57,342 nucleotides of DNA from the NCBI RefSeq assembly GCF_001895925.1, contig NZ_MPPI01000029.1:1-57342 (forward strand). Direction: 5' to 3'. Under the pieces are notes generated by a model that was not told the DNA's origin, made no database searches, and saw only the letters and a program-made list of their open reading frames with translations. The stretch comes from Phormidesmis priestleyi ULC007 (GTDB lineage Bacteria; Cyanobacteriota; Cyanobacteriia; Leptolyngbyales; Leptolyngbyaceae). Position numbers and translations under genes: made by a program. Below are positions 1 to 57,342 of the stretch, piece by piece. Every line of letters begins with the position of its first letter. Position 1 is the first letter of the stretch.

Positions 1-67
1 TTGGGAATCGGTAGCGTCTAAATATCGATGGAGAACACCCCGCCCCCGGAGTAGAGAGGAGTCCTAA

Positions 68-211
68 AGCGATCGCAATGGGCTGACCCGCACCTTTGAG
101 TACGATAATTTGAGTCGTCAAACCCAAGAAAATTGGATGAGTGCAGGAGCCGTGACGCGATCGTTCACCTCTCAATACGATGTCCTCGATCGATTAGTTG
201 ATGTCACATAA
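68..211 (+). pseudogene. RHS/YD-repeat fragment, out of frame with the downstream RHS ORF
   Basis: This frame reads DRNGLTRTFEYDNLSR and later QYDVLDRLVDVT, typical YD-repeat units, then stops at TAA 209-211. The next ORF continues the same repeat (NSVSGG...) one frame away. Adding one C inside ACATAACTC gives T-Y-N-S-V-S-G-G and joins the two. This fragment and the next ORF are therefore one gene split by a single-base deletion, or by a sequencing error. A stop at 65-67 closes the frame on the left, and bases 1-64 show no RHS-like reading in any forward frame. The rest of the large RHS protein is absent or lies outside the window. Confidence 0.75.
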
Positions 212-2078
212 CTCAGTATCCGGAGGAACGACGACGAAACTTTCGGAGTATGGCTACACCTATGATGACCTCGATCGATTGAGGGCGATCGATAATCTCG
301 GGGTGGGAGGCGTGACCCGCGTGGCACTAAACTATAGCTACGACCAGGCAGGAAACCTCACATCGGTCACCAATACCATCAATGGAGTCGCCGATGGCAC
401 TACTGCCTATAAGTACGATGCCCTCGATCGGACAACCCAAATTACTCAGTCAGGCGCTGGGATAACCAATAAGCGCGTCAAGCTCTCCTATAACGCCGTC
501 GGGCAGATGGAAACCCTGCAACGCCTGACCGGAGGAACATTTAATCAGACCGTAGCCACCACCACCTATGCTCACAATGACCCACTCAACCGCCTGACCC
601 AGATTCAACACGCTAACGCCACGGGAGGAATACTCTCTAGCTACGCCTTTAACTACGACAATGGCAGTCGGATTCGTAAAGTGCAGAATGCAGACGGCAC
701 CTTTGTCAATTATAACTACGCCAAAAATGATGAACTGAAACAGGCGGACTACAGCTCAGTGGCGCGCACCGATGAGAATTACACCTATGATGCCAATGGC
801 AATCGCACCAACATGGGTTACGTCACGGGCACCAATAACCAGCTCTCCTCCGACGGGAAGTATGCTTACACTTACGACGATGAGGGCAATCTTAAAACTC
901 GCACCGAAATCGCCACGAATGTAACGGGGACGTTTAACTGGGATTCCCGCAATCGTCTCACCAGTGTTACCGATACCGCAGGATTATCCGTGTCCTATGC
1001 CTATGATGCTCACAATCAACGCATTGCCAAGACGACAGAGGGAATGACAACACGCTATGTGTACGACCGAGGCAACCTCGCCCTAGAATTCAATGGCACC
1101 GCAACAACGCCTACGGTGCGCTACTTCTATGGCACCCAAGTAGACCAAATCCTCGCGCAAGATAAGGGCAGTGGGAATGTTTCCTGGATGGTGACCGACC
1201 AGTTGGGTTCAGTCAGAGCGCTGGTTGGAAACGATGGGACAGTGCGGAATCGATATGACTACGATGCGTTTGGAAATGTGACCTCCACGATGACGAATGC
1301 AACCGATACCTCGCGCTATCAGTACACCGGGCGGGAATTCGATGGCGAAACCGGACTGTACTATTACCGGGCGAGGTATTATGACTCCCGGAATGGACGG
1401 TTTATTGGGCAAGACCCTACAGGGTTTGGGGCAGGGGACGGTAATTTATATAGGTATGTCGGGAATTCACCGACTAATACTACTGATCCAACGGGCTTGC
1501 ACGGTTTTGTTGGGTCCCAATATCGCGAGATCAAATATGTTGACAAAAATGGTTCACACAACACATCCAATATCACATCGGTCATTACAGCTAGGAAAGC
1601 TGATCCAAATACCTATATAGTGTCTGATAAGACAAAAGCAGCGATAATTTTTTCGCCTACTAGAACGGGTTCGGATGTTTCCACATCAGCTAGAAGTAAA
1701 GTTCCAGATCGTAGAACCGGAGATGATGCTGGACACATAGTTGGAGCACAACTCGGTGGAAGTGGCAGAGACGAGAACAATCTTTTTGCACAAACAAGAA
1801 GTGGATACAATCAGAATCCACAGTCCACTTGGAGAGCTTTTGAAAATGCAATCAGAGCCAACATTGATAAGGTTCAGTATGATAATAACAGTAAGCAATG
1901 TCCGCCAAATACAGGGCATTTATCAGCCGTTCTAACGGTTAACTTGAAGTATCAGCGACCTAAACCAAATGCTACAAAGCTACTGAGACCAATCGCTGTT
2001 GATGCTTCCGTAGTTTTCATCTCGCCTTTTAGCTTTGCGGCTTCAACGATTCGCCCATTACTCCTTCTCAACCCTTAA
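198..2078 (+). CDS. RHS repeat protein C-terminal part with DNA/RNA non-specific endonuclease toxin domain
   Basis: Residues 1 to about 435 are YD repeats (YDDLDRL, YDALDRTTQ, YDANGNRTN) ending in the RHS core hallmark, with GLYYYRARYYD, then GRFIGQDP, then YRYVGNSPT and DPTGL. This part forms the toxin-enclosing shell in the RHS family. The roughly 190 residues after the core are a variable toxin tip. The motif GDDAGHIVGAQLGG near residue 508, followed by NNLFAQ and a conserved Asn, matches the His-metal finger of DNA/RNA non-specific endonucleases (Endonuclea_NS_2 type). The TTG start is artificial, because the gene is frameshifted just upstream. The SUKH gene 8 bases downstream fits a toxin-immunity pair. 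Export or expression of this truncated copy is doubtful, so it may be a displaced orphan rhs-CT. Confidence 0.85.
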   Translation: MMSHNSVSGGTTTKLSEYGYTYDDLDRLRAIDNLGVGGVTRVALNYSYDQAGNLTSVTNTINGVADGTTAYKYDALDRTTQITQSGAGITNKRVKLSYNAVGQMETLQRLTGGTFNQTVATTTYAHNDPLNRLTQIQHANATGGILSSYAFNYDNGSRIRKVQNADGTFVNYNYAKNDELKQADYSSVARTDENYTYDANGNRTNMGYVTGTNNQLSSDGKYAYTYDDEGNLKTRTEIATNVTGTFNWDSRNRLTSVTDTAGLSVSYAYDAHNQRIAKTTEGMTTRYVYDRGNLALEFNGTATTPTVRYFYGTQVDQILAQDKGSGNVSWMVTDQLGSVRALVGNDGTVRNRYDYDAFGNVTSTMTNATDTSRYQYTGREFDGETGLYYYRARYYDSRNGRFIGQDPTGFGAGDGNLYRYVGNSPTNTTDPTGLHGFVGSQYREIKYVDKNGSHNTSNITSVITARKADPNTYIVSDKTKAAIIFSPTRTGSDVSTSARSKVPDRRTGDDAGHIVGAQLGGSGRDENNLFAQTRSGYNQNPQSTWRAFENAIRANIDKVQYDNNSKQCPPNTGHLSAVLTVNLKYQRPKPNATKLLRPIAVDASVVFISPFSFAASTIRPLLLLNP

Positions 2079-2086
2079 GAACTTTA

Positions 2087-2665
2087 ATGATGTCAGAAAA
2101 ATGGAAGAAACTAATTCAGAGTTTAGAAGTTCTTGTGGGCGAGGGACAAGAAACCCTCAACGCAGAGACACTGAGCGCTACGGAAGCTGAGTACAAAATC
2201 ATCCTTCCTTCAGGCTATAAAGAATTCTGCCAAGTTTTGGGATCGGGAGAGTTATCGGATATTGCAAGAGTTTACTGCCCAACGAAGTTCTTCATAAAAG
2301 CCAGTGAGCGACGTATACAGGAGGCGATTCGGCACATTGAAAGATTCGGAGAGAACTTTAAACGTGACCAGCAATATATAGAGCAACTGAGATCTGCGTT
2401 TGTATTTGGGGAATCTGCTACGGGTGAACATTTGATTTTTTGGGATCTGAGAACCTACCAAGAGTCAGATGGAAGCTATGAAATTCACTGGGCAAATTCG
2501 GTCAGTCCTGACTGCATTGATCCGGTGCTGTTGGGACGCGATTTCTTCAACTTCATTCAAAACTTCTGCTATGGAACCGAAACCTTTGATTTAGTTCCTG
2601 AATATGTAGAAGGAAGTTCTCCTGGAGACTTCTCTTTAAACTTCTATCCTCTTGTATTTACCTAA
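2087..2665 (+). CDS. SMI1/KNR4 (SUKH) family immunity protein
   Basis: This 192-residue soluble protein has the SUKH pattern near its start: LSATEAEYKI, then LPSGYKEFCQVLGSGEL, the acidic and aromatic 'LP..YK.F....G.G' signature. A later FGESATGEHLIFWDL segment fits the second half of the fold. SUKH proteins are the commonest immunity partners of polymorphic nuclease toxins. Its place 8 bases after the RHS endonuclease stop makes it the likely inhibitor of that nuclease in the cytoplasm. The start could be either ATG of the tandem pair at 2087 and 2090. The family call is firm; the partner assignment is inferred from adjacency. Confidence 0.82.
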   Translation: MMSEKWKKLIQSLEVLVGEGQETLNAETLSATEAEYKIILPSGYKEFCQVLGSGELSDIARVYCPTKFFIKASERRIQEAIRHIERFGENFKRDQQYIEQLRSAFVFGESATGEHLIFWDLRTYQESDGSYEIHWANSVSPDCIDPVLLGRDFFNFIQNFCYGTETFDLVPEYVEGSSPGDFSLNFYPLVFT

Positions 2666-2831
2666 TTACAGGACGAAAATTGTAGAACGTCTAAGAAATC
2701 ACTCGTTTCTGTTCCAGTTTGAGAACACTGCTTCGTTCACAGTCAAACCCATAGCGAAAGATACTATTGGCTCTGCGTCCATGCTTCTTAATCAATGGTT
2801 CGGACATTTTTTGGAACGATTTCAAAAGGCT
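2662..2831 (-). pseudogene. Remnant of an IS4-type transposase C-terminus
   Basis: The minus strand reads SLLKSFQKMSEPLIKKHGRR, then ANSIFRYGFD and KLEQKR. After one frame change it reads FLDVLQFSSCN and stops at 2662-2664. Cyanobacterial IS4-type transposases end with KKHGRKA-SIFRYG-L and FL-VL-FLSCT, so this is the decayed tail of one. The stop overlaps the SUKH stop codon on the other strand. Upstream on the minus strand (2831-2950) the frames are broken; AGFNLE near 2925 weakly recalls the IS4 'SSGFNLED' motif. No start or inverted repeats were seen. The family name is from memory. Confidence 0.6.
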
Positions 2832-2997
2832 TTCAGGGCTTACGGTTTCAGGACTGAGCTATTTTTTCAATGTTAGCTCCACCCCTGACTTTGAAAAAAA
2901 GATCAAGCCTACGGTTGAATCAGGGTTCGAGGTTAAAACCTGCTCAAATTTTGTGGTTGGGTCGAGGGGGAGTATGATCTCCCTCCCCTCCCAGTTA

Positions 2998-3031
2998 GAT
3001 CCGTGCGTGCAAGTTTTCCCGCACACGGCTC
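2998..3031 (-). ncRNA. Group II intron domain V
   Basis: On the minus strand the 34-nt hairpin has arms GAGCCGTGTGCG and TGCACGCACGGATC around a GAAA-containing cap (GGGAAAACT). The AGC catalytic triad near the 5' side and the two-part helix with bulge are the domain V signature. It begins 9 nt after the maturase stop codon. Confidence 0.88.
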
Positions 3032-3040
3032 CCGATTCAA

Positions 3041-4597
3041 TCAGGCTGTGCCTTTGCTCCTGTGTGCATAATTATGGCAAGACTCGTGTAGAGCCTCCAG
3101 ATTTGTCGCTTTCCAGTTGTGGTGATTTCCATCTTGATGATGCAGGTGAACCTGTTCCTCAGAGGTCATCTTGTATCCACAACAGGCACAGGAATGGTTT
3201 TGTCGTTTTAGGACTCTAGAGGTCGCACCGTCATAGAGTTTACTGTTACGTTCACTCCAGTACGTTAAGTCGCCATCGTAAGGGGATTTCTCCCCTTTGA
3301 CATTGACGTGTTTGTTTTCGGAGTAAGGAACGGCAGGGAAAGCTTGATCTAACAATCTTTTGGTAGAGTAGCGAGTCTGCTTGGGTTCCTTGTTGAACAC
3401 TTTGTACGCTCTGTTTTGGAGAAAGTACAGCGAGAATCGTGACCCCTCCAGTTTGCAGAAGCGGTGGTAGTTCCTCCAGCCTCTAACCACGGGTGCCAGC
3501 TTGAGCGCTTTGACCGTGGCTCCATAGTTTGAGTGGTTAACAATGGCTTTTACTTTCTGGCGGAATGCTTTGAAGTTGTCCACCGAAGGGACGCTTCTAA
3601 ACTTTCCGTTGGTTTGCACTTTGAAGTGCCACCCTAGGAAGTCGAATCCATCTGTCGTGCGTGTAAGTTTGGTCTTCCGCTCACTGACCTTCAGTCCCCG
3701 TTCTGCCAAAAATTTACTGATTCGCGTCAAAATCTCCTCTGCATCGTCTTGAGGTTTGAGGATAAACACCATATCGTCGGCGTACCGAACGCTTTGATGA
3801 ATGTCTTCAATCCCGTTGAGAGCGATGTTCGCGAGTAGTGGGCTAACCACGCCACCTTGTACGGTGCCTTGTTCAGGAAATCCTGGATTGACTCCTGCTT
3901 TGAGACAGCGGAAAATTCCGGTCTTGACCCCTTTTGGGGCAATCAGGTTGTCCAGGATGGCGGCATGGTTGATCCGGTCGAAGCATTTTTCGATATCGAG
4001 TTCGAGGACGCGTTTACCGATTCCATTCGCATGAGAGTTGAGGTTTAGAAACAAAACTTTCTGGGCATCGTGTGCCGAGCGTCCGGTTCTAAACCCGTAG
4101 CTCCTGGCGTGGAAGGTTGCTTCATGGGCGGGTTCCAGCGCGTACTTAACTAGACATTGCCAAGCTCTATCCGCGATGGTCGGTACTTTTAGCATTCGCT
4201 TTGTCCCGTCCTTTTTAGGGATTGGGATTTTGCGAAGCTTCGAGGGTTTCCATTGGTTGACGGTTTCTTTGAGCAGGTTGCTCAGGTCAAAGCGTTCTTC
4301 AATCGTGAGGAATGCTTTGCCGTCAACGCCCGCCGTCTTTTTACCCGCATTCAGTTGGGTCACTTGACGGATTGCTAGAAATCGGGCGGCTGTAGACTTG
4401 AAAATCAGTTTTTGGAGTGACCGCGCCTTTCGCAGGTTGCCCACTGAAACTGCTTTGAACACTCGATTTTGGAGGCGGAATAAGTTCCGTCGGAATCGCT
4501 TCCACGGGAGCTTCTTCCACAATTCACTAGCCTGCTGGCTGTGTCTAATCATGCGCTCACGCCAAAGAGTGTTTGCTTTGAACCTTGACCCAATCAC
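3041..4597 (-). CDS. ltrA: Group II intron reverse transcriptase/maturase with HNH endonuclease
   Basis: This intron-encoded protein helps splice its own RNA and copies it into DNA at the target. The N-terminal RT-0/RVT_N segment is LWKKLPWKRFRRNLFRLQ, followed by KKTAGVDG near residue 92. The RT palm has FDRINH and the catalytic YADD near residue 270. A maturase (X) segment follows. Residues about 465-515 form an HNH domain with CACCG, VHLHHQDGNHHNW and LHESCHNYAH. The 518-residue length is normal for the family. GTG at 4597 gives MIGSRFK; ATG at 4552 (MIRHSQQ) is an equally good start. The ORF is intact from RT to HNH. Confidence 0.93.
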   Translation of the reverse strand: MIGSRFKANTLWRERMIRHSQQASELWKKLPWKRFRRNLFRLQNRVFKAVSVGNLRKARSLQKLIFKSTAARFLAIRQVTQLNAGKKTAGVDGKAFLTIEERFDLSNLLKETVNQWKPSKLRKIPIPKKDGTKRMLKVPTIADRAWQCLVKYALEPAHEATFHARSYGFRTGRSAHDAQKVLFLNLNSHANGIGKRVLELDIEKCFDRINHAAILDNLIAPKGVKTGIFRCLKAGVNPGFPEQGTVQGGVVSPLLANIALNGIEDIHQSVRYADDMVFILKPQDDAEEILTRISKFLAERGLKVSERKTKLTRTTDGFDFLGWHFKVQTNGKFRSVPSVDNFKAFRQKVKAIVNHSNYGATVKALKLAPVVRGWRNYHRFCKLEGSRFSLYFLQNRAYKVFNKEPKQTRYSTKRLLDQAFPAVPYSENKHVNVKGEKSPYDGDLTYWSERNSKLYDGATSRVLKRQNHSCACCGYKMTSEEQVHLHHQDGNHHNWKATNLEALHESCHNYAHRSKGTA

Positions 4598-5236
4598 GGG
4601 TCATCCTACCCAGTCTGCGGGATTCCGCTGCTCGTCTAGCCTACTGGGGTTCGACTTCTCCCCAGACCGAACAGACTGTTTTTATTCGTTCCTCCCGTTC
4701 GATTGCTCGTTCCCTTAGATGGATTCAATTCAACCGCCAGAACCCCTGACTCTGACCGGTTTCCTCCGGAGACACGGCGGGATACAATACTCTGGCAAAG
4801 TCAAGGTTTTGTGGTTATGCCTTGCTCACAGTTAGGTCGCTTTTTGAGAATCTGGTTTCATCGTAGGAACCCCCTGTTAGCGCCAGTGTCAACGCATAAC
4901 CGTTGTCTGATTGCGCCCTGTTCCCAGCTTCAGCCTGCAAGAACCGAGCTTGCTCACTGTGGGCAGATCAGGAGTCACTTCTGAGTTTGAAGGGTAGGAC
5001 TTGCACCGACATCAAGCGGGAAGTTCAGCTAGACTTAGGAGTCTTGGCTGGAGTGATTATGGACGGACTGGTTACCGTATTTCGTCACTCAACGAATCGC
5101 ACCCGGAGTACTGTACTTAAGAGACGGCAATTCTGTACAAGCCGGTAAAGGCGATCACTCGTAATCATCATTCATCAAACTTTGGGTTTTCTGAAAATTA
5201 AATCGGCATCATAGGGCGTACAATCTTACTATTTCT

Positions 5237-5995
5237 ATGTACGATGACACCTGCCGATTCCTTGCCGAACACTTCTCAGCCGACTTCGCCAGTTGGCTGC
5301 TCGGAACACCTGTCACCCTGACAGAGATTCAACCCTCCGAACTCTCCCTCGATCCGATTTGAGCCGATGCCATGATTCTGCTTCAGTCGGAAGAGTCTAT
5401 CCTGCACATCAAATTCCAAACGTTACCGAAGCAGGAAATTCCATTTCGGATGCTGGATTATCGCGTTCGAGGACAGCGGCGCTACAAAGGGAAACCGATG
5501 CGACAAGTGGTCATTTATCTCAAGCCCACCACCTCTGAACTGGCTTATCAAACGAGCTACGAACTGGAGCGCACCCGTCATGAGTTTGATGTGATTCGGC
5601 TCTGGGAGCAGCCTGTCTCACTTTTCCTGCAATATCCTGGATTATTGCCGTTTGCAACGTTGGGACAGAGTGAGAGTCCAGAAGGCATTTTGCGGCAAGT
5701 CACGCAAATTGTGGATCAGATTGAAGATCCAACAACACAAGCAAATTTGATGGCAGCGTCAGCGATTTTGGCTGGGTTAAGATTAGAGCAAGATGTAATT
5801 TATCGTTTGGTACAAAGGGACATTATGCAAGAATCTGTCATTTACCGTTCGATTCAGCAAGAAAGGGATCGAGCAATCGCACTCAATCTTCTGCGAGAAG
5901 GCGTATCTGTTGAAACCGTTGCTCGTGGCACTGGATTATCGATCGAAGCAGTCCAGCAACTTCAACAGCAACTCAACGACTCCGTGCAAAGCTAG
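5237..5995 (+). pseudogene. Rpn-family (PD-(D/E)XK) nuclease gene, inactivated
   Basis: From ATG 5237 the frame reads MYDDTCRFLAEHFSADFASW, then LLGTPVTLTEIQPSELSLDP, the N-terminus of cyanobacterial Rpn/transposase-like nucleases. TGA at 5360-5362 interrupts it where relatives have Arg (SLDPI-R-AD), a CGA to TGA change. The remainder (207 residues from ATG 5372) continues with ILLQSEE, EIPFRMLDYRVR, MRQVVIYLKPT and the C-terminal region. The catalytic ExQ of relatives (HIEFQT) is HIKFQT here, so the active-site Glu is also lost. The family acts as DNA nucleases tied to recombination. Two independent lesions argue for a dead gene. Confidence 0.8.
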
Positions 5996-6182
5996 AGTTG
6001 TTCATGTCCGGGAAGTTGATCGTGAAGAAGCGGCATAACAAAACAGTGGAGCAGACGGTACAGAGACTTCGCGCTTCGTTCTAGTTCTCTTACCGCCGCT
6101 CACTTTAGCCGTTAGCTCGTCAGATCCGATCGCCAATAAGTTTTAGATGCGATCGCCCCAAAGTTGCAAATTTCCTAGACCA

Positions 6183-6674
6183 TTAATCCAGCTTTGACAG
6201 AATGTTAGAGTCTTGATGTTTCAACAACCAAACCCCGGTGTAAGTCATTCCTGAGTCGTCGGGTTGCACCAGCAGAAAATGCAGACCTTTGCTCGCTTGT
6301 TTGCGCTGTTCATAGAGTTGGGCGGCAGATCTGACTTCAGGATCGTCGAAAGTGGCAACAATCCAGCGATCGGCTTCCCCAGCTTCCAAGATCAACCCAT
6401 CGGGTGCCCCCGCGATCGCCATCAACGAGATCGGACGCGCCGCTTGCAGCCATCGAGCGAGTTGCAGCGATCGCCGTCCGCCATCAATCACCACGCCTGG
6501 CACTGCCACGTCTGAGGCGATTCCTAACTTGATCGGTGCGAGATCATCGGGCATCTCGATCACTGGAATTAACCGTCCTGTAAAGGCTTCAGAAAGCTCG
6601 ATCGCAGACAAAGAAGCAAATCGCCAGCGTTCACCCCAAAGATTTTCGGGCAACGGTTGAGGAGGGTTTCTCAT
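6183..6674 (-). CDS. Tab2/Atab2-like RNA-binding protein, C-terminal domain only
   Basis: The 163 residues match the C-terminal half of the Tab2/Atab2 (DUF1092) family: PENLWGERWRFASL, GVVIDGGRRSLQLARWLQ, GAPDGLILEAGEADRWI, then QRKQASKGLHFLLVQPDDSG. Family members bind RNA, help translate photosystem mRNAs and are usually about 270-290 residues. The N-terminal half is missing. An in-frame stop lies about 24 bases before the ATG, and the XRE gene ends about 48 bases upstream. It is either a real short paralogue or a truncated copy. The preserved, stop-free C-domain argues for continued selection. Confidence 0.75.
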   Translation of the reverse strand: MRNPPQPLPENLWGERWRFASLSAIELSEAFTGRLIPVIEMPDDLAPIKLGIASDVAVPGVVIDGGRRSLQLARWLQAARPISLMAIAGAPDGLILEAGEADRWIVATFDDPEVRSAAQLYEQRKQASKGLHFLLVQPDDSGMTYTGVWLLKHQDSNILSKLD

Positions 6675-6722
6675 AGATTGAAAAAGACAGAATCAACAAT
6701 TCTACCCTTCACACTCTACCGT

Positions 6723-6971
6723 TCAGTGGGCGCTGTCGTTTTGCTGTAAGTTGCGTTCTAAATAGAGATCAATAAAATCTTTGGCGGCAGCTTCATCAAT
6801 TTTGCCCAAGGCTTTGATCATCTCAGTCACGGCTTCTGCGAGCGGGTCACTGATTTCATTTACCCATTGGTGAACGGTTGAACGGTTGATTCCCATCGTC
6901 ACCGCCAATCGATTCTGGTTAATGTTGTAGGTAGCCAGCACTTGCCTAAGCGCCTTTCCTGCTTTTCCCAT
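6723..6971 (-). CDS. XRE-type helix-turn-helix regulator
   Basis: This 82-residue protein is mostly a lambda-repressor-like HTH: ALRQVLATYNINQNRLAVTM, then GINRSTVHQWVNEISDPLAE, so helix 2-turn-helix 3 falls near residues 17-40. A short acidic or amphipathic tail follows. It probably binds DNA as a dimer; the target is unknown. It lies directly upstream of the short Tab2-like gene on the same strand and could be co-transcribed with it. Confidence 0.8.
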   Translation of the reverse strand: MGKAGKALRQVLATYNINQNRLAVTMGINRSTVHQWVNEISDPLAEAVTEMIKALGKIDEAAAKDFIDLYLERNLQQNDSAH

Positions 6972-7231
6972 AATCTCGATCGTGTCAGAGGCTCATAGCA
7001 AAGTAAATGGTTGTAGTTACCAACATTCTTATTGCGTTGATAGAGAATTAGCGGTGATACGGGCAAACAAACAAACCGCTAAATTTTTCGATACTTCGTT
7101 TTAGTCAATAAGATTTTTAGGGAGTTTGGGCGTTAAAGATTGAAGCCAAAATAAGCTTTAGAATTAAAAAATAGGCGAGTTACGAGTTGACTAAGCAACG
7201 CTGATCGTTCACTCAAAAATTGTATTGATCT

Positions 7232-8440
7232 ATGGTTTCCACTTTTGCGAATCCGTCTGCGATCGACTCATCTCGGATTCGTCCAGACATCCAGGCATTG
7301 CATCCTCAGTTGGTCGAGTGGCGCAGAACTCTGCATCAACGCCCCGAACTAGGCTTTCGTGAGCGACTGACCTCACAATTTGTCGCCCAAAAACTTCAAG
7401 AATGGGGCGTTGATCATCAAACCCAAATTGCCGAGACTGGAGTGGTCGCGACGATTCATGGCAACCGTCCGGGTAAGGTTTTGGCGATTCGGGCAGATAT
7501 GGATGCGCTGCCGATTCAAGAAGAAAATGAGGTGCCCTACAAATCGCAGCACGATGGAGTTATGCACGCCTGCGGTCACGATGGACACACGACGATCGCG
7601 CTCGGCACCGCTCGTTATTTGTCACAAAATCGTGACTTTGCTGGCACCGTCAAACTTATTTTTCAACCTGCCGAGGAAGGCCCAGGGGGCGCGCTGCCAA
7701 TGGTAAAGGCTGGGGTGCTCAAAAATCCTGATGTCGATGCGATCATTGGGCTGCATCTGTGGAACCAATTGCCGTTAGGAATGGCAGGCATTCGATCGGG
7801 GGCGTTGATGGCAGCCGTCGAGACGTTTAGCTGCACTATTTTTGGCAAAGGGGGACACGGCGCAATCCCGCAACAAACCATTGACTCGATCGTGGTTGCC
7901 TCGCAAGTGGTGAATGCCCTGCAAACAATCGTGGCGCGAAATATTGACCCGATCGAATCTGCGGTCGTGACGATCGGCGAATTTCACGCCGGAACTGCTT
8001 GCAACGTCATTGCTGATACGGCTCGACTCAAAGGCACTGTTCGTTATTTCAACCCCAAATATGGCGATTATTTTGCCCCACGCCTTGAGCAAGTGATCGC
8101 CGGAATCTGTCACAGTCATGGGGCACACTATGAATTGAATTATGAGAAACTCTATCCGCCTGTGATTAACGATTGCGCGATCGCTGACTTGGTGCGATCG
8201 GTGGCTGAAACTGTCATCGAGTCCCCTTTAGGAATCGTTCCTAACTGTCAAACAATGGGCGGTGAAGACATGTCATTTTTCCTACAAGCGGTTCCGGGCT
8301 GTTATTTCTTTTTAGGGTCTGCTAACGCTGAGAAAGGATTAGACTATCCCCATCATCATCCTCGCTTTGATTTTGACGAAACTGCTCTCAGCACGGGTGT
8401 CGAACTCTTTGTGCGCTGCGTCGAAAAATTCTGCCAATAG
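7232..8440 (+). CDS. M20 family metallo-amidohydrolase (N-acyl amino acid / hippurate hydrolase type)
   Basis: This 402-residue enzyme hydrolyses an amide bond of N-acylated amino acids in the cytoplasm, using two metal ions. Visible motifs are HQRPELGFRE near residue 35, AIRADMDALPI, the metal ligands MHACGHDGHTT near residues 110-119, QPAEEGPGGA with the catalytic Glu, the dimerisation-domain motif GKGGHGAIPQ, and the late MGGEDMSFFLQ. The length is typical of the family. The exact substrate (acyl amino acid, hippurate or indole-acetyl amino acid) cannot be told from sequence. A strong terminator lies about 205 nt downstream. Confidence 0.92.
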   Translation: MVSTFANPSAIDSSRIRPDIQALHPQLVEWRRTLHQRPELGFRERLTSQFVAQKLQEWGVDHQTQIAETGVVATIHGNRPGKVLAIRADMDALPIQEENEVPYKSQHDGVMHACGHDGHTTIALGTARYLSQNRDFAGTVKLIFQPAEEGPGGALPMVKAGVLKNPDVDAIIGLHLWNQLPLGMAGIRSGALMAAVETFSCTIFGKGGHGAIPQQTIDSIVVASQVVNALQTIVARNIDPIESAVVTIGEFHAGTACNVIADTARLKGTVRYFNPKYGDYFAPRLEQVIAGICHSHGAHYELNYEKLYPPVINDCAIADLVRSVAETVIESPLGIVPNCQTMGGEDMSFFLQAVPGCYFFLGSANAEKGLDYPHHHPRFDFDETALSTGVELFVRCVEKFCQ

Positions 8441-8594
8441 CGCGGGAAGTTATACCAATTTGATTTGTGCAATCGATCCAGGTAGTGGCACGACCTTTCT
8501 TCTGTAAGGGTTTGGTAACTTTTAAACTCGCCTTGTGATTGTGATCATTTTATTATGTGATCGAGATCGCTAAAGGTGAGTCATCTGACAGACA

Positions 8595-8600
8595 TACTGT
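8595..8600 (+). promoter_or_regulatory. Candidate -10 box for the 8605-8681 RNA
   Basis: TACTGT lies 5 bases before the GACTC hairpin, at the right distance for a start near 8605-8607. No good -35 is present; the region 17 bases upstream reads TAAAGG. This is a weak prediction. Confidence 0.3.
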
Positions 8601-8604
8601 ACAG

Positions 8605-8681
8605 GACTCAACTTTAGCCGAGTCATCAACAGGGAACACACGACTGACCGACGGATTTCTTATGAAAACTGTCGGTTTTTT
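8605..8681 (+). ncRNA. Candidate small RNA: two hairpins, the second an intrinsic terminator
   Basis: Hairpin 1 pairs GACTC (8605-8609) with GAGTC (8620-8624) around a 10-nt loop. A single-stranded stretch with AGGGAACACA follows. Hairpin 2 pairs ACCGACGG with CTGTCGGT, plus an inner TTTC/GAAA stem, and ends in a run of six T (8676-8681). The -10-like box just before supports an independent transcript of about 75 nt. It could instead be only the terminator of the amidohydrolase gene. The two-hairpin layout with an exposed AGGGAACA recalls Yfr2-type cyanobacterial RNAs, but this is from memory and unverified. Confidence 0.5.
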
Positions 8682-8776
8682 ATTGCTAAACAAGAATATT
8701 GCATAATTTGTTGTTGTTTATCATGAGTTAAGAGTACGCTGTCATCAGTTAATATCAATCTGATTTACGCGACAGT

Positions 8777-8820
8777 GCGAGAGGGCACAGTAGGGGCCTG
8801 GCACTGCCGTACCCTCTCGC
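8777..8820. repeat. Intergenic inverted repeat, GGGCA/TGCC family
   Basis: GCGAGAGGG (8777-8785) pairs with CCCTCTCGC (8812-8820) around a core with GGCACTGCCG. Related cores occur at 10351, 24771, 41457 and 54085. It sits 47 bases before trhO. Confidence 0.6.
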
Positions 8821-8866
8821 GATCGACTGTCGTATGATGAAATACGCCTTTAGGAGTGGATAGAGT

Positions 8867-9688
8867 ATGCCCCAAGTCGTAGCAGCCTTTTATAAGTTTG
8901 TGCGGCTTTATAACTGGGTCGAGATCAGAAATCCTTTGCTGTCGTGTTGCTTAACCCACGGGGTAAAAGGAACCATTTTGCTGGCAGAAGAAGGCATTAA
9001 TGGCACGATCGCCGGAAGCCGTCATGCAGTTGATACTGTCTTGGCATTTCTCAAAGCCGATCCTCAGTTAGCAGACTTAGAGATTAAAGAGTCTGATACC
9101 GAGTCGCAGCCCTTCGATCGCATCAAGGTAAAGCTAAAAAAAGAAATTGTGACGTTGGGGATGCCAGAAATCGACCCCAGTCAGCAAGTCGGAACTTACG
9201 TTAGCCCGTCTGAGTGGAATGCGCTGATTTCTGATCCAGACGTGACCGTCATCGATGTCCGCAATCGGTTTGAAGTCGGAATTGGCACCTTCGATCGGGC
9301 CCTTGATCCGCAAACACAATCCTTTCGTCAGTTTCCTGACTATGTGCGATCGCAGCTTGACCCCAGCCAGCACAAAAAAATCGCCATGTTTTGCACAGGT
9401 GGAATTCGCTGTGAGAAAGCGTCGGCTTTTATGCTCTCCGAAGGGTTTGAAGAGGTCTATCACCTGCAAGGCGGCATTCTCAACTATCTCGAAAAAGTGC
9501 CCGACGATCAAAGTTTATGGCAAGGAGAATGCTTTGTGTTTGATCAGCGAGTCGCCGTTATTCAAGGGGTGACTGATGGATCGTTTGAGCTACGGCGCGA
9601 CTGTGGTCATCCCATTTCTGAAGCTGATCAGACAGCTAATCAATCAGAAGTTTTGTGCCCCTATTGTAGCGATCGATCGAGCCGCTAA
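8867..9688 (+). CDS. trhO: tRNA U34 hydroxylase TrhO (rhodanese-like)
   Basis: TrhO makes 5-hydroxyuridine at the wobble base of certain tRNAs, the first step toward carboxymethoxy/methoxyuridine. The N-terminal domain has YKFVRL and [16 protein letters not shown]. The rhodanese domain (about residues 118-215) has [15 protein letters not shown] and the loop [11 protein letters not shown] with catalytic Cys near residue 176. Cysteines in DCGHP and CPYC at the C-terminus resemble the zinc-like tail of the family. The 273-residue length is normal. The start follows AGGAG at a good distance. Confidence 0.95.
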
Positions 9689-9849
9689 CCAGCCTCATTG
9701 AACACAGTTGCCGATGAGCGGATATCTCTCCTTCGGCTGACGAATTGAAGAGTTGTGTAAAGAAGAATCAAGCTAGGTGTAAGGGTGATTCTGAGTTGCA
9801 AATTCCTAAGCAACTTGTCAAACGTTCACGATAAAAAAGGAAGGCTGAT

Positions 9850-10173
9850 ATGGCTGATATGACTCAAACCGTTGATTTAGATTCCACGATCGCTGCCCTA
9901 CAAAGTGGAATTACATCCTTGCCTCCTGAAGCGGTGATCAGCACGATCGAAAGCTGGCAGTCTCAGTTGCAAGGCACCGAAATCGCAGAAACGCTGGGTG
10001 AATTAAAAATGGCGCTTGAGGGCAAAGGCATGAGTGGTGCCGCGATCGGTGAACTTCTTTCTGATCTGGGCGCTCAAACCGCTGCTGCTGGCGGAACCGC
10101 AAGTGGTGATGCAATGTCTAAACTGCAACAGTTGGGGCAACTTCTCTCCCAAGCGGGCAGTTCTCTCACATAG
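9850..10173 (+). CDS. Small conserved-looking protein of unknown function
   Basis: This 107-residue, Ala/Gly/Leu/Ser-rich acidic protein has no signal peptide or membrane segment. It is predicted to be helical, with a Gly/Ala hinge (TAAAGGTASGDAM) near residue 80 and a repeated leucine pattern on either side. A strong ribosome site, AAGGAAGG, precedes ATG 9850. It stands alone between trhO and a glycosyltransferase on the opposite strand. I do not recognise a family. Codon use is like the neighbours, so it is likely a real gene. Confidence 0.65.
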   Translation: MADMTQTVDLDSTIAALQSGITSLPPEAVISTIESWQSQLQGTEIAETLGELKMALEGKGMSGAAIGELLSDLGAQTAAAGGTASGDAMSKLQQLGQLLSQAGSSLT

Positions 10174-10227
10174 ATTCTAGCGATTCTAGATTCTTTTCAC
10201 GATCGTTATCTTTAGCATATAGTCTGG

Positions 10228-10298
10228 ATTAAGAGCAGCAAGTTAGTGGCCTTCAGAGTAGCTATCTCTAAAGCATTTACTAAGTGTCTGCTCTTAAT
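10228..10298. other. 71-nt nested hairpin, possible structured RNA
   Basis: A perfect 11-bp outer stem, ATTAAGAGCAG with CTGCTCTTAAT, encloses a 4/4 internal loop. Inside it TTAGT pairs with ACTAA, then CTTCAGAG with CTCTAAAG (7 of 8) around the loop TAGCTAT. About 23 of 24 positions pair in three coaxial stems. No T-run follows, so it is not a simple terminator. It lies between two converging genes. Confidence 0.55.
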
Positions 10299-10350
10299 TC
10301 ATAGAATTGAGCTTCACCTATTTAATCAATAAGTGCGACAGATTCTTGTG

Positions 10351-10372
10351 GGGGCACAGCACTGCCATGACC
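10351..10372. repeat. Copy of the GGGCA..GCACTGCC intergenic repeat
   Basis: GGGGCACAGCACTGCCATGA shares the GCACTGCC core with the copies at 8777 and 41457. The palindrome is degenerate here. Confidence 0.4.
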
Positions 10373-10425
10373 TTGCTAACTGTTCATCCGTTGCTACTTT
10401 TTCTAAATTCGTGTTGTTGAGTGAG

Positions 10426-11499
10426 TTACCTGATGCCTACATATTGGTGAGCGCGTCCGTTCTTAGAAAAGCGTTCTGCTAAAAGTTGTTGATAGACTGC
10501 CTCATAACCATCGGTCATTTGTTTTACACCAAAGTAATTAACGACATGATCACGGCAGGCATTGCGATCGAGATCATGCACTTTCTTAACTGCATGAATA
10601 CATTCATCCACGTTTTGACAGAGAAACCCGGTCTTGCCGTCAACAATAATTTCAGACGTTGAACCAAGCTCTAGGGCAATCACGGGCGTTCCGGCGACCA
10701 TCGACTCGATCATCACAAGTCCGAAGGGTTCTTGCCAAGTGATCGGAAATAGGGTTGCCACTGCATTGCCCATCAAGATGTTTTTTTGAACGTGATTGGC
10801 TTCGCCTAAATATTCGATTTGCTTGCCGTCAATGTGGGGCTTAATTTCTTGCTCAAAATAATCGACATCGACCCGATCGATTTTGCCCGCCATTTTGAGG
10901 TGCCAGCCTGATCGTTTGGCAATCTCGATCGCTAGGTGCGGGCCTTTTTCAGGAGAAATTCGCCCTAAAAAAGCCAGATAAGGTGACCCATCTGGCTCAG
11001 GATAAAATTTGTGTGCTGCCGGGTTAATTCCGTTATAAACGGTTGCGATATAATTCAGCCCCAGCCTCGGTTCGCGCTGAGTGTTTGAAATACTGACGTA
11101 GGGCTGATCGCGAAAATGAGTAAACAGCTTTTCGTTGTCGATCGAAAACGAGCCGTGCAGGGTGTGTAGCGTTGGAGTTTTGACCAAAGGCGAACAGGGC
11201 AGAGCGGCACAACCAATGTGAGAATGAATAATATCAAACTCTTGCGCCCTCTGATAGACATGACCGAGTTGTAGCATCTCATAGATCGGATGCTCTTTAA
11301 CATTAGGGTCAAGCCGCAATGCACGAGGATGAATTGCCTCTAACTGAGCAAGGCTCACAGAGTCACCTGACGCAAATAACGTTACATCGTGTCCGCGCTG
11401 CACCAACTCATCGGTCAACAGGCTAACGACCAACTCAGCCCCCCCGTAAGCAGGGGGAGGTACGCTCTCCCACAAGGGAGCAATCTGAGCGATTCGCAT
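10426..11499 (-). CDS. Family 4 glycosyltransferase (GT4)
   Basis: This 357-residue GT-B fold enzyme should move a sugar from a nucleotide donor to a glycan or lipid. The N-terminal domain has RIAQIAPLWESVPPPAYGG, with PPYGG-like glycine-rich turns, and TLHTLHGSF. The donor-binding C-domain has AFLGRISPEKGPHLAIEIAK and the EX7E motif in QEPFGLVMIESMVAGTPVIA. I place the start at 11499 because GGAGGTT lies 6 bases before that ATG; the open frame runs back to 11535 without a better ribosome site. Substrate is unknown and no other glycan genes are adjacent. Confidence 0.9.
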   Translation of the reverse strand: MRIAQIAPLWESVPPPAYGGAELVVSLLTDELVQRGHDVTLFASGDSVSLAQLEAIHPRALRLDPNVKEHPIYEMLQLGHVYQRAQEFDIIHSHIGCAALPCSPLVKTPTLHTLHGSFSIDNEKLFTHFRDQPYVSISNTQREPRLGLNYIATVYNGINPAAHKFYPEPDGSPYLAFLGRISPEKGPHLAIEIAKRSGWHLKMAGKIDRVDVDYFEQEIKPHIDGKQIEYLGEANHVQKNILMGNAVATLFPITWQEPFGLVMIESMVAGTPVIALELGSTSEIIVDGKTGFLCQNVDECIHAVKKVHDLDRNACRDHVVNYFGVKQMTDGYEAVYQQLLAERFSKNGRAHQYVGIR

Positions 11500-11648
11500 A
11501 GGAACCTCCATATTTATTAAGCTTAGTTGCGCCAATTGTCGTAGATTTCTCTGCTAAGACGCATCTGGCTGCGGAGATAGGAAGGTTTGATGTCACTCAA
11601 GAATAGTTGACGATTGTTCATGATGGTTCTAACCCGATTCTTTAAGCC

Positions 11649-11817
11649 ATGAGTATTATACTCAAGCCCGAACACGAGCAATTTATCCAGGCACAGGTTC
11701 AAGCAGGCAAATTTTCTTGGTGAAGTCTTGGATGGGGAAATCGTAATCGCCCAACTGCAAGCAAAACTGAACCAAGCACGCGAGGCGAAGGAATGCCCAG
11801 ATTCCTCATCTCCGTAG
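11649..11817 (+). pseudogene. ParD-like antitoxin relic (internal deletion and frameshift)
   Basis: ATG 11649 opens MSIILKPEHEQFIQAQVQAG, the N-terminus of cyanobacterial ParD-type antitoxins, then KFSW and a stop at 11721. The adjacent frame continues EVLDGEIVIAQLQAKLNQAR, then EAKECPDSSSP and a stop at 11815. This is the C-terminal tail of the same family. About 20-25 central residues and one frame are missing. The tail overlaps the toxin start at 11793, the usual antitoxin-first overlap. Confidence 0.7.
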
Positions 11818-11925
11818 AAGCTAGCCATGACTTGAATGAAATTGTGGACTATTGCCAGACTCGTAGCCTAGATAGGGGCGATCGCTTGACAATGAAGGGA
11901 TTCAAGCGATCGGCTACACGGCGTT
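11793..11925 (+). pseudogene. ParE/RelE-like toxin relic, truncated
   Basis: The frame from ATG 11793 reads MPRFLISVEASHDLNEIVDY, then CQTRSLDRGDR, matching the first 30 or so residues of ParE toxins (I--EA--DL-EIVDY----S---GDRF). After about residue 36 the similarity ends in unrelated sequence (SATRRCCAAYALT) that overlaps the DUF4926 gene in antisense. Full-length toxins have about 95-100 residues, so at least 60 are missing. The break lies at a CGATCGCTTGA inverted repeat (11879-11912). It is almost certainly non-functional. Confidence 0.7.
11879..11912. repeat. Inverted repeat at the ParE breakpoint
   Basis: CGATCGCTTGA (11879-11889) pairs perfectly with TCAAGCGATCG (11902-11912) across 12 bases. 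It includes HIP1-like sequence. ParE similarity stops here. Confidence 0.55.
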
Positions 11926-11935
11926 GTTGTGCTGC

Positions 11936-12184
11936 TTACGCCTTGACAATTTCTGGTTCAATATCTGGTGAAGCTGGTTCAAAATGCAGCACCATGATCT
12001 GTTCTGGGTGTAATCCTACAGACTCATAAGTTCGTCCGTTGCGATCGCTAAATTCAACCTCAAATGCTGTACCATTTGCCAACGTTTCAACTACTGTGCC
12101 GACTTGTCCACGCCGCAAACTATACTCAGGAAGATCGGCTGTTAGGGCTACTACCTCTAACAAACTGATAGTCTTAGTAGTCAT
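11936..12184 (-). CDS. DUF4926 domain protein
   Basis: This 82-residue protein has the DUF4926 layout: ISLLEVVALTADLPEYSLRR, then GQVGTVVETLANGTAFEVEF, then LHPEQIMVLHF, a small beta-barrel-like fold. The family often sits beside toxin-like or nuclease genes in cyanobacteria and may be an immunity or antitoxin-type partner, but its function is not established. Start chosen at 12184 because GGAG lies about 8 bases upstream; the frame extends to 12205. It is antisense to the end of the ParE relic. Confidence 0.75.
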   Translation of the reverse strand: MTTKTISLLEVVALTADLPEYSLRRGQVGTVVETLANGTAFEVEFSDRNGRTYESVGLHPEQIMVLHFEPASPDIEPEIVKA

Positions 12185-12278
12185 GTTAATCATCTCCAAC
12201 ATCACATTCTGCGTTTGGAATCAGCATGAGATAAGTGAGCCAGACGAACAGATCTCAAAAAACTATAAACTTTGATTA

Positions 12279-12349
12279 AGCGGGTAGCGAGAATCGAACT
12301 CGCAACTAATGCTTGGGAAGCATTCATTTTGCCACTAAACTATACCCGC
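12279..12349 (-). tRNA. tRNA-Gly (CCC)
   Basis: The minus strand folds as a 71-nt cloverleaf: acceptor GCGGGTA with TACCCGC plus discriminator T, anticodon stem AATGC/GCATT with loop TTCCCAA (anticodon CCC), and T-arm GCGAG-TTCGATT-CTCGC. CCA is not encoded. Confidence 0.95.
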
Positions 12350-12374
12350 GACTAGTTATCTAGCCATTATACCT

Positions 12375-15300
12375 CTACTTGTGAGCAGAAAGACCGCCCG
12401 ATCGACCATCTGCCCCGATCGCATCTTCTGACCGCCGTTTCATCGGGCCTTTGAGTAACTTTCCAAAAATGGCGACTTGCAAACGATCGATGTAAGTAAA
12501 GATCACCGGAACCACCACCAGTGTCAGCAGAGTTGAAGTCAGTAGACCGCCAATCACGGCGATCGCCATCGGACTTCTCGACTCAGAACCTGCCCCAATG
12601 CCCAACGCGATCGGAATCATGCCTGCAATCATCGCGATCGTGGTCATCAAAATCGGACGCAATCTCGCGACTCCAGAATCAATGACAGCGTGATACGTAG
12701 ACTTCCCTTCTCTCTGGTTAATCAAAGCGTAATCTACTAGCAAAATCGAGTTTTTTGTCACCAGACCCAGCAGCAAAACTACGCCAATGATGGCAATCAG
12801 TCCAAGTTCTTTATGAGTGAGGAGTAAGCCGAGCATGGCACCCCCGATCGAGAATGGCAACGCCACCATAATTGTGATGGGATGCAGAAAATCGTTAAAC
12901 AGCAACACCAACACTGCGTAGATAAACACAACTGCCGCCAGCAGCGCGCCGCCAAAGTTGCCAAACACTTGGGCGAGAATCTTAGCATTCCCGAAGTTTT
13001 CTCGCGTCACACCCGCCGGGAGCGATTTTAAGATCGGTAGCTGATTGATTTTGGCGAGTGCGTCGCCGAGTGCTAAACCTTTTAGGTTGGCTTCGACTGA
13101 GATATTGCGCGATCGGTTGTAGCGATCGATTTGAGAAGGGCCACTGCCAAAGCTAATATCCGCAACGGTTTGTAATGGCACTAACGTTCCACTTTTATTT
13201 TGAATTTGCAGACTTTTAATCGTCTCAATGTTGTTGCGCGATTTCGGGTCGAGCTGCACCCGGATCGGAATTTGACGATCGGGCAAGTCAAACTTTGCTA
13301 AGTTGGCATCAAAGTCTCCTAGCGTTGCCAGGTTTGCAGTTCGGGCAATTTGCTGAACGGTGATGCCTTGGTCGGCGGCTCGTGCGGGGTCAGGCGTAAT
13401 CAAAATTTCTGGCTTTACCAAACTGGCACCCGACGTAACTTCAACCAATCCTGTGACTTGGCGCATCTGCTTTTCTAGCTCGTTTGCCGCTTGAGTCAAC
13501 GCTGCCGGATTTTCACTCTTCAGCACGATCGACACTTCTTTCGAGCCACCACCCGGACCTCCTTTGACAAAGCTAATTCGCGCCCCCGCAACTTGAGCAA
13601 ATACAGGACGAATCTGATCTTCAAACTCTTTGCGAGTCATCTTCCGCTCTGATTTGGGCTTGAGTTTAGCGTAGAGAGTTGATTTGGCGACGGCTTCGCT
13701 CGTTTGCACTCCCTCAACAGCGGGATGTTGTAGCAGCAAAGTGGTCAACTGTTGAGTGGCTCGATCGGTGTCTTCAATGGTCGAGCCGGGTGGCAATTGC
13801 AGTGAGATGGTTGACAAACTCACATCGGCATTTGAGAACAGCCCAACCGGGATTCTGGGAACCAAACTCAAGCTGAATACCAGAAACGCGATCGCAACGG
13901 CTAAAGTTACTAACCGATGTTTAATCGACCAGGTGAGCAAACGCCGATATTGAGCAGAAAGGCGATCTTCTTTAGGGGCTTTGGCGTGGTCTTTCATCAG
14001 ATAAGCTGCCATTAAAGGCGTGACCATCCGCGCAACCAGCAGTGAGAACAGAACTGATGCCGCCACAGTGATGCCAAATGGACGGAAAAACTGTCCGGTG
14101 ATGCCCGTCATAAAGGCAACGGGGCCAAACACGGCGACGATCGTAAACGTGGTGGCAACCACCGCTAACCCAATCTCATCAGAGGCATCGATCGCGGCTC
14201 GATAGGCTGATTTGCCCATCTGCATGTGACGTTCGATATTTTCAATTTCTACGATCGCGTCATCGACCAAAATTCCGACGACGAGGGCTAACCCCAATAG
14301 CGTCAGATCGTTCAGCGTGTAGTCCATCACTTTCATGACGATAAACGTGGGAATCAGTGACAAAGGCAGCGCCACCGCCGTGATTAACGTCGCCCGCCAA
14401 TCTCGCAAGAATAGCCAAATTGTCACGATCGCCAAGCCTGCACCAAAGAGAACGGCATCAACCGAGGCCGTAAACGACTCCCGAATATAGTCTGCCTGCA
14501 CATTATTAATCAGCCTCAATTTGATGTCTTGAGGCAGCGTAGTTTGCAATTTATCCAGAGCAGCCCGCACCGCTTCTTCGACTGAAACTAGCGTGGTGCC
14601 CGAACTCCGCAAGACCGAAAAGACAACCGCAGGCTGATTGTTTAGTCGAGCAATTTTGCGCGGGTCTGCCGTCCCATCTGTGACTGTTCCTAAACTAGAG
14701 AGCGGGGCAAAGCTGCCTTGCGGTAGAGTAATTTGCAGGTCTTGGAGCGTCTGCACACTGTCGCTACTGCCTAACGTGCGAATGCTTTGTTCGCTGCCGC
14801 CGACGTTGCCCCGCCCGCCCGAAAGGTTGGTGTTAAAGGTGCGTACTTGGTCGTTTACTTGCGTGGCGGTGATGCCCAGAGCTTGTAGACGATCGGGGTT
14901 CAAATTAACCCGAATTTCGCGATCAACTCCGCCGACTCGCTGAATTTGCGCGACTCCGGGCACCGCTAACACGGCTCGGCTAATCGTTTGATCGACCAGA
15001 TTGCTCAGTTCTGCTACCGATCGTTGATCAGATGAAACAGCATAGGTAGTGATCGGCCCACCACTCGCAAATTCAACTCGTTTGACTACAGGCTCGTTAA
15101 TGTCTTGCGGTAAGTTTTGCCGAATCTGAGAGACTGCATTTCTAACATCGTTGGTGGCGCGATCGGTATTCGTCCCCAACACAAAGTTGATGACAGTATT
15201 AGAAACGCCATCGTTAACGGTTGAAGTAATGTCATCAATGTTGCCTAAACTCGCAACTGCATCCTCAACTTTCCTCGTGATTTGCGATTCTAACTCTGAA

Positions 15301-15485
15301 GGATCTGCCCCTGGTTGAGTAACCGTAACCGTCACAGTTGGAACGTCTACGTTGGGATTATCGTTAATCCCTAAGAATGGGAAAGCGATCAGTCCTGCTA
15401 ACGTCAAAATGACAAACAGAACGATCGTAGGAACTGGATTGCGAATTGACCAGGCAGAAATATTAAAAGACATAGCGAAAGACAA
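12375..15485 (-). CDS. RND efflux transporter permease (HAE1/AcrB type)
   Basis: This 1036-residue inner-membrane pump is driven by protons and expels drugs, solvents or metabolites. The N-terminus is the RND signature MSFNISAWSIRNPVPTIVL with a first membrane helix. Two large periplasmic loops and two sets of six helices follow; the TM4 region GILVDDAIVEIENIERHM carries the acidic proton-relay residues. The C-terminal half repeats the pattern (GLVTKNSILLVDYA, GMIPIALGIGAGSE). Length is full. The adaptor gene lies 22 bases upstream on the same strand, so both form one operon, adaptor first. Substrate unknown. Confidence 0.95.
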   Translation of the reverse strand: MSFAMSFNISAWSIRNPVPTIVLFVILTLAGLIAFPFLGINDNPNVDVPTVTVTVTQPGADPSELESQITRKVEDAVASLGNIDDITSTVNDGVSNTVINFVLGTNTDRATNDVRNAVSQIRQNLPQDINEPVVKRVEFASGGPITTYAVSSDQRSVAELSNLVDQTISRAVLAVPGVAQIQRVGGVDREIRVNLNPDRLQALGITATQVNDQVRTFNTNLSGGRGNVGGSEQSIRTLGSSDSVQTLQDLQITLPQGSFAPLSSLGTVTDGTADPRKIARLNNQPAVVFSVLRSSGTTLVSVEEAVRAALDKLQTTLPQDIKLRLINNVQADYIRESFTASVDAVLFGAGLAIVTIWLFLRDWRATLITAVALPLSLIPTFIVMKVMDYTLNDLTLLGLALVVGILVDDAIVEIENIERHMQMGKSAYRAAIDASDEIGLAVVATTFTIVAVFGPVAFMTGITGQFFRPFGITVAASVLFSLLVARMVTPLMAAYLMKDHAKAPKEDRLSAQYRRLLTWSIKHRLVTLAVAIAFLVFSLSLVPRIPVGLFSNADVSLSTISLQLPPGSTIEDTDRATQQLTTLLLQHPAVEGVQTSEAVAKSTLYAKLKPKSERKMTRKEFEDQIRPVFAQVAGARISFVKGGPGGGSKEVSIVLKSENPAALTQAANELEKQMRQVTGLVEVTSGASLVKPEILITPDPARAADQGITVQQIARTANLATLGDFDANLAKFDLPDRQIPIRVQLDPKSRNNIETIKSLQIQNKSGTLVPLQTVADISFGSGPSQIDRYNRSRNISVEANLKGLALGDALAKINQLPILKSLPAGVTRENFGNAKILAQVFGNFGGALLAAVVFIYAVLVLLFNDFLHPITIMVALPFSIGGAMLGLLLTHKELGLIAIIGVVLLLGLVTKNSILLVDYALINQREGKSTYHAVIDSGVARLRPILMTTIAMIAGMIPIALGIGAGSESRSPMAIAVIGGLLTSTLLTLVVVPVIFTYIDRLQVAIFGKLLKGPMKRRSEDAIGADGRSGGLSAHK

Positions 15486-15507
15486 ATTTCAGGTTTCAGA
15501 GATCAGA

Positions 15508-16959
15508 TTATTTAGCAACGGTCACGCGATCGCCATCTTTGACAAATCCTGCACCTGCGACCACTACGCGATCGTCAGGGTTAATGCCATTTGTGATCAC
15601 AATTTGTCCATTATTACGATCGCCAGTTTCGACGGGTTTAGCGCGGGCGATATCTTCACCGTCTAAGACATAGACAATTTTGCGACCATCTGCCTCTGAC
15701 ACCACCGCTCTCTCGCTAACGACCACCGCCTGAACTTTTTGAGTCACGATGTTCGATCGTAAAAACATACCAGGTTTCAACAGCCCACTTTCGGGTAGGT
15801 CAATCTTGACGGTGGCTTGACGAGTCTGCTGATTGATCACAGGCTCCACCTCTCGCACCCGACCCTGAACATTAATCCGCTTATCGGCATCAGACGTGAT
15901 CTTGGCAGGTTCGCCCACTCTCACTTGCGAAAGCAGATTTTCAGGTATGTTCACTTGAAGCTGTAGCGAACTATTTCGGACAATATAAAATAGGGGATTC
16001 GATCCCGTCAGTTCGCCCACTCTAGCAACGGCTGTTTTCTGATCGTTGGGGTTGCGCTTGGACAAAATGCCACTTGCAGGCGATCGCACTGTGGTTTGAG
16101 CAATCTTAGTCTCAAGCTGTTGAATGCGCGTCCGATTCGTATCAATTCCGGCTTGAGCTTGTGTCACCCCCGCTTGAGCCTGGTTTACCCCTGCTTGAGC
16201 CTTTGCCACATCCGCTTGAGCGCTGCTGATATTGGATTGTGCGACGCTGATCGCTTCTCGTGCAGTGGTCGCTGACGTGGTGCGCGACTCTAAATCTTGA
16301 CTGCTGATTACGCCATCGTTTCGCAGACCTTGATAGCGTCTCAGATTGCTCTCAGCTTCTGCCAATACTGCCCTCTGCTGTTTAAGCACTGCCTCTTTTT
16401 GCTGCACGATCGAGCGATTGGATGCCACTTGCGCCTGAGCCGAATTTAACTGTGCCTGAGCCGAACTGAATTGCGCCTGAGCCGAACTCAACTGCGCTTT
16501 CGCTTCATTTAATTGATCTTGCAAGACAGAACTGTCTAGAACGGCGATCGCCTGCCCCGTCTGAACCGTGTCTCCCTCATTCACCAAAATTTGTTGAATC
16601 TGCACACCCGTTGCCTGGGGCGTAACCTGCACCCAATTTTGAGCATCGACGCTGCCAGTAGCGCTAAAGGTTTTCGGCACAAATGCCAACTTTGCCGTCT
16701 CTACACCCACGCTCTGACCCGCGACTGGAGTACTTTGCGTCTCTGCCACCGGAGCCGCCGCAGGCTTGTTAGATTGCGAGAGCAGCGTCATGCCACCCGC
16801 AGCGATCGCCATGCCAATTCCCACCCCGACTAAGATGCCTCGTGTTCCTGCCAAACGCCCACGAGCAGCAGGAGCGCCCGTCCCTGAATCATCAAATTGA
16901 GCATTGCGGGGTTGCTGCGGTTCAGGGGGATCAGATTCTGTCAGGGTATTTAATGGCAC
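15508..16959 (-). CDS. RND efflux periplasmic adaptor (HlyD/MFP family)
   Basis: This 483-residue membrane-fusion protein links the RND pump to an outer-membrane channel. One membrane anchor (ILVGVGIGMAIAAGGMTLL) follows a short cytoplasmic tail. A split lipoyl domain (VQIQQILVNEGDTVQTGQAI and TVRSPASGIL) brackets a long coiled-coil hairpin. That hairpin is rich in Ala/Gln/Ser near-repeats (AQLSSAQAQFSS, AGVNQAQAGVTQAQ). Beta-barrel and proximal domains follow. It is the first gene of the two-gene efflux operon. No outer-membrane factor is in the window. Confidence 0.93.
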   Translation of the reverse strand: MPLNTLTESDPPEPQQPRNAQFDDSGTGAPAARGRLAGTRGILVGVGIGMAIAAGGMTLLSQSNKPAAAPVAETQSTPVAGQSVGVETAKLAFVPKTFSATGSVDAQNWVQVTPQATGVQIQQILVNEGDTVQTGQAIAVLDSSVLQDQLNEAKAQLSSAQAQFSSAQAQLNSAQAQVASNRSIVQQKEAVLKQQRAVLAEAESNLRRYQGLRNDGVISSQDLESRTTSATTAREAISVAQSNISSAQADVAKAQAGVNQAQAGVTQAQAGIDTNRTRIQQLETKIAQTTVRSPASGILSKRNPNDQKTAVARVGELTGSNPLFYIVRNSSLQLQVNIPENLLSQVRVGEPAKITSDADKRINVQGRVREVEPVINQQTRQATVKIDLPESGLLKPGMFLRSNIVTQKVQAVVVSERAVVSEADGRKIVYVLDGEDIARAKPVETGDRNNGQIVITNGINPDDRVVVAGAGFVKDGDRVTVAK

Positions 16960-17194
16960 GATGCTTCCTCTACAAACCTTTTTAGGCGATCTAACGTGAA
17001 AGAACTCTAAATCTAAAATATCTTTCTTAATTATGACGTACGCGAAATGTTCTTACGCTAAATAGTCATTCAAATCACCCATAGCAAAATAGCCACGATA
17101 AGATAGTCACGATCGCCTTGTCATCCTCCAGATGAGTCACTCGATCGCCGGGAGTCAAATGCGATGTACGACTTTCTTAAAATCGCCTAAAAGC

Positions 17195-17270
17195 AGCCCT
17201 CTCCCGCAGGAAAGGGAACTAGAGATTGTTTGGAAGTCCCTCTCGTGCGGGAGATGGGTTTGGGGTGAGA
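17195..17270. repeat. Cyanobacterial intergenic CCCTCTCCCGC palindrome
   Basis: The stretch from the adaptor to the HD gene (16960-17375) holds no gene. Inside it, CCCTCTCCCGCA and a later TGCGGGAGATGG form a loose inverted repeat around GGGAACTAG..AGTCCCTCTCG, ending GGGTTTGGGGTGAGAG. Such CCCTCTCC/GGGAGAGG elements recur in filamentous cyanobacterial genomes. Nothing else is visible except a HIP1-rich stretch at 17110-17150. Confidence 0.55.
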
Positions 17271-17375
17271 GTGCTTATTCATCCGATCGCCGGAAGTTAA
17301 TCTAAATTTCACGGAAATTGCTCCAATTAAGAGAAGAATAGATAGATTTCAGTCGTTCAGCGGTGAGTGCCCCTC

Positions 17376-18206
17376 ATGTTTAATGCCACCGAACTTTTAA
17401 TTGATGACTTTGTTGCCAAGCTCAAAGATGGCTACCGACGCACCTACGGCGGCTGGAAGTCTGACTATGAAGACATCATCGGCTGGGTTGGGTCGATGGC
17501 AATGGAAAATATTGCCAATAGTGACGCGCTCTATCACAACGTTGAGCATTCGATTTTGGTGACGCTGGTCGGTCAAGAGATTCTGCGGGGTCGCCACATT
17601 CGTCAAGGGGGTGTCTCGTGTGAAGATTGGCTGCATTTTGTGATCTCGCTGGTCTGTCACGACATTGGCTATGTCAAAGGCGTGTGTCGTCAAGACAGCG
17701 ACGGACTGTATGCGACTGGCAAAGACGGCGCAAAAGTGGGGCTTCCTGCGGGTGCGTCAGATGCGGCGCTGACTCCCTATCACGTCGATCGTGCCAAATT
17801 ATTTATCGATGAACGCTTTGGAGGGCACAAATTAATTGATGCCGAGCTAGTCAAACGCAACATTGAGTTGACGCGCTTCCCGATTCCGACGGCAGAAGAT
17901 CATCAGGACACGATCGACTATCCAGGTTTGATTCGCGCCTCGGATCTGATTGGTCAACTCAGTGATCCCCGCTATTTAAAGAAAATTAGTGCCCTCTACT
18001 ACGAATTTGAGGAGACGGGCGTTAATAAAGCTTTAGGCTACCAACATCCCGGAGATCTTCGCAAAAACTATCCCAAGTTCTACTGGCATGGCGTTCATCC
18101 TTATATTAAAGATGCGTTGTATTACCTTTCGCTAACTCAGCAGGGCAAACAGATTATTGCAAATCTATATTCCAACGTCTTTGTAGTCGAGCATGAGCCT
18201 GACTGA
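17376..18206 (+). CDS. Npun_R2479-type HD-domain metalloprotein
   Basis: This 276-residue protein is a cyanobacterial HD-fold phosphohydrolase-like protein. Visible metal-site pieces are the Y-HN-EHS segment (ALYHNVEHSILVTL) near residue 50 and CHDIGYVKGVCRQD near residue 90, giving the H...HD pattern, with a later HVDRAKLFIDERF. A nucleotide or other phosphate ester is the likely substrate, but no reaction is known to me. The ATG at 17376 has GGTGAG 7 bases upstream; GTG 17367 is the alternative. It is a single gene, separated from the next by about 100 bases. Confidence 0.85.
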   Translation: MFNATELLIDDFVAKLKDGYRRTYGGWKSDYEDIIGWVGSMAMENIANSDALYHNVEHSILVTLVGQEILRGRHIRQGGVSCEDWLHFVISLVCHDIGYVKGVCRQDSDGLYATGKDGAKVGLPAGASDAALTPYHVDRAKLFIDERFGGHKLIDAELVKRNIELTRFPIPTAEDHQDTIDYPGLIRASDLIGQLSDPRYLKKISALYYEFEETGVNKALGYQHPGDLRKNYPKFYWHGVHPYIKDALYYLSLTQQGKQIIANLYSNVFVVEHEPD

Positions 18207-18304
18207 AATCCACTAAGCTTAAGTAAACCAGCAGAGAGTATAGGATAGAAGCACAAACCGCGCGATCGTTCGCCGCTCAATTCTTTCTACCCAAGCCTCT
18301 GCCA

Positions 18305-19444
18305 ATGGATCGTTTTTTCTCTCCAATTCAGCAATTTTTAATCACCTGGCTGCTGATCTTAGTGACAGGCTGGCTGAGCCTAAACGCGCTCACTTACTTT
18401 GGTGAACTCCTTAGCGTTTTGGTGACCGCTGGGTTGATTGCCTTTTTGCTTAACTATGCCGTTGATCGATTGCACCCCATTTTGCCTCGACCGATCGCTG
18501 CTGCTGTCGTTTATTTGCTCGCCGGACTGGTGTTAGGGTTTGCGGCAGTGACGATCGCGCCCCCAATCCTCTCTCAGGCACAGCAGTTGACTGCCAATCT
18601 CCCTGGGCTGATTGAGTCGGGGCAGCAGCAGTTAAATGACCTAGAAGCCTGGAGCGCAGCTCGTCACTTTGGGTTCGATCTCTCCTTCTTAGAACAACAG
18701 CTTTCTGTCCAGGTGCAAGGACAGGCCAGAACGATCGCCTCGACGGGAATCGGGTTGGTCTTGGGCACGTTTAACTGGGTGTTAGACCTCACTTTGATTC
18801 TGGTGATCTCGTTCTATTTGCTGCTAGATGGGGGAAAAATCTGGACGGGCTTGACGAGCATCTTTTCTCCCCAAATTAGAGAGCGCTTGACTAATTCTCT
18901 CCGCGATAGTTTACAGCGATTTGCATCGGGGCAGTTGCTGCTAGGGCTGTTTATGGCAATCGTGCTATCGATAGCATTTTGGTGGCTCAACGTGCCGTTC
19001 TTTTTAGTGTTTGCTGTTTTTATCGGTGTGGTGGAGGTGATTCCGTTTATCGGCGCAACCCTGGGAATCGCCGCCGTTTGCGTTGTCGTGGCATTTATCG
19101 ACTGGTGGTTAGCGCTGCAAACTTTAGGAGCCGCGATCGCCCTTCAGCAAGTTAAAGATAATTTCATTGCTCCTCGGATCATGGGCAATCTAACTGGGTT
19201 TAGCCCGGTGATTATTCTGACCTCGCTGCTAATCGGTGCTAGAGTTGCAGGACTATTAGGCGTGATTTTAGCGATTCCGCTAACCAGCGTGACTCGGACG
19301 ATCGTCGAGATTATTCTCGATCCCACACTGCCGCCCCAAACGGGTTCTATCTTCTCGGAGGCGATGGAGAATAGTATCCTAGAACCCATGCTCTCAGTCG
19401 ATGCCGAAGACGATCGGCTGATTGTCACGAGCAAAGAGCATTAA
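18305..19444 (+). CDS. AI-2E family transporter (TqsA/PerM type)
   Basis: This 379-residue integral membrane protein has about 7-8 helices. The N-terminal pair (FLITWLLILVTGWLSLNA, then LLSVLVTAGLIAFLLNYAVD) precedes a central soluble stretch with Gln-rich helices. The conserved C-terminal core has VEVIPFIGATLGIAA and LQQVKDNFIAPRIMG, the family signature. Members export small signals or act in Na+/H+ exchange; which applies here is unclear. The peptide-permease gene starts 29 bases after the stop on the same strand, so co-transcription is plausible. Confidence 0.92.
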   Translation: MDRFFSPIQQFLITWLLILVTGWLSLNALTYFGELLSVLVTAGLIAFLLNYAVDRLHPILPRPIAAAVVYLLAGLVLGFAAVTIAPPILSQAQQLTANLPGLIESGQQQLNDLEAWSAARHFGFDLSFLEQQLSVQVQGQARTIASTGIGLVLGTFNWVLDLTLILVISFYLLLDGGKIWTGLTSIFSPQIRERLTNSLRDSLQRFASGQLLLGLFMAIVLSIAFWWLNVPFFLVFAVFIGVVEVIPFIGATLGIAAVCVVVAFIDWWLALQTLGAAIALQQVKDNFIAPRIMGNLTGFSPVIILTSLLIGARVAGLLGVILAIPLTSVTRTIVEIILDPTLPPQTGSIFSEAMENSILEPMLSVDAEDDRLIVTSKEH

Positions 19445-19473
19445 AGCACCCCTTCACCCCTAACCCTTCTCTT

Positions 19474-20610
19474 ATGGACTGGTGGAAAAGACTCCGAAAA
19501 AACCCGCTTGCAAAGTTTGGCGCGCTGCTGCTGCTGGTATTTTATCTGTCAGCGATCGCGGCTGAGTTTGTTGCCCCCTACGATCCTTATGTCTCTCAAC
19601 CAGATGGGGCACTCTTGCCACCAACCCAGGTTTATTGGCGTGATCAGGGCGGGAACTTGATCGGCCCTCATGTGTATCCGACGACTCAAGGCGCGGTCGA
19701 TGTGCAGACGGGCGAGCGTGAGTTGAAGGTCGATCGTTCAAAGCCGTCTCCGATTCGGTTTCTTGTGCAGGGTGATGACTATCGCTTTTTGCAGATTCGG
19801 TTGCCGTTGCCGACTCAGTTTTCACTCACCGATCCTAAGTTTGAAGAGATCGAATTGTTTCCCGGAATTTCTGGCAATCTGCACCTGTTTGGCACGAATG
19901 GGGAGGGCAAATTTAACCTATTGGGAACGGATGAACAGGCGCGAGATCAGTTTAGTCGCTTGGTTTATGGCGGGCGGGTGAGCTTGAGTATTGGGCTGGT
20001 GGGGATCGCGATCGCGTTTCCGCTAGGCATGTTGGTCGGTGGCATTTCTGGCTATGCGGGCGGTTGGCTCGATAGTGTGCTGATGCGATTTGTCGAAGTG
20101 TTGATGACGATTCCCGAAATCTATCTGCTGGTGGCGTTGGCGGCGGTGTTGCCTCCTGGCTTGACCAGTGCTGAACGGTTTTTGCTGATTATTTTGATCA
20201 CGTCATTTATTCGCTGGGCAGGGTTGGCGCGGGTGATTCGGGGACAGGTGCTCTCGATTAAAGAGCAAGAATTTGTCCAGGCAGCAAGAGCGATGGGCGG
20301 CAGACCTCTTTACATCATCATTAGGCACGTTTTGCCTCAGACAGCGACTTACATCATTATTTCGGCGACGCTTGCGATCCCAAGTTTTATTGTGGCGGAG
20401 TCGGTGTTGAGTCTAATCGGCTTGGGAATTCAACAGCCTGATCCATCTTGGGGAAATATGTTGACGCTGGCAACCAATGCCTCGGTTTTGGTGCTGCAAC
20501 CCTGGCTGATTTGGCCCCCTGCACTGCTGATTATTTTGACGGTTCTGGCGTTTAACCTGTTGGGAGATGGGCTGCGGGATGCCCTCGATCCGCGTAGTTT
20601 GCACCGCTGA
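19474..20610 (+). CDS. ABC transporter permease, DppC/OppC type
   Basis: This 378-residue inner-membrane permease belongs to the peptide/nickel/oligopeptide class. The N-terminal helix FGALLLLVFYLSAIAAEFV is followed by a longer than usual periplasmic insert (about residues 45-145). Then comes LLGTDEQARDQFSRLVYGGR, typical of DppC/OppC, and the EAA loop (EFVQAARAMGGRPLYIIIRHVLPQ) that contacts the ATPase. Usual family length is about 290-300, so the insert adds roughly 80 residues. Its DppB partner and ATPases are not in the window. Two family-5 binding proteins lie 14-20 kb away on the other strand. Confidence 0.92.
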   Translation: MDWWKRLRKNPLAKFGALLLLVFYLSAIAAEFVAPYDPYVSQPDGALLPPTQVYWRDQGGNLIGPHVYPTTQGAVDVQTGERELKVDRSKPSPIRFLVQGDDYRFLQIRLPLPTQFSLTDPKFEEIELFPGISGNLHLFGTNGEGKFNLLGTDEQARDQFSRLVYGGRVSLSIGLVGIAIAFPLGMLVGGISGYAGGWLDSVLMRFVEVLMTIPEIYLLVALAAVLPPGLTSAERFLLIILITSFIRWAGLARVIRGQVLSIKEQEFVQAARAMGGRPLYIIIRHVLPQTATYIIISATLAIPSFIVAESVLSLIGLGIQQPDPSWGNMLTLATNASVLVLQPWLIWPPALLIILTVLAFNLLGDGLRDALDPRSLHR

Positions 20611-20652
20611 TCAAAGCGACGATCGACGTTGCAGAATGAGGAAATGAAATGG

Positions 20653-20707
20653 CTGTAGGGGTAGCGCCCCCGTGCCTACCCCCGACGGAGGGCAACCGCG
20701 GGGGATT
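20653..20707. repeat. Intergenic GTAGGGG..CCTACCCC palindrome
   Basis: GTAGGGGTAGCGCCCCCG and GTGCCTACCCCC form an inverted repeat, followed by GGGCAACCGCGGGGG. It lies between the permease and the iminopeptidase. This is a common cyanobacterial intergenic repeat type, with no T-run. Confidence 0.45.
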
Positions 20708-20774
20708 GTCCATACCAAATCATCCTGCTATTCAACAATGTTTAATAATTTTGGATTTATAACTGAACTGTTTT

Positions 20775-21731
20775 ATGCGTGAGCTTTATCCTCCTCTAGA
20801 ACCCTACCAGTCAGGCACACTGCAAGTATCTGATCTACACACCCTCTATTTCGAGCAGTCAGGAAACCCAGAAGGCAAGCCAGTTGTGTTTTTGCACGGT
20901 GGGCCCGGAGGCGGAAGTCTGCCTGTGTTTCGACAATATTTTGACCCAACAAAGTGGCGCATTGTGATTTTTGACCAGCGGGGCTGTGGTCGCAGCACTC
21001 CCAATGCCGAACTTCGAGAGAACACCACCTGGGATCTCGTCAGAGATATTGAAGCTCTGCGATCGCACCTCCAAATCCCTCAATGGGTCGTGTCTGGGGG
21101 CAGTTGGGGCAGCACATTATCGCTGGCTTATAGTCAAACTCACCCCGATCGCTGTCTTGGCTTAATTTTGCGGGGCATTTTCTTGCTGCGGCGAAAGGAG
21201 ATTCTCTGGTTCTATCAAGACGGCGCGAGTTATTTATTTCCAGATGCCTGGGAAGACTATCTCAAGCCAATTCCCGTTGAGGAACGCACCGATTTGCTGG
21301 CGGCGTTTTATCGTCGTCTAACGAGCGAAAATGCTCAAACTCGTCAAGAAGCGGCTCGTGCCTGGTCAGTTTGGGAAGGCACTACCAGCAAGCTGATTCC
21401 TGACCCCGAATTGCAAGGTCGATTTGCAGATGCCGAGTTTGCCGATGCTTTTGCGCGCATTGAATGCCATTACTTTATCAATCGAGGCTTTCTTGAGCCA
21501 GACGACCAACTTTTGCAGAATTGCGATCGCATTCGACACTTGCCCACCACGATCGTGCAGGGGCGCTATGATGTCGTCTGCCCCATGACTTCTGCTTGGG
21601 ATCTGCACAAAGCTTTACCGGATGCAGAGTTGATCGTTATTCCCAATGCTGGACACTCGATGATGGAACCTGGGATTCGCAGCGCATTAATTGAGGCAAG
21701 CGATCGTTTCGCGCTTGATTTTGAGCCTTGA
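20775..21731 (+). CDS. pip: Proline iminopeptidase
   Basis: This 318-residue alpha/beta hydrolase removes N-terminal proline from peptides in the cytoplasm. VVFLHGGPGGGSLP is the oxyanion-hole region. DQRGCGRSTPN is the family signature. SGGSWGSTLSLAY carries the nucleophile Ser near residue 110. The late segment GRYDVVCP gives the acid and NAGHSM the catalytic His. Length and order are typical of the S33 prolyl aminopeptidases. It is a single gene with no obvious operon partner. Confidence 0.94.
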   Translation: MRELYPPLEPYQSGTLQVSDLHTLYFEQSGNPEGKPVVFLHGGPGGGSLPVFRQYFDPTKWRIVIFDQRGCGRSTPNAELRENTTWDLVRDIEALRSHLQIPQWVVSGGSWGSTLSLAYSQTHPDRCLGLILRGIFLLRRKEILWFYQDGASYLFPDAWEDYLKPIPVEERTDLLAAFYRRLTSENAQTRQEAARAWSVWEGTTSKLIPDPELQGRFADAEFADAFARIECHYFINRGFLEPDDQLLQNCDRIRHLPTTIVQGRYDVVCPMTSAWDLHKALPDAELIVIPNAGHSMMEPGIRSALIEASDRFALDFEP

Positions 21732-21909
21732 AGCCCCCATTCTGAGCCTTTTTTTCCCGTCCCATAAGTATAAGTAGATTAAATGGGCCAGATTTATTAC
21801 GAATCCCGTTCACCCCAGAGGTGGATTGTAGGTTTTAAGTCATAAGTTTTCCCGTAGTATCAGAATTGGAACTGACTCAGTAAGCAAGCCTTTTGCAGGC
21901 AACGCCTAA

Positions 21910-22263
<354 letters not shown>

Positions 22264-22275
22264 AAAGTCCTTTCT

Positions 22276-22332
22276 CCCAAGATAGAGAGCTTTGCCGCTT
22301 CTCACACGCTCTTTGTCTTGGGGCAATTTTTT
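22276..22332 (+). terminator. Intrinsic terminator of petF
   Basis: CCCAAGATAGAGAGC (22276-22290) pairs with GCTCTTTGTCTTGGG (22308-22322) with two mismatches around a 17-nt loop. A T-rich run (GCAATTTTTT) follows 13 bases after the petF stop codon. Confidence 0.85.
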
Positions 22333-22424
22333 AAGTGATTCAACTCAGATGCCTGAGAAGCCGCTATTGACGCTGAGTTTTGCTCGATCGCAGAAGCGCC
22401 GCGCTGGTGTTTCTGCTTTGTTTT

Positions 22425-22597
22425 AACGTGAATTCGATGAAGCTTTTCGCTGCGGTTGCAAATCCGGGCTGCCCCCTAAATCCCCAAAATTGGGGGACTT
22501 TGAATCTAAATTCTGGGCTTGAAGTCCCCTAGAATTGGGGGATTTAGGGGGCTGAAGCCCTGAAAAACGAAGCGAAAAAACTCGTCGGACTGACGTT
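22425..22597. mobile_element. MITE copy 1 (173 bp, palindromic)
   Basis: Terminal inverted repeats start AACGTGAATTCGA and end with the complement of AACGTCAGTCCGA. The core holds GCCCCCTAAATCCCC facing GGGGGATTTAGGGGGC, so most of the element is one long hairpin. Both sides carry the 5-bp direct repeat GTTTT (22420-22424 and 22598-22602), the mark of transposition. No ORF is inside. It resembles copy 2 at 35869-36042. It lies 28 bases before the Ap4A phosphorylase ATG. Confidence 0.85.
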
Positions 22598-22625
22598 GTT
22601 TTAGCTGCCATTATTGCTCAGATTG

Positions 22626-23531
22626 ATGCTACCTGGAACGCTTTGGGCACGGGTGATCGAACAGACGCAGCACGCTTTAGACTGCGGAGCGCTGCGCTCA
22701 ATTCCGACTAACTATGAGATCGTCGAGCAAGACGGGGTACATTTTCTGGTGCGAATCTTAGCAAATCTGACGCGCAAGGAGAAAGCAGCCCAACAGCAAG
22801 CGCAAAAAGCCATCATCTCTGGCGAGGTGATTAATCCTTTTTTACCCTATGAAGAAGACTTGTTTGTTGCCGATTTATCAGAAACCCACTTGTGTTTGCT
22901 AAATAAATTTAATGTCGTAGATTATCACTTGTTGATTATTACGCGTGCTTTTGAAGAGCAAGAAAGTTTGTTGACGCTGCAAGATTTTTTAGCGCTGTGG
23001 ATATGCCTAGCAGAATATGACGGATTAGCTTTTTATAATGCTGGAAGGAATGCAGGCGCAAGTCAACGCCATAAACATTTGCAACTGATTCCATTGCCTC
23101 TTTTATCAGGAACTGCGATCGCGATCGACACTTGGTTAGCCTCAGCCGAGTTTGACGGCCCGATCGCAACGATTCCACAATTGCCATTTGCTCATGGCCT
23201 AATGCGATTATCGAATTGGGCGCAACCTAACCCGGCGGCTGAAGAGACGATCGCTTGTTATCACACGCTGCTTAACCAGCTAAATTTAAAGGCAGGTTCC
23301 GCCTACAACTTATTAGCGACGCGAGAATGGCTGTTGATGGTGCCACGATCGCGAGAAAGTTTTGAGTCAATATCCGTCAATTCTTTAGGGTTCGCAGGCA
23401 GCTTGTTTGTGCGCGATCAGGCTCAACTGCAACTGCTCAAAAATCAGCGACCGATGACGATTTTGACTCAGGTAGCGATGTCGATCGCGGTGCAATGTGA
23501 TGTAGCTAACGTGGAAGTGCAGAAAGATTAA
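22626..23531 (+). CDS. ATP adenylyltransferase / Ap4A phosphorylase
   Basis: This enzyme splits diadenosine tetraphosphate with phosphate to ATP and ADP (APA1/2 type), limiting alarmone-like dinucleotides. The 301-residue protein begins LPGTLWARVIEQTQHALDCG, the family N-terminus. It has NKFNVVDYHLLIITR and the HIT-like active-site motif SQRHKHLQLIPLPL (HxHxQ, catalytic His). Length is usual. ATG 22626 is preferred over TTG 22614. The MITE ends 28 bases upstream, so the native promoter or leader was probably altered or replaced. A cNMP-binding gene follows by about 40 bases. Confidence 0.93.
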   Translation: MLPGTLWARVIEQTQHALDCGALRSIPTNYEIVEQDGVHFLVRILANLTRKEKAAQQQAQKAIISGEVINPFLPYEEDLFVADLSETHLCLLNKFNVVDYHLLIITRAFEEQESLLTLQDFLALWICLAEYDGLAFYNAGRNAGASQRHKHLQLIPLPLLSGTAIAIDTWLASAEFDGPIATIPQLPFAHGLMRLSNWAQPNPAAEETIACYHTLLNQLNLKAGSAYNLLATREWLLMVPRSRESFESISVNSLGFAGSLFVRDQAQLQLLKNQRPMTILTQVAMSIAVQCDVANVEVQKD

Positions 23532-23572
23532 CGTATACTACCCAATGGCTTTTGCACCGTTTGGACGCACCT

Positions 23573-23959
23573 ATGCTAGACCCCGTTAGAACCCTGATCA
23601 TTTTTCAGAGACAGCCTGACCCTCAATCCTTTTCAGCAGGGCAGGCTGTTTTTAAAGAAGGAGAGCCTGGAGATTTGATGTACGGCGTTCTCGAAGGGGA
23701 GATTGCGCTATCGGTGAATGGCAAGATTGTAGAAACGATCGTTCCTGGTGGCGTGTTTGGCATCGGCGCTCTTGTGAGTTCGAGTGTCAGAACCTATACA
23801 GCGATCGCGCAAACCGACTGCAAACTCGCGTTCTTGGATGAAAAACGATTTCTTTTTGTGGTTCAAGAAACCCCGTTCTTTGCGCTAGAAGTGATGAAAA
23901 GCTATTCTGAGCGGTTAAATCGCCTCGTGCGGAGTCTCGTTGAAAAGCTGATCGTTTAG
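23573..23959 (+). CDS. Cyclic-nucleotide-binding domain protein
   Basis: This 128-residue protein is a stand-alone Crp/cNMP-type beta-roll: FSAGQAVFKEGEPGDLMYGV, then LEGEIALSVNGKIVETIVPG, then GVFGIGALVSSSVRTYTAIA. The typical Arg in the phosphate-binding cassette appears as SSSVRTYTA. No helix-turn-helix follows; only a short helix (SERLNRLVRSLVEKL) ends the chain, so it is not a DNA-binding regulator on its own. Ligand binding is possible, not shown. ATG 23573 is used; TTG 23552 is possible. It follows the phosphorylase gene closely. Confidence 0.85.
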   Translation: MLDPVRTLIIFQRQPDPQSFSAGQAVFKEGEPGDLMYGVLEGEIALSVNGKIVETIVPGGVFGIGALVSSSVRTYTAIAQTDCKLAFLDEKRFLFVVQETPFFALEVMKSYSERLNRLVRSLVEKLIV

Positions 23960-24068
23960 AAAAGTTTGACGTTTGAAGCTGCTAAATTTATCCGATCGGA
24001 ACTTTCTAAAGTCCTACTCGTTCAGGTATTATGACGCAAGCTTTCTGACTCTTCTCTATCGACTCGCT

Positions 24069-24761
24069 ATGATTAAGAATTTCAAGACTAGTTTGCTGAC
24101 AATGCTGCCGCTGATTGGGCTGTTTGGTCTGCTAAATCAAGTCTCGATCGCCCAGATGAAGCCAGACAAACTCGGCGAGTTAGACTGGTGGCGATCGAAG
24201 GTAAAAGCCCAAGCGCAATCTAGTCAGAGGCGGCGATTTCACGGCTGTCTGTTTGGAGATTCGATTTCGTCGGGGTTAGGCAACCCATTGGGCAAAGAGA
24301 CCGCTAATTTTGCGATGGGCGGCTTAAGCACCGTGTCGCTGCTAGAACAGCTAAAAACTCTTAAAGCCGCAAATGTGCAGTGCCAAAATGTGATGATCGC
24401 GATCGGCACAAACGATGCCTGGTATTCGATTCGCAATGACGAATTTGTCAGCAATCTCGAACGCATTATTTTGCTGACGCGATCGATGGGAGCCAGCCAA
24501 ATTACGGTCGTTCCTGCTTTTTATTCGACGGTTGAAGCCAGCCGTAACCCTAATGTTGCAGGCACCGTTGAGCGAGTCGAAGAAATCAACGCCTTAATTC
24601 GAGAAGTTGCCGACGTTGAGAATGTTGGGCTTGTCACTGATGAAATTGATCCATTGTTTGACGATCGTAGCCTCAGACAAGACCTGACCTTCGACGGAGT
24701 TCACCTAAACGAAAAAGGTCAAAAAATCTATAAGAGAATTGTCCTAGCCATTCTTAATTAA
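24069..24761 (+). CDS. SGNH/GDSL hydrolase, secreted
   Basis: This 230-residue protein has a signal peptide (MIKNFKTSLLTMLPLIGLFG...IAQ). Block I is LFGDSISSGLG with the nucleophile Ser. Gly of block II is in GGLSTVS, block III is AIGTNDAW with the oxyanion Asn, and block V ends in DGVHLNEKGQ with the catalytic Asp-x-x-His. It is probably a periplasmic esterase or deacetylase acting on a sugar or lipid ester; substrate unknown. I choose ATG 24069 because the signal peptide starts there; the open frame begins at 23973. Confidence 0.88.
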   Translation: MIKNFKTSLLTMLPLIGLFGLLNQVSIAQMKPDKLGELDWWRSKVKAQAQSSQRRRFHGCLFGDSISSGLGNPLGKETANFAMGGLSTVSLLEQLKTLKAANVQCQNVMIAIGTNDAWYSIRNDEFVSNLERIILLTRSMGASQITVVPAFYSTVEASRNPNVAGTVERVEEINALIREVADVENVGLVTDEIDPLFDDRSLRQDLTFDGVHLNEKGQKIYKRIVLAILN

Positions 24762-24770
24762 TCAAGAGGG

Positions 24771-24792
24771 GCAGGGCATTGCCGTGCTCTCC
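24771..24792. repeat. Copy of the GGGCA..TGCC intergenic repeat
   Basis: GGGCATTGCCGTGC sits after the SGNH gene. The core GGCA-TTGCCGTGC resembles the copy at 41457. It is short and degenerate. Confidence 0.35.
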
Positions 24793-24829
24793 GTTGCTCT
24801 GTCACGTCCACAAATCAAATGGGTATGAT

Positions 24830-25255
24830 TCAAGGATTATCATAGTAGTTTGGCTCACTTTGGGATGAAGCAAAACTGACGGTTGCCGATGGAAAGACTG
24901 GCGGCTGAGAGTTTTGAGGACTGAAACCCAGTAAGCGATCGACCCCTCGCAAATAAGTGATGGCACGGAGCTTGGGCTGTTTTTGCCACTCAGCACGCGT
25001 CACTCGTACATAGAGAATCGGGGCAGTGAGTCCTTCGCGCTCTGCTAAGATTCTCATTTCAACGACTGTTGTTGAAGGGTTGGCAAAGCCTTGTTTGGCT
25101 AGCCGTTCTGCCAGCAATTCTGCTTGCTCAATTAGCCCGCTAAAAGATTGGTTGGCAGCAGACGTGAGAGTATAGTCTAGCTGCTTTGTCTCAGCGTAAG
25201 CTGGGGCGACAAAACTCGACAAAAGCATTCCCATCAATAGCAGCTTGATACGCAT
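24830..25255 (-). CDS. Secreted protein of unknown function
   Basis: This 141-residue protein starts with a clear signal peptide, MRIKLLLMGMLLSSFVAPAYA, cleaved after AYA. The mature part has ANQSFSGLIEQAELLAERLA, then STTVVEMRILAEREGLTAPI, then LYVRVTRAEWQKQP. It ends in a Pro/Ser-rich disordered tail (FSPQNSQPPVFPS). It is likely periplasmic. I do not recognise the family. It diverges from the MFS gene (about 120 bases apart). Confidence 0.75.
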   Translation of the reverse strand: MRIKLLLMGMLLSSFVAPAYAETKQLDYTLTSAANQSFSGLIEQAELLAERLAKQGFANPSTTVVEMRILAEREGLTAPILYVRVTRAEWQKQPKLRAITYLRGVDRLLGFSPQNSQPPVFPSATVSFASSQSEPNYYDNP

Positions 25256-25376
25256 TACTGAAGACTTGTTTAGGTTTTCATAGGTCTTTAGTTAACGTAT
25301 CACTGGTGATTTGTTTCTCCGTGTTGTCTGGCACACATGGATTGCTTTAGTCGAGATTAATTAGACCGCCCTGACG

Positions 25377-26570
25377 ATGGTTGAAATGAATCGAACTTTT
25401 TGGATTACGGCTCTCGTTGCGTTTATTAATGCGCTTAGCTTGACGATTCTGATTCCCGTTCTTTATTTATATGGCAGACAATTTGGTTTAAATGATTTTC
25501 AAACGAGTTTGTTGTTTTCGATTTATGCGATCGCCCAATTTTTTGCAACACCGATTATTGGCAAACTCTCCGATCGCTTCGGGCGCAAGCCACTTTTAAT
25601 CATCAGTCTGGCAGGAACGGTAATCGCTAATCTGATCGCAGGCACTGCGACTACAGCAAGCATTTTGTTTATTGCCCGATTTCTAGACGGCATTACGGGA
25701 GGAAACGCATCGGTTGCTCAAGCCATCATCTCGGATGTGACAACGCCTGCTGACCGCGCTAAAGGCTTCGGAATCTTTGGGGCAGCCTTTGGTTTAGGGT
25801 TTGTGTTAGGCCCCGCGATCAGTTTGTTTGCTCAACAGATTTCACTCGGAGCAGCTTTTTTGGTATCAGGCGCGATCGCGTTCATCGCGCTATTGATCAC
25901 ACTCTTCTTTTTGCCCGAAACGCTGCAACACAAAGCCGAGCGATCGCACAATATCTTTGATCTCGGTTTAGAAAATCTAATCAAAGGATTGACTATTCCT
26001 AGAGTGAGCATTCTGCTGATCATTAACTTTTTTATTGGCACAACCTTCACGATCTTTACTTATGCCTTTCAGCCTTATTTTTTGCATGTACTCAATCAAG
26101 ACAATCGTGCTCTCACGATGATGTTTTTTATGTTTGGCGTGTTGGGAGTGATCATGCAAACTTGGGGAGTATCAGTGCTTAATCGCAAATTCAACCTAGT
26201 GAACATCTTGTTGTTTGCCTTGTTCATTCGCAGCTTATCGTTTGTCTTAATGTCGATTTGGGCAAACATTACTTATTTTGTGATCGTTAGCATTCTCTTT
26301 TCTCTGTTTAACTCTTTAGTTCAGCCAATGATCAATACATTGATCTCTCTAAATTCAAATTCTCAAGATCAAGGTACGGTGATGGGAATTAATTCATCTT
26401 ATTTAAGTATCTCAAATGCGATCGGGCCGGTAATCGCTGGACTGATGGTCAATCAAGCCGATCCGACTACTTATCGTTATCCTTTGTATTTGGCGGGGGT
26501 TCTCACCTCGATCGTATTAGTGTTTGCGATCGTGACGCGCCGACGATATGCAGCGATCGTGAACGAATAA
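25377..26570 (+). CDS. MFS transporter (TetA-like, 12 TM)
   Basis: This 397-residue permease starts with helix LVAFINALSLTILIPVLYLY. It has the MFS loop 2-3 motif GKLSDRFGRKPLLI and a second half with weaker repeats. About 12 membrane helices are visible. Members are proton-driven efflux pumps of antibiotics or other small molecules; substrate unknown. The 12-TM drug:H+ antiporter layout is the best guess. The ATG at 25377 is followed by a second ATG at 25386. Confidence 0.9.
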   Translation: MVEMNRTFWITALVAFINALSLTILIPVLYLYGRQFGLNDFQTSLLFSIYAIAQFFATPIIGKLSDRFGRKPLLIISLAGTVIANLIAGTATTASILFIARFLDGITGGNASVAQAIISDVTTPADRAKGFGIFGAAFGLGFVLGPAISLFAQQISLGAAFLVSGAIAFIALLITLFFLPETLQHKAERSHNIFDLGLENLIKGLTIPRVSILLIINFFIGTTFTIFTYAFQPYFLHVLNQDNRALTMMFFMFGVLGVIMQTWGVSVLNRKFNLVNILLFALFIRSLSFVLMSIWANITYFVIVSILFSLFNSLVQPMINTLISLNSNSQDQGTVMGINSSYLSISNAIGPVIAGLMVNQADPTTYRYPLYLAGVLTSIVLVFAIVTRRRYAAIVNE

Positions 26571-26727
26571 TATTAAGTCATAGTCAATATGACTTAGAGC
26601 AAGAGAAGCTGAAACAAACGGGAATATTTGCCGAACCTGATCCCCACAGAATAATTTTCGTCCTCAATTTTGCTTTACAATTTTGGCAACTCTTCCCAGT
26701 TTTTCAACCTCTACACCCGAAAGTCTT

Positions 26728-28317
26728 ATGAGCATTGGATATGTTGCCCTCGTCTTGCACGCCCACTTGCCCTTCGTTCGTCACCCCGAAAGTGATTATG
26801 TGCTAGAGGAAGAATGGCTTTATGAAGCTATTACTGAAACATACATTCCTCTGCTGCAAGTCTTTGAGGGTTTAATTCGCGATGGTGTAGATTTCAAACT
26901 CACCATGAGCATGACTCCGCCACTAGTGTCAATGTTGCTCGATCCGCTTTTGCAAGACCGCTATGATGCACACCTCGCGCAGCTTGAAGAACTCGCCGAG
27001 ATGGAAATCGCTCGCCACGCCCAAAATGGGCACATGAAATATCTGGCAGAACACAATGCGAGAGAATTTAACGCGGCGCGTGTCTTTTGGGAGAAATACG
27101 ATCGCAACCTCGTTAAAGCCTTTAAGCAATACCTCGATAGTGGCAACTTGGAGATCATGACCTGTGGCGCGACTCACGGTTATCTGCCCTTAATGAAGAT
27201 GTATCCCCAAGCGGTGTGGGCACAGATTCAAGTTGCCTGTGAACATTATGAGCAGACCTTCGATCGTCCTGCTAACGGCATTTGGTTGCCAGAATGCGCC
27301 TATTACGAAGGAGTCGATCGCTTATTAGCAGATGCCGGGTTGCGCTACTTCCTCACCGACGGGCACGGCATTCTCTACGCCCGTCCGCGCCCTCGGTTTG
27401 GCACCTACGCCCCGATCTTTACCGAAGCAGGAGTCGCCGCCTTTGGTCGCGATCAGGAGTCCTCGCAGCAAGTCTGGTCATCTGAAGTTGGCTACCCCGG
27501 TGCCGCCGAATATCGAGAGTTTTACCGCGATTTAGGCTGGGATGCTGAATATGACTATATCAAGCCTTATGTCATGCCTAACGGTCAGCGTAAGAATGTG
27601 GGCATCAAATATCACAAGATCACGGGTAAAGGGTTAGGGCTGTCTGACAAACAACTCTACGATCCCTACTGGGCAAAAGAAAAGACGGCCGAACACGCCG
27701 CAAACTTTGCCTACAATAGAGAGCGGCAAGTCGAGCATCTCCACAACATGATGCAGCGTCGGCCGATCATTGTGTCGCCCTATGATGCCGAGCTATTTGG
27801 GCATTGGTGGTATGAAGGCCCGTGGTTTATTGACCATTTGTTCCGCAAGTCGTGGTTTGACCAAGGCACTTATGATATGACGCACTTAGCCGACTATCTA
27901 AAAGCAGAACCCACTCAACAAGTTTGCCGTCCGTCTCAGTCGAGTTGGGGCTACAAAGGCTTTCATGAGTATTGGCTCAACGAAACCAATGCCTGGATCT
28001 ATCCACACTTGCACAAAGCCGCAGAACGGATGATCGAACTCTCTAAAAAAGAGCCTGAAGACGCGTTAAGCTGGCGGGCGCTCAATCAAGCGGCGCGAGA
28101 ACTGCTGTTAGCACAATCGTCTGACTGGGCGTTTATTATGCGAACGGGAACAATGGTTCCTTATGCGATTAGACGAACTCGATCGCACCTGATGCGCTTC
28201 AACAAACTCTATGAAGACATCAATCAGGGCAAAATCGATTCGGGTTGGATTGAGAAAGTCGAAGCGATCGATAACATCTTTCCCGACATCAACTACCGCG
28301 TTTACCGTCCGCTCTAA
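26728..28317 (+). CDS. GH57 family 1,4-alpha-glucan branching-type enzyme
   Basis: This 529-residue glycoside hydrolase family 57 enzyme (DUF1957 type) builds alpha-1,6 branches in glycogen-like glucan or cleaves alpha-glucans. The N-terminal strand LVLHAHLPFVRHPE is the first GH57 motif. Catalytic Glu in GIWLPECAYYEG lies near residue 189, and the Asp in SPYDAELFGHWWYEG near 353. The C-terminal helical domain is present (LNQAARELLLAQSSDWAFIM). Length is normal. The start ATG 26728 follows the usual family N-terminus MSIGYVALVLHAHLP; TTG 26683 would add a Ser/Thr tail. Confidence 0.92.
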   Translation: MSIGYVALVLHAHLPFVRHPESDYVLEEEWLYEAITETYIPLLQVFEGLIRDGVDFKLTMSMTPPLVSMLLDPLLQDRYDAHLAQLEELAEMEIARHAQNGHMKYLAEHNAREFNAARVFWEKYDRNLVKAFKQYLDSGNLEIMTCGATHGYLPLMKMYPQAVWAQIQVACEHYEQTFDRPANGIWLPECAYYEGVDRLLADAGLRYFLTDGHGILYARPRPRFGTYAPIFTEAGVAAFGRDQESSQQVWSSEVGYPGAAEYREFYRDLGWDAEYDYIKPYVMPNGQRKNVGIKYHKITGKGLGLSDKQLYDPYWAKEKTAEHAANFAYNRERQVEHLHNMMQRRPIIVSPYDAELFGHWWYEGPWFIDHLFRKSWFDQGTYDMTHLADYLKAEPTQQVCRPSQSSWGYKGFHEYWLNETNAWIYPHLHKAAERMIELSKKEPEDALSWRALNQAARELLLAQSSDWAFIMRTGTMVPYAIRRTRSHLMRFNKLYEDINQGKIDSGWIEKVEAIDNIFPDINYRVYRPL

Positions 28318-28398
28318 TCTACAAACTCTTCAGATCACGGTTAGCGATTAGACAAAGCATCTTCAAAACAAATACTGCTAATCACTAACCGATGATTT

Positions 28399-28698
28399 CT
28401 ATCGCGCTACTGTGTTTGCTAGCGCTAACGTTGCTAAGAAACCTAAAATATGCCCAAAACTCATCGAAGCTAAAAATCCTGCAACGCTAATGTCGTTAAA
28501 CAGCGATTTTGAGAAAGGCAGAGGCATTTTAGCTCCCGTATGGGGATATTTAATGGTGCGGCTAGCAATTAATAAAACAAGCAGACAAGCTCCGATTATG
28601 ACCGGAGTTCCTTCCCAGTGCCAAAGCTCGGTGCCAGGAATCGCAAATTGAGCAACAAAAAATAGAGAACTGATCACAGGAATTTCTCTCCTTCGCAT
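28399..28698 (-). CDS. psaK: Photosystem I subunit PsaK (X)
   Basis: This 99-residue thylakoid protein has two membrane helices ([17 protein letters not shown] and [20 protein letters not shown]). The SFGHILG motif near the end is the PsaK hallmark. PsaK sits at the periphery of photosystem I and helps bind antenna and state-transition partners. The N-terminus is atypical: no obvious PsaK leader, and [19 protein letters not shown] before helix one. A PsaK2-like paralogue is possible. It converges with the GH57 gene. GAGGA precedes the ATG by about 8 bases. Confidence 0.82.
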
Positions 28699-29115
28699 CT
28701 GTAGTTCCTCATCATTTTTCCGCGATCGCTCAGATTCAACCTCCTCCTGATGTAAGACTTTAACTCTAACTATCGAGAGATTTTTCGACGTTGGACTAAT
28801 TCTAGAGATGTTCTCTTAATTACACCACTTCCTCTTTGGGAGTTGCGATCGTGCAATCAGAAGTCGGGTGAGCATTTGTTGTTATAAATTGGTAGACACC
28901 GAGACGATGGAACGTTCCTGTCCGACAAACAAGCTACGAGTAGTCTACTTTGAGCCATTGAGTTAGACTCTCTCCCAAGAGACCAACGGGTATAGTTGAG
29001 CTATCTTTCATAAGACTGGGTTTATATTTCGCTCGTGTTGCAACCTAAAATCAAGGTGAACTTGATGTTGATTATATTCAAGCAAACCTTGTTCAATCTC
29101 CCTTATTACAGAGGG
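28699..29115. other. 417-bp intergenic region, no gene
   Basis: It lies upstream of psaK and downstream of the oxidoreductase, both on the minus strand, and should carry the psaK promoter. I see one perfect 10-bp palindrome, GGAACGTTCC (28909-28918), and no RNA gene, riboswitch or intact ORF. Confidence 0.6.
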
Positions 29116-30072
29116 TTAGATTGGCTGTGCGATCGTAATCACAACTTTGCCAACAGTCCGTTCGCTTTCACTGTAAGCGTGAGCAGCCGCGATCTCGGAT
29201 AGGGGATAAGTGCGATCGATCACCGATCGAACTTTGCCTGCTTCAATTTGCTCTTTTAAATAGGACAAATCTGCACTGTTGGATTTGAGCAAAATCACTT
29301 TGTATTTCTGACCTGGCAACAGAGACGTAAAAAAACTCTGGAGAAAATTGCCAGGATACGGCTGTGTTGTGATGTATACACCCTGCGATCGCAAGACCGA
29401 TTTGCAGTCGGACAAAGAACGGTTGCCAATCACATCAAATACAATGTCGTACTTCGCTGAGTCCTGAGTGAAATCTTGCTGAGTGTAGTCAATCACGCGG
29501 TCTGCGCCCAAACTCTGGACGAGATCTATATTTTTGTTGCCACAAACGCCTGTAACCTCCCCGGCTCCTAACACCTTGGCAATCTGAACAGCAAATGTGC
29601 CAACACCACCCGATGCCCCATTGATCAATACCTTCTGCCCGACTTCAAGCTGCCCTTGATCCCGTAGCGCTTGTAAAGCCGTCATTGCCGCCAGAGGAAC
29701 CGCTGCCGCCTGCTCGTGAGTCGCATTAGACGGTTTCAGAGCCGCTACTTTTTCAGAAACTGCTGCATACTCAGCGTAGGCTCCTCCGGTTAGTTGATCT
29801 AGTCGAGCATAAATCAAATCTCCGGGCTTGAATTGAGTCACCTGACTACCCGTTTCAATCACCTCACCGGATACGTCAAACCCCAAGATCATTGGAAACT
29901 TGCTGCCCGTGAGAATTTTGAGTATTCCCTTTCGCATTTTCCATTCAACTGGATTGATACTGCTGGCATATACTTTAACCAGCAGTTGGTCGGGCTTAAT
30001 CTGGGGTTGCTCTACGTCTGCAACCTGCAACACATCAGGTGCACCATAGCTATAGATAACGGCGGCTTTCAT
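29116..30072 (-). CDS. MDR-type NADP-dependent oxidoreductase (quinone reductase-like)
   Basis: This 318-residue medium-chain dehydrogenase/reductase lacks the catalytic zinc Cys. The N-terminus is MKAAVIYSYGAPDVLQVADV. The NADPH fold has QKVLINGASGGVGTFAVQIA near residues 143-162, giving Gly-rich G-ASGGVG. Members reduce quinones, enones or aldehydes in the cytoplasm with NADPH. The substrate cannot be deduced. Length is typical. No operon partner; a roughly 300-bp gap separates it from the divergent Gfo/Idh gene. Confidence 0.9.
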   Translation of the reverse strand: MKAAVIYSYGAPDVLQVADVEQPQIKPDQLLVKVYASSINPVEWKMRKGILKILTGSKFPMILGFDVSGEVIETGSQVTQFKPGDLIYARLDQLTGGAYAEYAAVSEKVAALKPSNATHEQAAAVPLAAMTALQALRDQGQLEVGQKVLINGASGGVGTFAVQIAKVLGAGEVTGVCGNKNIDLVQSLGADRVIDYTQQDFTQDSAKYDIVFDVIGNRSLSDCKSVLRSQGVYITTQPYPGNFLQSFFTSLLPGQKYKVILLKSNSADLSYLKEQIEAGKVRSVIDRTYPLSEIAAAHAYSESERTVGKVVITIAQPI

Positions 30073-30383
30073 ACTATTTCCAAGCTTGTTCTGAATGTTG
30101 CCCGTAGTGAGAATAGGCAGTTGCCCGTCCTTTCAACACCTTTCATCAGAATCTAGGACTCTTTCATACTGTTTGTATTTCTCCAAATGCAACTCTATCG
30201 ATCGTTAGAGATAGCGCTGATTCATCCAATAGTCAAGTAGACCATTCAACCACTCATTCATCTTATGTATTCCTAAGCACAGCTTTTCTCGCTTTAACTC
30301 ATCAACCAGTATCCTTCAAAAGTGAGATGAGAAGATATCTTTGGCTGCTTAGGATAAACACGTAAACTGTGAGCACATTCAGT

Positions 30384-31514
30384 ATGGCAGCCAATCAGAA
30401 CGCTTCTGCTAGCCGCAAAATTCGTTACGCCGTTGTTGGGTTAGGTTGGTTTGCTCAAGCCGCCGCGTTGCCCTCATTTGACCATGCCGAGAATTCTGAA
30501 CTGGTCGCGATCGTCTCAGACGACCCCACAAAACGAGACGAGCTGGGTAAGCAATACAACATTCAACGAACTTACTCCTACGAGCAATATGAAGACTGTC
30601 TCAACAGTGGTGAAGTAGATGCCGTTTATATTGCCTTGCCAAATCATCTGCATCGTGAGTATACCGTGCGGGCTGCTAACGCAGGGGTTCATATCTTGTG
30701 CGAAAAGCCGATGGCAGTCACCGTAGATGAGTGTGAAGCGATGATTCAGGCTGCTAAGGACAATCACGTGAAGCTGATGATTGCTTACCGCCTGCATTTA
30801 GAAGAAGCCAACTTGCAGGCAGTAGAAACGGTGCGATCGGGCAAAATAGGCGAACCGCGCATCTTCAACTCGGTGTTTACTCAACAAACGGTAGCAGGCA
30901 ACATTCGCCTTGAGAAAGATAAGGGTGGCGGCACTCTGGATGATGTTGGCGTTTACTGCATTAATGCCGTTCGCTATTTGTTCCAGGATGAGCCGATCGA
31001 GGTGTTTGCAACCAGCGCCAACAATGGTGAGGAACGCTTCAGCGAAGTTGATGAGATGACGAGTGCGATTCTGCGCTTTCCAGACGATCGACTGGCAGCG
31101 TTTACCGTTAGCTTTGGAGGTGGAAGGGTTGCTACCTATCAAGTTGTTGGCACAAAGGGTGATTTGCGGGTTGATTCGGCTTATGGCACTCAAGGCGAAA
31201 TCAAGCATACTCTGACGATCGACGGTGAGAAGCAGGAGCGATCGTTTGCACCGCATGATCAGATTGCTGCTGAATTTGTCTATTTCTCCGACTGCATTTT
31301 GCAGAACAAAGAGCCAGAGCCGTCAGGTCAGGAAGGGCTGATTGATGTTCAAATTATTCGGGCGCTTTACCGTTCGATCGAGACAGGTAGTTTTGTGAAA
31401 CTTGATACTCCCGATCGTCAGCAACGCCCCACTGCCGACCAGACGATCGAGCGTCCTCCTGTTCAAGAGCAGCCTGAGCTGGTTCATGCGGCTGACCCTT
31501 CTGGCAAGTCGTAA
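30384..31514 (+). CDS. Gfo/Idh/MocA family oxidoreductase
   Basis: This roughly 376-residue NAD(P)-dependent sugar or inositol-type dehydrogenase has the dinucleotide fold IRYAVVGLGWFAQAAALPSF. The EKPMAV motif (CEKPMAVTVDECEAMIQAA) carries the catalytic Lys. The second half has GGGTLDDVGVYCINAVRYLF, the substrate-site Asp/Tyr region. An extra C-terminal tail of about 40 residues (TPDRQQRPTADQTIERPPVQ...) is Pro/Gln-rich and probably disordered. Start ATG 30384. A 41-codon ORF and an MBL hydrolase follow on the same strand. The pathway is unknown. Confidence 0.92.
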   Translation: MAANQNASASRKIRYAVVGLGWFAQAAALPSFDHAENSELVAIVSDDPTKRDELGKQYNIQRTYSYEQYEDCLNSGEVDAVYIALPNHLHREYTVRAANAGVHILCEKPMAVTVDECEAMIQAAKDNHVKLMIAYRLHLEEANLQAVETVRSGKIGEPRIFNSVFTQQTVAGNIRLEKDKGGGTLDDVGVYCINAVRYLFQDEPIEVFATSANNGEERFSEVDEMTSAILRFPDDRLAAFTVSFGGGRVATYQVVGTKGDLRVDSAYGTQGEIKHTLTIDGEKQERSFAPHDQIAAEFVYFSDCILQNKEPEPSGQEGLIDVQIIRALYRSIETGSFVKLDTPDRQQRPTADQTIERPPVQEQPELVHAADPSGKS

Positions 31515-31562
31515 TTTAATCAGCGATTTGAAGTAAAAATACAAACAAGGGAGTCAACGATC

Positions 31563-31688
31563 GTGAATAGTGTTCTAGCAGAATCGCTGATGACAAAAGT
31601 TCAGGGCGCGATCGGTAGCGTCTTGCCCGATACGGTTACGTCTGAGATGAGCCGCAAGCTGAATCAGCCAGGTTCAGCCAACAAGTAA
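31563..31688 (+). CDS. Small 41-residue protein, unknown
   Basis: GTG 31563 starts a 41-residue chain, MNSVLAESLMTKVQGAIGSV with LPDTVTSEMSRKLNQPGSAN after it, ending at TAA 31686-31688. AAGGGAG sits 8 bases upstream, a good ribosome site. It is amphipathic, with helix-like spacing of Leu/Val/Met and a short basic tail. It lies between the Gfo/Idh and MBL genes on one strand. It may be coding, but such a short ORF could be chance. Confidence 0.45.
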   Translation: MNSVLAESLMTKVQGAIGSVLPDTVTSEMSRKLNQPGSANK

Positions 31689-31725
31689 CGGACTAGAACA
31701 AGACATCGTTTCTTGAAAATCACTT

Positions 31726-32589
31726 ATGCACATTCATCATCTCAACTGTGGCTGCATGTGTCCGATCGGTGGGTCACTTTTCGACGGCTTCAGCCGTAGC
31801 TTATTTTCTCACCTCGTCTGCCACTGCCTGCTGATCGAGACGAGCCAAGGGCTTGTTCTAGTTGATACTGGTTTCGGATTGTGTGATGTCCAGTCGCCTT
31901 ATTCACGGCTCAGTCCGTTTTTTGTGAAGTTTAATAACATCCAGTTCGATCGCAAATATACGGCGATCGAACAGATTAAACAGCTTGGATTTTCCCCCAG
32001 CGACGTGCAACACATTGTGCTAACCCACCTCGATTTCGACCATGCAGGCGGTCTAGAAGATTTCCCGGAAGCAACCGTGCATGTGATGCAAACTGAAGTT
32101 GAGACAGCCCGCGATCGTCAGGGCTTCGTCGCGAGTCGGCGTTATCGCCCAAAGCAGTGGGATGAAGTCAAAAGCTGGAAATACTATGCGGCAGGAGGCG
32201 AACCCTGGTTTGGTTTTGAAGCAGTCCGCGACCTGGATGGATTGCCGCCAGAGATTCTGCTGATTCCACTAACGGGACACACGCACGGTCATGCAGGCGT
32301 TGCCATTCAAACACCAGAGGGTTGGCTGCTTCATGCAGGCGATGCTTATTTCTACCGACACGAGATGGATGCTTCAAATCGTCACTGCACACCGGGACTG
32401 CGTGCCTATCAGTGGATGATGGAGGTGGATCGTAAGGCCCGACTCCACAACCAAGATCGGCTCTATGCGCTCTCGATCGATCACCGCGATGTTCGCCTCT
32501 TTTGTAGTCATGATGCTGTTGAGTTCAAAACGTTTGCCGAGCAGGTTGATAGGTCTCAAGCCGAGCAGCTTATGCAGCAAAAAAGTTAA
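31726..32589 (+). CDS. MBL-fold metallo-hydrolase (AHL lactonase-like)
   Basis: This 287-residue two-metal hydrolase has the motif LTHLDFDHAGG (HxDxDH with the first His in THLD) near residue 108. Further His/Asp ligands are in HTHGHAGV, HAGDAY and the terminal SIDHRDVRLFCSHD. The N-terminal region MHIHHLNCGCMCPIGG is typical of a lactonase or related subclass. Known relatives open N-acyl homoserine lactone rings or hydrolyse phosphate or sulfur esters. Without a search I cannot assign the substrate. A cysteine-rich start (CGCMC) is notable. Confidence 0.85.
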   Translation: MHIHHLNCGCMCPIGGSLFDGFSRSLFSHLVCHCLLIETSQGLVLVDTGFGLCDVQSPYSRLSPFFVKFNNIQFDRKYTAIEQIKQLGFSPSDVQHIVLTHLDFDHAGGLEDFPEATVHVMQTEVETARDRQGFVASRRYRPKQWDEVKSWKYYAAGGEPWFGFEAVRDLDGLPPEILLIPLTGHTHGHAGVAIQTPEGWLLHAGDAYFYRHEMDASNRHCTPGLRAYQWMMEVDRKARLHNQDRLYALSIDHRDVRLFCSHDAVEFKTFAEQVDRSQAEQLMQQKS

Positions 32590-32626
32590 GACCCTCACCC
32601 CAGTAAGACGGGTTTTAATTTCGGCA

Positions 32627-33682
32627 CTACTCATGGTCTTGCTCAATTCGCGCAACGCCCGTTTTAGGGTAGTAGTTCGCCAAAATCTGATGATGAGAAT
32701 AGCCATGCTCTGCTAAATTTAGTGCCCCTAACTGGCTCATTCCCTTACCTTGAAACGCTTCTGCCACAATGTCATCAGACGCTGCATAGAGCGACTCGAC
32801 AATGCCGCCGCGATAGCTCACAAACTCTCCTGCTGTCGCATCTACTGCTTGCTGAGTGCGATCGGCTTCCTTGGCAAGTCCGCTATAGACTTGGTAATAT
32901 TCATCGGCACCCATTTGATAGAGCGAGTTTGCAGGTTTGAAATAATAGGTCAAGGCATACGATCGAGCCGCCACCGATTGAGCTTTAAGCGCATTCATGT
33001 GCCAACTTGGAGACACCTCACTCGCCACTACACTAGACAGATAGTGCCGCAAGTTGACATAGTTCACCACCCAGACTCGTCCCTTTTGAGCAGCCAGCAA
33101 AAACTTACCGCGATAAGGCTTGTCGCCTAAATACAGCACTCCTCCCTCCGCAGGTTCCACCCAAACCAAGGCTGGAAGTTGCCACGAACCTAAATCAAGT
33201 CCGCTGCCTCCCGCTTGCGCTGTATAGGCTTTTCCGGCTGATAGCTGGTGTAGAGAACGCCCCTTCTCATCGATTAAATCGGCACCTGCCGAAGAGCCGA
33301 TCGTTGCACTGCTGACCCCGATCGCAATCCCTATCTGCATCTCAATAAATGAATCTACTGTCGCCGCAGATGCCGCAAACGCTGCCTTGGCTCGTTGATT
33401 AATGGCCGCTTGCTCTTTAGTAAACGTTGCCGGGTTCACAGGAATTGGACTCACAGCAATTGGTTTAGGTGAGGTCGAAGCCTTTGGTTTTGGAGATTTA
33501 GCAGCAGAGGGCAGTGGAACCGATGCCGTCGGTGAGGGTGCAGTAGTCGTTTGACTCGCCTGAGGTGCAGGTTGTTCTGGGTGCTGATTTAACGCCAGTC
33601 CTGCAAGTGGAATCAGTCCCAGGAGGGGCAACAATAACCAGGGACGTTGTTGAAACCACTTGAGAATCTGCTGTTGTGCCAT
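32627..33682 (-). CDS. SpoIID/LytB domain protein, membrane-anchored
   Basis: This 351-residue protein has an N-terminal helix (WLLLPLLGLIPLAGLAL) as anchor and a Pro/Ser/Thr-rich linker (TTTAPSPTASVPLPSAAKSP). The SpoIID domain follows with the hallmark SWHMNALKAQSVAARSYALT and the end GKGMSQLGALNLAEHGYSHH, then QILANYYP. SpoIID proteins trim cell-wall glycan (lytic transglycosylase-like); in cyanobacteria the role is probably peptidoglycan remodelling in the periplasm. No operon partner. The gene ends about 40 bases from the converging MBL gene. Confidence 0.9.
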   Translation of the reverse strand: MAQQQILKWFQQRPWLLLPLLGLIPLAGLALNQHPEQPAPQASQTTTAPSPTASVPLPSAAKSPKPKASTSPKPIAVSPIPVNPATFTKEQAAINQRAKAAFAASAATVDSFIEMQIGIAIGVSSATIGSSAGADLIDEKGRSLHQLSAGKAYTAQAGGSGLDLGSWQLPALVWVEPAEGGVLYLGDKPYRGKFLLAAQKGRVWVVNYVNLRHYLSSVVASEVSPSWHMNALKAQSVAARSYALTYYFKPANSLYQMGADEYYQVYSGLAKEADRTQQAVDATAGEFVSYRGGIVESLYAASDDIVAEAFQGKGMSQLGALNLAEHGYSHHQILANYYPKTGVARIEQDHE

Positions 33683-33758
33683 AAGTTTACGTTCGGTTTG
33701 TTTGAAGAGTATATTCAGAATCCTGTGTAGCTGTAGCGACTCGCTGCGATCGAGTCCG

Positions 33759-33869
33759 CCAGGAAATTAATTTCCTGGCTCATAGCGAAAGTGCTCTGAA
33801 GAACACTGAATCAGGATTTCAGTCCATTGAAAGGGACTTCTGCTGTTAGCCCGGAAATTAATTTCCGGG
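33759..33869. repeat. Paired palindromes around GAAATTAATTTC
   Basis: CCAGGAAATTAATTTCCTGG (33759-33778) and CCCGGAAATTAATTTCCGGG (33850-33869) are two perfect 20-bp palindromes with the same 12-bp core GAAATTAATTTC, 71 bases apart. They sit between the SpoIID gene and a binding-protein gene on the same strand. The second is followed by GTGGGCTTTTAA and may act as a terminator. Confidence 0.7.
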
Positions 33870-33928
33870 TGGGCTTTTAAGTCAACAAGCACGACTGAAT
33901 TTACAATCCCTTTTGTCAGTTAACCCGA

Positions 33929-35755
33929 TCAGTCTTCTTTAATTCTAAGTTCGTCGATGTTCCAAAGCCCCCAACTGGGCAAACCAGAATATTTTAGACC
34001 TTGGACGCGATCGCGGGCCACCATCAATGCTGAGTCATTAACTAAATGGATCACAGGCAATTGTTCTTGCACAATTTTCTGAAACTGGGCATAAATCTTC
34101 TGGCGTTTTGCCTGATCGAGTTCTCTTGCGCCTTCAATGAACAAACGATCGATGTCTTTTTCCCAGTCGTTTGCCTCCCATCCTTGGATCGGTTGCTGTC
34201 CCGCCTGCTGTTTGAGATTAAACGAGTGAGAACCGCCACCACTCATCCAAAGGTTGGCCGCGCCGTGAGGTTCTACGCCTCCGGTAAACCCGATCATGTG
34301 GGCATCCCAATCTCGCGAAGTCGAAGTCTTGTCAATCAGCGTGTTGAAATTGATTGGGTTAAAGTCTAACTGAATGCCGATTTTGCTCAAGTCTTGTTTA
34401 ATTTGAGCCCCGATCGCTTCTCTAACTTTATTGCCTGCATTCGTAATCAACGTAAACCGAACTCGATTGCCTTCCGAATCCAACAACTGTCCTTGAGTGT
34501 TGGGTTTAAATCCGGCACTTTTTAGTAACTCGCGCGATCGTGCCAGATTATAGTCATAAGTCTTTAAACCATCTTTAGGCGACAGAAAAAACGGACTTTG
34601 TACCGTAATCGGTGAGTTTTGAATCGTGCCCAATCCGCGAAAGATATTGTTGTTCATTTTGTCGCGATCGATGGCATACGCCACAGCTTGACGAAACGCT
34701 AAAGTGTTGAACCAGCGAGACTTAATCGGGTCTACGATCGGCTTCCCATTTTTAGCAGTTGCTTTATTGAGATTGAACGCCATGTAGAGCGTTCCTGACC
34801 ACGCGCCCCCATTTTTCAGCTTAAAATTTCCTCGCTGCTCTTCCCGCTTCAGCAGCGAAAAATATTCTGGACGCAGCGGGCGCGCGTCTCCCATAACATC
34901 GAGATCGCCCGAACGAAATCGCAGCAATTGCGTATCGACATTCTCGATAAATTGCCAAATGATCCGATCGACATAAGGCAACCGATTTCCCTGAGCGTCT
35001 TTGCGCCAATAATAAGGATTGCGACGATAAACCAATCGCTGCCCACCGAGAAAGCTCTCAATCTGATACGCCCCATTCACGACCAGCGTTTTAGGATCGG
35101 TGTTGGTTCCCCAAGTCGAGAGAAACTGCGGATTGCCATCACTTGCGATCGTTCGCACCGACTCGCCGAGAACGTGCTTCGGCAAAATAACAATATTATC
35201 GGGTGCGCCAGAAAGGGCATTCAACAAAGGCGCAAATGGCTCCGGTAGCGTGAACTCAACGCGCAAGTCATCCAGCTTTTTCACCGTAGGAAACGCGCCT
35301 TGCAACCCAACTTTCAGGCTGTCCTTCCAATCGGTCGGAATCTTAGGGTTAAAAATCGTTTCAAACGTAAACACCACATCATCTGCGGTCAACGGCTGTC
35401 CGTCTGACCACTTCAACCCTTCGCGCAGCTTGAACACGATGCGCTTGCGATCTTCCGAAATCTGCCACGACTCCGCCAACGCTGGCTGAATCTTACCCGT
35501 CAGCCCGTCTGATTTTGTCAGCCCCTCAAAGCAAAACAGCGAAATATTGGGAAACTCTTGAATCAGCGCCGGGTTAAACGTCTTGGGATCAGTCAGCGTG
35601 CTGAGAACCAATTGAGGCACCTGAGCCGCTTGAGTTCTAAACAGATGAGGATTGCAGCCTGACAGCCCAAGCGACAGAACGATCGCCATTCCCAAGCTGA
35701 CAAATCTGACAAACTCGCAGCGGACTTGCGACGTAAAGTTGAAGATCATGGGCAA
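33929..35755 (-). CDS. ABC transporter solute-binding lipoprotein, family 5 (peptide type)
   Basis: This 608-residue periplasmic binding protein of the DppA/OppA class has a lipoprotein signal with LSLGLSGCNP (lipobox L-S-G-C). The mature chain has TLTDPKTFNPALIQEF and AESWQISEDRKRIVFKLREG, then LKWSDGQPLTADDVVFTFE, the family signature, and AFRQAVAYAIDRDKMNN. A paralogue at 37734-39512 has the same features; both flank a PhoD gene. It should feed a DppB/C-type permease such as 19474, but no ATPase is here. Confidence 0.93.
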   Translation of the reverse strand: MPMIFNFTSQVRCEFVRFVSLGMAIVLSLGLSGCNPHLFRTQAAQVPQLVLSTLTDPKTFNPALIQEFPNISLFCFEGLTKSDGLTGKIQPALAESWQISEDRKRIVFKLREGLKWSDGQPLTADDVVFTFETIFNPKIPTDWKDSLKVGLQGAFPTVKKLDDLRVEFTLPEPFAPLLNALSGAPDNIVILPKHVLGESVRTIASDGNPQFLSTWGTNTDPKTLVVNGAYQIESFLGGQRLVYRRNPYYWRKDAQGNRLPYVDRIIWQFIENVDTQLLRFRSGDLDVMGDARPLRPEYFSLLKREEQRGNFKLKNGGAWSGTLYMAFNLNKATAKNGKPIVDPIKSRWFNTLAFRQAVAYAIDRDKMNNNIFRGLGTIQNSPITVQSPFFLSPKDGLKTYDYNLARSRELLKSAGFKPNTQGQLLDSEGNRVRFTLITNAGNKVREAIGAQIKQDLSKIGIQLDFNPINFNTLIDKTSTSRDWDAHMIGFTGGVEPHGAANLWMSGGGSHSFNLKQQAGQQPIQGWEANDWEKDIDRLFIEGARELDQAKRQKIYAQFQKIVQEQLPVIHLVNDSALMVARDRVQGLKYSGLPSWGLWNIDELRIKED

Positions 35756-35868
35756 CGAAGGAATTAAGGGCGCAACTAGATGTTGATCTCAGATATCACG
35801 GATGATAGTCTGAGATCAATTTTGACAGACTACTCGTCCATCTGCTATCTAGCCGCCCCCACTTCATT

Positions 35869-36042
35869 AACGTGAGTTCGATAGAAGTGGTTCACTCCGA
35901 TGATGAATTCGGGAAGCCCCCTAAATCCCCCAATTTTGGGGGACTTTGAACCAGAAATTTTGGCTTGAAGTCCCTCAAGTTGGGGGATTTAGGGGGCAGA
36001 AGCCGCTGAGAACGAAGCGAAAAAACTCGTCGAACTCACGTT
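35869..36042. mobile_element. MITE copy 2 (174 bp, palindromic)
   Basis: AACGTGAGTTCGA at the left end and its exact complement at the right end form a perfect 13-bp terminal inverted repeat. The core again has GCCCCCTAAATCCCCC facing GGGGGATTTAGGGGGC. A 5-bp direct repeat TCATT (35864-35868 and 36043-36047) flanks it. It has no ORF and is very similar to copy 1. The right flank overlaps the PhoD stop codon (TAA at 36046-36048), so the element landed exactly at the gene's end. Confidence 0.9.
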
Positions 36043-36045
36043 TCA

Positions 36046-37620
36046 TTAAGCCCGTTGAGCGCCCGGTTTACCATCCTCGACAACAAAAGATGCCACCGTG
36101 CTGATCGTGGCTTCGGGTTTGCGAATGGTGGAAACGACCCGATAATCACTTTGCCAATGCTTGCGATTTAGGTCACACCGGACATATCCTCGCAAAGCAC
36201 CGTTAAAAAACTTGGTGTGAGGGTTGTTAGAGAGCGCCAGCGTGACGGGCTGAATAAACTGAGTCGGAAAGCCTGAAGAAATTGAGGTTGACACAAACTC
36301 TGTCCCGATCGTCCGCGACTCTGGTCGATTAAAGTCACGTTTGATATCGTGAACCCAACTAGAGTGAATGTCACCCGCCAGCACGATCGGATTAGAGGGT
36401 TGTTGCCGATCAAGAAACGCTAACACACGCTCACGGGCTGCCACATAGCCATCCCATTGATCGGTGTTAAACACTTGCATCTCTGGGCGCGGATCAAAGT
36501 CAAACTGCGAAAACATGACTTGTTGCGCGATGATGTTCCAACGGGCAGGCGATCGCTGCAATCCCTCAAACAACCAGCGCTCTTGGGTCTGCCCAGTCAT
36601 CGTCGCGTTGGGATCAAGTGCCGCTTCACAAAGCGGTTTGAGTCCATCGTCGCAGGGCTGATTCGTGCGATATTGACGAGTGTCTAAAATATTAAACTGA
36701 GCCAGATCACCAAACTGCAATCGGCGATATAGGCGCAAATCAGAACCGTTAGGGAGCGATAAGCGACGCAGAGGCATGTGTTCATAATAAGCTTGATAAG
36801 CGGCAGCTCGTCGGGTCAGAAATTGGTCGATCGCGTCGTTGTTTTCAGAGATATTGCCCGCGTAGTTGTTTTCGACTTCGTGATCATCCCAAGTGACCGC
36901 CCAAGGAAATGCAGCATGAGCCGCCTGAAGGTTGGGATCTCCTTTGTAGAGTGCGTAACGGTTACGATAATCTGCAAGGCTGACAATTTCAGGACTGTTG
37001 TGCTGACGTGGGCCTCCGGGTTCGGGCCCATATTCATAAATATAGTCACCCACATGCACCACTAGGTCGAGATCTTCCTCTGCAACGTGCTTATAAGCGG
37101 TGTAGTAACCGTTTTGCCAGTCTTGACAGTTGACCAACGCAAAGCGCAAGCGATTTAGACGCTGATTCCTGGCGGGTGCTGTGCGAGTTCGACCGATCGG
37201 ACTCATTTCATTGCCTGCTTTAAATCGATACCAATAATGACGACCCGGTTGCAGACCGCGCACATCTACATGAACGGAATGGGCAAACTCTGCGATCGCG
37301 AGTTCGGTTCCAGATTTTACGACTCGCTTCATGCCTTCGTCCGTAGCAATTTGCCATCGTACGGGCACACTATGATTTGGCATCCCACCTCCTTTGAGAG
37401 GATCGGGAGCAAGCCGCGTCCACAAGACGATGCCATCAGCGAGTGGATCACCGGAGGCAACTCCCAGCGTAAAGGGATACCCTGAAAATCGAGGTTGAGC
37501 AATGACTTGCTGCGGAAGTTGACTCGCGATCGCAATGCCTGTCAGAACACCAGCGCCCCGAAGCAGGTCACGTCGCTTCAAATCCGCCGATAATAGACGC
37601 GAGGAAGTGTACCAGTTCAT
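36046..37620 (-). CDS. phoD: PhoD-type alkaline phosphatase, Tat-exported
   Basis: This 524-residue calcium/iron phosphodiesterase/phosphomonoesterase belongs to the PhoD family. The N-terminus has the Tat signal with RRDLLRGAGVLTG. Motifs in order: NCQDWQNGYYTAY, VHVGDYIYEYG, VTWDDHEVENNY and VLAGDIHSSWVHDI, the metal-site signatures. Cells use it to release phosphate from esters outside the cytoplasm. It lies between two family-5 binding proteins on the same strand, about 110 bases from the upstream one. I see no Pho box. Confidence 0.93.
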   Translation of the reverse strand: MNWYTSSRLLSADLKRRDLLRGAGVLTGIAIASQLPQQVIAQPRFSGYPFTLGVASGDPLADGIVLWTRLAPDPLKGGGMPNHSVPVRWQIATDEGMKRVVKSGTELAIAEFAHSVHVDVRGLQPGRHYWYRFKAGNEMSPIGRTRTAPARNQRLNRLRFALVNCQDWQNGYYTAYKHVAEEDLDLVVHVGDYIYEYGPEPGGPRQHNSPEIVSLADYRNRYALYKGDPNLQAAHAAFPWAVTWDDHEVENNYAGNISENNDAIDQFLTRRAAAYQAYYEHMPLRRLSLPNGSDLRLYRRLQFGDLAQFNILDTRQYRTNQPCDDGLKPLCEAALDPNATMTGQTQERWLFEGLQRSPARWNIIAQQVMFSQFDFDPRPEMQVFNTDQWDGYVAARERVLAFLDRQQPSNPIVLAGDIHSSWVHDIKRDFNRPESRTIGTEFVSTSISSGFPTQFIQPVTLALSNNPHTKFFNGALRGYVRCDLNRKHWQSDYRVVSTIRKPEATISTVASFVVEDGKPGAQRA

Positions 37621-37733
37621 AACTGTATAGGGTTATCTCAGTAGTTAAGAGAACCCTACCAATCCGTTATTAACGAGCAATCAAGGTTTTGTTAAGATTT
37701 TCTCAACCTTCAGAGAAAAGCTCTGGGTAATGC

Positions 37734-39512
37734 CTAATCTACGACTCGCAAGTCTTGAATATTCCACAAGGCACGGCCTAACTCAGGATAATTTACGCCC
37801 TCGACGCGATCGCGCACTGCCGCCATGACTCGCGCATTCATCAACGTAATCCAGGGCAAATTTTCATGAGCAATTTGCTGAATTTTGCCATAGATCACTT
37901 TGCGTTTGGTTTCGTCAAGCTCTTGTGCGCCTTCAATATACAAACGACCGATTTCTGCTTCCCAATCGGCGACGACTCGATTTTCGATCGGTTTTCCAGG
38001 CAGTGACGGCTGATTAAAGTTGTGGGATGACCCTTCGGGCGACCAAATATTAGACCCCGAATTTGGCTCTCTTGAGTTACCCATTGCCATTAAATAAGCA
38101 TCCCAATCGATCGTGTTATCGAGCTTGTCGATCATCGTGTTGAAGTTGATCGGGGTCAAGTCAACCTGCATTCCAATTGCGCCTAAGTCTTGTTTGATCT
38201 GCGCGATCGAGGCTTCTCGCACCGTGTTTCCCGCATTGGTGATTAAGTTAAAGCGGACTCGATGCCCCTCTGCATCTGACAACTGACCGTTTGCGTCATA
38301 TTTAAAGCCCGCTTCGGTCAGCAGTTGCTTAGATTTTTTAGGATCAAACCCATAAGCTTTCTCTGGTTGAGGCGGCTGATAATAGGGGCTTTGCTCCATA
38401 ATGATCGATTCGACTAATGCACCCAAACCGCGATAGATGTTGTTGTTCATTTTGTCGCGATCGATGGCATAAGCCACTGCCTGTCTAAATTTGACGTTGT
38501 TAAACCATTTAGACTTGATCGGGTCAACGAGTGGTTTTCCTTTGCGCCGACCCTGGTTGAGGTTAAACGCCATAAACGTGGTGATCGGTCGCGGCCCTCC
38601 CATGTGCAGCGTAAACTTGCCGCGCTTTTCTTCTTGCTTAAGCAGCGTGAAATCTTCAGGTCGAATCGGCTCTGAGATATCCTGTCCGCCCGATCGAAAT
38701 TGCAGCAATGCGGTGTTTTGATTTTCTACCACGCTCCAAACAATGCGCTCAATGTAAGGTTGAGCATTGCCTTGAGCGTCTTTGCGCCAATAGTGAGGAT
38801 TGCGTCGAAAGATGACTCGCTGACTCGTCGCGTAGCCATCAAGCACATAGGGTCCATTGCAAATAATCTTTTTAGGGTCAGTTCCAGTGCCCCAGGTCGA
38901 GAGAAAAACTGGATTGCCGTCGCTGCCTTTGGTTTTGACCGCCTCTTGCAAAATGTGTTTAGGCAAAATTGCCAGTCCCAATACCCTTAAAAACGGGGCA
39001 AACGGCTCTGGAGTGGTGAATTCGATGCGACGATCGTCCACCTTCCGCACACTGGGAAAGACGCGATTTTTGCCAATCCGCAACACATCTTGAATATCGG
39101 TCGGAATGGCAGGATTGAGGAAAATATCTTGAAAGGTGAAGAGTACATCCTCCACCGTCAACGGCTCACCATCTGACCATTTCAGCCCCGGACGCAGCGT
39201 GAACTCGATGCGTTTTTTGTCTTCTGCGATCTTCCACGATTCTGCTAGGGCTGGCTCGACTGCTCCAGTTAACCCATTTTCAGTGATCAGCCCCTCATAC
39301 ATCAAGGTGGCGACGCTAGGGTCTTCATTGATCAGCGCATAGTTAAAGCTTTTCGGGTCGCTGAGAGTAAAATCAACCAGTTGAGGCACTTGGGCTGCCG
39401 AGGTTCGATAGAGTCTAGGGTTACAAGAACTGAGGACGATCGCTACCCCAACTGCCAGCAGACCCAACAGCCAATAACGCCGAAAATCTTTTGAGAAAAC
39501 CGTAGAAACCAT
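37734..39512 (-). CDS. ABC transporter solute-binding lipoprotein, family 5 (paralogue)
   Basis: This 592-residue protein closely parallels the one at 33929-35755: the same order of AAQVPQLV, DPKSFNYALINE, LKWSDGEPLTVEDVLFTFQD, FRQAVAYAIDRDKMNNN and RNPHYWRKDAQGN. The lipobox is VLSSCNP. The pair probably arose by tandem duplication and later diverged in the ligand region. Ligand is unknown (peptide, nickel or other). It is the first of three minus-strand genes with PhoD next. Confidence 0.92.
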   Translation of the reverse strand: MVSTVFSKDFRRYWLLGLLAVGVAIVLSSCNPRLYRTSAAQVPQLVDFTLSDPKSFNYALINEDPSVATLMYEGLITENGLTGAVEPALAESWKIAEDKKRIEFTLRPGLKWSDGEPLTVEDVLFTFQDIFLNPAIPTDIQDVLRIGKNRVFPSVRKVDDRRIEFTTPEPFAPFLRVLGLAILPKHILQEAVKTKGSDGNPVFLSTWGTGTDPKKIICNGPYVLDGYATSQRVIFRRNPHYWRKDAQGNAQPYIERIVWSVVENQNTALLQFRSGGQDISEPIRPEDFTLLKQEEKRGKFTLHMGGPRPITTFMAFNLNQGRRKGKPLVDPIKSKWFNNVKFRQAVAYAIDRDKMNNNIYRGLGALVESIIMEQSPYYQPPQPEKAYGFDPKKSKQLLTEAGFKYDANGQLSDAEGHRVRFNLITNAGNTVREASIAQIKQDLGAIGMQVDLTPINFNTMIDKLDNTIDWDAYLMAMGNSREPNSGSNIWSPEGSSHNFNQPSLPGKPIENRVVADWEAEIGRLYIEGAQELDETKRKVIYGKIQQIAHENLPWITLMNARVMAAVRDRVEGVNYPELGRALWNIQDLRVVD

Positions 39513-39637
39513 AGGGCAGTGTGCAGAAAGTTCAGAAGTCGCAGCAGCCCTACTATACCGGAGGAAAACTGCATCCTTAATCCTTTCTACACCCTAGACA
39601 GATTTTATGGAGGACAAATTAATTTGACGTGTCAAGC

Positions 39638-41323
39638 TTATGGCGCATTGCGAAGCGAATTGAGCCGTTCTCTCAAGGCGAGTCGAATCAGCGATTTGAC
39701 CAAAAAAGTTCCGCAAACGCCAGCGACAATAAAGCTGACGACCGCGCCCCCCTGATAAGCGCCCACTAGCAGCACAACCCCTGACAGAACAGAAAATCCT
39801 GTCAAACAGGCGTAAATTAAAGACTTCACCGCTAAGTGTAGGGTTTTGAGGTGGCGATCGCTCTCTGACTGGACTCGAATCTGCAATTCTCCCTGTTCAA
39901 GTCGCGCTTCGAGTCGCTGAATCGCCAGGGCTGCTGAGTTGGGTTTGCGAATCTGATAGGTCAGAAAACTTTGTGCTTGCCGTGCCAACTCACCCAAGCC
40001 ACTGCCGTGATTTTTAGGTGCTGTGATCACCAGACTCTTCACAAACGGTTTTGCGGCAATCAGCAAGTTATATTGCGGATCTAAATCACGCGCTACTCCA
40101 TCCAGGGTAGTCAACGCCTTGATGATAAACGTCATCTTGGCAGGAAGTCGGAAAGGCTGCTTCTCAAACAGCGTATACAACTCATTGCGTAAGCTGTTGA
40201 ACGCTTCGACTTCGACGGGTTTGTCAGTGAAGCGATCGATTAAAAACCCCAGCACTCGCCGCACCGGAGTCATATCTGACATCGGCTCAATCAAACCCAT
40301 ATCGATCAGGGTGTGGATCACTTCGTCGGTATCTTTTTTGAGGACTGCGAAGAAGGTTTTTACCATCTGATCGCGGTTGATTGGCATGACTTCTGCCATC
40401 ATGCCGAAGTCGTAGAAGATCAGTCGTCCATCAATCGTGACTGCCATATTGCCAGGATGGGGATCTGCCTGAAAGAAGCCATCTTGCAGCAACTGCTTAA
40501 GATAAGCGCAAATTCCTAGATGGTTGATGTCTTTTGGATCGATGCCGATCGCTTCTAAACTCTCACGATCGTTAACTTTGATTCCGGGCACATATTCCAT
40601 TGTCAGCACGCGTTTTGTGGTGTAGCGCGGATAAATCTTGGGCACCACAATTCGCGGATGATCGGCAAAGTTATGACGGAAGCGATCGGCATTCATCGCT
40701 TCTTGAACGTAGTCAACTTCTTTATAGAGAATTTCAGCAAACTCTTGATAAATCGCCTCCAGATCGTATTGTCTCGCGATCGCAGAATAGCGAGTACTCA
40801 GCCGAACAACGCGATCAAGAACCTTCAGATCCAAGTCAAACAACTGGTCGAGTCCAGGACGCTGCACTTTAACGACGACTTCTTCGCCTGTGTGTAGCTT
40901 GGCGCGATGAACTTGCCCTAAACTTGCTGCGGCTAGAGGCACGCGATCGAACTCCCGATAAAGCGTGTGAAGGGGGCAATTTAGTTCAGATTCAATGATG
41001 GCGATCGCCTGGTCAGCGCTAAATTCTGGGACGCGATCTTGAAGCTGTGAGAGTGCTTTGACATATTCGATCGGCAGCAAATCTGCGCGAGTCGAGAGCG
41101 CCTGCCCAATCTTAATAAAAGTCGGGCCCAAATTGAGCAATGTGCCCACGAGCCACTGAGCGCGGCGATCGCGACGGGCTGAAGAACGCTCTGCAATGCG
41201 ACTGTCCCACCACAGATAAAAGCCAAACTTAGCCGCCGACAGCGAAACATCCACTTGACGCGCTAGTGGAGAATCGGTTTGCTGTTGCCAGCGCAGAGGT
41301 TTGGGTGAGATGGTTTGTAACAT
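39638..41323 (-). CDS. ABC1/AarF/UbiB family atypical kinase
   Basis: This 561-residue protein has the ABC1-kinase core. The KxGQ region appears as LNLGPTFIKIGQALSTRADL, the Ala-rich nucleotide-loop equivalent is AAASLGQVHRAKLHTGEEVV, and catalytic and metal sites are QADPHPGNMAV and IFYDFGMMAE. One or two helices at the C-terminus (VVLLVGAYQGGAVVSFIVA) suggest a membrane link. In cyanobacteria and chloroplasts these proteins affect quinone and tocopherol metabolism and stress. Length is usual. Confidence 0.93.
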   Translation of the reverse strand: MLQTISPKPLRWQQQTDSPLARQVDVSLSAAKFGFYLWWDSRIAERSSARRDRRAQWLVGTLLNLGPTFIKIGQALSTRADLLPIEYVKALSQLQDRVPEFSADQAIAIIESELNCPLHTLYREFDRVPLAAASLGQVHRAKLHTGEEVVVKVQRPGLDQLFDLDLKVLDRVVRLSTRYSAIARQYDLEAIYQEFAEILYKEVDYVQEAMNADRFRHNFADHPRIVVPKIYPRYTTKRVLTMEYVPGIKVNDRESLEAIGIDPKDINHLGICAYLKQLLQDGFFQADPHPGNMAVTIDGRLIFYDFGMMAEVMPINRDQMVKTFFAVLKKDTDEVIHTLIDMGLIEPMSDMTPVRRVLGFLIDRFTDKPVEVEAFNSLRNELYTLFEKQPFRLPAKMTFIIKALTTLDGVARDLDPQYNLLIAAKPFVKSLVITAPKNHGSGLGELARQAQSFLTYQIRKPNSAALAIQRLEARLEQGELQIRVQSESDRHLKTLHLAVKSLIYACLTGFSVLSGVVLLVGAYQGGAVVSFIVAGVCGTFLVKSLIRLALRERLNSLRNAP

Positions 41324-41456
41324 AGCTTCAAGTTATTATACTCAGTCTTCCCGCCTGAATCTAGAAAGCTTCAATATCCTCGCTGACTACAAATTCCAAA
41401 TGATTGAATCCGAACAGAAATTCTGATTAGAATTATGAATTTCAGAAGTTGCGTAC

Positions 41457-41477
41457 GGGCATGGCACTGCCGTGCCC
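41457..41477. repeat. Near-perfect 21-nt palindrome, GGGCA family
   Basis: GGGCATGGCA (41457-41466) pairs with TGCCGTGCCC (41468-41477) with a single G-T wobble and one central base. It lies between the ABC1 kinase and the histidine kinase genes. Related cores are at 8777, 10351, 24771 and 54085. Confidence 0.7.
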
Positions 41478-41521
41478 AGTGTCTTTGCAAGTAACCGACA
41501 TGATTCAATTCACAATCTTTA

Positions 41522-43591
41522 TTAAGCAATTTCAAGATTCTGCGGCAGCGTCACCGTAAAGCGAGTTTCGAGAGACTGAGTGGCATCGGTAGGCAAACTA
41601 GATGCTGCGATCGTGCCATTCAAGTGCTGCACTAAATTCTTCACGAGCGCGAGTCCTAATCCGGTTCCGGGCACCGCATTTTGGGTTACGCCCTGGCATC
41701 GGCGAAACTTCTCAAAAATGTAGGGCAGTTCTTCTTCTGAGATGCCATCCCCACCGTTGCAGATCGCGATCGCAATTTGCTGCCCGCTTTGCTGCGAGAC
41801 CTTAACTGAAACAGTGCTGTTGGGATCTGAATATTTTCCGGCGTTGGTCAACAGCTCTAACAGAATGCGGTTTAGACTTGCCAGATCAGTATTGAGCGCG
41901 GGCGATCGCGGCGGTAGTTCAATTTCTAAAGTTAGCCCTTTTAGTGCCCAACGCTGATCAAAAGATTGACTTAGGTCTGTGATCACTTGTTTCAGATCAA
42001 CTTTCTGAAGCTGAATCGCGACTTGCTTGCTCTCTAGCTCTTGCAGCGCCAGCAAATCGTTGATCAGGCTGGTTTCTTGAGCGCACTGCTGCTCCAAGAT
42101 ATTGAGATATTGCTCGCGACGATCGGGCGGCAAATCTGCCTCGCGCAACATCCGAATCGCCAGCATCATGCTAGTCAGCGGTGTTCGCAGTTCGTGGCTT
42201 AGGGTGCTGAGAAACTCATCCATGCGCTGATTCATTTCCCGCAGTTTTTCAATCTGTCTGCGGGTGATCTCATACAGCTTTGCCTGAAGTTCTAAGCTTT
42301 GTTGCAGTTGAGCCGTGCGCTCTTCGACCAGCGATTCGACTTGGCGCAGCGTCTCAGTTTGAATGATGGCAGAACTGATTTGAGCGCCTACCAATTCTGC
42401 AAACTCAATCTCGTTAGGTTGCCAGACGCGAGGTTGATCGTGCTGAAGAGTGATGAATCCTAAAAGTTTATTTTTGCTCTCTAGAGGCACCATCAAAAGC
42501 GACGGCATCCGTTCAGGTGCAAATAAAGGTGCGATTCCAGCGGCTTCTGTCGTGGCTGGAAAATCGTCTCGATCGCTTAGCGCAGTCGGCTCGGCATAAC
42601 TGACAGCAGATTGGCACACGACACACTCTGACACCCAGAAAGACTGACTTAAAAGAGTCTCGCTGGTTAGACTAGAGCTTTGAGGTTGCGCGATCTCTGG
42701 TTGCCACTGGCATTCCACAGTCACTCTGGCTTTGGGAATGCCATCTAAAGAGCGCGAATTGTGTCGAGGATCCCAATATCTCAAGCGCAGCACCGATCCC
42801 TGAGCAATTTGAAGGGCTTGAGCCGTACCATCAATTGCCAGCTTGAGAATTTGAGGCAAATCCACTGAGTTTTGGATAGCCATCGTCAACTCTTGAATCA
42901 ATGATTGATATTGAGCCTGCTTGAGAACTTGTTGCTGGAGCAGAATTTGAGAAACGGTAACAGCGACTTGATCAGAAATCGTGGCTAGAGTTGTCGCTTC
43001 TAACTTCGTCCAAGAATGGGAATGGGATCGCATGAGACTAATCGCTCCGTTGACTTGACCTTGAAATCGAGTGACATTCGACAAAACAGATCCGATCGAA
43101 CACGATCGCCACTCAGGAATCAGATCACGGGTCTGTAATTCTGAAATAATTAGGCTGCCTGCGTCTAACGTTGCCGCTTCAAGGGTTGAATAAGTTGCCA
43201 AAATTCCAGCTTGCTGATTGGCAGTCAAATCGTCGCCAAACCAACTAGCGACGTGGTGTTGAGTCGAGTGCCGGGTGCAGATCGAAATCACACAGCCGTC
43301 TGCTCTAAATTCTTCTCCTAAAATTGCAGCAAGCTTAGACAAAATAACCTCTGGTTGAGCATTTGCAACCACTACCTGAGTCATCTTGTGCCACAGGAGC
43401 GCTTCTGAGATCTGCTGAGTGGGTTGGGTAGGACTTTGATCCACGAAAGCACTTTCACCTGAACGGTTAGAGAGTGAAAATTTGCACTTGGATGTGACGG
43501 GAAGGCACTCTTCTCTAGGATCGGCAGAGTTGATGGCTCGCCCAGCTAATTCTTGCGGCTTTGTGTGAACCCGCGAAACTCTTGCTTGCAT
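41522..43591 (-). CDS. Sensor histidine kinase with two GAF domains
   Basis: This 689-residue soluble kinase has no membrane segment. GAF 1 covers about residues 75-220 and GAF 2 about 240-410; a coiled-coil linker (EERTAQLQQSLELQAKLYEI) leads to the HisKA box FLSTLSHELRTPLTSMM with the phospho-His near residue 465. The HATPase has N-box LTNAGKYSD and G-box GTGLGLALVKN. The first GAF shows no bilin-type Cys that I can identify. It likely senses a soluble ligand or signal and phosphorylates an unlinked response regulator. No regulator is adjacent. Confidence 0.93.
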   Translation of the reverse strand: MQARVSRVHTKPQELAGRAINSADPREECLPVTSKCKFSLSNRSGESAFVDQSPTQPTQQISEALLWHKMTQVVVANAQPEVILSKLAAILGEEFRADGCVISICTRHSTQHHVASWFGDDLTANQQAGILATYSTLEAATLDAGSLIISELQTRDLIPEWRSCSIGSVLSNVTRFQGQVNGAISLMRSHSHSWTKLEATTLATISDQVAVTVSQILLQQQVLKQAQYQSLIQELTMAIQNSVDLPQILKLAIDGTAQALQIAQGSVLRLRYWDPRHNSRSLDGIPKARVTVECQWQPEIAQPQSSSLTSETLLSQSFWVSECVVCQSAVSYAEPTALSDRDDFPATTEAAGIAPLFAPERMPSLLMVPLESKNKLLGFITLQHDQPRVWQPNEIEFAELVGAQISSAIIQTETLRQVESLVEERTAQLQQSLELQAKLYEITRRQIEKLREMNQRMDEFLSTLSHELRTPLTSMMLAIRMLREADLPPDRREQYLNILEQQCAQETSLINDLLALQELESKQVAIQLQKVDLKQVITDLSQSFDQRWALKGLTLEIELPPRSPALNTDLASLNRILLELLTNAGKYSDPNSTVSVKVSQQSGQQIAIAICNGGDGISEEELPYIFEKFRRCQGVTQNAVPGTGLGLALVKNLVQHLNGTIAASSLPTDATQSLETRFTVTLPQNLEIA

Positions 43592-43897
43592 CCTGCGATC
43601 GTGCCCATAATTGCTTAACTTAGGCGGGGTTTGTTCTTGCTAGCTATTGGCTCGACAATCATCGTCAGCTATCAGGTTAACGTGCTGAAAATCATCCAGT
43701 ATCCGTAATTCCCTCACGATCTCTCTGTACTATTCTCAAAATCTCCAGAGTTGCACTGAGGATGTGAAGCAGACACAGCGAGAGACTCGTCTAACCTTAA
43801 GACTGAAACTGTTCTCTCTTTTTAGGGTTGACATAGTACACTTGAACGGACAGTTAGACGATCGCACACTCTTATCTAAAGCGGTTGACTCGTAAGC
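43592..43897. other. 306-bp divergent intergenic region
   Basis: It lies between the histidine kinase and the HerA-like gene, transcribed away from each other. It contains TTGACA (43828-43833) and the LexA-like box listed separately. No RNA gene or ORF was seen. Confidence 0.5.
43835..43847 (+). promoter_or_regulatory. LexA-like operator candidate
   Basis: AGTACACTTGAAC matches the cyanobacterial LexA pattern RGTACNNNDGTWC at all but one defined position (GAAC for GTWC). It falls between TTGACA (43828-43833) and the -10-like CAGTTA (43851-43856), a 17-bp spacing, where a repressor would block polymerase. It is 51 bases before the HerA-like start. One mismatch keeps confidence modest. Confidence 0.35.
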
Positions 43898-45586
43898 ATG
43901 ACCCTAAATCAAGCATCTCCTCTTTCTCTCAAAGTGATTGGCACGGTCAAAGGGCCGGGCGAAAATGGCAATCAATATGTATTCATTACCTCTGATAATC
44001 GCTCGGTCAAAATTGGAGAGTATGTCTACTATGAAGTTCGAGAGAATGATGATGCGTTCAAGATTTTAGGAAAGATTTCGGCGCGGCGGCTGATTGATCA
44101 TTTGCCCGATCGCATTTTTGCCGATACGGAAATCAGTCCCGAAGCGATCGCGGCTCTCGTAGGTTTCACTTACGCCAATCCTGAAATTTACGAAGTCAGC
44201 GTCGATGTGATTGGTTATTTTGATCCCTCTTTAGGATTCATGAATCCCCGTAAAAGTCCCAATCCAGGTGCAAAAGTCTGTCTGGCTGATGATCAGATGT
44301 TGCGACAGATTCTCAATCGCAAACAGCCGCAAGAAATGGGATCGGCGCACATTGGCTCACTGCTGCTAAGAGAACCGGGCGCTGTGCCGATCGCGCTAGA
44401 TGTCAAAGAACTGGTCAGCACCCACATGGCAATTTTGGCAGGCACGGGATCGGGAAAATCCTATACAGCAGGCGTTTTGGTCGAAGAGTTGCTACTACCC
44501 TACAATCGGGCAGCAGTGCTGATTCTCGACCCGCACGGGGAATATGGGACGCTCACAGAAATGCGGGGTCATCCAGACTTTCAAGATCCCGATGGCTATT
44601 CGCCCAAAGTGAAGGTTTTAAAGCCGGAAGATATTCGGATTCGGGTGTCTTCGCTGGATTATTCTGACATTTTGACGCTGCTGCCAGAGATGAGCGATCG
44701 TCAACAGTCTATTCTCAACAAAGCCTATCGATTGCTGCAAAAGCACAAAAAAGGCGAATATCGGTGGGGCATTCAAGATTTGATTGCGGCAGTGCGAGAA
44801 GCCGATGTTCAAGAAGACGACGAAGGCAATCTCAAACAGGGATCGTCCGCTCCAGCGCTAGAGTGGAAATTAGAGCGACTGGAGCGATCGGACTACTTTC
44901 ACACCTTTGAACACACGGTCAGCCCTAAAGACTTATTTGAGCCGGGGCAAGTTACGGTGCTGCAAATGAATGAAATTAGTCAAGACGAGCAGCAGGTGAT
45001 CTGCGCGGCGGTGCTGCGGCAATCAAACCAGGCGCGGATGAATACTCATCGAGGAATCACCGAAAGCAGCGACGAAAATTATCTGCCTTACCCTGTGTTT
45101 ATTCTGATCGAGGAGGCGCATCGTTTTGCCCCTGCCCATGAGCCATCTCGCTGCAAAGCAGTGCTGAGAACGATCCTGAGTGAAGGACGAAAGTTTGGGG
45201 TCGGCATCGGGTTGATTACCCAGCGTCCGGGCAAGATTGACTCAGATGTGCTGTCTCAATGTATGAGTCAATTCATCATGCGAATTGTTAATCCGGTCGA
45301 TCAGGAAAGCCTTAAGCACGGAGTCGAAGCGGCAGGTCGAGATCTTCTCAAAGAGTTACCTGCGCTGACTAAAGGACAAGTGATTATATCTGGGGCGTGT
45401 GTGAATACTCCAGTGCTGTGCAAAGTGCGTCAACGCCTCACTAAACATGGTGGAGAAACGCTGAATGCTCCCGAAGAGTGGTTAAAGCACTTTCAGACGC
45501 ATCGAGTGCAAGAGCGAACGATCGAGCAAGCCCCCCTTGCAATTCCCAAAAGAGCGCAAACGGTGCGAGGCAGAAGCATCGATTAG
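43898..45586 (+). CDS. HerA-like DNA-translocating ATPase (DUF87)
   Basis: This 562-residue FtsK/HerA superfamily ATPase has an N-terminal HAS-barrel-like beta region (about 1-110). Walker A is AGTGSGKSYTAGVLVEELL near residues 181-199, and Walker B is FILIEEAHRF. An arginine-finger-type segment follows (RTILSEGRKFGVGIGLITQR). HerA proteins form hexamers that pump DNA and usually work with the nuclease NurA in end resection; no NurA gene is in the window. A LexA-like box upstream would fit a DNA-damage role. Confidence 0.9.
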   Translation: MTLNQASPLSLKVIGTVKGPGENGNQYVFITSDNRSVKIGEYVYYEVRENDDAFKILGKISARRLIDHLPDRIFADTEISPEAIAALVGFTYANPEIYEVSVDVIGYFDPSLGFMNPRKSPNPGAKVCLADDQMLRQILNRKQPQEMGSAHIGSLLLREPGAVPIALDVKELVSTHMAILAGTGSGKSYTAGVLVEELLLPYNRAAVLILDPHGEYGTLTEMRGHPDFQDPDGYSPKVKVLKPEDIRIRVSSLDYSDILTLLPEMSDRQQSILNKAYRLLQKHKKGEYRWGIQDLIAAVREADVQEDDEGNLKQGSSAPALEWKLERLERSDYFHTFEHTVSPKDLFEPGQVTVLQMNEISQDEQQVICAAVLRQSNQARMNTHRGITESSDENYLPYPVFILIEEAHRFAPAHEPSRCKAVLRTILSEGRKFGVGIGLITQRPGKIDSDVLSQCMSQFIMRIVNPVDQESLKHGVEAAGRDLLKELPALTKGQVIISGACVNTPVLCKVRQRLTKHGGETLNAPEEWLKHFQTHRVQERTIEQAPLAIPKRAQTVRGRSID

Positions 45587-45599
45587 AGGGTTGCAGCCG

Positions 45600-46433
45600 T
45601 TACTTGATTTTTTGCAAAGCTGATTCTTGATATCTGCGGTAGAGGGCTGTGCGATCGAGCGCGATCGCATACCGTTTGTCACTGGCAGGCACTGACCCCA
45701 TCAGCTTGGAGGCTTTGCCCCACGTATCGGCTAAGTTTTGCCACTGTTCAGGAGTTTGCGCTGTTTTGCCAATTTCAGAGGCTCTTTCTGCTAAACGAAC
45801 CGCCGTCGCAAAATTGTCTTGATCGAGATTGATTCCACTTGCCGATTGAATGGAAGTTGAATTTTTTGGAGGAGCAGTGGACGATCGCCCCTCTTGCCAC
45901 ATGTAAACTCCCCAACCTGCTAATAGCAAACCTGCGCTCACCGCTAACCCGCCAACGATGCCTTTTTTAAATTGGTTTTGTTCACGAATCAGGTGAGGCG
46001 ATCTCGTTTGAGGGCGATCGAAGCTCTCAATGCGATCGTCTCGCCAATCGGTTAGAAGTCGCTTGAGAGGATTTTTGCGCTTCAGGACAATTTCTTTTGA
46101 CCAGAGCACTTGCCCATCGGGGTCACGATTAATTTCTTCGAGCCACAGCAACTGTTGTTCACGAACGATGCGGCTGTTGATATTGACGCGACGAACGCTG
46201 CGAGGCTCGATCGCTTCTAAAATTTTTTGCACGCGATCGATGAGCATCGTTTGCTCTAGTTGCTCCTTGGTTGAAGCTTCGCAGAGCAGTTGCAAAATGC
46301 CGTTGGCAAAGATGGCGCGCGTTCTGACCCCAGAGTCAGCGAGTTTGTCGTTCAGCACTTGAATAATGGCTGCGACGCTTCCCTGGTGGGCCTGTCGAAA
46401 GATATCGTTAACCGAATCTGCTGTCATGCTCAT
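45600..46433 (-). CDS. Membrane-anchored protein of unknown function
   Basis: This 277-residue protein has about 165 cytoplasmic residues, one transmembrane helix (KGIVGGLAVSAGLLLAGWGV) and a short outer part rich in Ser/Thr/Pro. The N-terminal region (SVAAIIQVLNDKLADSGVRT, with VRRVNINSRIVREQQ later) has the character of a cyanobacterial signalling or scaffold module. The C-terminus resembles a helical repeat (NFATAVRLAERASEIGKTAQ). I do not recognise a named family. It converges with the HerA-like gene, 13 bases between stops. Confidence 0.7.
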   Translation of the reverse strand: MSMTADSVNDIFRQAHQGSVAAIIQVLNDKLADSGVRTRAIFANGILQLLCEASTKEQLEQTMLIDRVQKILEAIEPRSVRRVNINSRIVREQQLLWLEEINRDPDGQVLWSKEIVLKRKNPLKRLLTDWRDDRIESFDRPQTRSPHLIREQNQFKKGIVGGLAVSAGLLLAGWGVYMWQEGRSSTAPPKNSTSIQSASGINLDQDNFATAVRLAERASEIGKTAQTPEQWQNLADTWGKASKLMGSVPASDKRYAIALDRTALYRRYQESALQKIK

Positions 46434-46537
46434 CAGTTTGGTGCGGAATGAACCCTGATCGACTTTATTAAGAAATCATGATAACAGGAGATCTGTAGAT
46501 GGGTAGATGAAAGATGAATTCCTTACCGAGCATTTAC

Positions 46538-47281
46538 TTAGCTTAGGTGACGAGAATCGTTGAAGCGGCGTATTTGCCAAAGATCCGTGTTAAAACGATT
46601 TTGACTGGTTTGGTGCCAGCGCGATCGGTCAATCCAAAATTCAAATAATGCGGTGTTGCCCGCTCTGACTCGCCACGAGCGATCGCTGCCCAACAATTCA
46701 GCGATCAAGTGCTGCAAGATCCAACTATGGCTGACGACCCATAACCGATCGCCGTCAGTGTGACGTTCAATGAGGTGCGTGATAAATTGACGAGCGCGAG
46801 TGCGGGCATCGTGCAGCGACTCGGCTTCTGGAATTTGAATCCAGTCGGGTGAGGCTTCTAGGCGGCGGCAAAGTTCTGGGTAGCGAGTTCGAGCTTCAGA
46901 CCAGGTTAGCCCTTTGAGAATTCCGTTCTGAAATTCTTTGAGTTCGTTGGCGTATCGGATAGCGATCGCGGGGCGTTTCTCCTCGATTTCTGCTGACGAA
47001 GACTCAGCCGACGGATCGATCAAATCGCTCACCGTTGCCGGAAGCGGGGCTAATTGAAAGGAGGATAATAAGATCTCGGTCGTTTGAGCGGCTCGTTTCA
47101 GCGGACTGCTGTAAACGTGGGACGGATGCCAGGATTCTGCCAAAAGATATTGCGCTAGTTTTTCTGCCTGCATTCTGCCCGTGCTAGAAAGTTCAAAGTC
47201 TCCGTGTCCTTGCATCCGTTTTTGCTGGTTGCCAGTCGATTGAGCGTGACGGATGAACAAGAGTTTGAGAACTTTGGACAT
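46538..47281 (-). CDS. Histidine phosphatase superfamily protein
   Basis: This 247-residue phosphohydrolase belongs to the phosphoglycerate-mutase-like clan. The catalytic motif is LLFIRHAQSTGNQQKRMQGH, with RHA in place of the common RHG and the phospho-His in RH. The second catalytic residue is Glu in LKGLTWSEA, and the second His is in LWVVSHSWIL. It acts on sugar or nucleotide phosphates; the substrate is not known. Length is normal. It diverges from ndhM. Confidence 0.88.
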   Translation of the reverse strand: MSKVLKLLFIRHAQSTGNQQKRMQGHGDFELSSTGRMQAEKLAQYLLAESWHPSHVYSSPLKRAAQTTEILLSSFQLAPLPATVSDLIDPSAESSSAEIEEKRPAIAIRYANELKEFQNGILKGLTWSEARTRYPELCRRLEASPDWIQIPEAESLHDARTRARQFITHLIERHTDGDRLWVVSHSWILQHLIAELLGSDRSWRVRAGNTALFEFWIDRSRWHQTSQNRFNTDLWQIRRFNDSRHLS

Positions 47282-47444
47282 GGTGTTAGAAGAGTGAATG
47301 AGTCGTCAGACATTGACACCGTTCAATTTATAGCATTGAGAACTTTCTATAGAGCGGTTGCCAATGGTCGATCGTGTTTGGTGCTAAAGTCCGATTACAA
47401 TTGCAATAGCAGGCTTTGTACACCCAGTTCAGCAGAATAATTTT

Positions 47445-47801
47445 ATGACCTTAGTGAAATCCACCACCCGCCATATTCGTATTTTTACTGCTGAAGTTGA
47501 ACATAACGAGTTGGTTCCCAGTGACAACGTTTTGACGCTGGATGTTGACCCCGATAATGAACTCAACTGGAATGACGATGCGTTGCAGAAGATCTACCGC
47601 AAATTTGACGATCTGGTCGAGGCTTACAGTGGGGCTGACTTGACTGACTATAACTTGCGTCGCATCGGGTCAGATCTAGAACACTTGGTACGATCGCTCC
47701 TCAACAAAGGCGAGATTTCCTATAATCTCAACAGCCGTGTCCTAAATTACAGTCTTGGCTTGCCTCAAGTAAAGCCTGAAGACTCTGCCCCCGCAAAATA
47801 A
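47445..47801 (+). CDS. ndhM: NDH-1 subunit NdhM
   Basis: NdhM is a 118-residue peripheral subunit of the photosynthetic NAD(P)H:quinone complex on thylakoids, specific to cyanobacteria and chloroplasts. TRHIRIFTAEVEHNELVPSD, then NVLTLDVDPDNELNWNDDAL, then QKIYRKFDDLVEAYSGADLT matches the family closely. NDH-1 drives cyclic electron flow, respiration and carbon concentration. The stop is 2 bases from the stop of the converging DUF1517 gene. Normal length, no lesions. Confidence 0.95.
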   Translation: MTLVKSTTRHIRIFTAEVEHNELVPSDNVLTLDVDPDNELNWNDDALQKIYRKFDDLVEAYSGADLTDYNLRRIGSDLEHLVRSLLNKGEISYNLNSRVLNYSLGLPQVKPEDSAPAK

Positions 47802-47803
47802 AT

Positions 47804-48775
47804 TTAAATCTGCATCATTCCCGAATATTCAGTCAGCAACTCGTCGTAGGTGAGACTGTCGCCCTTGTCTTGCGGACTCCAGAGCAGTTCAAAAACCATG
47901 AGGTAGTCTGGGTTGATTGAGGCAAGTTTCTCTAGCGCCGCTTTGAGTGCCTCCGTCGTCCGCACTTCACTCAATAGAGGCTTGTCGTCAGCCGTCCCGA
48001 CAATCAGTGTCACCACAATATAAGAAGCGGGGTCTTCTTCAGGATCAGGCGTAAACGTCTTGGTGTTGACCCTGCCGCCGACATTGGTTAGGGTTTCGAC
48101 GCTAAAATTGCTGCGCTCGGCGATCGAGTTCTGACTAAACAAAGTCTCTGCCTCTTCGCGAGTTTTCACCGTTTGAGAACTGGCTAACACGTGACTCCAG
48201 TTTTCTGGCATTCTCAGCAGCGCTAGAACGACTTCCTGTAATTCTTGCTGAAGTCCTTGAGAAGTTTCAGTGTCGGCATTCTGGACAATTTCGGATAGCT
48301 GCGATTGAATGGCGCGACCTTCTGCCAAAAGTGCTACCTGTAGCTTAGTAACCGTTACCTTATCGTTATCGAGTTCTGAAGTGGAGCCGATTCCTTTTCT
48401 CGCTGAGAGCAGCAGCCAAACCACCAGCCCACCCCCGCCTAGAACCAGCAACATCACCAAAAGCAGCCCAAACCCGCCGATCGCACTAGAGCCATAGCCG
48501 TAGGAGGAACCCCCATAAGGGATAAACACGGCACCGCCCCCACTGTTATAGCCTCCAGAGGAGTTGTTGCGACTCGACCCGCTCGATCGAGAGGGCGAAC
48601 TCCGAAATGATCCGCCACTGCTGCGTCCGCCACTGCTTTTAGCGTAAGCAGCGTTACCTAAATCCAATTTTTTGCCTTGAAGAGTGGCGATCGGCAAGCT
48701 GACTGAACTGAGGAGACCACAACTCATTACGGTGGCACAAAAAAGCTTAAAGGTTCTGGTTGGCATAATGTCCAT
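47804..48775 (-). CDS. DUF1517 family membrane protein
   Basis: This 323-residue protein has an N-terminal signal or helix (KLFCATVMSCGLLSSVSLP), a long Gly/Ser-rich stretch (SSGGRSSGGSFRSSPSRSSG), and a membrane helix (GFGLLLVMLLVLGGGGLVVW). A conserved C-terminal DUF1517 region follows (VTLIVGTADDKPLLSEVRTT, then EALKAALEKLASINPDYLMV). The family is found in cyanobacteria and plastids, with membrane association; its activity is unknown to me. The trmD stop is 8 bases upstream on the same strand, so they are probably co-transcribed. Confidence 0.88.
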   Translation of the reverse strand: MDIMPTRTFKLFCATVMSCGLLSSVSLPIATLQGKKLDLGNAAYAKSSGGRSSGGSFRSSPSRSSGSSRNNSSGGYNSGGGAVFIPYGGSSYGYGSSAIGGFGLLLVMLLVLGGGGLVVWLLLSARKGIGSTSELDNDKVTVTKLQVALLAEGRAIQSQLSEIVQNADTETSQGLQQELQEVVLALLRMPENWSHVLASSQTVKTREEAETLFSQNSIAERSNFSVETLTNVGGRVNTKTFTPDPEEDPASYIVVTLIVGTADDKPLLSEVRTTEALKAALEKLASINPDYLMVFELLWSPQDKGDSLTYDELLTEYSGMMQI

Positions 48776-48783
48776 TTATTAAG

Positions 48784-49506
48784 TTAACTTGCATCTGCTC
48801 CCTGGTTTTCTTCTTCCAGCCAACGCTGATAGAGATCGGGGCGACGAATTCGGGTTCTTTCGATCTGCTGCTCTTTGCGCCAGCGATCGATTTCTGCATG
48901 GTTCCCTGATCGCAACACCTTCGGCACCTCCCATTCCCTAAACACAAAAGGACGGGTGTATTGAGGGTAATCGAGCAATCCTGCCTCGAAGCTTTCTGCT
49001 TTGAGAGACTCTTCTTTGCCAATTGTGCCCGGAAGCAGCCGAATCGTCCCATTTAACAATGCTAACGCTGGAATTTCTCCACAGGTGAGCACAAAATCGC
49101 CGAGAGACACTTCCCGATCGACGAGATTAAGCACCCGCTCATCAACGCCCTCGTAATGTCCGCAAAGGATGACAATCTGATCGTAATTGACTGCTAGTTC
49201 TTTGAGTAGCGATTGATTCATGGGTTTGCCTTGAGGAGTCATAAAAATCACCTGTCGCCGGGGCAACATCGGCAATGATTCTATGGCAGCAAAAACGGGT
49301 TCTGGCTTAATCAACATCCCAACCCCGCCGCCATATGGCTCATCATCGACGCGACGGTGCTTGTCAAGGGCAAACTCACGCGGATTGATCAGATTGACGA
49401 TCGCGATTTCTTTAGCGAGGGCTTTTCCGAGCAATCCAGAACTGAGTGGGGAGGCGAAGAAGTCAGGGAATAAGGTTACGATGTCAAAGCGCATAAATAA
49501 AGGCAA
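48784..49506 (-). CDS. trmD: tRNA (guanine37-N1)-methyltransferase
   Basis: TrmD makes m1G37 next to the anticodon, preventing +1 frameshifts; it uses S-adenosyl methionine in a knotted fold. The 240-residue protein has MRFDIVTLFPDFFASPLSSG, then DDEPYGGGVGMLIKPEPVFA, then the knot segments LCGHYEGVDERVLNLVDREV and SLGDFVLTCGEIPAL. Length and order are typical. It is followed by DUF1517 on the same strand. Essential in most bacteria. Confidence 0.96.
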   Translation of the reverse strand: MPLFMRFDIVTLFPDFFASPLSSGLLGKALAKEIAIVNLINPREFALDKHRRVDDEPYGGGVGMLIKPEPVFAAIESLPMLPRRQVIFMTPQGKPMNQSLLKELAVNYDQIVILCGHYEGVDERVLNLVDREVSLGDFVLTCGEIPALALLNGTIRLLPGTIGKEESLKAESFEAGLLDYPQYTRPFVFREWEVPKVLRSGNHAEIDRWRKEQQIERTRIRRPDLYQRWLEEENQGADAS

Positions 49507-49722
49507 TAGGATAAGGGAAATTGCCAGGTCAACCTGTCACAGGGAATTTACACAAAAAAATCTTTCAATTACTTAACTTATGGTTAATAATCTGGCATGA
49601 TCTGGATTAAGGAAAATTTAATATTTCGTCTTCAGCGATCGCTTCATTTAGTCTATAAGATCCTCTAAAAACCAGCCTTTCAATTGTCCTCCATTGATGT
49701 GTTTCACGTCGCAGAGACACCC

Positions 49723-50574
49723 ATGATAGAGTTAGCGTTGCAATCCCTGATGTTGAAGATGCCTCAGCCCACAAATACCGCCATTATGGTCATTGGGGGA
49801 GCGGAAGACAAAGTACACGGACGCGACATCCTCCGAAGCTTTTTTGTAAGGGCTGGCGGCGAAGATGCTCGCATCGCCATTTTTCCTTGTGCGTCTCGTG
49901 AGCCAGTGGTGATCGGAGAGCGCTATCACACGATTTTTACTGAGATGGGCGCGAAGGCGATCGAGGTTCTCAATATCTGCGATCGCGCTCAGTGCAATGA
50001 TCCAATTTTGCAGGAATATGTCCGCAATTGCACGGGGATCTTTATGACGGGCGGCGACCAGCTACGGCTCTGCGCGATGCTGTCAGACACGCCCATTATG
50101 GAGATTGTGCGTACCCGCGCTCAGTCTGGCTCAGTTACTCTAGCTGGAACCAGTGCTGGGGCTGCTGTCATGGGTCATCATATGATCGCAGGAGGCGGCA
50201 GCGGTGAATCTCCAAATTCTTCTCTGGTAGACATGACGTTAGGGCTGGGCATTATTCCAGAGGTGATTGTAGACCAACACTTTCACAATCGAAATCGGAT
50301 GGCTCGTCTGATGAGCGCTGTCTCTGCCCACCCCGATCTGTTAGGAATTGGCATTGACGAAGACACCTGCGCCCTATTTGAGGGAGACGGCACTCTACAA
50401 GTTTTAGGCAAAGGCACGGTCACGATCATTGATCCCGGTGAGATGACCTACACCAACCGCGCCGAAGTAGGATTAGCTGACCCGTTGTGTATCTGCAACT
50501 TAAGAGTTCATATCTTGAGTCAAGGATGCCGTTACGATTTAAATAAGAGGCTATCTGCAAGTTGTCCGCAATAA
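49723..50574 (+). CDS. cphB: Cyanophycinase
   Basis: CphB is a serine-type exopeptidase that cuts cyanophycin (arginine-aspartate polymer) into beta-Asp-Arg dipeptides in the cytoplasm. MVIGGAEDKVHGRDILRSFF is the family N-terminus. The nucleophile Ser is in LAGTSAGAAVMG near residue 143. PEVIVDQHFHNRNRMARLMS and GIDEDTCALFEGDG complete the active site. The 283-residue length is typical. ATG 49723 is used; ATG 49750 also fits. It pairs with cphA 420 bases downstream. Confidence 0.95.
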   Translation: MIELALQSLMLKMPQPTNTAIMVIGGAEDKVHGRDILRSFFVRAGGEDARIAIFPCASREPVVIGERYHTIFTEMGAKAIEVLNICDRAQCNDPILQEYVRNCTGIFMTGGDQLRLCAMLSDTPIMEIVRTRAQSGSVTLAGTSAGAAVMGHHMIAGGGSGESPNSSLVDMTLGLGIIPEVIVDQHFHNRNRMARLMSAVSAHPDLLGIGIDEDTCALFEGDGTLQVLGKGTVTIIDPGEMTYTNRAEVGLADPLCICNLRVHILSQGCRYDLNKRLSASCPQ

Positions 50575-50994
50575 CAACCACGAGATTGTGAGGTTAAAGA
50601 CCAAGAACTGTAGGTAGTGCAATTTATTCGTTTTTTATTCCTAGCGTTTCACGCACATTCTGGTAGATTTGCGAGTTAACCTTATAGATTCATGCACCTG
50701 TTGTGGTAAGTTTCCTGTAGAGTAGATTTACAATTTTTAATTAAGTTTCATCACAGCTTATTCGCTTTTCCTTCCCTAATATTTGAATAAGTGTTTGCAC
50801 CATCTCTTACCAGTTAACCTACTCAGAGATGCTTCTTAATGTCAACTGTTTGCGGTGAACAGTTCGGGCGTTTCAGGCGTTTGAAACTGAGTTGTGGCTT
50901 CTCTGAGGCGACTCTCCACCCGGTTCAGTTTAGATAGCTGCTTTGTCATTGTCTGCACGATCGCAGTTAGCCTTTCATCTCTTAACCTAGCCTT
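50575..50994. other. 420-bp gap between cphB and cphA
   Basis: No gene or RNA was seen. A short inverted repeat GTTTCA / TGAAAC lies at about 50870-50887. The gap is large enough for a separate cphA promoter. GTAGAGTAGATTTAC is near an NtcA-like GTA-N8-TAC but has N9 spacing. Confidence 0.5.
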
Positions 50995-53709
50995 ATGAAA
51001 ATACTCAAGATCCAGACGTTACGCGGCCCTAATTATTGGAGCATTCGACGACACAAACTCGTGATCATGCGCCTTGATTTGGAAGACTTAGCAGAATCGC
51101 CCTCCAGTGAAATTCCTGGCTTTTATGAGGGTTTGATTTCGACGCTTCCGAGCTTAGTTGAGCATTTTTGCTCTCCTGGCTGCCGAGGTGGCTTTCTGAG
51201 CCGAGTTTTAGAAGGCACCATGATGGGGCACATCATTGAGCACGTAGCGCTGGAACTTCAAGAATTGGCAGGGATGCCCGTAGGGTTTGGACGCACCCGC
51301 GAGACCGCAACCCCTGGCACCTATCAAGTCGTGATTGAATATGAAAATGAGCAAGCAGGGCGCTATGCGGCTCGTGCGGCCGTTCGACTCTGCGAGAGTG
51401 TAATCGCAACCGGAACGTATCCGGCAGATGAGTTGCAGCAAGACTTGAAAGATTTGCGCGAATTTGCAGCAGATGCAGCTCTAGGCCCAAGTACTGAGAC
51501 TTTGGTGAAAGAAGCTGAAGCTCGTGGAATTCCTTGGATGGAGTTGGGTGTTCGTGCCATGATTCAGCTTGGGTATGGGGTGCATCAAAAGAAACTTCAG
51601 GCAACGTTGAGCGATCGTACCAGCGTTCTCGGTGTGGAACTGGCTAGCGATAAAGAAGGCACGAAGCAAATTCTGCGATCGGCAGGCATTCCGGTGCCTC
51701 GTGGGACGGTAATCAACTATTTGAATGAGTTGCAGGACGCGATCGACGATTTGGGCGGCTACCCGATCGTGATCAAACCTTTGAACGGCAATCACGGACG
51801 CGGGATCACGATCAACATCACTGAATGGGAACAGGCAGAAGCTGCTTACGACGTGGCAAAGGAAGTGTCTAAAGCAGTCATCGTCGAGCGGTTTTATGAG
51901 GGCAGCGATCACCGCGTTCTCGTGATCAATGGCAAAGTCGTTGCGGTCGCGGAGCGAATTCCGGCCCATGTGATTGGGGATGGCAAATCGACGATTAGTG
52001 ACCTGATCGAAGAAACCAATCGCGACTCGCGGCGAGGTGACGGACACGACAACGTTCTGACCAAAATTGAGGTCGATCGCACGACTTGGCAACTCTTAGA
52101 TCAAAAAGGCTATAACCTCGACACCGTTCTGGCTGAACATGAAGTTTGCTATCTGCGAGCCACTGCAAATTTGAGTACCGGGGGAATCGCGGTCGATCGC
52201 ACCGATGATATTCACCCTGAAACTGTTTGGCTCGCGCAACGAGTCGTCAAAATCATCGGTCTAGACATTGCCGGAATTGATATTGTCACCTCTGATATCT
52301 CAAAGACTTTACGAGAGATGGATGGAGTGATCGTTGAAGTAAATGCTGCTCCTGGGTTTAGGATGCACATTTGCCCTAGTGAGGGCATTCCTCGCAACGT
52401 CGCGGAGCCTGTGGTCAATATGCTGTTTCCGCCAGGGTCGCCTAGTCGAGTGCCGATCGTGGCAGTCACTGGCACTAACGGCAAAACCACGACGACCCGT
52501 CTGATTGCTCACATCTTCAGACAAACTCAGCAAGTCGTTGGCTACACGACCACCGACGGCACCTATATTGGTGATTATCTGGTCGAGCCAGGTGACAACA
52601 CAGGGCCGCAGAGTGCCCAACTGATTTTGCAAGATCCGACCGTGGAGGTCGCGATTTTAGAGAGTGCGCGCGGTGGAATTTTGCGATCGGGGTTAGCCTT
52701 TAGTGCCTGTGATGTGGGCGTAGTGCTAAACGTCGCCGCCGATCACTTAGGGCTAGGAGACATTAACACGATCGATGACATGGCGCGGGTCAAAAGCGTG
52801 GTGGCAGAGGCAGCGATGCCCAACGGCTATGCTGTGCTTAATGCCGATGATTCTCTGGTTTCGGCGATGGCAAATCGGGCATCGGCACAAATTGCCTATT
52901 TTTCCATGAATCCCGATAACCCCTTGATTCGATCGCACACTCAGCGCGGCGGACTCGCTGCTGTTTATGAGAATGGCTATCTGTCGATTCTCAAAGGCGA
53001 CTGGACGCTGAGAATTGAGCAAGCGGTCAACGTGCCATTGACCTTGGGCGGACGGGCACCCTTTATGATTGCCAATGCGTTAGCGGCGAGTTTGGCGGCC
53101 TTTGCTCAAGGCGTTCGGATTGAAGATATTCGTGCCGCATTGGTGACTTTTCAGGCATCAACCGAGCAGACTCCCGGACGAATGAACCTGTTTAATTTGG
53201 GCACGTTCCACGCTCTGATTGATTATGCTCACAACCCCCACAGCTACGAAGCACTAGGCGGCTTTGTGAAAAATTGGACAACCGGAGAGCGGATTGGCGT
53301 AATTGGCGGGCCGGGCGATCGTCGCGATGAAGACTTTGTTTCTCTCGGCACCCTGTCAGCTCAGATCTTCGATCGCATCATTGTCAAAGAAGACGATGAC
53401 ACGCGAGGGCGCGATCGCGGCGAGGTGGCAAAGTGGATTCATCAGAGCATTGAGCAAACCCGACCTGACGTTCACTGTGAGATGATTTTTGACGAGACAA
53501 CCGCAATTCAAGCAGCGCTCGATTCGGCAACTCCCGGCAGTCTGGTGGTGATTTTGCCTGAGAGTGTTAACCGAGCAATTCAGCTAATTGAGGCGCGGAA
53601 TCCCGTGCAGGTGGTCACGCCTACAGCAGCCCAGCCAACCCCTGATTCAAACGGGTATGTGTCATTAACAGAAGAAAAAGCGATCGTCTCTAGCGGGTTG
53701 AGCGGCTAA
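50995..53709 (+). CDS. cphA: Cyanophycin synthetase
   Basis: CphA makes cyanophycin, adding Asp and then Arg to the polymer with ATP; it stores nitrogen in cytoplasmic granules. The 904-residue chain has the N-terminal primer-binding domain (to about 160), an ATP-grasp domain (about 220-480, with VIKPLNGNHGRGITIN and GVIVEVNAAPGFRMH), and a Mur-ligase-like domain with P-loop VAVTGTNGKTTTTRLIAH near residue 492. The later ALIDYAHNPHSYEALGGFVK motif is Mur-type. Size and order are typical. The partner cphB lies upstream. Confidence 0.97.
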   Translation: MKILKIQTLRGPNYWSIRRHKLVIMRLDLEDLAESPSSEIPGFYEGLISTLPSLVEHFCSPGCRGGFLSRVLEGTMMGHIIEHVALELQELAGMPVGFGRTRETATPGTYQVVIEYENEQAGRYAARAAVRLCESVIATGTYPADELQQDLKDLREFAADAALGPSTETLVKEAEARGIPWMELGVRAMIQLGYGVHQKKLQATLSDRTSVLGVELASDKEGTKQILRSAGIPVPRGTVINYLNELQDAIDDLGGYPIVIKPLNGNHGRGITINITEWEQAEAAYDVAKEVSKAVIVERFYEGSDHRVLVINGKVVAVAERIPAHVIGDGKSTISDLIEETNRDSRRGDGHDNVLTKIEVDRTTWQLLDQKGYNLDTVLAEHEVCYLRATANLSTGGIAVDRTDDIHPETVWLAQRVVKIIGLDIAGIDIVTSDISKTLREMDGVIVEVNAAPGFRMHICPSEGIPRNVAEPVVNMLFPPGSPSRVPIVAVTGTNGKTTTTRLIAHIFRQTQQVVGYTTTDGTYIGDYLVEPGDNTGPQSAQLILQDPTVEVAILESARGGILRSGLAFSACDVGVVLNVAADHLGLGDINTIDDMARVKSVVAEAAMPNGYAVLNADDSLVSAMANRASAQIAYFSMNPDNPLIRSHTQRGGLAAVYENGYLSILKGDWTLRIEQAVNVPLTLGGRAPFMIANALAASLAAFAQGVRIEDIRAALVTFQASTEQTPGRMNLFNLGTFHALIDYAHNPHSYEALGGFVKNWTTGERIGVIGGPGDRRDEDFVSLGTLSAQIFDRIIVKEDDDTRGRDRGEVAKWIHQSIEQTRPDVHCEMIFDETTAIQAALDSATPGSLVVILPESVNRAIQLIEARNPVQVVTPTAAQPTPDSNGYVSLTEEKAIVSSGLSG

Positions 53710-53746
53710 TCTGTCGTCAATCTTGTAACAGATGGTTGATTTGTGA

Positions 53747-53772
53747 AGCAGGGGCATGACTATGCCCCTGCT
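53747..53772. terminator. Bidirectional terminator between cphA and tatA
   Basis: AGCAGGGGCAT (53747-53757) pairs perfectly with ATGCCCCTGCT (53762-53772) with a 4-base loop. It lies between two converging genes. The T-run is short (TTTGG), so the terminator call is moderate; it also resembles the GGGCAT repeat family. Confidence 0.6.
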
Positions 53773-53795
53773 TTGGTGTATTAATTGCTGATCAG

Positions 53796-53972
53796 TTAGC
53801 CGTCGTAGTCGTGATCTGGCTTGTCTGTTTCTTCTTCTTTGCTGATGCCTTCTTTAAAGCTTCGCAACGTCTTACCAAAAGTGCTGCCGAGTTCAGGGAT
53901 CTTTTTAGGCCCAAAAATCAGAATTGCAACGACGCAAACAATGACCACCTCTGGCCAGCCCAGATTAAACAT
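53796..53972 (-). CDS. tatA: TatA/E twin-arginine translocase subunit
   Basis: This 58-residue protein of the Tat export pore carries folded proteins such as PhoD across the membrane. It starts MFNLGWPEVVIVCVVAILIF, the single helix, then GPKKIPELGSTFGKTLRSFK, the FG/amphipathic hinge, then an acidic tail. ATG 53972 has AGGAG 6 bases upstream; the longer open frame to 54098 adds non-family residues. Full length for TatA/E. Confidence 0.95.
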   Translation of the reverse strand: MFNLGWPEVVIVCVVAILIFGPKKIPELGSTFGKTLRSFKEGISKEEETDKPDHDYDG

Positions 53973-54084
53973 ATAATCTCCTGTTAATCGCCTCTCCTCA
54001 CTATAGAAGACATAGAAGCTGCATTTACGAATTTGGCTTGTAATACCCATTTCAAAAACAATTGCGATTGATCGAACGATCGCG

Positions 54085-54110
54085 AGAGGGCATGGCATAC
54101 CCCTACTGCG
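54085..54110. repeat. Degenerate copy of the GGGCATGGCA repeat
   Basis: AGGGCATGGCATACCCCTAC shares GGGCATGGCA with the copy at 41457, but the right arm is divergent. Confidence 0.35.
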
Positions 54111-54135
54111 GATCTGTCGCTTAGATCAAATCAGT

Positions 54136-54276
54136 ATGAAAAACTCGATGCGTTTATCAGATGGCATGAGAGCTTTTATCAACGGCTTTGGGCAACCTAC
54201 AGGCAGAATGTTCCAGAGTTACCCTGGTCAGCATCTAGGAAACCTGGGAGCGCAGTTGTTTAGTCATAAAGCTTGA
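54136..54276 (+). CDS. Small 46-residue protein, unknown
   Basis: ATG 54136 opens MKNSMRLSDGMRAFINGFGQ, then PTGRMFQSYPGQHLGNLGAQ and LFSHKA, ending TGA 54274-54276. The ribosome site is weak. It lies 10 bases before the first SH3 gene on the same strand and could be translationally coupled to it. No family is recognised; coding status is uncertain. Confidence 0.4.
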   Translation: MKNSMRLSDGMRAFINGFGQPTGRMFQSYPGQHLGNLGAQLFSHKA

Positions 54277-54285
54277 GGCATTGAA

Positions 54286-55050
54286 ATGGCTTTCAGGGTG
54301 AATCAGATTTTGAAGTCTCCGCTAGGGTTGGGGGCATTTGTTACGGCAATAATGATCGTGGTGGGAACTGGGTATGTTTCTTTGAAGCCTCAGCCGAACT
54401 CGTCAATGGCTTCTCAACCTCTGTCTGAAACGGTGCAATTATCTTCCGATTCGCTGGAGGCGTTTAAGGGATGTTTGACGATCGTCAGCGATCCACAGCC
54501 TCCCTTAAATGTTCGGGCGGCTCCGACCGATCGCTTTAACAACATTGTGGGTGGTATTCAAGATGGAGACTCAATAACGGTGATTGGCAAACAGCGAGGA
54601 TGGCTGCAAATTAGTGCGCCTGTGCCGGGTTGGGTAGATAAAGCGTTAACCAAAACAATTTGTGATCAAGCCGAGCAAGCCGAACTTGCAAAATCTTCTG
54701 CCATGAAGACAGATGTGGGAAATCGGGTGTTAGCGGAAGCGATCGAAGAGTATCAGTCAGGCGATTTGAATTCGGCAATTAAGCTGATTAAAACGATTCC
54801 AGAAGACAGTTCTGTTTATGCTCAAGCTCAAGTTTCTCTCAAAACAATGCCCAATCAATGGAGACGAGCTAAGAGTTTGTATGGCACCGCTCAAACTGCT
54901 TTAAAGGAAAACAGAGCGGCAGATGTGCTGAAGCTTGTGGAGGAAATTCCAGATATCCGATATTGGAGAGAGAAATTTACCCCACTGGTGAAGCAAGCGA
55001 TTTATTATCAGCATTATGGTAATGCTGCGCCTCAAAGTCACCCCAAATAG
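54286..55050 (+). CDS. SH3-domain protein 1, membrane-anchored
   Basis: This 254-residue protein has an N-terminal helix (LGLGAFVTAIMIVVGTGYVS) and a bacterial SH3b domain (PPLNVRAAPTDRFNNIVGGI, then GKQRGWLQISAPVPGWVDKA). A C-terminal helical part with a TPR-like segment (LAEAIEEYQSGDLNSAIKLI) follows. SH3b domains often bind peptidoglycan or peptides; this one is likely periplasmic. A second SH3 gene follows by 68 bases. Confidence 0.82.
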   Translation: MAFRVNQILKSPLGLGAFVTAIMIVVGTGYVSLKPQPNSSMASQPLSETVQLSSDSLEAFKGCLTIVSDPQPPLNVRAAPTDRFNNIVGGIQDGDSITVIGKQRGWLQISAPVPGWVDKALTKTICDQAEQAELAKSSAMKTDVGNRVLAEAIEEYQSGDLNSAIKLIKTIPEDSSVYAQAQVSLKTMPNQWRRAKSLYGTAQTALKENRAADVLKLVEEIPDIRYWREKFTPLVKQAIYYQHYGNAAPQSHPK

Positions 55051-55118
55051 TCGTTTAGAATTCCGATTTTTACTGAGTTCTCGATGAAGTTAACTACGAT
55101 CGCTAATATTCTCAATTC

Positions 55119-55916
55119 ATGGACACTAAAGCTATTTTGATCGCGGCAGGTTTGACGGGTGTTGCGGCTGTGGCAGGCGTGACATCTGCCGTGATGCAAT
55201 CTCAAAATCCCCAACCGCTTCCGACAGTGGCACCAACTACGATCGTTTCTCCGACCCTCAAACCGACTGATAAACCCGGTGCGGTTCCGGCGGCAAAGCA
55301 GTCTGCGGAGGGAGCCGCACCTCAAGCTCCTGTTACCGCTCCGATCGAGCCAACTGAGCCGCTGCCTTCAAAGCCTCAAGCGCCAGAAGCGGCTTCTAGA
55401 AAGGTAGAAACCTGTAAAATCACGATGGCAAAAGTGGCGGATGCTAATCCACCTTTGAATGTGCGATCGAACCCTACGATCGCCCCTGACAACGTGGTTG
55501 GAAAACTCAAAAATGGCACGTTTGTCACGGTTACTAATGAGTTAGATGGCTGGTTTGCGATCGCAACTCCAGTTAAAGGATGGATTGCTCAAAATCAGAC
55601 CGAAAGTGATTGTAACGAGAAAACCGAGCGCGTGAGTTTTGGGGCGGGAGGCGATTCGGTGACGATCGCAGAGCGATTTGTGGGCACTGGCTCACACCGA
55701 TATCGCTTTAACTTGGGCAAAGGTCAGACGTTGAGTGTGAGAAGCGATCGCGGCCCACTGCCGATGATTTTGGCTCCTAATGGCAAAGAATTGAGAGGGT
55801 TGGACGATCGCCAAAAATCCTGGACAGGAGAACTCGCGATGACAGGTGACTACACGCTAGAACTCGATTCCAACTACAAGGGATACAAATATTCGTTTTC
55901 CGTTCAGGTGAAATGA
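55119..55916 (+). CDS. SH3-domain protein 2, membrane-anchored
   Basis: This 265-residue protein has an N-terminal helix (AILIAAGLTGVAAVAGVTSA) and a Pro/Ala-rich linker (to about residue 95). The SH3b domain has PPLNVRSNPTIAPDNVVGKL, then LDGWFAIATPVKGWIAQNQ, closely like the domain in the gene before. A new C-terminal region follows (GGDSVTIAERFVGTGSHRYR, then TLELDSNYKGYKYSFSVQ), possibly a beta-sandwich like that of bacterial pre-peptidase domains. The two tandem genes share the SH3 unit but differ in the C-terminal domain. Confidence 0.82.
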   Translation: MDTKAILIAAGLTGVAAVAGVTSAVMQSQNPQPLPTVAPTTIVSPTLKPTDKPGAVPAAKQSAEGAAPQAPVTAPIEPTEPLPSKPQAPEAASRKVETCKITMAKVADANPPLNVRSNPTIAPDNVVGKLKNGTFVTVTNELDGWFAIATPVKGWIAQNQTESDCNEKTERVSFGAGGDSVTIAERFVGTGSHRYRFNLGKGQTLSVRSDRGPLPMILAPNGKELRGLDDRQKSWTGELAMTGDYTLELDSNYKGYKYSFSVQVK

Positions 55917-56121
55917 TACTTGTGTTCTCTAACACCTTTTACGTGGACAATTAGCTCTTTCGGTTTTACGAGGTGGAGTGTTTCGGGATTGTCTGATTCA
56001 TATTTTGACTAACGATGTCGATAACTATTCATGGGCAATACAAATATTCGCTCCGCAGAGCAATTTAATGATTAGGAGGTTGCAATTGTATCGGCAAGTG
56101 CCTCAGAACGTTCCAGTTGAG

Positions 56122-56149
56122 CGATGCTATAAACTTTGCTATAGCATCG
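56122..56149. other. Perfect 10-bp hairpin downstream of the coiled-coil gene
   Basis: CGATGCTATA (56122-56131) pairs with TATAGCATCG (56140-56149) with an 8-base loop. No T-run follows on either strand, so a terminator role is unproved. Confidence 0.5.
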
Positions 56150-56193
56150 ACTAAGTAGGCCAGTCTGCCCCAACTGGTTGAGTTGCTGAAATG

Positions 56194-57279
56194 TCACCGA
56201 TTTTTTCGCCTTATCCTTTTTCGTTTTGGTCTTCTGTAGTATGCATTCACCCATTTCCCGCTCCTACCATTGGGATAACCACTGACGTATTCATACTCAC
56301 CTTGGTTGGAGATTCCTTGATATTCTTCTACTGAAATATTCTCTTTAGTCGCAACTGGTTTAACAGGCGGGTGTGGTGTCGTACGGGTAGAATTTTGGGA
56401 CTTGACCCTATCAACCTCGGATAAATCTTCTAGTTGTTTTTTTAAGTTATCTATCTCAATTTGCTTCTGTTGATACTGCTGCTCCAGTTTTTGGTACTGT
56501 CGTTGCAGATCTTCTTTTTGAAAGTTTAATTGAGATTTCTCATTCAGTAGATCTGTAATTCTAGATTCTTTTCTTTGATCAATCTCTTTTGAACTCTGAA
56601 TATCTGCTTGCAGATCAGATATAGAATTTTGTAATATTTCTATCTGACTCTGTTTTCCTTGAGCTAGTTCTATTAACTCTTGAGCATCCTTCCGTAAGGT
56701 AGCTATATCAGCATCACGATTAGATATAGCTCGATGCAGATCAGAGATATCACGGGTAAGGCTAGAGATCTCCTGTACACGCCTGTTTATCTCGGTTGCA
56801 CCCTCTTGTCTGGCTCTAAGTAGACGATTGAACTGCTCAGATAAAAGCTTGATTCGAGACTGTAGCTCATTGACGAGTGATTGATAGTCGCTATTAATTT
56901 CAGAATCAGCAGAGAAGATTAGTCGTGCTGATATGACCTTCATTAACTCATCAATTTTGTAAGCAAGACGAAGACGGTAAGGACTGATTTGATTGGAGCT
57001 TTGTGCTATCTCGGCAGCTAATTTGCTAATTACCTCTGAAAGAATAGCTTGCGAGGGTTGTCTGCTACTCGCAAAGAGAACTAGATTAGTCACAATTTTC
57101 TCAAGCTGTTCGTAGTCCTTCTCAGCTTGACTAGCCAAAAAATCGCGAACAGAATCCTGTATTCCCGCTAAAACACGATAACTTTGAGGTCTGCGAGGCT
57201 CTAGTTCTTGTAAAATTTCGCTTCTTTTATACTCTAATCGGCTAAGAGCTGGACTTTTTTGAAGGATTGAAACTTCCAA
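56194..57279 (-). CDS. Coiled-coil protein of unknown function
   Basis: The 361 residues are mainly heptad-rich coiled coil from about 140 to 290 (SRIKLLSEQFNRLLRARQEG, then TRDISDLHRAISNRDADIAT). The first 130 residues look globular and helical. The basic C-terminus ends GEYEYVSGYPNGRSGKWVNA, then YYRRPKRKRIRRKNR, with a short repeat-like VSGY..G..V.AYYRR box. Start is uncertain: TTG 57279 is the only candidate, and a TGA lies 30 bases upstream in frame, so the true N-terminus could lie in another frame. It is possibly a structural or nucleic-acid-associated protein. Confidence 0.7.
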   Translation of the reverse strand: MEVSILQKSPALSRLEYKRSEILQELEPRRPQSYRVLAGIQDSVRDFLASQAEKDYEQLEKIVTNLVLFASSRQPSQAILSEVISKLAAEIAQSSNQISPYRLRLAYKIDELMKVISARLIFSADSEINSDYQSLVNELQSRIKLLSEQFNRLLRARQEGATEINRRVQEISSLTRDISDLHRAISNRDADIATLRKDAQELIELAQGKQSQIEILQNSISDLQADIQSSKEIDQRKESRITDLLNEKSQLNFQKEDLQRQYQKLEQQYQQKQIEIDNLKKQLEDLSEVDRVKSQNSTRTTPHPPVKPVATKENISVEEYQGISNQGEYEYVSGYPNGRSGKWVNAYYRRPKRKRIRRKNR

Positions 57280-57342
57280 CTCATCAGGCTTTTTAGCTTG
57301 TCGTGTTTGTCAATAGGAGCCGTCTCTATCACCGTTGAAATT

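Follow-up and report, generated by a model that had tools for sequence, protein, structure and literature searches.

Two folded elements at the locus

The window, that is the whole stretch of DNA analysed, is the entire contig C111 (57,342 bases), one of the 118 contigs that make up a 5.68-Mb draft genome. On its forward strand the window carries two related MITE copies. Copy 1 occupies positions 22426 to 22596 (171 bp) with the ends ACGTGAATTCGA and TCGGACTGACGT, and copy 2 occupies positions 35870 to 36041 (172 bp) with the ends ACGTGAGTTCGA and TCGAACTCACGT. Terminal inverted repeats ACGTSARTTCGA were found in both, one end of copy 1 having one mismatch, and the element as delimited here reads ACGTSARTTCGA...TCGAAYTSACGT with ACGT at both termini. 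The centre of each copy is a core palindrome of about 80 bp (CCCCCTAAATCCCC...GGGGATTTAGGGGG), which lies at 22472 to 22550 in copy 1 (CCCCCTAAATCCCC ... GGGGATTTAGGGG) and at 35916 to 35997 in copy 2 and which is common to other MITE families. The core motif GGGGATTTAGGGG, searched with up to two mismatches, gave four matches in the window, all of them within the two copies. Copy 1 is bordered by the 7-bp target duplication TGTTTTA (22419 to 22425 on the left, 22597 to 22603 on the right) and copy 2 by TTCATTA (35863 to 35869 and 36042 to 36048). The right duplication of copy 2 contains the TAA stop codon (36046 to 36048, minus strand) of a PhoD-like phosphatase gene located at 36046 to 37620.

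Re-inspection confirmed part of what a sequence-only reading had described at this locus: the two copies are related, their ends match, and each has a CCCCCTAAATCCCC hairpin at its core and is imperfectly palindromic over its whole length. The predicted RNA fold of copy 1 reached -88.4 kcal/mol (z -9.9) and the DNA fold of copy 2 had a z of -10.0. As that reading had also held, neither copy contains a transposase gene; with 171 to 172 bp there is no room for one, and the copies are therefore not autonomous IS982 insertion sequences. A search of the window against Rfam at the gathering score returned no match to the MITEs, only a tRNA and a group II intron. The element boundary had to be corrected, since the outermost A and T previously given to the element are bases of the target duplication.

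Copy number and an IS982-family element with the same ends

The genome-wide search with the element end, which had been proposed as a check, was carried out with the motif AACGTGAGTTCGA and at most one mismatch, and gave 257 matches in the genome compared with 12 for the reversed control. As each copy has two ends, this suggests a copy number in the order of 120 to 130, an estimate taken from the 257 end matches, the first 100 of which were listed by place, whole-element scoring with the two copies having covered 40 candidates each of 337 and 345. A 25-base pattern of the right end of the MITE was present in ten stretches of named genomes, belonging to four organisms, all cyanobacteria: Phormidium tanganyikae FI6-MK23 (six stretches), Phormidesmis priestleyi BC1401 (two), Myxacorys almedinensis A (one) and Cyanobacteria bacterium FACHB-63 (one), which points to a cyanobacterial origin of the window.

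The genome was searched for DDE transposases, which revealed 25 matches to PF01609, and the DNA beside these was scanned for the end motif. The motif adjoins only four loci (L093, L099, L111 and L114), the same four that match PF13612 strongly, and the other DDE transposases were rejected as partners; L097 and L106 have one lone end-like motif each. L093 is a 1031-bp IS982-family element running from ACGTGAGTTGGA to inverted ACGTGAGTTCGA, with the ends ACGTGAGTTGGACGG and ACGTGAGTTCGATGG. Its product scored 180.5 bits against the IS982 family transposase model NF033520 (cut-off 130), and a PF13612 score of 192.8 bits was obtained for the IS982-type transposase. The terminal 12 or so bases of the MITE match the ends of L093. 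Altogether four IS982 copies or fragments with ACGTGAGTTSGA ends were found in the genome, of which L099, L111 and L114 are pieces that break off at contig ends or at other sequence. A search for an insertion sequence with the same ends and a 5-bp duplication had been proposed as a further check; the same-ended IS982 element was indeed present, but the duplication of the MITE is 7 bp long and L093, the one near-complete IS982 copy of this genome, has no target duplication.

The transposase frame of L093 runs into a TGA 37 codons before the next stop, near the C-terminus, and L099, the other piece that spans this place, terminates at the same residue. No intact transposase of the IS982 type was seen in the draft assembly. 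Present mobility is thus unproven, the frame being interrupted in both copies that cover this place. A search for relatives of the transposase in the PDB revealed none at E 0.001.

A related transposase was detected in 40 of 97 genomes searched, including this one. Thirty IS982 loci (L122 to L151, nearly all from related genomes, L122 being from this one) were inspected, and nine combined ends of the ACGT type with an exact duplication 7 bp or more in length, a count favoured by the ranking of end pairs partly by duplication length. The ends of seven of these nine loci were ACGTSAGTTCGAC, like those of the MITE, and those of the remaining two were ACGTSAGTTCGGG; a 6-bp duplication was found at two further loci of the 30. 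The 7-bp duplication of the MITE therefore has the length seen with this type of insertion sequence. Comparison of the MITE interior with the insertion sequence revealed no similarity (it scored 17 and 20, where shuffled sequence averaged about 19), and with interior scores at the level of shuffled sequence an origin of the interior from the insertion sequence by internal deletion was not supported.

Target duplications and evidence of transposition

From the genome 66 element spans were extracted, a set that takes in overlapping spans in L026 and L060, and 37 of them had an exact 7-bp direct repeat at the ACGT...ACGT boundary. When the right flanks were shuffled (2000 shuffles), exact 7-bp matches occurred 1.2 times on average and six times at most. 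Two other spans had an 8-bp and two a 6-bp duplication, and an exact 7- or 8-bp duplication was absent from 27 of the 66. Counts over the flanks gave an AT-rich target consensus near TAAWTTA. The 5-bp duplications described before (GTTTT for copy 1, TCATT for copy 2) are part of the 7-bp repeats TGTTTTA and TTCATTA: in 13 informative spans, in which a base other than the usual A or T adjoins the element, all 7 bp were repeated in eight, and a length of 5 bp was rejected. The shorter length had been read because the duplicated target usually starts with T and ends with A and so resembles element sequence.

The site of copy 1 is empty in the same-genus genome G001, where both flanks align continuously with a single TGTTTTA. 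At the site of copy 2 the DNA of G001 differs beyond the SBP gene. Another MITE occupies the same site in both genomes (C55:2046 here, C5:2029 in G001), with 280 and 287 identities in the flanks of 300 bases, and its insertion thus predates the split of the two genomes. The sequence-only reading had proposed movement by transposition, against which a site never found empty or a lack of other duplicated copies would have counted; an empty site and numerous duplicated spans were found. With many copies bordered by target duplications, copy 1 missing from G001 and an insertion sequence having the same ends, the data support the view that both copies are real MITEs which moved by transposition.

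In order to describe the position of the elements relative to genes, for which plain ORFs with a minimum length of 100 codons served as gene calls, 16 of the 66 spans with fewer than six of the seven duplication bases matching were set aside. Among the 50 near-perfectly duplicated copies that remain, 33 are intergenic, 13 have the duplication over a stop codon and four lie within an ORF. Of sites in the same DNA chosen to match the targets, 70% are within ORFs, and those outside ORFs are at a stop codon in 10 to 13.5%, compared with 13 of 46 for the elements outside genes (p 0.0005 to 0.008). The simplest reading of this excess is that insertions restoring the stop codon are tolerated.

These observations bear on two other explanations. 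The repeats are palindromic and mostly intergenic, as would be expected of REP/BIME-like palindromes or of recombination debris that never transposed, but this is contradicted by the 7-bp duplications, the IS982 ends and the empty site of copy 1, and we regard it as hardly credible. Secondly, the core might be retained for a function of its own, as a transcript 3' end, in mRNA stability or as a nucleoid site, with the surrounding ends carried along by selection. The very stable fold and the overlap with stop codons (13 of the 50 copies, and the excess outside genes) are in line with such a role, although the excess may simply reflect the loss of harmful insertions, the duplication restoring the stop, and depends on gene calls that are plain ORFs. 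A function of the core as the cause of its retention seems to us improbable.

The same core under unrelated ends

The core palindrome of about 80 bp is not confined to this family. In the same genome it was found in no fewer than two further families of MITEs, the ends of which are unrelated (AGACCTCCTG; CTACNGTGTACAC). The AGACC family, with AGACCTCCTG ends, gave 64 matches in the genome compared with one for the control. In 16 AGACC spans the core was present in 14, and 3-bp duplications were found in eight, the other eight having none. The CTAC family, with CTACNGTGTACACACAAG ends, gave 35 matches compared with one for the control; all 13 spans contained the core, the flanks were often hairpin-like, and exact duplications were found in only two of the 13 (6 and 10 bp). 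Cores were also seen with ends of a smaller GTGGATT type and with those of an IS982-B type (L204). When the core motif was searched independently of ends, a raw count of 459 matches in the genome was obtained; the reversed pattern does not serve as a control here, since CCCCCTAAATCCCC read backwards gives a string of the same type. The first 30 of these contained 13 cores, located on four contigs and not including cores whose sole exact half-motif is on the reverse strand; six had both IS982-A ends, one had one such end, one is the likely hybrid L220 described below and five had other ends.

When the three main families were aligned over the core by their consensus sequences, scores of 115 to 128 were obtained, the shuffled maximum being 29. 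In the pairs with IS982-A this similarity reaches past the core into part of the arms. The mean core identity was 0.867 within IS982-A, 0.835 within CTAC and 0.829 within AGACC, and between families 0.831 (IS982-A and CTAC), 0.812 (IS982-A and AGACC) and 0.823 (CTAC and AGACC), with 97.5% in the best single cross-family pairs. The values between families lie close to those within families, IS982-A cores being the most similar to one another. The palindromic centre is a module and not IS982 sequence. MITEs, those of the IS982 type included, have been described before; the occurrence of a single core with several kinds of ends within one genome appears to be new.

For 70 of 84 cores the nearest neighbour was a core of the same end type, and for 14 it was one of another type. 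At least ten changes of end type were counted on the core tree, compared with 18 to 22 when the labels were shuffled (100 shuffles) and with the two that three labels need, although the tree is built on about 80 columns and is weakly resolved, so that some of the ten may be tree error. Cores thus follow their ends partly, yet cross between end types repeatedly.

Individual elements with one end of each kind were also found. The hybrid L291 has one CTAC end and one IS982-A end; it is labelled B982/CTAC by one classification and is taken to be the one A982+CTAC core of another. In L220, a probable hybrid, the left arm is CTAC-like and its end is degraded, and the right arm is of the IS982-A type. 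By their arms and ends, at least one and probably two CTAC/IS982 hybrids exist in this genome. Such hybrids are rare in the set of 92 cores, which come from loci fetched mostly via ends, so that the shares of end types are biased. One more core is labelled CTAC+GTGGATT and may be hybrid or nested. Three IS982-A copies (G variant or similar) labelled A982/B982 were left out of the hybrid count.

The arms and the hybrids also bear on the possibility that the core itself is mobile and inserted separately into several MITE families, which would then be the hosts of a nested element. In line with this explanation, related genomes contain core palindromes lacking visible ACGT-type ends (L164, L165 and L167 are examples), and partial core matches were found in Synechocystis and Pseudanabaena plasmids; when an AGACC element and a CTAC element, one of each, were searched against plasmids, the matches were to part of the core only, with no feature annotated beneath them. 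However, the similarity of IS982-A to the AGACC and CTAC consensus sequences runs beyond the core into the arms, and the hybrids carry one arm of each family. We consider an independently mobile core unlikely.

Relation to known elements and proposed mechanism

Members of the IS982 family are described, in the available part of a review, as elements of about 1 kb that begin with AC at their ends, encode a single DDE transposase and are bordered by direct repeats whose length varies, the Nostoc member ISNsp1 being listed with a 6-bp direct repeat (PMC7335449). In contrast to these insertion sequences, the MITE described here has no transposase; no word starting with "mite" occurs in the main text of the review. 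The closest parallel is an IS982-derived MITE of about 240 bp in Cardinium cOegib, linked to a parental insertion sequence by its authors (PMC9769881). According to the sections of that report available to us, it resembles the present element in that its ends are very close to those of an IS982-family element, it occurs in many copies and it lacks a transposase, whereas the interior of the present element is not insertion sequence DNA and is common to MITEs of other end types. For Anabaena sp. 90, 147 MITEs are reported, in the text available, to have no similarity to the IS ends of that genome (PMC3542288). Like the elements described here they are short, folded, multi-copy and mostly intergenic, but in the present case the IS family and the duplication length could be identified. 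The same likeness holds for Nezha, a further cyanobacterial MITE, as far as its title, cited in PMC10969869, goes. Cyanobacterial intrastrand triplex and G-rich repeats differ from the MITEs in that the accessible portion of their description (PMC4666352) mentions neither target duplications nor transposon ends. Searches of the open-licence literature returned neither of two core strings, no relevant report of shared-core or chimeric MITEs among the 15 listed of 27 matches, and nothing combining MITE, IS elements and Leptolyngbya.

We are highly confident that both copies are non-autonomous MITEs with IS982-family ends, presumably moved by an IS982 transposase in trans, and that their core is a module also carried by other MITE families, which presumably passed between end types. 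The DDE transposase of the IS982 type would bind the ACGTSARTTCGA ends in trans and would insert them at a target whose two strands are cut 7 bp apart. Recombination inside the similar cores is the most likely way in which the module may have switched from one end type to another, and it would yield hybrids whose two ends differ in kind. A broader proposal is that a palindromic module of about 80 to 120 bp is the common cargo of several unrelated transposition systems in one genome and that the MITEs swap their outer ends via their cores; we give this an even chance.

Through this analysis an abundant repeat is assigned to one particular transposase family, for which targets of 7 bp are the rule. 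If the broader proposal is true, the module reaches AT-rich IS982-type sites of 7 bp, the sites of a system making 3-bp duplications (AGACC) and the often hairpin-like sites of CTAC elements, and it could survive the loss of any single transposase. This suggests that MITEs may persist by switching the transposase they depend on.

Elements around the palindromic core

Matches to the AGACC ends (n = 64) and the CTAC ends (n = 35) represent two more MITE families in the genome of P. priestleyi ULC007, and GC-rich hairpin-like sequence was a frequent site of the CTAC copies. The core, the palindromic centre of about 80 bp common to MITE families with different ends, was also enclosed by another element type with the ends GTGGATTAAATAACCTG and GTGGATTTATTAAGGTG (loci L047, L217, L218, and L278). 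In distant cyanobacteria, three plasmids contained partial core matches in the intervals that separate annotated genes: pSYSM (L296) and pSYSA (L297) of Synechocystis PCC 6803 and a Pseudanabaena plasmid (L298).

Genomic surroundings of the MITE copies

In the window, MITE copy 2 (35870-36041) together with a PhoD-like gene is flanked by two SBP_bac_5 genes for solute-binding proteins, which share a strand (33929-35755 and 37734-39512). Between a SpoIID-like gene and the SBP gene, arms of 40 nt form an inverted repeat that encloses GGAAATTAATTTCC (33753-33875). The group II intron family RF00029 matched at 2956-3033 on the minus strand with 52.1 bits.

At locus L021 (C80:80530-83702), a 206-bp element with ends of the IS982-B type (ACCTGAGTTCGGG) immediately adjoins a MITE of the IS982-A type and carries a TATTT(A) repeat at both borders.

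Three MITE copies whose left end is truncated or foreign were flanked not by 7-bp duplications but by exact direct repeats of 26 bp (L015, C62:194049-194212), 24 bp (L022, C113:22189-22355), and 23 bp (L220, C27:49100, a probable CTAC/IS982-A hybrid), as if an aberrant event had produced them.
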